Below are positions 1-23,387 of a stretch of 23,387 bases of DNA, in pieces. This DNA is from a virus. The first letter of the stretch is position 1; every line of letters starts with the position of its first letter. The stretch is taken from positions 1 to 23,387 of the IMG/VR virus record IMGVR_UViG_3300023180_000409. The stretch is one strand, 5' to 3'. Both the position numbers and the translations under genes were made by a program. The notes beneath the pieces are model-generated. The model saw only the letters and a list, made by a program, of their open reading frames with translations. It was not told where the DNA came from and searched no databases.

Positions 1-95
1 AAAGGCAAACTGTCAAGTGCGCCTGTGAATTGCTGATCTGAAGGCAGTCTGCCAAGAGAGCCAATGTTTTCCGGTGGGATGTAGAAAACAGCCAT
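1..95 (-). CDS. Partial CDS at window edge, unknown protein (N-terminal 31 residues)
   Basis: An open frame starts at an ATG read leftward from position 95 and runs off the window without a stop. It begins MAVFYIPPENIGSLG. The start lies 1 base beyond the TAA of the upstream gene, the same tight spacing seen throughout this operon. A GGA about 8 bases before the ATG could serve as a weak SD site. Its place at the downstream end of the virion gene cluster suggests a structural or tail-related protein, but 31 residues are too few to assign a family. Confidence 0.6.
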   Translation of the reverse strand, partial: MAVFYIPPENIGSLGRLPSDQQFTGALDSLP

Positions 96-96
96 T

Positions 97-486
97 TTAG
101 TTATCCATCTTACGGTTTAAACTGCTTAAGAAATCTACGACAGGAGCCTTTATAGGCTTCACCACCGCTTTGGTCAAAGGGTATGCTTCAAGGGCACTCA
201 GAGCCCCACCGACAACTGGTGCGATGTAATCAACTGGGCCTTCCGCTTTAGAGAAATCACGAGCAATCTCCTCACCAGCAAAGACCAAGCCAGCGGGCGT
301 GAAGTCCATCAGGCCGATGCCCAAAAGTGGGGCACCCTCGTCCATGGTGCCTGTGATGTTCTTGGAGAGCTTTTGGGCTTGGTAATTCGAACCAGCCAAA
401 CCATAAGACTGAAGCAGATCGGCAATCGCTGCCTGAGTCCGCTCACGCATCGTCGGGTCATACGGCCTGATCTCTGCTTCAGCCAT
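97..486 (-). CDS. Conserved phage protein of unknown function, 129 aa, virion cluster
   Basis: The protein starts MAEAEIRPYDPTMRERTQ. The frame stays open further upstream, but the ATG at 486 has an excellent AAGGAG SD site at a normal distance and overlaps the preceding gene by only 8 bases (ATGGCTGA holds both signals). The N-terminal half is charged and probably helical (MRERTQAAIADLLQSYG). Residues from about 55 are richer in Gly, Ala and hydrophobic residues (PLLGIGLMDFTPAGLVFAGEE, then APVVGGALSALEAYPL) and end in a basic tail. I do not recognise the family. Its position after the large Gly-rich virion gene and before another leftward gene argues for a virion or assembly role, by context only. 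Confidence 0.7.
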   Translation of the reverse strand: MAEAEIRPYDPTMRERTQAAIADLLQSYGLAGSNYQAQKLSKNITGTMDEGAPLLGIGLMDFTPAGLVFAGEEIARDFSKAEGPVDYIAPVVGGALSALEAYPLTKAVVKPIKAPVVDFLSSLNRKMDN

Positions 487-1498
487 TGCAAAGCTCCTTG
501 GCCGATCGGCGGCCGATGAAGCGGCAAATCGGTACTCCAAACTTGATCATGAATTTTCCAAGGATAGATCCTTTGCCGACTCCTGCTTCGATGAAATGCA
601 TTTCACGAGCCCAAGGCAGCGCAAAGAGGGCAACGAACTTAGTGAACAGAAAGGACTTCTTCATCAGAGAAACAACCGGGATTGCCCAAGCATGATATCC
701 AGCAAAAGCCTCTGGATCTTCAATCGCCAGTTTACGCCCAAACTCTTGGTCAGAAAGATAAATGTCTTTTGACAGAATGCCCTGTCGGTGGAGTTCGGTG
801 CAAATTACTGTACCATCACCTCCGCCTCCACCATCACCACCCGGACCGACTTCTTGTCCGTGTGCTTCTGCAAAATCGGCAACATCTTGACTTGCCTGGC
901 TCGGAGCGTCTCCGCCAAAAGCAGAGCCAGTGTCTACGGACTGGCCTGATACAGATGTTGTACCTTGAGAGTTGGTCGTTGCACCGATGCTTCCTAGACC
1001 AGCGTCTGTTGCCCCCGGTGCATTTGACATACCTGCTGAAATATCGTCGGCAATGCTCATTCCCATCTGCACACCGGGACTTCCAAATGATGTCATTTCA
1101 GCATTTGGATCGACTTCCTGACCGTAAGCATTGATGCCGAGGCCTGTGGGGCCGCCTGTGGCTGTGCCATAACCGGAAACTTGTCCTTGGCTTACCCCAG
1201 AGCCAGTCTGCTGACCTACGCCGAAGCTCGTGCCTGTGCTGGGGCCAAAAGCATCACTAACAACACTTGCCAAACCAAGGGCTGGGCCAACAAATCCCAA
1301 TGCCGGGATGCCAAGAGCCCTACCGGCAATAGAAGAAACAATTCCCGCAGGACTGGGGTTGGCGATGCCTAGGCCAAGATCAATTTCCTGAGTCGGGTCA
1401 GATACGAACGAGCTAAGAGTGCCAATCGGGTCGCTCGCCATGGTCCCGATGGTTGATGCTGCTGTGTTGCCAATATTTCCGAGTGCACCTTCAGCCAT
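479..1498 (-). CDS. Gly/Ser/Ala-rich putative virion protein with conserved C-terminal Cys domain, 339 aa
   Basis: Residues 1-225 are of low complexity, dominated by Gly, Ser, Ala and Thr, with hydrophobic glycine-rich stretches (about 50-83) that could associate with membranes, and end in a GGDGGGGGDG linker. Residues 230-339 form a different domain starting VICTELHRQGILSKDIY and continuing EFGRKL...GYHAW. This CTELHRQG type of domain is familiar to me from the C-termini of uncharacterised proteins in tailed-phage virion clusters. The start at 1498 forms a TGATG overlap with the upstream stop, with GGAGG about 9 bases upstream. The composition suits an internal, ejected or tail-associated protein, but no enzymatic motif is visible and the role is inferred from context. 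Confidence 0.72.
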   Translation of the reverse strand: MAEGALGNIGNTAASTIGTMASDPIGTLSSFVSDPTQEIDLGLGIANPSPAGIVSSIAGRALGIPALGFVGPALGLASVVSDAFGPSTGTSFGVGQQTGSGVSQGQVSGYGTATGGPTGLGINAYGQEVDPNAEMTSFGSPGVQMGMSIADDISAGMSNAPGATDAGLGSIGATTNSQGTTSVSGQSVDTGSAFGGDAPSQASQDVADFAEAHGQEVGPGGDGGGGGDGTVICTELHRQGILSKDIYLSDQEFGRKLAIEDPEAFAGYHAWAIPVVSLMKKSFLFTKFVALFALPWAREMHFIEAGVGKGSILGKFMIKFGVPICRFIGRRSAKELCNG

Positions 1499-1689
1499 CA
1501 GACCTGACCTCCGCTAAGTTCACGCGCAAGGATGTCCAAGGTCTCCTTAAAACCTTTATCTAGCTCTTTGGCAGCTGTCGCAAACTTGCGTGGGCTGATG
1601 TCTTCAGTCGTAAGACCTCTGCGCTCAAGAAAGCTCTTGGCTGCACGGATCTCTGCTGCTGCGACTTTTTTAACTGCTGCCTTGGCCAT
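1498..1689 (-). CDS. Small basic/helical protein of unknown function, 63 aa
   Basis: The protein reads MAKAAVKKVAAAEIRAAKSF at its start and is rich in Ala, Lys and Glu, so it is probably mostly helical. The frame is open further upstream to 1746. I chose the ATG at 1689 because it lies 1 base after the stop of the preceding gene and has an AAGG element upstream, while the longer version would overlap that gene by more than 50 bases. The stop overlaps the start of the 339-aa gene (TGATG). No family is recognised; the setting suggests a minor virion or assembly factor. Confidence 0.6.
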   Translation of the reverse strand: MAKAAVKKVAAAEIRAAKSFLERRGLTTEDISPRKFATAAKELDKGFKETLDILARELSGGQV

Positions 1690-1690
1690 A

Positions 1691-1948
1691 TCACCACGCC
1701 TTACAAGACCAATAACGAGCTTTGGTCTTTGGGCCGGGGTTTTCACAATTGTGCCGGGACCGGAAATTGCTCCTGCGTCCCGGCTGATTCTTCTTGATCT
1801 TCATATTCGGATCGCCAAAGGTCACGCGCTTAACTGAATCTCCGTCCATGACATAAACAACAGACTTCTTTTTGCCATAGCTGGGTTCACCCTTGCCAAT
1901 GCGGCGGGGCTTATTCAGAGTCACTTTGCGACCTTTGTACACAGCCAT
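1691..1948 (-). CDS. Small basic conserved phage protein, 85 aa (GDPNM...RHNC...YWSCK type)
   Basis: The sequence runs from a basic N-terminus (MAVYKGRKVTLNKPRR) through VVYVMDGDSVKRVTFGDPNM to a C-terminal RSRHNC...YWSCKAW motif. The pattern GDPNM, RHNC and YWSCK is one I recognise from short proteins in the structural clusters of many tailed phages, where the function is unknown. Two conserved cysteines and a histidine could bind metal, but that is speculation. The ATG at 1948 overlaps the upstream TAA (TAATG). Confidence 0.75.
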   Translation of the reverse strand: MAVYKGRKVTLNKPRRIGKGEPSYGKKKSVVYVMDGDSVKRVTFGDPNMKIKKNQPGRRSNFRSRHNCENPGPKTKARYWSCKAW

Positions 1949-2109
1949 TAGAACTTACCTTTTTCCTTCAGGACGAAGCCAGCGACACCGCCAACGATAC
2001 CAGCGAGAACTACCCACTGGCTTCCGAGAAGGACACCGATGCCGACAACAATCGCGCCAGCAGCTGCATAACTTGAGGGCTCACCTAGCCTCTTCGTGAT
2101 CCAGTTCAT
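1948..2109 (-). CDS. Small hydrophobic membrane protein, 53 aa, possible holin
   Basis: Translating leftward from the ATG at 2109 gives MNWITKRLGEPSSYAAAGA followed by two hydrophobic segments (roughly residues 14-29 and 31-47) separated by a short GSQW turn, then a basic end KEKGKF. Two membrane segments with a charged C-terminus fit small phage holins or other inner-membrane phage proteins. No endolysin is visible in the window, so the holin role is only a suggestion. The start overlaps the preceding stop (ATGA) and the stop overlaps the next start (TAATG), so it sits exactly between two well-supported genes. Confidence 0.7.
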   Translation of the reverse strand: MNWITKRLGEPSSYAAAGAIVVGIGVLLGSQWVVLAGIVGGVAGFVLKEKGKF

Positions 2110-2279
2110 TTCTTTTTTCCCTTCTTAGAAGTAGCAGCTTGTTTGAAAGCCTTTGCGGTTGGCGCACCCTTGCTTCCGGGCTTGCGCATCTTCTCTGGCT
2201 TTTTGCCAGCAGCCTTTTGACGCTCAATCCGTTTGCGCTTGGCGTGGATGTTAGCGTAGAGTCCAGGTTTCTTGGCCAT
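2106..2279 (-). CDS. Very basic small phage protein, 57 aa (KPGLYANIHAKRKRIE type)
   Basis: The translated product begins MAKKPGLYANIHAKRKRIER, continues with EKMRKPGSKGAPTAKAF and ends KKGKKK. The GLYANIHAKRKRI and KMRKPGSKGAPT segments are a pattern I recognise from tiny proteins in tailed-phage virion clusters; no function is known to me. About a third of the residues are Lys or Arg, which suits nucleic acid binding or packing inside the capsid (inference). The start overlaps the upstream stop (TAATG) and the stop overlaps the next ATG (ATGA). Confidence 0.78.
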   Translation of the reverse strand: MAKKPGLYANIHAKRKRIERQKAAGKKPEKMRKPGSKGAPTAKAFKQAATSKKGKKK

Positions 2280-2410
2280 TACTTTTTGCCCTTTTTCTTA
2301 TACCCAGATGCATAGATCGCTCGGCCTTGGCGCTCGGCAGCTGCCTTGGTCTTATAGACCTTGCCAGACTTGCCCCACTTGTAGCCACCTTTGACCTTGC
2401 GAACTGGCAT
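2279..2410 (-). CDS. Very basic small phage protein, 43 aa (KVKGGYKWGKSGKVY type)
   Basis: The product starts MPVRKVKGGYKWGKSGKVYK and ends GRAIYASGYKKKGKK. The GGYKWGKSGKVY...AAERQGRAIYASG pattern recurs in short ORFs of many tailed phages in the same kind of setting. Its function is unknown; high Lys/Arg content suggests contact with DNA or RNA. The ATG at 2410 directly abuts the upstream TAA and its own stop overlaps the next start (TAATG). Confidence 0.78.
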   Translation of the reverse strand: MPVRKVKGGYKWGKSGKVYKTKAAAERQGRAIYASGYKKKGKK

Positions 2411-2719
2411 TTAGTAATCGACCTTCGGACCGCCGTGGCCAAGCATGTCGTCGATCATGGAGCTAACGTCGCCGCCATGCATCTTGATAACCTTGACCTT
2501 CATGCCAGACTCAGGAATCTCTTCCTCTTCGTACTCGTCTTCATACTCGTCTTCTTCGCTCTCATAACCACCACCATGCATGGCTTCGTGGCAGAGAAGC
2601 ATAAAATTGACGAGCTGCTCTTCAGTAAGCGCGAGGCCGGGGGCATCAGCTGGGAAGCCCATGGTCTCCTCAAACTGATCCATCAGATCGCTGATGTTTT
2701 CAACATTAACTTCAGCCAT
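2411..2719 (-). CDS. Acidic protein of unknown function, 102 aa
   Basis: The protein is strongly acidic, with an uninterrupted Asp/Glu run at about residues 53-69 (ESEEDEYEDEYEEEEIPE), followed by MKVKVIKMHGGDVSSMIDDML. Two ATG codons lie side by side (2722 and 2719). The second is better spaced (6 bases) from the strong AAGGAGG SD site and gives a TGATG overlap with the upstream gene, so I prefer it. The acidic nature contrasts with the very basic neighbours and could reflect a DNA-mimic, scaffold or chaperone role, but nothing in the sequence proves this. Confidence 0.68.
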   Translation of the reverse strand: MAEVNVENISDLMDQFEETMGFPADAPGLALTEEQLVNFMLLCHEAMHGGGYESEEDEYEDEYEEEEIPESGMKVKVIKMHGGDVSSMIDDMLGHGGPKVDY

Positions 2720-3183
2720 CATTGGCCTCCTTCTTTGGGTTGCTGCTCCTGAATGCGCGGAGCAATGCTGCGTAAAAAGTTCTCGAACGAGCCGCCATAA
2801 TCAGGCTGACCACCCATGCGACCTCGGATCTCTTCAGCTTTGCGGCGGACATATTCCATCATGGCCTCTTGGTTGGCCATTTCAGGATTGATGCCGCTGA
2901 CCTCTGGCGGAAGACCGCGAGTCTGCCCCATGCCGCCTTCGGGCGATCCAAGCATCCTGTCCTGCTCCGAGAGTTCAACTGCCGGAGGGCCAGATCGCTC
3001 ACCAGACATCGCCCGCATAGCAGGATCAGCCATCATCTGCTGATAGGCCTGAGCTTCTGTGTCGCTGATAGGGCCACTGCCAACTTGACGAAGAGCGCCA
3101 AAAGCCTGCGGGTTCACAGGAGCCATAGGAGCGAGAGTATTAACGTATGCCCTCTGGATCGCTTCGTCTAAATTTTCAGCCAT
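2719..3183 (-). CDS. Hypothetical virion/assembly protein downstream of portal, 154 aa
   Basis: The protein begins MAENLDEAIQRAYVNTLAPM and is rich in Met, Gln, Gly and Pro. A central segment is probably disordered (ISDTEAQAYQQMMADPAMRA to GGMGQTRGLPPEVSG) and a helical, charged stretch follows (NQEAMMEYVRRKAEEIRGRM). The ATG at 3183 has GGAG 7 bases upstream and overlaps the portal stop by 8 bases (ATGGCTGA); an in-frame TTG just upstream is less likely. Being encoded right after the portal, it could be a scaffold or a head-tail joining factor. This is positional inference; I do not recognise the family. Confidence 0.68.
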   Translation of the reverse strand: MAENLDEAIQRAYVNTLAPMAPVNPQAFGALRQVGSGPISDTEAQAYQQMMADPAMRAMSGERSGPPAVELSEQDRMLGSPEGGMGQTRGLPPEVSGINPEMANQEAMMEYVRRKAEEIRGRMGGQPDYGGSFENFLRSIAPRIQEQQPKEGGQ

Positions 3184-5590
3184 TGTCAATCTCCATTTGG
3201 GCCTTTGCTAAGTTCTTCTCTCGCTCCAACTGCAACTCCGCCTCCAACTTGCGGACTTTGGCTTCAAGATCTGCTTGAATCTTCATAGCTGCGATCTGCA
3301 TATCTTGTTCAGCCTTGGCCTTGTCAATCTGAATGTCAGACTGTGCTTTGGCCTGATCAGCTTGAATCTCTGCCTGCGTACGCGCCTGAAGGGCTTGTGC
3401 CTCAAGCTGCGCGAGCTGCTGGGCATATTGCAGGGGATTCTGCTGACCCTGTTGCATTTGGGTAAGTGAGCGAATCTGCTGCATCTGCGGAGCTTGCTGA
3501 ACGACCTGAGCGGCGCGCTGGCTGATGAGCATATCGAGGTTGGGGTCGATGTCCTCGAAATTGAAGTCGGTTTCGCGGATGTCCGGTAGGCCGGGGAGCG
3601 GAACGCCGATGCTTGACTGCATGCGCGAGCGATAAAGTAGCGCAATGTGCTCTGCGATGTGTGCGATGAGGACTGGCTGAAGAGCCTTCGCACCGGGGTT
3701 GCCCGCAAGAGAAGGGTCCGACAAGAACTGCATATGAACGGCGATATGCGCGTCGTGGTCCTGTTCCGGGAAAGCACGAATTGGCTTGCCGTAAAGGATG
3801 CTCATGTTCTCGTCGATCGGATCGAGCCTCGGAGCCTCAACAGGCTTCTTCAGAACCTCGTCAATGTTCGGGATGCGGATGGCCTCATACATCCGCTTGT
3901 AAGCCTCATACATGTCGTGAAGCTGGGGAGCGGACTTGGCCATCTCGAGGATGGCTTGGGCCTGAGCAATCCTTTGGGCAGTGCTGAAGATGTTCGGGTC
4001 GCTGACTGGGATGATGTCGATGCGGTCATTGAAGTCAGCAGCATAAACAGTCTGCGTTGCGCCAAAGACAGCAAACGTCATCGACTCTGGCAGGTTCTCC
4101 GCATTCAGCTCTGCGAGGAGCTTGAACTCCTGACCCTGAGAGTGGTGCAGACGCTTGTGAATGGCTGAGAATGCTTTCGAGCCCTGCTCAATTAGAGCGA
4201 CCGTCGAGCCAACTGGAGCATTGGGGTTGACATCGCCAACATTCAGATCAGCAGTGCTAGCGAACCGGCGACCAATGTCTGTGATGTAGCCAAGCAGCTG
4301 GAACAGCGTTGATGATGGCTCTTTGAAAGGCAAAGGCATAACAGCCTTGTTAACGTCATCAACTGTCGCATCCAGATCAACGAATTCACCCGGATTGATG
4401 TCGATCTCGCCGCCGCTGACACGACCCTTGAGTTTGAAGCCACCTTGCATATTGGCGAAAGCAGCAGAATCAAGCAGTGCGCGCAGAGATCCGGTCGCAG
4501 CCTTGCCCAGACCACCAATCATGTGGTAAAGGCCAAAGCCATAGAACCCGACACCGGGGAGGAACTTGTAGCTCACGAACCAGTTGCGCCGGATCTTCTT
4601 GCTGTCGTTCTCGCGCCAGTTGCGTCGGACGCTGACAATCTGCTGAGAGTCGTAGTCGATCGTCACGACATAAGGAAGATCAACTGTGTTCTCGTCGTCG
4701 GCATCAATTTCGGAGAAGCTCTCGTAAACGTGCATCTCCAACAGAGTCATGATCTCGTCGGTCGCCGACTCAGCATTGGGATTAACACCCTCAATGTCTG
4801 ATGTGGTGTCGCCGCTGGGATCAAGGCCATCGCCCATATATTCAACAGGCATGTACCAGCCTGCTTCTACATAGCGATTGAAATCATTTTTCGGGAGGCG
4901 GATGACCTGAGTGTAGCGCAAAGAGGTGTAAAGGTCTTTGCTTTCTGGCGAAACAACGAAGTCTTCAGCCTTAACGAACTGGGCGCACTGGCGCTCAAGA
5001 TTCGGATCCCACCAGACTTTCTTGAAAGCCTGACCAACGAGGGGCAGCGTGAAGAGCATCTGGTCCAGATCCGGGAAATACTCAGGCATCTCCTCAACGA
5101 TCTGGTAATTCATGAAGTCACGGACGCGCCGTGCCTGCTCCTCAGTTTCCTCGTTGGGTTCACCGACGATGACAGTTTTGACCGGTCCACCGGAGGGGTA
5201 AAGCTCTGCGACAGCTCGCGCATTGAACTGGGTCGCTGCTTCGGCGATGAGCGGGTGAACAACGATGCTCAGGCCACGGCTGGCTCGCTCGTCTTCACCT
5301 TCCTGAAGGCCACCATCAGGATCAAGCGTCTTGAGGCCATCTTTGTAACGCTGCTCCCACTCGGAGCGAGCTTCGCGATCAGATTCGTAAAGTGAAATAA
5401 GCGAGTCAGCCTTTGCAGCCAACTCGCTTTCCGAGATGTCTTCAGCAATGTTAGCGTCGAATTGAGTATCAACCTCGGGAATCTCATCAACGGATGGATC
5501 TCCGATAAGAACTTCATCATCTCCGAACTCTTCAACCATTAGGTTGTCTGGCGGAGCACCTTCTGCAAAAGGGATCGGCATTCTAGCCAT
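3176..5590 (-). CDS. Portal protein (head-tail connector), 804 aa
   Basis: Portal proteins form the ring at one capsid vertex through which DNA enters and leaves and to which the terminase docks. The assignment rests on length (804 aa), position immediately after terL, and sequence features of the large portal family of podovirus-like phages: an acidic N-terminus, ASRGLSIVVHPLIAEAATQF near residue 104, then EEMPEYFPDLDQMLF and PLVGQAFKKVWWD, and later GLYHMIGGLGKAATG. The last ~120 residues are a long Gln/Ala/Lys/Glu-rich coiled coil (AQLEAQALQARTQAEIQADQ and onward), as in the C-terminal barrel or crown extensions of some portals. The ATG at 5590 overlaps the terL stop by 8 bases (ATGGCTAG), suggesting translational coupling. 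Confidence 0.88.
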   Translation of the reverse strand: MARMPIPFAEGAPPDNLMVEEFGDDEVLIGDPSVDEIPEVDTQFDANIAEDISESELAAKADSLISLYESDREARSEWEQRYKDGLKTLDPDGGLQEGEDERASRGLSIVVHPLIAEAATQFNARAVAELYPSGGPVKTVIVGEPNEETEEQARRVRDFMNYQIVEEMPEYFPDLDQMLFTLPLVGQAFKKVWWDPNLERQCAQFVKAEDFVVSPESKDLYTSLRYTQVIRLPKNDFNRYVEAGWYMPVEYMGDGLDPSGDTTSDIEGVNPNAESATDEIMTLLEMHVYESFSEIDADDENTVDLPYVVTIDYDSQQIVSVRRNWRENDSKKIRRNWFVSYKFLPGVGFYGFGLYHMIGGLGKAATGSLRALLDSAAFANMQGGFKLKGRVSGGEIDINPGEFVDLDATVDDVNKAVMPLPFKEPSSTLFQLLGYITDIGRRFASTADLNVGDVNPNAPVGSTVALIEQGSKAFSAIHKRLHHSQGQEFKLLAELNAENLPESMTFAVFGATQTVYAADFNDRIDIIPVSDPNIFSTAQRIAQAQAILEMAKSAPQLHDMYEAYKRMYEAIRIPNIDEVLKKPVEAPRLDPIDENMSILYGKPIRAFPEQDHDAHIAVHMQFLSDPSLAGNPGAKALQPVLIAHIAEHIALLYRSRMQSSIGVPLPGLPDIRETDFNFEDIDPNLDMLISQRAAQVVQQAPQMQQIRSLTQMQQGQQNPLQYAQQLAQLEAQALQARTQAEIQADQAKAQSDIQIDKAKAEQDMQIAAMKIQADLEAKVRKLEAELQLEREKNLAKAQMEIDNG

Positions 5591-7091
5591 ACATCGCTAC
5601 CTTTTGTTTTGGTTCTTCATACTCATCTTCATAATCAGTAGAGTGGGTGACGAACCAACCCTTCCTCAAACGCAACCAAGCCTGTGTGCAGGTGTCAACA
5701 ATGTCGTCGTTGTCCCCAGCGGGGAATGCTGCACAAATGTCAATTAAATTTTTAGCCCACTTTTTGTCAGAAGGAAACCAAATTCTTCCATCTTCTAAAA
5801 GAGCGGAGCTTGCATGGGCACGTGCTTCTTTGTCTCGATCTGGCGAATACTCAAGAACTGGGATGCCAGCCATGCGCAAATCCTGAAGCAAACTTTGGCC
5901 AGAAGCCTTCTTCTCAATGAGCACTGCGTCTGGTTCATAATCTTCGTAAGACTCTTGAGCTATCCGGCGGAGCTCTGGGTAAGTGACACGGTCATACCAC
6001 ATATCAAGAACGATCGCGTTGATTTGCCCATTGCGCCGGAAGACACCCCACGTTGTGCGTGCAGAGTAAGAGGTTTTCTCTTTGGTTGAGAACGCAGTGT
6101 CCCAAGACTGCAAAACATACTCAACATCCGGAAGCGTATCGTGCTCCCAAGGCACCCACCACTCAGCCTTCAAGATTCCGCCACCCTTCGGCATTGGCCT
6201 CTGCTGAAGCTGACCAGCCGCAGCATAACTGCCAAGAGAGCTTTCAAGATTGCTGAGTGTCCTGTCGTCAATGCGCTGTGGCCAGAGCAACTCACCTTCC
6301 TCTGTGCGTGGGTCGGTGAAACCGAGAGAGGAAATTGTTGGAGTCGGATGTCCGATCTCGTAACGAGCAGGAAGGCAAAGGTGGTCCCAGTCCTCAAACT
6401 GGTTAGCGAGGATGTGGCCAGTGAGGTCGTTCTCGTGGACTCGCTGCATGATGATCACGAACGCACCAGTCTTCGGGTCATTGAGGCGAGACTGCATGGC
6501 TTGGTCCCACCACTCAAGAACACTCTCACGAACAGCCGCCGACTCAGCCTCACGGACGTTGTGCGGGTCGTCAATGACAATGATGTCGCCACCTTCACCA
6601 GTCAACGCACCATCAACAGAAGTCGCGATCCTATGGCCAGTCTTGTCGTTCTCAAACCTCTGCTTCTGGTTCTGGTCGCCGGTCAGCTTGAAAGAGTCAC
6701 CAAAGTGTTCCTGATACCAAGGGCTGTCAATCAGCCGCCGACATTTTACCGAGTCTCGTATGGAAAGCGAGGAGGCATAAGATGCGAACAGGAATCGCTT
6801 CTGTGGCTGGATGGTCCAAGTCCACGCAGGCAAAGCAACCGCCACCGACAAAGACTTCATGTGCCGGGGAGGGATATTGATTATAAGTCGGCGAATGTCG
6901 CCTTCAACAACCGCCTGCAGATGCTCACTGATGGCATCAATATGCCAGTTGTCGTAAAAGTCTCTTCCCGGCTCAATTGTCGGCCAGCAGTTCTTGGTAA
7001 ACTCCTTCAGAGACCTCTTCATCTTCTCTGATCGGACTTGCGTCAATGACAGCGTGCTCAAGAACTCGTTCAATTGCGTTGAGGTCGTCAT
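5583..7091 (-). CDS. terL: Terminase large subunit (packaging ATPase and nuclease), 502 aa
   Basis: This is the motor ATPase and endonuclease that cuts concatemeric DNA and pumps it through the portal. The Walker A-like motif PPRHMKS is at residues 74-80 and Walker B VIDD at 172-175, followed by DPHNVREAES. FVIIMQRVHENDLTG (about 211-225) matches the coupling region of this family. The RNase H-fold nuclease carboxylates are visible as QSWDTAF (D331), AVLIEKKASG (E393) and DNDDIVDTCTQAW (about 466-478). The start is uncertain: the ATG at 7091 overlaps the upstream gene by 119 bases, while the ATG at 7022 would shorten it by 23 residues. I kept the longer form because LTQVRSEKMKRSLKEF resembles the usual N-terminus of this terminase type; neither start has a strong SD. 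Confidence 0.95.
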   Translation of the reverse strand: MTTSTQLNEFLSTLSLTQVRSEKMKRSLKEFTKNCWPTIEPGRDFYDNWHIDAISEHLQAVVEGDIRRLIINIPPRHMKSLSVAVALPAWTWTIQPQKRFLFASYASSLSIRDSVKCRRLIDSPWYQEHFGDSFKLTGDQNQKQRFENDKTGHRIATSVDGALTGEGGDIIVIDDPHNVREAESAAVRESVLEWWDQAMQSRLNDPKTGAFVIIMQRVHENDLTGHILANQFEDWDHLCLPARYEIGHPTPTISSLGFTDPRTEEGELLWPQRIDDRTLSNLESSLGSYAAAGQLQQRPMPKGGGILKAEWWVPWEHDTLPDVEYVLQSWDTAFSTKEKTSYSARTTWGVFRRNGQINAIVLDMWYDRVTYPELRRIAQESYEDYEPDAVLIEKKASGQSLLQDLRMAGIPVLEYSPDRDKEARAHASSALLEDGRIWFPSDKKWAKNLIDICAAFPAGDNDDIVDTCTQAWLRLRKGWFVTHSTDYEDEYEEPKQKVAMYG

Positions 7092-7572
7092 TTGTCAGCC
7101 TACTTATGTCCAGAACTTTTTTCTCTTCAATCTGAGCGTGCACTTCCACAGCCTTCAGATCAGGCACACACTTCCCAAGCAAAGTTTTCGCCGCCATGAC
7201 GCGCAACTCTGGGTCTGCGGAAATTTTCCCGGCTGGCGTGGCAAGACCTTCGCTGTCTTTGGTGTAAACCGGGAATATCTCTTTGCCCTGCATTACCGCT
7301 GCGAGGAATCCGACGGGGTCTGCTTGGCCCATGATCCAATTGATCGTGGCTGGATGGTTCCACTTGTACCGACCTTTGCGCGCGGGCTTCTGGTGCTTCA
7401 TCGGCTCAACTGATTTGAACCGACCATCCCAACCCTCCGGGTCGTCTTTCAAACGGTAATCTGCATCGGGATTGAACGGAGGGCCATTGTTCACAGGCCT
7501 CTTGACAATGGTTTTTGTTTCTGCCTCCGCAGAAACTTCATTCTTGGAGCTCTTCTTCACTTTTTCCGCCAT
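6973..7572 (-). CDS. Putative terminase small subunit, 199 aa
   Basis: The small terminase recognises the packaging site and hands DNA to TerL. The assignment rests mainly on position as the gene directly before terL and first in the packaging operon, plus a central region (QADPVGFLAAVMQGKEI, then ADPELRVMAAKTLLGKCVPDLKAVEV) that resembles a segment I associate with small-terminase-like proteins. The N-terminal 60 residues are charged and probably disordered. A clear DNA-binding helix-turn-helix is not obvious, so this stays putative. The start at 7572 has no strong SD; the promoter-like element at 7617-7645 lies just upstream. The C-terminus overlaps terL. Confidence 0.62.
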   Translation of the reverse strand: MAEKVKKSSKNEVSAEAETKTIVKRPVNNGPPFNPDADYRLKDDPEGWDGRFKSVEPMKHQKPARKGRYKWNHPATINWIMGQADPVGFLAAVMQGKEIFPVYTKDSEGLATPAGKISADPELRVMAAKTLLGKCVPDLKAVEVHAQIEEKKVLDISRLTNDDLNAIERVLEHAVIDASPIREDEEVSEGVYQELLADN

Positions 7573-7616
7573 TTTACAACCGTATTGCAGTGGTCAACTG
7601 AAAATAACTGTCACAC

Positions 7617-7645
7617 ATTATCTCTCGTTTCTGGGCAAAAAGAAA
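7617..7645 (-). promoter_or_regulatory. Promoter-like element before packaging operon
   Basis: Read on the minus strand, TTTCTT (7640-7645) is followed 17 bases later by GATAAT (7617-7622), within the sequence CAGAAACGAGAGATAAT. The same GAGAGATAAT core occurs at three other transcription-unit starts in this window (9260, 15017, 23265). Here it lies 45 bases before the putative small terminase gene and just after the terminator that closes the preceding unit. Unlike the other copies, it is not followed by the GTTGG leader hairpin. Confidence 0.55.
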
Positions 7646-7662
7646 CCCCTCCGAAGAGGGGT
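7634..7662 (-). terminator. Rho-independent terminator with TTCG tetraloop
   Basis: On the minus strand a perfect 7-bp stem, ACCCCTC / GAGGGGT (7645-7662), encloses a TTCG loop and is followed by TTTCTTTTTG. This is a textbook intrinsic terminator in the leftward direction. It closes the transcript carrying the small genes between 9213 and 7729. Its T-tract overlaps the TTTCTT of the promoter-like element for the packaging operon, so termination and restart are packed into about 45 bases. Confidence 0.85.
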
Positions 7663-7728
7663 CAAGTTCAGGGAGGATACAATCGTGAACAGATTGCACA
7701 ATAATTATTAACCAACATCCGATCAAAG

Positions 7729-8214
7729 TCAACGAGGCGTTTGACGAGCACCTTCTGGAGCCACATCATGAACAACCCTACCAGAGTTGAAGCCATAAGG
7801 TATCAGCACACCAACCTCCTTGAGCACGAACAGATGATACTGATTGGCCGTATCCACAACTCGCTGCTCAGAAGGATAAAGCATGAAGGCGTCGTTGTCT
7901 GGCCCGACGATCTGGTTCTTGATCTCCTGCAGATCTCGCCATGAGCATATCGGTTCACGATCATGCCGACGGATCGAGAGGTACCAAGCCGGAGGAGCAC
8001 TGTCATTCAGAACCATCTGCGCCGCATGGGCGTCTTTCTTGATGGCGTGATAAACATCATTGACATAAATCTCAGCACCAACGTCCGCCTCAAAACTCTT
8101 TTTGATCTCGCTGAATTTGACATCGTGACCAGCCGCCAAAAACTTTTTACGCATGGCCTTCATCTCGTCACGACTCATCATCTGCACAACGCCATCTTTA
8201 CGCATTGGCGTCAT
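7729..8214 (-). CDS. Conserved phage protein of unknown function, 161 aa
   Basis: The C-terminal half (WYLSIRRHDREPICSWRDLQ, then IVGPDNDAFMLYPSEQRVVD, then TANQYHLFVL...IPYGFNSGRVV) matches a domain I recognise from many phage genomes; no biochemical role is known to me. The N-terminal 60 residues are charged and helical (SRDEMKAMRKKFLAAG). The ATG at 8214 is preceded by GAGG at a normal distance and overlaps the previous gene by 17 bases. It is the last gene of the first leftward transcription unit, followed by the terminator at 7634-7662. Confidence 0.78.
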   Translation of the reverse strand: MTPMRKDGVVQMMSRDEMKAMRKKFLAAGHDVKFSEIKKSFEADVGAEIYVNDVYHAIKKDAHAAQMVLNDSAPPAWYLSIRRHDREPICSWRDLQEIKNQIVGPDNDAFMLYPSEQRVVDTANQYHLFVLKEVGVLIPYGFNSGRVVHDVAPEGARQTPR

Positions 8215-8404
8215 GAATGATCCTCATCGCAGTTGGGTAATCAGCACGAGCCTCCTCCTCGCTGTCATAAGACTCCTCGTAAATTATCTCGCCGCTGCCG
8301 TCACAATACGGACAGGCCAAATCCCGTGCACTGGGGTCATTAGGGTGGCGATCCGACACCACCCCATAACCCGAACAATCCATACATTCACAAACGATCT
8401 GCAT
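8198..8404 (-). CDS. Small protein with two DnaJ-type zinc motifs, 68 aa
   Basis: Two CxxCxGxG motifs are visible: CMDCSGYG at residues 7-14 and CPYCDGSG at 31-38, spaced as a pair that could bind one zinc ion as in the cysteine-rich region of DnaJ. The remaining residues are acidic (EESYDSEEEARADY). No J domain is present, so it is not a co-chaperone in the usual sense; a small zinc-binding regulator or assembly helper is possible. The ATG at 8404 has a strong GGAGG at 5 bases, and its gene lies next to the TAA of the upstream 50-aa gene. Confidence 0.75.
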   Translation of the reverse strand: MQIVCECMDCSGYGVVSDRHPNDPSARDLACPYCDGSGEIIYEESYDSEEEARADYPTAMRIIHDANA

Positions 8405-8557
8405 TTAATCCTCCAAGGTTATGACGTAATAATTTTTACCGCGCTTCTCGATCCGTGGGTGTTCACCCTCGCTGATCTCGCCGTCGCTCATCATTTCCCA
8501 AAGCGCATCTTGCGCCGCATCACGATTCTTGTAACCTCTGGCATAATCGTATCGCAT
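8405..8557 (-). CDS. Small hypothetical protein, 50 aa
   Basis: The product reads MRYDYARGYKNRDAAQDALW... and ends KNYYVITLED. The frame is open much further upstream, but the ATG at 8557 lies 1 base after the stop of the upstream gene and has GGAG 6 bases before it; an ATG 4 codons earlier (8569) is the only close alternative. The composition (charged, with a final beta-like strand after RIEKRGKN) suggests a small folded domain. I do not recognise a family. Confidence 0.62.
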   Translation of the reverse strand: MRYDYARGYKNRDAAQDALWEMMSDGEISEGEHPRIEKRGKNYYVITLED

Positions 8558-8558
8558 C

Positions 8559-8756
8559 TCACACTCCATCCAAAACGTCAGTGCGCTCGGCATAGTGAAC
8601 AAAGCTGGGGACAGAACCAACATCCGCATAAGCAGGTTGGCGGCGCATGCAAACCTCTCGCATGACTTGCCAGAACAAACGGTGGGCCACTTCATCATGC
8701 GCATAGTTCGCGAAATGAATGTCAGAGAACTCACGGTGGTTAATTTTTATGATCAT
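8559..8756 (-). CDS. Small hypothetical protein, 65 aa
   Basis: The product begins MIIKINHREFSDIHFANYAH and ends ERTDVLDGV. I chose the ATG at 8756 because CAACTGAGAAAGGAAAAGCA, the extended SD sequence used before several other genes here, lies directly upstream. An in-frame ATG at 8840 would add 28 residues (MRIERIEDDWFVAPRK...) and has an AAGGAG at a longer distance, so a 93-aa version overlapping the previous gene by 11 bases cannot be excluded. No family is recognised. Confidence 0.6.
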   Translation of the reverse strand: MIIKINHREFSDIHFANYAHDEVAHRLFWQVMREVCMRRQPAYADVGSVPSFVHYAERTDVLDGV

Positions 8757-8829
8757 TGCTTTTCCTTTCTCAGTTGGGTGCCGGTGGGTTATCTTGCGCG
8801 GTGCGACGAACCAGTCATCTTCAATTCGC

Positions 8830-9213
8830 TCAATCCGCATAGGTCACGATCTCCTTGAGTTCATCGACCAGCTTCCTGCCGTAATCGGTGAACAGTACGC
8901 CCCGGCCCCAGACCCAATGCTCTATGTCTTGGCTGTGGTAGAACGTCTCGTTCTGCGTCATCCAACGCAGAGCCGTCTGGCGGTCACCAGCACCTAGTTC
9001 GATGCAGGATTGAACCTCTTTCTCGAAGTCGATGAGGGACTGAGCTTCGAGTTCAGCCTCCTCGGCCTGACGACGGTCGAAAGCACGACCAATGGCATCC
9101 CAGATTTCCTGCTTCCGTTCCGGCGTTGCCGAATAGAACTCATGGTCGCGGGGGCGGAAGCCATAAGCGTCTTTGTGGAAGTCTGAGAACAGTTCATCAG
9201 AATAGGTATACAT
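8830..9213 (-). CDS. Conserved phage protein of unknown function, 127 aa, first gene of leftward unit
   Basis: The protein begins MYTYSDELFSDFHKDAYGFRP; the SDFHKDAYGFRPR, LGAGDRQTALRWM and ILFTDYGR-like (VLFTDYGRKLVDEL) segments form a pattern I recall from uncharacterised proteins of phages and plasmids. A charged helix with Glu/Ala repeats lies near residues 45-65. The start at 9213 is set by the extended SD TGAGAAAGGAAACC and by the conserved leader hairpin upstream; the frame is open to 9291, but that part covers the promoter and leader. It is the first gene transcribed leftward from the divergent region. Confidence 0.78.
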   Translation of the reverse strand: MYTYSDELFSDFHKDAYGFRPRDHEFYSATPERKQEIWDAIGRAFDRRQAEEAELEAQSLIDFEKEVQSCIELGAGDRQTALRWMTQNETFYHSQDIEHWVWGRGVLFTDYGRKLVDELKEIVTYAD

Positions 9214-9237
9214 CAGCTTGGTTTCCTTTCTCAGAGC

Positions 9238-9253
9238 GTTGGGCTCTCCCAAC
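9238..9253 (-). promoter_or_regulatory. Conserved leader hairpin upstream of SD (copy B)
   Basis: GTTGGG and CCCAAC form a perfect 6-bp stem around a 4-base loop, 7-8 bases downstream of the GATAAT box on the minus strand. It is followed by GCTCTGAGAAAGGAAACC and the ATG at 9213. The 24 bases from the CCAAC arm through the SD are almost the same as in the copy at 23277-23292, although the loop and inner pairs differ. Confidence 0.65.
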
Positions 9254-9259
9254 ACAGCT

Positions 9260-9288
9260 ATTATCTCTCTTCTCATATCAGGAGGCAA
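9260..9288 (-). promoter_or_regulatory. Promoter-like element for leftward unit (copy B)
   Basis: On the minus strand TTGCCT (9283-9288) is followed 17 bases later by GATAAT (9260-9265) inside AGAGAGATAATAGCTG. The core matches the plus-strand copy at 15013-15027 closely (GAGAGATAATAGCTGTGTTGG is shared). Transcription would start a few bases before the GTTGG leader hairpin. Confidence 0.6.
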
Positions 9289-9289
9289 C

Positions 9290-9306
9290 AAAAAGTTTTA
9301 CTTTTT
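9290..9306 (-). promoter_or_regulatory. A/T-rich hairpin immediately upstream of promoter copy B
   Basis: AAAAAGT and ACTTTTT form a perfect 7-bp inverted repeat around a 3-base loop. Similar A/T-rich inverted repeats lie at the same relative position before the promoter copies at 15017 and 23265. Here no gene ends just upstream on this strand, which argues that the repeat may be a protein site or promoter element rather than only a terminator. Confidence 0.45.
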
Positions 9307-9315
9307 TAATGTTGT

Positions 9316-9330
9316 ATATCAACGACTTAC
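9316..9330 (+). repeat. Direct repeat ATATCAACGACTTAC, copy 1
   Basis: The 15-mer here and the one at 9401-9415 differ at a single base (A/G at position 14) and have the same orientation, 85 bases apart. An imperfect match of 14/15 in 350 bases is unlikely by chance and suggests a protein-binding site. Confidence 0.6.
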
Positions 9331-9349
9331 AAAAAAGTTTCCAGAGTCT

Positions 9350-9554
9350 GGTTTCGGTTTCCCCTCAATCTTGAGTTTGGAAACGCCAATTGTCTTTTTG
9401 ATATCAACGACTTGCGACAGACCGAAACCGCGAAACCACAAATATCGTGTTTTTGCACACACACAACACACACCATATTTTTCCTTATAGAGAAGATGCA
9501 GAGGGACGGGGTTCGAAAACAAAATCTTTGAAAAGTTTGGGTTCTTTGGTTTCG
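9350..9554. repeat. Cluster of four GGTTTCG motifs in both orientations
   Basis: GGTTTCG occurs at 9350-9356 and 9548-9554 on the plus strand and as CGAAACC at 9423-9429 and 9431-9437. The first copy extends to GGTTTCGGT, an inverted match of ACCGAAACC at 9421-9429. The two inner copies are 8 bases apart start to start. Such a cluster is compatible with operators or origin iterons. Confidence 0.45.
9401..9415 (+). repeat. Direct repeat ATATCAACGACTTGC, copy 2
   Basis: Second copy of the 15-base direct repeat; see 9316-9330. It is followed within 8 bases by two CGAAACC motifs, so two types of site cluster here. Confidence 0.6.
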
Positions 9555-9566
9555 CTATTGATTTTA

Positions 9567-9597
9567 TTGAGTAAGACTGGTTTCTTTGAAAAATAAT
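9567..9597 (+). promoter_or_regulatory. Possible rightward promoter
   Basis: TTGAGT (9567-9572) and AATAAT (9592-9597) are 19 bases apart and lie about 60 bases before the first rightward gene. The spacing is long and the match weak, and the region differs from the GAGAGATAAT class, so this is tentative. A promoter is needed here because the replication arm starts at 9655. Confidence 0.3.
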
Positions 9598-9654
9598 TCT
9601 TTTCAAGCCCCACCACTTGGCGCATAGTAACGCCCCTTGAGAAAGGACAGAAAG

Positions 9655-10041
9655 ATGTCAAAAGTTTACGTTGTCAACCGACCGACCAAGAACAAGTATG
9701 GCTGGGTCCCAGACCTGAGCGATGCTTCGCGCTATGGAACGTTGGAGGTGGTGTTTGAGGCTAACGACAAGCCTCAGTTCTTGCCGGGGCCAAGCATCCA
9801 AAAAGCAAGACGCATCATGAGAGACTTTGGTCCAGAGGATTATCTCCTTTGGCCCGGAGGTGGTGACCCAATCGCTGTCATGGTCTGTTGTTCGATTGCC
9901 AGCGAGAAGTCGCCTGTTGTTAGAGTGTTACGTTGGGAGCGCAATATGGAGGAGGGCGAGCGCGACCGACGCAAAGGTTGGTACATGCCAGTCGCCCTCG
10001 AATTCAGAAAGGTAGAAAATGTCGAAGATAGATCTGCTTGA
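9655..10041 (+). CDS. Hypothetical protein, first gene of replication arm, 128 aa
   Basis: The protein begins MSKVYVVNRPTKNKYGWVPD and includes FEANDKPQFLPGPSIQKA, EDYLLWPGGGDPIAVMV and WYMPVALEFRKV. The ATG at 9655 is preceded by TTGAGAAAGGACAG, the SD type used across this phage; an in-frame TTG at 9637 lies within that SD and is rejected. The mix of beta-like strands and the conserved-looking LWPGGGDP motif suggests a small globular protein. I recognise no characterised family. As first gene of the rightward arm it may be expressed early. Confidence 0.7.
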   Translation: MSKVYVVNRPTKNKYGWVPDLSDASRYGTLEVVFEANDKPQFLPGPSIQKARRIMRDFGPEDYLLWPGGGDPIAVMVCCSIASEKSPVVRVLRWERNMEEGERDRRKGWYMPVALEFRKVENVEDRSA

Positions 10042-10609
10042 GGACGTCGCGCCGTCGTCCAATGAAATTGGCGCAGTTGCAGATATGGCTCAGAGAGTTC
10101 TAGATCTCGAAGACGAGATCAACCGACTCGAAGATGCATTGAAGCAGAAAAAGCAGGATCTCAAAGTGTTGGCTGAACAGGACTTGCCTGAACTCATGCA
10201 AGAACTGAACATCAAAGATTTTACCCTGAGCAATGGTGCAAAGGTCGAGATCAAAGATGTCATCCAAGCTTCGGTCCCCTCGCAAGGTTCGATTGATCGG
10301 GCCAAGACTGAGGACCAAAGGGTCGAGCTTCAGATGCTCCAACAGCAGTGCTTTGAATGGTTGCGGGCGCAAGGTGCCGGCGACATCATCAAAAGCAATG
10401 TCGAGGTTCAGTTTGGTCGTAATGAAGATGACGCATGCAATGCTTTCACTGACGAGCTGCGTGAGCGTCAAATTTATTACAAGCGAGCTGTGGGCGTTCA
10501 CCCACAGACCCTCAACAGCTTCATCAAAGAACGGATGAGCGAGGGCAAGGAAGTCCCCATGGAAATGTTCCGTGTTTATGCGGGACGCAGAGCCAACATA
10601 CGGAGGTAG
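10019..10609 (+). CDS. Coiled-coil phage protein of unknown function, 196 aa
   Basis: An N-terminal coiled coil (about residues 24-60, AQRVLDLEDEINRLEDALKQ and on) leads to a domain with DLPELMQELNIKDFTLSNGA, GDIIKSNVEVQFGR and VHPQTLNSFIKERMSEGKEV, ending FRVYAGRRANIRR. This combination is one I recall from many phage replication modules, always next to primase or single-strand-binding genes, without known function. SD AGAAAGGTAGAAA precedes the ATG and the gene overlaps its predecessor by 23 bases. The coiled coil suggests oligomerisation. Confidence 0.78.
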   Translation: MSKIDLLEDVAPSSNEIGAVADMAQRVLDLEDEINRLEDALKQKKQDLKVLAEQDLPELMQELNIKDFTLSNGAKVEIKDVIQASVPSQGSIDRAKTEDQRVELQMLQQQCFEWLRAQGAGDIIKSNVEVQFGRNEDDACNAFTDELRERQIYYKRAVGVHPQTLNSFIKERMSEGKEVPMEMFRVYAGRRANIRR

Positions 10610-10611
10610 AT

Positions 10612-11397
10612 ATGGCTAACGAAGTTGCGAAGAAGAAAGAGTCCAATGTTGTGGCGTTTGATGCTGCGATGCTGTTGGATGATGCTGGTGCTGGTCAGGA
10701 GAATATGTCTCGCGAAGACATGATGATCCCGCGCCTGAGCATTTTGCAGCAGATGTCGCCGCAGGTGAACAAGCGCGACGGTGCGTACGTTGAAGGTGCA
10801 GAGCCGGGGTTCATCCTCGACAATGTCGGCCAGCGTGCCATCGACGGGGAGGCTGGCATCACAGTCGTCCCGATCAGCTATCGTCGCGCCCACATTGAGT
10901 GGAAGGCGGATCGTGGTGGGTTCGCTGGTGACCATGGGCCTGACTCGTCTTGCCTTGACAACTGCACTCGCGGTAGTCGTGGCGAGTACCTGACGCCGGA
11001 CGGCAACGAGATTGTCCCGACTGGTGAGTATTTTGTTTTCGTCATCGAGGGAGACAGCTATTCTCCTGCCCTGCTCTCAATGTCTAAGAGCCAACTCAAA
11101 AAGGCGCGGCAGTGGAACTCGATGATCAACCGACTCATGATCGACGTTGACGGCAAGCGCATCAACCCAGCGATGTTCTGGACTGCGTATCAGCTCACAA
11201 CTGTCCCTGAGGAGAATGATCAGGGTTCGTGGTTTGGCTGGTCGGTCAAGATGCTGCACGATGCGGCGAGTGGCGGCATCATTGCCAACCACCCTCACGG
11301 CAAAGACATCTATCTGGATGCTCGTGAGTTCAGGAACCAAGTCGCCACAGGCGAGGTCAAGGTCTCGCCGGAGTCTGTTGACGAAGACGTAATGTAG
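10612..11397 (+). CDS. Conserved replication-module protein, 261 aa, possibly DNA-binding
   Basis: The protein begins MANEVAKKKESNVVAFDAAM and has the pattern MMIPRLSILQQMSPQVNKRD, AYVEGAEPGFILDNV, then PISYRRAHIEWK and LLSMSKSQLKKARQWNSMIN. I recognise this as a conserved phage protein found beside primase, recombination and polymerase genes. A role as a single-stranded DNA-binding or accessory replication protein would fit but is not shown by a motif I can name. SD CGGAGG precedes the ATG 2 bases after the upstream stop. A stable hairpin follows the gene (11405-11428), suggesting that its transcript level or stability is set separately. Confidence 0.75.
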   Translation: MANEVAKKKESNVVAFDAAMLLDDAGAGQENMSREDMMIPRLSILQQMSPQVNKRDGAYVEGAEPGFILDNVGQRAIDGEAGITVVPISYRRAHIEWKADRGGFAGDHGPDSSCLDNCTRGSRGEYLTPDGNEIVPTGEYFVFVIEGDSYSPALLSMSKSQLKKARQWNSMINRLMIDVDGKRINPAMFWTAYQLTTVPEENDQGSWFGWSVKMLHDAASGGIIANHPHGKDIYLDAREFRNQVATGEVKVSPESVDEDVM

Positions 11398-11404
11398 TCT
11401 TGTT

Positions 11405-11428
11405 GGGGAGGAGGGTTGACTCCTCCCC
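11405..11428 (+). terminator. Strong 9-bp hairpin between genes, attenuator or leader stem-loop
   Basis: GGGGAGGAG and CTCCTCCCC form a perfect GC-rich stem with a 6-base loop (GGTTGA). No long T-tract follows (TTCACCTTT), so full termination is doubtful. The SD AAGAAAGGAACTT of the primase gene starts 11 bases later, so it may lower read-through, protect the 3' end of the upstream message or shape the primase leader. Confidence 0.6.
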
Positions 11429-11451
11429 TTCACCTTTAAGAAAGGAACTTC

Positions 11452-12981
11452 ATGTCCGACGTTAAAAGATTCATGAATTTGTTCAGAGGCTACGAACAAG
11501 CTCATGGCCAATACAGGGTCCAGAAAAAAGAAGCCGACGGAAAGATGTCTGGCCGCGCTGTGACTGTCAGCGAGCCTCCGACGGAAGAACATTTCTCGAT
11601 GCACTTGAAGGGTGGAGAGTTCATCCTCGGCATCATCATGCTTAAACAAGACAACAGCTGCAATTTTGGCGTCATCGATATTGACATTCGCGGCGAGGTC
11701 AAGCTCAAAGAATCTCTTGAGAGCCTAGAGAAAAAGATTCGCAACACTCCGCTCGTCATGTGCCGGAGCAAGTCTGGCGGAGCGCACCTCTATCTTTTCT
11801 GCGAGCCAGCCATCCCAGCCATCGACATGGTCAACAAACTGAACGAGTTCGCAGCAGGATTGGGATATGGCGGCGCAGAAATTTTCCCCAAGCAGATCTC
11901 TCGTGCCAATGAGATGGATCGCGGCAACTGGATAAATCTCTGCTACTGGGACGGAGACGACACAGAGCGTTTCGCAATCCATGATTCACGCAAGCTCAAC
12001 CTGTCAGAGTTCTTAGACCTCGCAGAGAAAAAGCGGACGACATACGAGGAGCTCGAGAAGATTCAGCCAGAGCTCGTCGATCATTTCAGCGATGGCCCTC
12101 CATGCCTTCAGCACATCATGACGATGGGCTTCCCAGAAGGCGGACGAAACATATCTTTGTTCAATGTTGGTGTTTATTATCGCAAGAAGAATCCTGACGA
12201 TTGGCAGGAAGACCTCATGCGTTTCAACTATGAGCAACTCGATGAGCCGCTGCCGTCCGGCGAGGTCAATGGCCTAATCAAATCAGTCAGCAAAAAAGAA
12301 TACGCCTACACTTGCAAGCAGTCGCCCATCTGCAACTATTGCGAGAAGTCAAAGTGCATGAAGCGAGAGTTTGGCATCGGTGGCTATGGCGGCGGCCAAG
12401 CGATCGAGATCAGCTCAATAACAAAATACGAAACCGAGAACAGAAGCTCTGTGCGCTGGTACATCGAGATCGGCGGAGAACGCATCGAGGTCACAACTCA
12501 GCAACTGTTGGATCAGCGCCAGCTGCAAAAGCTCTGTGTCGAAAAGCTCAACAAGTGTCCAGCCCAGATGCCGGGGCCAAAGTGGGAACAGGCCATAAAC
12601 AACCTGCTCAGCACTGTTGAAGTTATACAAGACCCAGACGACGCAAGCCCACAGGGTCAGTTTGAGAAGATGCTTGACAGCTTCTTGACTGGCAAGGTTC
12701 AGGCTCGTCACCGAGACGAGATAATGAATGCGAAGCCATGGCACGACCCAGACGAGGGTCGCGTTTTCTTCAGGTCGGAAGACCTTTTCATCTATCTGGA
12801 GGCGCGGAGGTTCCGCTACCAATCTCAGCATCAGGTTTGGTCTTGGCTGAGAAATCTTGGCGGCGACCGTAAGACCTTTCGTATAAAATCCAAACCAGTT
12901 AAAGTATGGTCTGTCCCGGCACCTCAGTTCTACGATGAAGAGGAACTAGAGGTTCCAAGCTCAGTGACAGAGGACTTCTGA
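11452..12981 (+). CDS. Primase of the archaeo-eukaryotic (AEP/PrimPol-like) superfamily, 509 aa
   Basis: This enzyme would make primers for phage DNA synthesis. The catalytic Asp pair is seen in FGVIDIDIRGE (D76, D78), and the second AEP motif as CRSKSGGAHLYLFCE (H112), followed by YGGAEIFPKQ and NWINLCYWDG, an arrangement typical of the TOTE/PrimPol-like branch. Residues about 230-285 (GGRNISLFNVGVYYRKKNPD) resemble the helical domain that follows AEP cores. A four-Cys cluster, C288, C294, C297, C302 (CKQSPICNYCEKSKC), probably binds zinc or an Fe-S cluster. The rest (about 310-509) is not recognised. SD AAGAAAGGAACTTC precedes the ATG. The family includes enzymes that are both primase and polymerase; which applies here is unknown. 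Confidence 0.85.
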   Translation: MSDVKRFMNLFRGYEQAHGQYRVQKKEADGKMSGRAVTVSEPPTEEHFSMHLKGGEFILGIIMLKQDNSCNFGVIDIDIRGEVKLKESLESLEKKIRNTPLVMCRSKSGGAHLYLFCEPAIPAIDMVNKLNEFAAGLGYGGAEIFPKQISRANEMDRGNWINLCYWDGDDTERFAIHDSRKLNLSEFLDLAEKKRTTYEELEKIQPELVDHFSDGPPCLQHIMTMGFPEGGRNISLFNVGVYYRKKNPDDWQEDLMRFNYEQLDEPLPSGEVNGLIKSVSKKEYAYTCKQSPICNYCEKSKCMKREFGIGGYGGGQAIEISSITKYETENRSSVRWYIEIGGERIEVTTQQLLDQRQLQKLCVEKLNKCPAQMPGPKWEQAINNLLSTVEVIQDPDDASPQGQFEKMLDSFLTGKVQARHRDEIMNAKPWHDPDEGRVFFRSEDLFIYLEARRFRYQSQHQVWSWLRNLGGDRKTFRIKSKPVKVWSVPAPQFYDEEELEVPSSVTEDF

Positions 12982-13109
12982 TGGAATCCGACAGCGAGTT
13001 AATTGAGTGTCCATGGTGCGGGCAGATGACTCGTGTTGTCGTGTATGAGTCTGGTAGGGTTGTTTGTGATTCATGCAAGAGGACATTGTATGAGGAAGAA
13101 GTTCAGTGA
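12981..13109 (+). CDS. Zinc-ribbon miniprotein, 42 aa
   Basis: Reading from the ATG that overlaps the primase stop (TGATG) gives MESDSELIECPWCGQMTRVV... with CPWC at residues 10-13 and CDSC at 29-32. Two CxxC knuckles 15 residues apart form a typical zinc ribbon. The stop lies inside the next gene (20-base overlap). It could bind DNA, the primase or the transcription machinery. An intact frame, the coupled start and the paired CxxC motifs together make it more than a chance ORF. Confidence 0.7.
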   Translation: MESDSELIECPWCGQMTRVVVYESGRVVCDSCKRTLYEEEVQ

Positions 13110-13284
13110 TTCAGACGCCAACGACATACGCTGGCTCTATTTCAAAGGGAAAAACAAACAAGGCAAGCGATTCACAATGAAAGAGCTTGCTGGAATTTAC
13201 AATTGCCACCCGAATACAATCCTGTTGGTGATAGACAGGAAAAGTGGTTACTCACATCTGCCTGTTGAACCGGAGGGAGATTGA
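13090..13284 (+). CDS. Small putative helix-turn-helix protein, 64 aa
   Basis: The product is MRKKFSDSDANDIRWLYFKG... with FTMKELAGIYNCHPNTILLV in the middle; the ELAxxYxxHPNTIxxVI pattern resembles the helix-turn-helix of small phage regulators and resolvase-type domains. The ATG at 13090 has AGAGGA upstream; an open frame reaches 13033, but that part lies over the zinc-ribbon gene. The stop overlaps the next start. It may be a local transcription regulator (inference). Confidence 0.65.
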   Translation: MRKKFSDSDANDIRWLYFKGKNKQGKRFTMKELAGIYNCHPNTILLVIDRKSGYSHLPVEPEGD

Positions 13285-13568
13285 TGTCCCCTGAAGAGTG
13301 GAATAAAATTAAGTTCGAAGAAGATGCCAAGCAGAGGCTTGAGGAAATGTCTTCTGGTTCTGTTTACGAACTTCTGTCAAAGGTTGATATGCTCCTGAGT
13401 GTTGGGGCATTTCCGCAGAACTCGTTTGCAGCAGTCGAAGAAGTGAAGCAGAAACTTAAAAAGATATTGCGCGGCAATATCGTTGAGAAAGGATCAAATG
13501 AGAAGAGTTCAAATAATCTTAGGTCCGCCCGGGACTGGGAAGACGACTACCCTCTTGAGGATTGTTGA
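13284..13568 (+). CDS. Small hypothetical protein overlapping the helicase gene, 94 aa
   Basis: The product begins MSPEEWNKIKFEEDAKQRLE and is charged and largely helical (AVEEVKQKLKKILRG). GGAGGGAG precedes the ATG by 4 bases. Its last 23 codons run through the helicase start (71-base overlap), giving a C-terminus EKSSNNLRSARDWEDDYPLEDC that is read in another frame of the Walker A region. The overlap region also carries the hairpin and SD for the helicase. No family is recognised. Confidence 0.62.
   Translation: MSPEEWNKIKFEEDAKQRLEEMSSGSVYELLSKVDMLLSVGAFPQNSFAAVEEVKQKLKKILRGNIVEKGSNEKSSNNLRSARDWEDDYPLEDC
13464..13480 (+). promoter_or_regulatory. Hairpin just upstream of helicase SD
   Basis: ATATTGC and GCAATAT form a perfect 7-bp stem with a GCG loop, followed after 4 bases by GAGAAAGGATCAA and the helicase ATG at 13498. 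It lies inside the preceding coding sequence. The layout (stem, short spacer, GAGAAAGGA) is the same as in the leader modules at 9238, 15029 and 23277, although the stem sequence is unrelated. Confidence 0.55.
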
Positions 13569-14958
13569 GGACGCACTCAGCAGAGGAGTCCCGCCAGAAA
13601 GGATCGCCTACCTAGCTTTTACGCGCAAGGCTGCATACGAAGCTCAAGAGCGTGCCATGCAGCAGTTTGGCTTTGACGAAAAGCGATTCCCATATTTCCG
13701 GACACTTCACTCCCTCGCATTCAGAGAGCTTGGGCTCCAAAGGGATGAGGTGATGACCAACACCCATTACCGCAAGTTGGGCAAAGCCCTTGGCGTAGAG
13801 TTCAAAGGGATCTACGACGAGGATCTTGGAATACACACAGGAGACGGATTGGGAGACAAGTGCTCGCGCATCGAGTCTCTTGCGAGGGTCGGCATGCGAT
13901 CTCTCGAGGAGCAATACAATCTGACGCCAGTCAATGACCTGACCCTGCATGCTGTGAAGCAATACGATGCGGCCATGCGTCGTTACAAAAAAGAAAACGG
14001 TCTGCTGGATTTTACAGACATGCTCGAGCGGTATGGCTCTGCGTTGCCAGTTGACATCTGCATCTTTGATGAGGCCCAAGATCTTAGTTCGCTTCAATAC
14101 AAAATGGCGATCGCTGCTGCGGCCAACGCAACCGAAGTTTATATAGCTGGCGACGACGACCAAGCGATCTTCGGATGGGCTGGTGCAGACGTTCAGAAGT
14201 TTTTAAATCTGAAGGGCGACCGCATGGTCCTGCCGCAGAGCTACCGAATACCGAGATCAGTTCACAAGCTCGCCCTCGACATCGTTGGCCGGATCAAGCA
14301 TCGCTATCAAAAGCCATGGTCTCCGAAGCTGGATGCTGGTTTGGTTGACTACGTTTCTGATGAACAACAGATCGACTTCTCTGGCGAAAAAAGTTGGTTG
14401 TGCATGAGTCGGTCAAAATATCTTCTGAACAGATTCCAACAGTCGGTCCGTCAGCAGGGTTATGCTTACACATACAATGGCAAGAGCTCTCTTGAGACTG
14501 AGGAGACTCGAGCCGTCATGAGCTGGGAGCGTTTGCGCAAGGGTGGATCGCTCACCATGTTTGAGGCGAAGAACCTTATTCAGTTTTTCAATTTCAATCA
14601 CACTCTGACCAAGCTCGAAAAATATCGCGTTACAGATCTGGGTCTGCCGGAAGATGCACTGCAACACGACTGGATGACGATGCTGCGCGGCATCGCCGCC
14701 GACGAGCGCGAGTATCTTAGGTCTTGTCTGCGCAATGGAGAAAAGTTTTCTGAAAAGCCACGCATCTCCATCTCGACCATCCACCAGTCCAAAGGTGGCG
14801 AGGCAGACAATGTCGCCCTGATCACCGACATGGGCCGTCTGTCTTGGGAGAACAGCCACACCGACGAGGAGAATCGAGTCTGGTACGTTGCTGTCACTCG
14901 AGCACGAGAAAGTCTGTCGATTGTCAGACCGCGAGGTTTGAGATATTATGCAATATGA
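13498..14958 (+). CDS. UvrD/PcrA-type superfamily 1A DNA helicase, 486 aa
   Basis: The protein would unwind DNA 3' to 5' at the phage fork or during repair. Helicase motifs in order: Walker A GPPGTGKT (9-16), Ia AFTRKAA (40-46), DFTDML (171-176), Walker B DEAQD (191-195), motif III AGDDDQAIFGWAGA (217-230), motif IV QSYRIPRSV (247-255), motif V STIHQSKGGEADNV (426-439) and motif VI VAVTRARE (464-471). At 486 aa it is much shorter than UvrD (about 720), with reduced 1B and 2B subdomains, closer to compact phage helicases such as Dda in size. The ATG at 13498 is set by GAGAAAGGATCAA; a TTG at 13485-region start lies within that SD. It is the last gene before the promoter module at 14983-15064. 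Confidence 0.92.
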   Translation: MRRVQIILGPPGTGKTTTLLRIVEDALSRGVPPERIAYLAFTRKAAYEAQERAMQQFGFDEKRFPYFRTLHSLAFRELGLQRDEVMTNTHYRKLGKALGVEFKGIYDEDLGIHTGDGLGDKCSRIESLARVGMRSLEEQYNLTPVNDLTLHAVKQYDAAMRRYKKENGLLDFTDMLERYGSALPVDICIFDEAQDLSSLQYKMAIAAAANATEVYIAGDDDQAIFGWAGADVQKFLNLKGDRMVLPQSYRIPRSVHKLALDIVGRIKHRYQKPWSPKLDAGLVDYVSDEQQIDFSGEKSWLCMSRSKYLLNRFQQSVRQQGYAYTYNGKSSLETEETRAVMSWERLRKGGSLTMFEAKNLIQFFNFNHTLTKLEKYRVTDLGLPEDALQHDWMTMLRGIAADEREYLRSCLRNGEKFSEKPRISISTIHQSKGGEADNVALITDMGRLSWENSHTDEENRVWYVAVTRARESLSIVRPRGLRYYAI

Positions 14959-14982
14959 GACTAACTCCTTGATAACGCTGAT

Positions 14983-15004
14983 AAAGAAAATGCTTTTCTT
15001 TTTT
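14983..15004 (+). terminator. A/T-rich hairpin with T-tract after helicase gene
   Basis: AAAGAAAA and TTTTCTTT form a perfect 8-bp stem with loop TGC, followed by TTT. The stem is weak because it is nearly all A/T, so termination would be leaky. The bases before it, CTAACTCCTTGATAA (14960-14975), recur almost exactly after the polymerase gene (23190-23204). Its right arm overlaps the TTTCTT of the promoter-like element. Confidence 0.5.
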
Positions 15005-15022
15005 AGCAGAAAGAGAGATAAT
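14995..15022 (+). promoter_or_regulatory. Promoter-like element (copy C)
   Basis: TTTCTT (14995-15000), a 16-base spacer and GATAAT (15017-15022) lie within CAGAAAGAGAGATAATAGC. The same core occurs at 7617, 9260 and 23265. It would start a transcript carrying the genes from 15065 on. Confidence 0.58.
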
Positions 15023-15028
15023 AGCTGT

Positions 15029-15047
15029 GTTGGCGATGGTCGCCAAC
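15029..15047 (+). promoter_or_regulatory. Conserved leader hairpin upstream of SD (copy C)
   Basis: GTTGGCGA and TCGCCAAC form a perfect 8-bp stem with a TGG loop. TTGAGAAAGGAAATCAG and the ATG at 15065 follow. Compared with the copies at 9238 and 23277 the outer GTTGG/CCAAC pairs are kept while the inner pairs change on both arms, as expected for a structured RNA. Confidence 0.65.
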
Positions 15048-15064
15048 TTGAGAAAGGAAATCAG

Positions 15065-15259
15065 ATGAGCAAGAGCTCCCCCGAGAAGATGGAACTTTAC
15101 AAGACTGCTTACTCCGAAGAGCACGGCACGTTCGTCGGCATCAAGCAGGTATACAAAATCACGACCGACGATTGGCTGGTTGTGGCGCATGTTGCGGGCG
15201 AACCGCAGCATCTCCTCCGGAGCTTCCGCTCTTCTGAACTTACTCAGTACGTCCTCTAA
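15065..15259 (+). CDS. Small hypothetical protein, 64 aa
   Basis: The product reads MSKSSPEKMELYKTAYSEEH..., with a beta-rich middle (GTFVGIKQVYKITTDDWLVV). The start is fixed by the conserved leader and SD directly upstream; the open frame that reaches back to 14948 covers the promoter region and is not coding. First gene of the unit driven by promoter copy C. No family recognised. Confidence 0.68.
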   Translation: MSKSSPEKMELYKTAYSEEHGTFVGIKQVYKITTDDWLVVAHVAGEPQHLLRSFRSSELTQYVL

Positions 15260-15276
15260 TCAGAAAGGAATAAACC

Positions 15277-15825
15277 ATGTACGCACTCGACCGCAAAACT
15301 CTCGACCTCCGCTCTTTCGAAAATGGCAAGGCTGCTCGCAATGCTGGCAATGGCTTCGTCCTATTCGAAGACGCAGAAGAGCTTTTGAACAACCCAAACA
15401 TAAAGAGCGAGGCTTGCTCTTTCTTCGTAGAACTCTACAACAAGCATGCTGACAAGAGTGTGACAAAGTTCGAGAGCCGCAATGTCGCGGCCAGCCGGAT
15501 TGTCAAGCTCGTCTCGACCATGCCCGTTGAGAAATCTCTTCACAACAAGACAGGAGAAAATGAAGTGACTGAAGAAGTTATTGAGGTGAATGTCAAGACC
15601 ACAGCCCCGACCAAGCAGACTCGCAAGTCTGGCTTTGCAGGAAAAATGGTTCAGGCGACCTGCCAGACCAATCCTCGTCGCGAGGCCACTCATGGCTTCC
15701 ATTCGATGCAGGTCTTGATTGATGCTGGCGAGCCGATCAGCTATGAGAAGTATATTGCTGCTGGCGGCCGACGCAACGACCTTGTGTGGGATATCGGAAA
15801 AGGCAACGCCAAGGTCATCGACTGA
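15277..15825 (+). CDS. Conserved phage protein of unknown function, 182 aa
   Basis: There appear to be two parts: residues 1-80 (MYALDRKTLDLRSFENGKAA ... KFESRNVAASRIVKLVSTM) and a C-terminal domain from about residue 115 (KSGFAGKMVQATCQTNPRRE, THGFHSMQVLIDAGEPISYE, KYIAAGGRRNDLVWDIGKG), linked by a Thr/Val/Glu-rich stretch. The NPRRE..HG..S...L and GGRRNDLxWD patterns look conserved and I recall similar segments in other phages, without a known role. A DNA-binding role is possible. SD CAGAAAGGAATAAACC precedes the ATG. A strong hairpin follows at 15828. Confidence 0.72.
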   Translation: MYALDRKTLDLRSFENGKAARNAGNGFVLFEDAEELLNNPNIKSEACSFFVELYNKHADKSVTKFESRNVAASRIVKLVSTMPVEKSLHNKTGENEVTEEVIEVNVKTTAPTKQTRKSGFAGKMVQATCQTNPRREATHGFHSMQVLIDAGEPISYEKYIAAGGRRNDLVWDIGKGNAKVID

Positions 15826-15827
15826 TC

Positions 15828-15848
15828 GGAGGGGGATCTTCCCCCTCC
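15828..15848 (+). terminator. Strong 9-bp hairpin between genes
   Basis: GGAGGGGGA and TCCCCCTCC form a perfect stem with a 3-base TCT loop, starting 3 bases after the stop of the 182-aa gene. Only ACCCTCTTTC follows, so it is not a clean intrinsic terminator; the next SD CAGAAAGGAAAGC begins 11 bases after it. Its placement matches the hairpin at 11405-11428: right after a gene and right before an SD. Confidence 0.6.
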
Positions 15849-15873
15849 ACCCTCTTTCAGAAAGGAAAGCAAA

Positions 15874-16098
15874 ATGAAGTTCCACAGATTCAAACATGAT
15901 GATGGCCGATACATAAACTTGGGGAACTGGCAGTCTTCTGTCAAGTTGGCCAAGGACGAGGCCAAGGATCTTGGACACTGGTCTCGCAGCGAGACTAAGA
16001 TCCAAACCCTGACGATCAATCAGCAAGACTCTTATCAGGCGATGATGAATCTGCTGAACCAAGACTCACGCGTGTTGGGGCAGATCCATGAGAGCTAA
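15874..16098 (+). CDS. Small hypothetical protein, 74 aa
   Basis: The product is MKFHRFKHDDGRYINLGNWQ... and ends NLLNQDSRVLGQIHES. It is hydrophilic, with likely strands at the start and helices in the middle (AKDEAKDLGHW). SD CAGAAAGGAAAGC is at a good distance from the ATG. Its end overlaps the lipoprotein gene by 11 bases. No family recognised. Confidence 0.65.
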   Translation: MKFHRFKHDDGRYINLGNWQSSVKLAKDEAKDLGHWSRSETKIQTLTINQQDSYQAMMNLLNQDSRVLGQIHES

Positions 16099-16336
16099 AA
16101 TTATATTCGCAGCCCTGTCACTTTCCGCATGCGCATCGAATGCAGAGCCAGAGGTCTCTCTCAAAACCGAAAAAGAGATCCACAGCATGAACCGGCACGA
16201 GGTGATCAATGCGATCACCGACTGCCAGTCTGCTGGCTTGAGGCCTGTTATGATTTATGGTAGAGTCCGAGTTGCTGGCCGGCCATCACCAATTGTCCTT
16301 GATGTCACTTGCGCGCCACCCAAGGCACAGTTATGA
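16088..16336 (+). CDS. Putative lipoprotein, 82 aa
   Basis: A short basic start (MRAK), a hydrophobic stretch (IIFAALSLSA) and a lipobox LSAC with Cys at residue 15 form a signal-peptidase-II signal, so the mature protein (about 68 aa) should be lipid-anchored. The mature part has two further cysteines, ITDCQSAGLRPVMIY and VLDVTCAP, that could form a disulphide in the periplasm. SD is weak (GGGGCAGATCC). Small lipoproteins of phages can act in lysis (Rz1-like) or block superinfection; there is no Rz partner visible and the gene sits among replication genes, so exclusion or an envelope function seems at least as likely (inference). Confidence 0.72.
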   Translation: MRAKIIFAALSLSACASNAEPEVSLKTEKEIHSMNRHEVINAITDCQSAGLRPVMIYGRVRVAGRPSPIVLDVTCAPPKAQL

Positions 16337-16470
16337 TCAAGCTCGGCATCGGCATAGGGATTGGCGTTGCGATAATGCAGTTTCATCTCGCACCTTTCAT
16401 CGCAGAACTTTTTGTTTCGTCTGGTGCTCGTGATCAGATTGTGCAATTTTTACAGGAGATCGAACATTGA
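16333..16470 (+). CDS. Small membrane protein, 45 aa
   Basis: Starting at the ATG that overlaps the lipoprotein stop (ATGA), the product is MIKLGIGIGIGVAIMQFHLA... ending QIVQFLQEIEH. Residues 4-32 are hydrophobic with a GIGIGIG start, enough for one membrane segment, followed by an amphipathic helix. It is too short for most ORF searches, but its start and stop both overlap flanking genes. Pairing with a lipoprotein suggests a joint envelope function. Confidence 0.62.
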   Translation: MIKLGIGIGIGVAIMQFHLAPFIAELFVSSGARDQIVQFLQEIEH

Positions 16471-17417
16471 TTATTCTAGGCGCTGGCATGGCTGGCTTGT
16501 TGTCAGCGAACATACTCAGGAGTTTCCAGCCAAAGGTATGGGAGGCACAAGACTCTCTCCCGAACAACCACGAGGCTCTGCTGCGCTTCCGGACTGACAA
16601 GGTTGGCTCTGCTTGTGCCATACCTTTCAAAAAGGTGAAAGTGAACAAGGCCATAAAGTATGACGGTAAAATTACGACTCAGCCCGATCTCTTCCTGAGC
16701 AATTTGTACTCTCAGAAGGTGACTGGTGGCGTCTGGTCTCGGTCAATCAATGATCTGAGTGCAGCAGAGCGTTACATCGCGCCACTGAACCTGATCAGCC
16801 AGATGGCTGTCAACTGTAACATCTCATATGGCAAGGTCGCTGATGAGTTTTTCCTAGATGAGCATGCAGCGTTTGACAAGCATGTACCAATTATCTCGAC
16901 AATACCGATGCCTGTGCTGATGAAGTTGGTTGGCTGGGAAGATGTGCCAGACTTTGGTGCACGGCGGATCTGGACACAGAGGGCAATCATTGATGAGCCG
17001 CACTGCGACGTTTATCAAACCATTTACTACCCAGACCATTTCGTCCCGCAGTATCGTGTGTCGGTTGTCGGCAATGTCGTGATCTCAGAGCTCGCATCAG
17101 AACCACACGTCGATCCCGGGAAATCAATCATGGAGATCTTGCGGGAAGATTTCGGCATCAATGCACGGAGGCTCGTCGGTATGAAAACGAGCTCTCAAAA
17201 ATACGGTAAGATCACGCCAATAGATGAAAAGATCAGGCAGGAGTTCATCTTCGAGATGACGACGAGGTACAATCTTTATTCCGTCGGACGCTTTGCGACA
17301 TGGCGCCAGCTTTTGCTTGATGATGTTGTCGGAGACATCCAGAAGATTGAGCAGTTCATCAGAGGAAACTCTGACTACCACCGGAAAATGAAGTCACAGA
17401 AAGGAGCAGACCAGTGA
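16467..17417 (+). CDS. FAD-dependent oxidoreductase-like protein, 316 aa
   Basis: The N-terminus MIILGAGMAGLLSANIL is a dinucleotide-binding Rossmann motif GxGxxG (G5, G7, G10) with an acidic residue at the expected strand end (E26 in KVWEAQ), typical for FAD ribose binding. A C-terminal segment NLYSVGRFATWRQLLLDDVV resembles the second FAD contact region of glutathione-reductase-2 type flavoproteins. The substrate domain in between (NNHEALLRFRTDKVG, IPFKKVKVNKAI) is not recognised. Translation starts at TTG 16467 with GGAG 8 bases upstream, overlapping the previous stop. The gene is coupled to thyX (GTGA overlap), so it may act with it: supplying reduced flavin or modifying a pyrimidine base. 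That link is inference. Confidence 0.75.
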   Translation: MIILGAGMAGLLSANILRSFQPKVWEAQDSLPNNHEALLRFRTDKVGSACAIPFKKVKVNKAIKYDGKITTQPDLFLSNLYSQKVTGGVWSRSINDLSAAERYIAPLNLISQMAVNCNISYGKVADEFFLDEHAAFDKHVPIISTIPMPVLMKLVGWEDVPDFGARRIWTQRAIIDEPHCDVYQTIYYPDHFVPQYRVSVVGNVVISELASEPHVDPGKSIMEILREDFGINARRLVGMKTSSQKYGKITPIDEKIRQEFIFEMTTRYNLYSVGRFATWRQLLLDDVVGDIQKIEQFIRGNSDYHRKMKSQKGADQ

Positions 17418-18058
17418 AAGTTAAACTTGTTGAGTGCACACCTAACGCTAAAGATCTTTTGATCTTCACCAAAAACACGCGCCTGTTGAATGTTGAGGAT
17501 GCGTACGACGAAATCAAAGACTGGCCCGAAGACAAGAAGCAGGAAGAGCTAGACTACATGCTTCAGACGATCAAGTCGAGTTGGGAGTTCATTGATTACG
17601 TTTTCGAGATCCGTGATGTGACACGAGCATTCACCCACCAGTTTGTCCGGACGCGCACAGGCTCGTACGCCCAGCAGTCTCAGCGCACAGTGGACATGGA
17701 GGGTTTTGGCTACTACACCCCGCCAAGGATCAAAGAGAACCTCATCGCTCGTGCGCTTTATGATCAGTGCATGACTATGATCAATTCTTATTATCAGGAT
17801 CTGCGAGAGATCGTCCCGGCTGAAGATGCACGTGGCGTCCTGCCAACAAACATCCACACGAACATCGTCGCAAAGTTCAACCTTCGGACTCTGCACGAGA
17901 CTGCTAAGTCCCGCCTGTCGCCGAGGGCGCAGGGTGAATACCAGCAGGTGTTCAAGTTGATGGTTGACGAGGTTGTTAAAGTTCACCCATGGGCAGAGCC
18001 CTTCCTAACGCCGACGGAGTGGTCCGCACCCTCCATGGCAAAACCTTTGAACAAGTGA
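17414..18058 (+). CDS. thyX: Flavin-dependent thymidylate synthase ThyX family, 214 aa
   Basis: ThyX makes dTMP from dUMP using FAD and methylene-tetrahydrofolate. The signature normally RHRxxSxxxxSxR reads RTRTGSYAQQSQR at residues 79-91, with FTHQFV before it as in the family; C-terminal NLRTLHETAKSRLSPRAQGE matches the dUMP/FAD contact region (NLR...R...AQ.E). The central His of RHR is replaced by Thr (T80), a notable change since that His contacts the flavin in studied enzymes. The GTG start at 17414 has AAGGAG 7 bases upstream and overlaps the preceding stop. Plain dTMP synthesis is most likely; a variant reaction such as hydroxymethylation cannot be excluded. Confidence 0.9.
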   Translation: MKVKLVECTPNAKDLLIFTKNTRLLNVEDAYDEIKDWPEDKKQEELDYMLQTIKSSWEFIDYVFEIRDVTRAFTHQFVRTRTGSYAQQSQRTVDMEGFGYYTPPRIKENLIARALYDQCMTMINSYYQDLREIVPAEDARGVLPTNIHTNIVAKFNLRTLHETAKSRLSPRAQGEYQQVFKLMVDEVVKVHPWAEPFLTPTEWSAPSMAKPLNK

Positions 18059-18065
18059 GGATAAA

Positions 18066-18260
18066 ATGAGAAAGAACTGGACAGACGAGGAAGTTCTCAA
18101 CATCATTAAGATGAAGAGCAAAATGCCGGTCAGAGAGGTCGCAAAAGAAACTGGCCTGTCGCAAACCCAGATTCACTATGCCTTGTACAACTACAAGTTC
18201 AAGAATGCCCCTGCTCCGGAGAAGAGCTTTTGGGATCGCATCAAAGGGCTTTTCTCCTGA
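18066..18260 (+). CDS. Small helix-turn-helix protein, 64 aa
   Basis: The product reads MRKNWTDEEVLNIIKMKSKM... with VREVAKETGLSQTQIHYALY, a clear helix-turn-helix (AKETGLSQTQIHYAL). The C-terminal part SFWDRIKGLFS is amphipathic. GAGGATAAA precedes the ATG. It is likely a DNA-binding regulator of the phage; the target is unknown. Together with the 64-aa protein at 13090 it makes two tiny HTH proteins in this arm. Confidence 0.7.
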   Translation: MRKNWTDEEVLNIIKMKSKMPVREVAKETGLSQTQIHYALYNYKFKNAPAPEKSFWDRIKGLFS

Positions 18261-18302
18261 GCCAAGATGGAGTAAACTTATCGTCTTAAGAAAGGAAACG
18301 AT

Positions 18303-18827
18303 ATGAATATCTTTTATGTTGACCGCTGCCCCATAGCAGCTGCCAGATCTCTTTGCGACAAGCACGTCGTAAAGATGATCCTTGAGACTGCACAACTGCT
18401 CAGCACTGCGCATCGTGAGCTTGACGGTGACGACTATGCAGATGCGGCCGAGTTGTACAAGTCAACTCACAAGAACCATCCCAGCGCAGTTTGGGTCCGC
18501 TCCAGCACAGCCAACTACACTTGGGCTTACCGTCATTTGGAGTCCCTGTGCAAAGAATATACAAAGCGTTACGGCAAGCACCACAAGACCGAGCGTCTGC
18601 TTGACGGACTCAAGCCTCGCCCAGTCAACATTCCGCCGGACCGGGGCATGTCTTATATAGAGACTCAGCCACCTCAGTGTATGCCAGAAGAGTACAAGTG
18701 CAACCCTAACACTGCGTCACACGACGATTGTGTCCGAGCCTATCGTGCATATTACTGCGGCGACAAGATGACCCAAGCTTGGGCAAAATACGATCACACG
18801 GAGGCACCGTCTTGGATAAGCGCGTAA
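18303..18827 (+). CDS. Conserved phage protein of unknown function, 174 aa
   Basis: The pattern MNIFYVDRCPIAAARSLCDK, HVVKMILETAQLLSTAHRE, NHPSAVWVRSSTANYTWAYR, then MPEEYK and AYRAYYCGDKMTQAWAKYDH with PSWI near the end is one I recognise from uncharacterised proteins of T4-like, cyanophage and other marine phages. Conserved His, Lys, Trp and Tyr residues suggest an enzyme or nucleic-acid binding protein; the general arrangement is faintly reminiscent of pyrimidine-dimer glycosylases, but I would not assign that. SD AAGAAAGGAAACG precedes the ATG. The end overlaps the phosphatase gene by 16 bases. Confidence 0.75.
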   Translation: MNIFYVDRCPIAAARSLCDKHVVKMILETAQLLSTAHRELDGDDYADAAELYKSTHKNHPSAVWVRSSTANYTWAYRHLESLCKEYTKRYGKHHKTERLLDGLKPRPVNIPPDRGMSYIETQPPQCMPEEYKCNPNTASHDDCVRAYRAYYCGDKMTQAWAKYDHTEAPSWISA

Positions 18828-19255
18828 TCATTTCTGATCTTGACGGAACTTTGTCTGATCCCTCTGCCAGACTCCATCTTTACAAAGAGCGGAAGTATGC
18901 AGAGTTCAACAAGGCTGGCAAAAACGACAAGCCAATTGAAAATGTCTGCAACATCTTGCGCAATTTGAAAGACTCTGAGACAGATGTCATCATCTGCACT
19001 GCTCGTGACGAGTCTTGCAGAAAAGACACACAGGAGTGGCTCAAGCTCAATGATGTACCTTACGACATGTTGGTGATGCGCTGGAAAGACGACCAACGCC
19101 ACGACATTGATGTCAAACGAGACATGTTCAACAAGCTCCTTGAGATTTATGATTTCAAGCAGTTCTGGTTCGTTCTTGAGGATCGCAACGTCTGCGTTGA
19201 CATGTGGCGCGGGGAAGGCCTGAGTTGTTTGCAAGTCGCACCGGGGGACTATTAA
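18812..19255 (+). CDS. HAD-superfamily phosphatase, T4 Pnkp 3'-phosphatase-like, 147 aa
   Basis: HAD motif I is IISDLDGTLSD (nucleophile D9, general acid D11), motif II IICTARDES, motif III around KRDMFNKLL, and motif IV VLEDRNVCVDMW. The C-terminal VCVDMWRGEGLSCLQVAPGDY closely resembles the end of the T4 polynucleotide kinase 3'-phosphatase (MWR..G..C.QVA.GD). This suggests removal of 3'-phosphates from nucleic acid or nucleotides. There is no N-terminal kinase domain, unlike T4 Pnkp, and no RNA ligase in the window. Start: TTG at 18812 with GGAGG 7 bases upstream; upstream in-frame codons lie within the previous gene. Confidence 0.82.
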   Translation: MDKRVIISDLDGTLSDPSARLHLYKERKYAEFNKAGKNDKPIENVCNILRNLKDSETDVIICTARDESCRKDTQEWLKLNDVPYDMLVMRWKDDQRHDIDVKRDMFNKLLEIYDFKQFWFVLEDRNVCVDMWRGEGLSCLQVAPGDY

Positions 19256-19509
19256 TGGAAATCAGAATAATCGGTAACGACATCGAGATCGATAGTGAAA
19301 AGGTCGCACGAATATTCGACATCAGGCCGACACTCAGGACTCGTCTTGAGGAGGCTATCGAAATTGTGAATGAGGCACAAGACAAAAACCCAGACGAGGA
19401 ATATCAGACGGGCTTTGGCGAAGGAAAGAGCGAAGGCTATAGCGAAGGCTATGAGGAAGGCTATGAGGAAGGATACGACGATGGACTCAGATCAAAAGAC
19501 TCCGATTGA
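19255..19509 (+). CDS. Small protein with Glu-Gly-Tyr repeats, 84 aa
   Basis: The N-terminal half (MEIRIIGNDIEIDSEKVARI ... LEEAIEIVNEAQ) looks folded. Residues 55-77 are a repeat of four-residue units of the form xEGY (GFGEGKSEGYSEGYEEGYEE...). Such GYEEGY repeats occur in some phage and flagellar proteins as flexible acidic tails; a function is not established for this one. The start overlaps the upstream stop (TAATG) with GGGGGA upstream. The repeat-encoding DNA also contains the SD and start codon of the next gene. Confidence 0.68.
   Translation: MEIRIIGNDIEIDSEKVARIFDIRPTLRTRLEEAIEIVNEAQDKNPDEEYQTGFGEGKSEGYSEGYEEGYEEGYDDGLRSKDSD
19417..19485 (+). repeat. 12-bp tandem repeat encoding xEGY units
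   Basis: About five imperfect 12-base units of the type GCGAAGGCTATA / GAGGAAGGCTAT run in frame in the 84-aa gene. The unit contains GAAGG or GGAAGG, and the last copies (GAGGAAGGA at 19465-19473) serve as SD for the ATG at 19481. Repeat-number change would alter both the tail of the 84-aa protein and the number of SD-like sites before the next gene. Confidence 0.7.
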
Positions 19510-19777
19510 ATGCATGGAGGAGGCGCTCAAGACTTTCCGAGAGCGCAACACTTCATATGGCGACAACTATCATCGCCACGGGAAAGTTATGATGGCTCTG
19601 TTTCCGGAGGGTGTTGATCTCCGGACAGAGAAAGAGTGGAACAAGTTCGGCATCGTCAACATGATCGTCGCCAAGCTCACCCGTTATTCAATGAACTGGC
19701 CAGCAGGTCATCAGGACTCTGTTCACGACCTAGGGGTTTATGCGTTCATGCTTGAGTCTCTGCATAGCGAGGATTGA
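19481..19777 (+). CDS. MazG-like / nucleotide-metabolism protein of all-alpha type, 98 aa
   Basis: The pattern FRERNTSYGDNYHRHGKVMM, WNKFGIVNMIVAKLTRYSMN and GHQDSVHDLGVYAFMLESL matches small phage proteins related to all-alpha nucleotide pyrophosphatases and nucleotide-modification-associated domains (RxxxYG...N, K..R, D...DL..Y). The conserved Asp/Glu and Lys residues fit metal and nucleotide binding. It may trim the nucleotide pool during phage replication, in line with the neighbouring thyX and phosphatase genes. The ATG at 19481 has AAGGA 7 bases upstream; the frame open further upstream is read across the repeat of the previous gene. Activity not proven. Confidence 0.68.
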   Translation: MDSDQKTPIECMEEALKTFRERNTSYGDNYHRHGKVMMALFPEGVDLRTEKEWNKFGIVNMIVAKLTRYSMNWPAGHQDSVHDLGVYAFMLESLHSED

Positions 19778-19778
19778 T

Positions 19779-20312
19779 ATGATTGTTTTCGATGTTGAGA
19801 CGACAGGGCTGCCAAAGGCTGAAGGTTCGGACTTGGACATCCAGCCAAAGATCATCGAGTTCGGTGCTCTGAAGCTGGACGATGATCTGAAAGAGATTGG
19901 CAAGCTGGAGTTCTTTTGCAATCCGGGGCATCCGCTTGACCCTATGATCACGAAGATCACCGGCATAACCGACGACATGCTCAAAGACGAGAAGCCATTC
20001 GTTGCTTATTACGGGGAGCTCTGCGATTTCTTCCTTGGCGAGCGAGAGATGGTTGCGCACAACTTGCCATTCGACCGGAAGATACTTAGATTTGAGCTTG
20101 AGCGACTTGACAAGGTCACGAAGTTCCCTTGGCCCCGAGATCATATCTGCACAGTTGAGGTCGGCCAGAGGGTCTGGGGCAAAATGCGAAAGCTCGGGGA
20201 TATACACGAAGAGCTGTTCGGGGCTAAGATAGAAGGCGCACACAGATCAATCAACGACGTTGAAGCAACAGTCCGCATCGTTGAGTGGTATAAGAAGGAG
20301 GGCCACCTGTAA
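19779..20312 (+). CDS. DnaQ-like 3'-5' exonuclease (DEDDh), 177 aa
   Basis: All exonuclease motifs are present: Exo I FDVETTGLP (D5, E7), Exo II VAHNLPFDRKIL (D99), Exo III AHRSINDVEAT (H155, D160). The length equals the catalytic core of the E. coli epsilon subunit. It lies directly before the family C polymerase gene, so it most likely proofreads for that polymerase, as epsilon does for alpha. The ATG at 19779 is preceded by GAGGATTGAT, 1 base after the previous stop; upstream in-frame codons lie in the MazG-like gene. Confidence 0.9.
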   Translation: MIVFDVETTGLPKAEGSDLDIQPKIIEFGALKLDDDLKEIGKLEFFCNPGHPLDPMITKITGITDDMLKDEKPFVAYYGELCDFFLGEREMVAHNLPFDRKILRFELERLDKVTKFPWPRDHICTVEVGQRVWGKMRKLGDIHEELFGAKIEGAHRSINDVEATVRIVEWYKKEGHL

Positions 20313-20380
20313 TGGATCCGATAATGATAATGATCGTCGGGCACCTGATCCTTGGCGTCATTTATATAGCGACGAGCTGA
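20312..20380 (+). CDS. Possible 22-aa hydrophobic peptide between exonuclease and polymerase
   Basis: ATG at 20312 overlaps the exonuclease stop (TAATG) and its own stop overlaps the polymerase ATG (TGATG). The product is MDPIMIMIVGHLILGVIYIA followed by TS, almost entirely hydrophobic. AAGGAGG lies 10 bases upstream. The polymerase ATG has only a weak SD of its own, so translation of this mini-ORF may deliver ribosomes to it. It could be a real membrane peptide, a coupling device, or both. Confidence 0.5.
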   Translation: MDPIMIMIVGHLILGVIYIATS

Positions 20381-23193
20381 TGCTGAACATAAAGGTCAGG
20401 ACGGAATACTCTTTCCGCAAGGCATTTGGCCCTGTCGATTCGGTTGTTGGTGTTTGCCAAGGGGATGCTGTCGGGGTGTGCGACACAGGCACATGGGGCC
20501 ATGTGTCGTTCAGCAAAGCATGCAAAGCTGCCGGCAAAAAGGCTGTCCTAGGGGTCGAAATTCCTGTTGTTGAAGATGCGACAGACCGCAGTCGCCAGCC
20601 AGCCAACGCGATGTCCTTCATCGCAAAGAACAATGATGGTCTTGAAGAGATATACAACCTCGTCACCAAGAGCACAGACAAGGACCATTTCTATTATCAT
20701 CCCCGACTGAGTTATTCTGATCTGTTTGATATCTCAGAAAACGTCATCATCCTCTCTGGAACTCACCCAATATGGGGAATGCTTCCATTAGCCAGAAAAC
20801 ACGATCTTTACATTGAGCTCAATCCCATGAGCTCACGCAAGGCTCTTGAGTTTGCAGAAAGCAAAGGCTTCAAGACAGTCGCAACGAGCGACAACTATTA
20901 TCCACTCGTGACAGACAAGAAAGCCTATGAGGTGCTGGTTGGGCGAGACCGCACAGACCGCACGACAGCCATGCACATACTCAACGAGTGGGAATGGAAA
21001 GACGCAGTGCCTTGGGCACCACAGTCTGCGATTGACAACACCTATGAGATCGCCGGATTGTGCGAGACTGATCTGCCTGTTGCCAAGATGGTTTCCTTCA
21101 ACAGCAAGAAAACTCTTGAGGAGCTTTGTCGGGAAGGTGCAGCCAAGTTGGGCATAGATCTGTCTGACGAAGTTTACGCTGCTCGCCTTGAGCGAGAGCT
21201 AAATATGATCGCAGAGAAGAAGTTCGAAGATTACTTCTTCGTGATCGCCGACATGATTTCTTACGCTAAGCAACACATGCTAGTTGGCCCTGCCCGTGGT
21301 TCGTCTGCTGGCTCGCTGGTGTGCTACTTGACTGGCATAACGGACATCGACCCGATCAAGCACGACCTGCTGTTCGAACGGTTCATCGATGTGACCCGCG
21401 AAGACCTCCCGGACATCGACATCGACTTCCAAGACGATCGGCGAGAGATGGTGTTTGAATACCTCCGGCAAAAGTACGGAGCGGAGAAGGTCGCTCACCT
21501 CGGAACTGTGTCGCGCTACAAAGCCAAGAGCACGATCTCAGAAGTTGCCAAGGGGCTCGGGATTCCTGCTTGGGAGGTCAACGACCTCAAAGGTGCAATC
21601 ATCGAGCGGAGCACAGGCGACTCTCGTGCAGCGTTTTGCATCCTTGATACGTTCAACGAGCTTGATGTTGGCCGAGAGGTGCTTAGGAAATACCCACAGA
21701 TGAAGGTCGCGGCCAGCATGGAGAACCATGCGCGGCACAGCGGTGTTCATGCCGCAGGGATCATCGTCACAGAGCAGCCTGTCCGGAAATATTGTTCAGT
21801 CAGCGAACAGAGCGGTGCAGCTCAGATAGATAAAAAGGATGCTGAGGATCTGAATCTTCTGAAGATTGATGCCCTTGGTTTGCGAACGCTGTCTGTGTTG
21901 CAAGACGTTCTTGATCAGGTTGGCTGGACGAGGGACCAGCTCGTCAATCATGACCTAGAAGACGAGGCTGCGTTCGCGATATTGAACGACGAGAAGTACG
22001 CCGGAATATTCCAGTTTGAAGGCTATGCGCTGCAATCTGTGACTAGGCAGATGAAAGTTCATAAGTTTGAAGACATTGCGGCGATCACAGCTCTGGCTCG
22101 CCCCGGACCGCTAAACTCCGGCGGCACAACGGAATACATAAAGCGTCATACCGGCGCAGCTCCTGTTGAGTATCTCCACCCCCTAACAGAAGGCATCACA
22201 AAGGTCACCAACGGCGTCGTCGTTTATCAAGAGCAGGTCATGACGATCGGGAGGGATGTCGGTAAACTCTCTTGGGAAGATGTTTCGTCTCTGCGCAAGG
22301 CGATGAGCAAGTCTCTGGGCAAAGAGTTCTTTGACACCTACTTTGAAAAGTTTAAGGTTGGTGCTGAGGAGAACGGAATTGATGAGGAAAAAGCACGATA
22401 CATCTGGGACCACATCAACACGATGGGCAGTTGGGCATTCAATCGCTCTCACGCCATTGCTTATGGGCTTGTTTCTTATTGGTGCTGTGTTCTTAAGTCT
22501 CGTTTTCCTCTGGAGTTTGCTGCAGCTTGTTTGCGCAACGTCAAAGACGACGAGCAAGCAGTTAGGTTGTTGCGTGAGGTCGTGCGCGAAGGTCTTTCGT
22601 ATAAACCGTTCGACAAATTCAAATCGGAGATAAACTGGTCGGTTCAAGACGGAGAGCTGATTGGTGGCTTGATGGGCATCAAAGGCATCGGGCCAAAGAT
22701 GGCGCAGGATATAATCGAGCGTAGGAAGATGAGCCAGCCTCTGACACCGAGGCAAGAGAAACTTCTCGGAGAAGGCCAGACGCCATATGACGACATCTTT
22801 GAGTGCGAGAGGCGTTTCGGTCACATAAAGGCAGACCCAGCCGCGCACAACATCGTGACACCGATCATAGACATCGTTGACCTAGATGCTGACAGTCCCG
22901 GCCAGTTTGTCTTCTTCGGGAAGCTCAAGGAGAAGAACCTGCGAGACATGAACGAGACAGTCAACTTGGCCAAGCGTGGAGGCCGACGAGTTGAGAACAA
23001 CAACCTGTGGCTCAATGTCACGTTTGAGGACGACACAGGCCCAATCATCTGCACCATTGATCGGTTCAAATATTCGCGTATGGGCAAGCCCATCGTCGAG
23101 GACGGAAGGCTGGGTGATTGGTACCTCATAAAAGGCACTCTCAGGCAGGGATTCAGGAAGATTTATGTGGACAAATGGCGTAAGCTAGACTAA
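20380..23193 (+). CDS. dnaE: Family C DNA polymerase, DnaE-like (Pol III alpha), 937 aa
   Basis: This is the replicative polymerase. Palm motifs: GPARGSSAGSLVCYLTGITD (303-322), catalytic PDIDIDF (344-350) and LKIDALGLRTLSVL with the third Asp at D497. Also present are QFEGYALQSVTRQM, ARPGPLNSGG (573-582), VVVYQEQVMTIG, SLRKAMSK and the WAFNRSHAIAYGLVSYWCC region. The C-terminus (about 840-937, VFFGKLKEK ... YLIKGTLRQGF) looks like an OB fold. The PHP domain is degenerate: HSDYS of bacterial enzymes is RTEYS (7-11) and the DHG motif is DTG (35-37), so metal-dependent PHP activity is probably lost. At 937 aa it is shorter than E. coli DnaE (1160). Frame is open to 20260, but the ATG at 20380 begins the family's LNIKVRTEYS strand. 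Confidence 0.93.
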   Translation: MLNIKVRTEYSFRKAFGPVDSVVGVCQGDAVGVCDTGTWGHVSFSKACKAAGKKAVLGVEIPVVEDATDRSRQPANAMSFIAKNNDGLEEIYNLVTKSTDKDHFYYHPRLSYSDLFDISENVIILSGTHPIWGMLPLARKHDLYIELNPMSSRKALEFAESKGFKTVATSDNYYPLVTDKKAYEVLVGRDRTDRTTAMHILNEWEWKDAVPWAPQSAIDNTYEIAGLCETDLPVAKMVSFNSKKTLEELCREGAAKLGIDLSDEVYAARLERELNMIAEKKFEDYFFVIADMISYAKQHMLVGPARGSSAGSLVCYLTGITDIDPIKHDLLFERFIDVTREDLPDIDIDFQDDRREMVFEYLRQKYGAEKVAHLGTVSRYKAKSTISEVAKGLGIPAWEVNDLKGAIIERSTGDSRAAFCILDTFNELDVGREVLRKYPQMKVAASMENHARHSGVHAAGIIVTEQPVRKYCSVSEQSGAAQIDKKDAEDLNLLKIDALGLRTLSVLQDVLDQVGWTRDQLVNHDLEDEAAFAILNDEKYAGIFQFEGYALQSVTRQMKVHKFEDIAAITALARPGPLNSGGTTEYIKRHTGAAPVEYLHPLTEGITKVTNGVVVYQEQVMTIGRDVGKLSWEDVSSLRKAMSKSLGKEFFDTYFEKFKVGAEENGIDEEKARYIWDHINTMGSWAFNRSHAIAYGLVSYWCCVLKSRFPLEFAAACLRNVKDDEQAVRLLREVVREGLSYKPFDKFKSEINWSVQDGELIGGLMGIKGIGPKMAQDIIERRKMSQPLTPRQEKLLGEGQTPYDDIFECERRFGHIKADPAAHNIVTPIIDIVDLDADSPGQFVFFGKLKEKNLRDMNETVNLAKRGGRRVENNNLWLNVTFEDDTGPIICTIDRFKYSRMGKPIVEDGRLGDWYLIKGTLRQGFRKIYVDKWRKLD

Positions 23194-23212
23194 CCCCTTG
23201 ATAAACATGAAA

Positions 23213-23229
23213 AAGAAAATTGCTTTCTT
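23213..23229 (+). promoter_or_regulatory. A/T-rich inverted repeat after polymerase gene
   Basis: AAGAAA and TTTCTT pair around ATTGC shortly after the polymerase stop. The preceding CTAACCCCTTGATAA (23190-23204) matches 14960-14975 at all but one of 15 positions. As at 14983, it stands before a GAGAGATAAT promoter-like element, here about 35 bases upstream of it. Confidence 0.45.
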
Positions 23230-23241
23230 CAAAAATAATTG

Positions 23242-23270
23242 TTTCTTTCTGGCCCAGAAAGAGAGATAAT
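23242..23270 (+). promoter_or_regulatory. Promoter-like element (copy D)
   Basis: TTTCTT (23242-23247), a 17-base spacer and GATAAT (23265-23270) lie within CCCAGAAAGAGAGATAATC. This is the same core as in copies at 7617, 9260 and 15017; the CCCAGAAA part is shared with the copy at 7617. Confidence 0.58.
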
Positions 23271-23276
23271 CTTTGT

Positions 23277-23292
23277 GTTGGGACGATCCAAC
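23277..23292 (+). promoter_or_regulatory. Conserved leader hairpin upstream of SD (copy D)
   Basis: GTTGG and CCAAC pair, with a further G-T wobble inside (GTTGGG / TCCAAC) and an ACGA loop. GCTCTGAGAAAGGAAACCAG and the ATG at 23314 follow, nearly the same as the sequence after the minus-strand copy at 9238-9253. Confidence 0.62.
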
Positions 23293-23313
23293 GCTCTGAG
23301 AAAGGAAACCAGA

Positions 23314-23387
23314 ATGAACATCCTCGAACAAATCGAAACCCGCTTCACCGAGACCAAGAGCGCCTGCAAGCTCTACAAGACTGTCGC
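23314..23387 (+). CDS. Partial CDS at window end, unknown protein
   Basis: ATG at 23314 follows the conserved leader and SD and opens a frame MNILEQIETRFTETKSACKL... that continues past the window. The charged helical start gives no family. It is the first gene of the unit driven by promoter copy D. Confidence 0.65.
   Translation, partial: MNILEQIETRFTETKSACKLYKTV

Follow-up and report, generated by a model that had tools for sequence, protein, structure and literature searches.

Organization of the repeated leader units

The DNA analyzed here, referred to as the window, is a 23,387-nucleotide stretch of an uncultured virus in IMG/VR (IMGVR_UViG_3300023180_000409). Portal and terminase genes lie on its minus strand; the replication genes, on the plus strand, encode a primase of the AEP type, a helicase of the UvrD type, ThyX, and a DnaE-type polymerase. 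The large terminase is 77-78% identical to those of roseophages CRP-901 and CRP-902, phages of the CHAB-I-5 Roseobacter lineage (PMC10149686), and the nearest polymerase is that of Cronobacter phage Ss1 (44.5%); from these similarities the host is likely a member of the Rhodobacterales. The genome is mosaic, with structural genes (3176-7091) close to those of CRP-901/902 and replication genes (11452-23193) of another kind, and CRP-901/902 lack this type of replication gene (DnaE-type polymerase, AEP-TOTE-like primase).

Three sites in the window (copies A, B, and C, Table 1) share one order of parts, just as the sequence-only reading had described: a sigma70-like promoter with a 17-nt spacer, a hairpin from the predicted +1, the ribosome binding site (RBS) AGAAAGGA, and a start codon. 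In each copy the hairpin begins 6 nt past the -10 box, which is the expected +1 position. The GAGATAATNNNTGTGTTGG pattern matches exactly at three places in the 23,387-base record; the next best match has two mismatches, and the reversed pattern, used as a control, is absent. A near relative (L017) has TTGCTT as its -35 box where copy B has TTTCTT. An Rfam scan of the window returned no family at the curated gathering score, and copy B had only weak chance matches when compared with named phages by DNA blast.

Table 1. Promoters, leader hairpins, RBSs, and genes of the three copies, and the fourth promoter of the class
Feature	Coordinates	Strand	Description
Copy A promoter	14994..15022	+	-35 TTTTCT 14994-14999, 17-nt spacer, -10 GATAAT 15017-15022
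Copy A leader hairpin	15029..15047	+	GUUGGCGA-UGG-UCGCCAAC, from predicted +1; 8 bp, 3-nt loop
Copy A RBS and gene	15051..15259	+	RBS 15051-15058; ATG 15065; 64 aa; no Pfam match
Copy B promoter	23242..23270	+	-35 TTTCTT 23242-23247, 17-nt spacer, -10 GATAAT 23265-23270; family promoter profile
Copy B leader hairpin	23277..23292	+	GUUGG-GACGAU-CCAAC; predicted +1 at 23277; outward stem extension possible to 23275-23294
Copy B RBS AGAAAGGA	23299..23306	+	ATG at 23314
Copy B gene	ATG 23314	+	91 aa; truncated by window end, complete in L106
Copy C promoter	9260..9288	-	-35 TTGCCT 9288-9283, 17-nt spacer, -10 GATAAT 9265-9260
Copy C leader hairpin	9236..9255	-	GUGUUGGG-AGAG-CCCAACGC; predicted +1 at 9253-9255
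Copy C RBS and gene	8830..9231	-	RBS 9231-9224; gene 9213-8830, 127 aa, phrog_21968 (unknown function)
Fourth promoter of the class, no leader hairpin	7617..7663	-	Terminator 7663-7644 fused to -35 TTTCTT 7645-7640; -10 GATAAT 7622-7617; precedes small terminase gene

The fourth promoter has the same GAGAGATAAT as the three hairpin copies. A strong terminator, CCCCTCTTCGGAGGGG, leads directly into its -35 box to give a fused terminator-promoter. AGAAAGGA is a common RBS of this phage and stands at several genes with neither promoter nor leader hairpin, so that (T)TGAGAAAGGAAA, taken earlier for part of a special module, is instead an RBS motif used genome-wide.

A dyad in the promoter spacer, CTTTCTGG-C-CCAGAAAG, spans 23242-23264, occurs in the same region of other copies, and is partly conserved in some relatives (CTTTCTCTGG...AGAAA); it is a possible operator. 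The terminator-like site at these coordinates is this dyad and is distinct from the leader hairpin, which bears on a reading of the hairpin as an attenuator, that is, a terminator immediately after the start acting with or without a phage antiterminator. Some relatives do have four to six T residues after the stem (L131, at 4782 and 12932), but a T run is not general and the window copies lack one (GCTCTGAG, TTGAG), and we regard attenuation as very improbable.

Recurrence of the cassette in related phages

IMG/VR contains 285 DnaE relatives, the best 80 of which are 73-100% identical, and most of these 80 carry the same promoter, leader, and (T)TGAGAAAGGAAA RBS directly after the dnaE stop codon. 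The suggestion of further copies outside the window is supported among relatives, where the same cassette occurs many times. It is absent from the named relatives nearest by polymerase (Cronobacter phage Ss1 and Vibrio phage VA-RY-3) and by terminase (CRP-901 and CRP-902). Broader pattern scans of IMG/VR for a hairpin plus RBS returned mostly chance matches within coding sequence, the real ones being close relatives only.

We cataloged 130 loci of relatives with 88 unique leaders, admitting only RBSs close to AGAAAGGA, so cassettes with other RBSs are missed. Leader lengths are bimodal, 48 of the unique leaders being 8-17 nt and 34 being 26-35 nt long. The short leaders have no hairpin, and 31 of the 34 long ones contain a clear hairpin of 4-12 bp at the same position and with differing sequence, three doubtful long leaders having been excluded by eye. 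A later set added three more hairpins, together with two 26-nt leaders that have none. Many promoters of this class lack a hairpin, making it an optional part of the cassette. Stems are generally simple, but in L150 at 5934, L163 at 10501, and L176 at 7713 the hairpin is of a subtype in which an internal loop, GA/GA in L150, separates two short stems (UCGGAAGGGAGAGGCCCUGACGG).

The family promoter consensus is TT[GT][AC]CT, 17 nt, [GT]ATA[AC]T, with the -35 and -10 boxes and near-17-nt spacer of a sigma70-type promoter, although this fit is partly built in because the selection step favored boxes resembling TTGACA and TATAAT. A promoter for a phage-specific RNA polymerase was rejected, as the constant 17-nt spacing of the -35 and -10 boxes matches the sigma70 type. 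In these genomes, an uncultured marine phage family reuses a small promoter cassette ahead of exchangeable genes, and in many of its cassettes a hairpin starts at the predicted first base of the message.

Evidence that the hairpin is selected as RNA

Each of the three window leaders folds better than its dinucleotide shuffles (p = 0.005, 0.005, and 0.009), and their summed energy of -34.3, compared with a shuffled mean of -15.3, was matched by none of 5000 shuffles. Among the relatives, the 28 nt 5' of the RBS have a mean energy of -8.1 kcal/mol in long-class leaders, compared with -1.2 in short-class leaders and -2.7 at promoterless RBS sites. Twelve independent cluster representatives give z = -7.7 against dinucleotide shuffles.

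RNAalifold on a MAFFT alignment of the leaders found no consensus pairs, since the lineages vary in stem position and loop length and their stems are out of register; a half-swap test therefore took the place of a covariance model. Swapping leader 3' halves between lineages abolishes folding (z = -6.1, with none of 20,000 permutations as good), and the result was repeated on a separately chosen non-redundant set (z = -7.1, 0/50,000); shuffling the 3' half only gives z = -7.7. The half-swap result is alignment-free covariation of the two arms. Changes from paired to paired are also seen directly where relatives are in register: G-C to A-U, G-C to G-U, and U-G to U-A between L109 and L112, U-G to U-A between L116 and L138, and G-C to G-U between copy C and L009. 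Together, the loss of folding on half-swapping and these paired-to-paired changes show that the hairpin is selected as an RNA structure, for its base pairing and not its sequence, and here, as in 5'-terminal stabilizing stem-loops, pairing matters and sequence does not.

The sequence-only reading had proposed a leader RNA structure over and above a promoter, and the shuffles and half-swaps both uphold this, with arm-to-arm covariation far above background in the permutation tests. Its picture of a constant outer stem with compensating inner pairs fares less evenly: compensation is convincing among the relatives, but the window gives one G-C/G-U change only between aligned copies, because copy A (15029-15047) is out of register with the other two.

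That the inverted repeat just past the -10 box could be a repressor site, selected as DNA and not as RNA, is suggested by its overlap with the start site and by the GTTGG...CCAAC half-sites, which are constant in the window. However, half-site spacing across the window copies is 6 and 9 nt, relatives keep the pairing and not the sequence, and the stems contain 33 G-U pairs against 2 A-C mismatches, matching the expectation for sense RNA; a DNA operator is accordingly a highly unlikely account of the repeat.

Position of the hairpin in the transcript

Leader position 7, the expected +1, is the peak of stem starts, and it is a purine in 30 of the 31 hairpin leaders versus 28 of the 48 hairpin-less ones, an excess that supports the assumed start site. 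Measured from this predicted +1, the stem starts at the 5' end or a few nucleotides into the leader: 16 of the 31 hairpin leaders have no unpaired 5' nucleotides and 21 have two or fewer. About seven of the 31 begin three nucleotides past +1, and in some leaders 3-6 nucleotides at the 5' end are unpaired; such hairpins would protect the end less well.

The other end of the stem lies 0-8 nt, mostly 3-5 nt, upstream of AGAAAGGA. This close spacing, and the occurrence of hairpins before AGAAAGGA within operons too, would suit an element of translation that keeps the RBS open, or acts as a structure for standby or spacing, and has no part in mRNA decay. Predicted RBS openness speaks against it, being 0.69 with the hairpin, 0.72 when the hairpin is trimmed, and 0.73 in hairpin-less leaders, so that freeing of the RBS by the hairpin is not supported, and we consider a purely translational role unlikely.

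Exchange of cassettes and downstream genes

Several pairs of relatives share the region upstream of the RBS and encode unrelated proteins downstream of it. The upstream regions are identical at 98 of 98 positions in L173 and L175, at 95 of 98 in L106, which carries copy B of the window, and L108. L170 and L171, in which the leader hardly folds, are a further pair of this kind. Conversely, related genes lie behind different leaders: the 91-aa gene of copy B is 68% identical to a gene that follows another hairpin in L175, and a ~90% identical gene in L113, L148, and L187 follows two different hairpins and one hairpin-less leader. This uncoupling of cassette and gene favors a modular unit bordered by the RBS over control tied to a particular gene. 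In the sequences compared, the hairpin is not a gene-specific control element, and the downstream gene is exchanged at the RBS.

The same observations weigh on the suggestion that a phage regulator of translation binds the hairpin. In such an RNA operator a phage protein would repress or activate translation of the downstream genes, much as T4 gp43 acts on its own leader, where it binds a hairpin (PMC3014915), and the fixed position of the hairpin between start site and RBS is compatible with this. But loops (3-8 nt) and stems vary freely between and within phages, a given gene can follow different hairpins or no hairpin at all, and unrelated genes can share one cassette. With neither loops nor stems conserved, and with hairpin and gene freely recombined, binding by a regulator is quite unlikely.

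Proposed function and comparison with known systems

Both RppH and RNase E require a single-stranded 5' end, and structure there stabilizes mRNA (reviewed in PMC3997798). Rhodobacter sphaeroides has RNase E, RppH, and the 5'-to-3' RNase J (PMC8625941). We propose, with moderate confidence, that the hairpin is a 5'-terminal stem-loop that blocks 5'-end-dependent decay within a shuffled promoter cassette, its stabilizing effect being what we infer from computed structure and position. The cassette consists of a host-type sigma70 promoter, an optional stem-loop at the predicted transcription start, and the usual AGAAAGGA RBS. With the first mRNA nucleotides tied up in the stem-loop, removal of the 5' pyrophosphate by RppH would be hindered, as would 5'-end-dependent attack by RNase E (and by RNase J, if the host has it); the protected message would live longer and yield more protein, and messages from hairpin-less cassettes would decay sooner. 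Small accessory genes could be swapped behind the cassette by recombination within the promoter and RBS sequences that the cassettes have in common. Stabilization of phage mRNA, one of the roles offered earlier for the leader, is thus the function best supported, as judged from structure. A processing site, also offered, is possible but not supported at the transcript start.

More tentatively, and with some doubt, the hairpin may set mRNA lifetime in a portable way that does not depend on the gene, and this marine clade may toggle it at equivalent promoters, with the RBS ends of the cassette as seams for swapping accessory genes. If so, a newly acquired gene would come with a ready-made expression level. 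The phages offer a natural matched series of promoters, some bearing a 5' stem-loop and others lacking it, within a single group and on the same genes, in which it is testable whether phages set mRNA lifetime by 5' structure and how accessory genes are swapped with expression retained. In uncultured marine phages, the cassette would also aid the prediction of promoters and gene starts.

Stabilizing 5' stem-loops are known from bacterial mRNAs such as E. coli ompA and papA (Emory 1992, Bouvet and Belasco 1992, Bricker and Belasco 1999; cited in PMC3997798). The phage hairpins resemble these in their place at or near the predicted 5' end and ahead of an open RBS, with pairing selected over sequence; they differ in being much shorter (about 20 nt), in being repeated and exchangeable within a promoter cassette, and in that stabilization is here a prediction. 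In phage T4, a 5' CUUCGG hairpin in the gene 32 leader is credited with mRNA stability (Gorski 1985, Loayza 1991; cited in PMC8948821), and RNase E processing generates its stable end (PMC3014915). This too is a phage leader hairpin, and relatives of the window phage use CUUCGG-loop hairpins before intra-operon RBSs, whereas the cassette hairpin sits at the predicted primary start and has loops of several types. By analogy, the cassette likely works in the manner of an ompA- or T4 gene 32-type leader; its structure and modularity are strongly supported, and the stabilizing role is likely.

The phiEco32-like phage 7-11 has a leader hairpin before its late sigma gene, proposed to raise expression (PMC8948821). 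It is likewise a phage hairpin ahead of a gene, but it is single, is a processing or stalling site, and has a conserved GTTCGG loop, unlike the repeated promoter-linked cassette.

A closer parallel in organization is with the PeSL cassettes of T4-type phages, in which an early-type promoter and stem-loop are repeated ahead of exchangeable small genes (Arbiol 2010, Comeau 2014; cited in PMC4503421), and which are titled composite promoter-terminator motifs in the work cited there. As far as that account describes them, the two share repeated promoter and stem-loop units bordering exchanged genes; in the phages studied here this shows as identical upstream regions with unrelated downstream proteins. 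In the cassette, by contrast, the stem-loop is downstream of the promoter and inside the transcript, the window copies lack a T tract and do not have the form of terminators, and a terminator is fused to a promoter only at the fourth promoter (7617-7663). Nor is this a T4-type phage, its portal, terminase, and polymerase being related to those of roseophage-like and Ss1-like phages. On the description of PeSLs available through PMC4503421, the cassette is PeSL-like in organization and is not a PeSL.

Some unrelated phages share letters of the start region. TGAGATAATACTTGT[AG]TTG occurs in six copies in about 5 kb of one such genome (G012; L019, ~77.5-82.7 kb), similar start letters are present in unrelated phages at L001, L011, L014, L022, and L030, and TGTGTTGGTTGGGGAGAGTCCCC with a hairpin near +1 is found in phages other than G012. 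This likeness looks convergent.

Hairpins also stand before AGAAAGGA within operons. GC-rich hairpins of about -20 kcal/mol lie at window positions 11405-11428 and 15828-15848, ~10 nt 5' of AGAAAGGA, and at neither is there a recognized promoter or a T tract; similar hairpins lie a few nucleotides 5' of AGAAAGGA in relatives, some of them with CUUCGG loops (L112, L179, and L218). By analogy with T4 gene 32, these intra-operon hairpins may protect ends made by processing.
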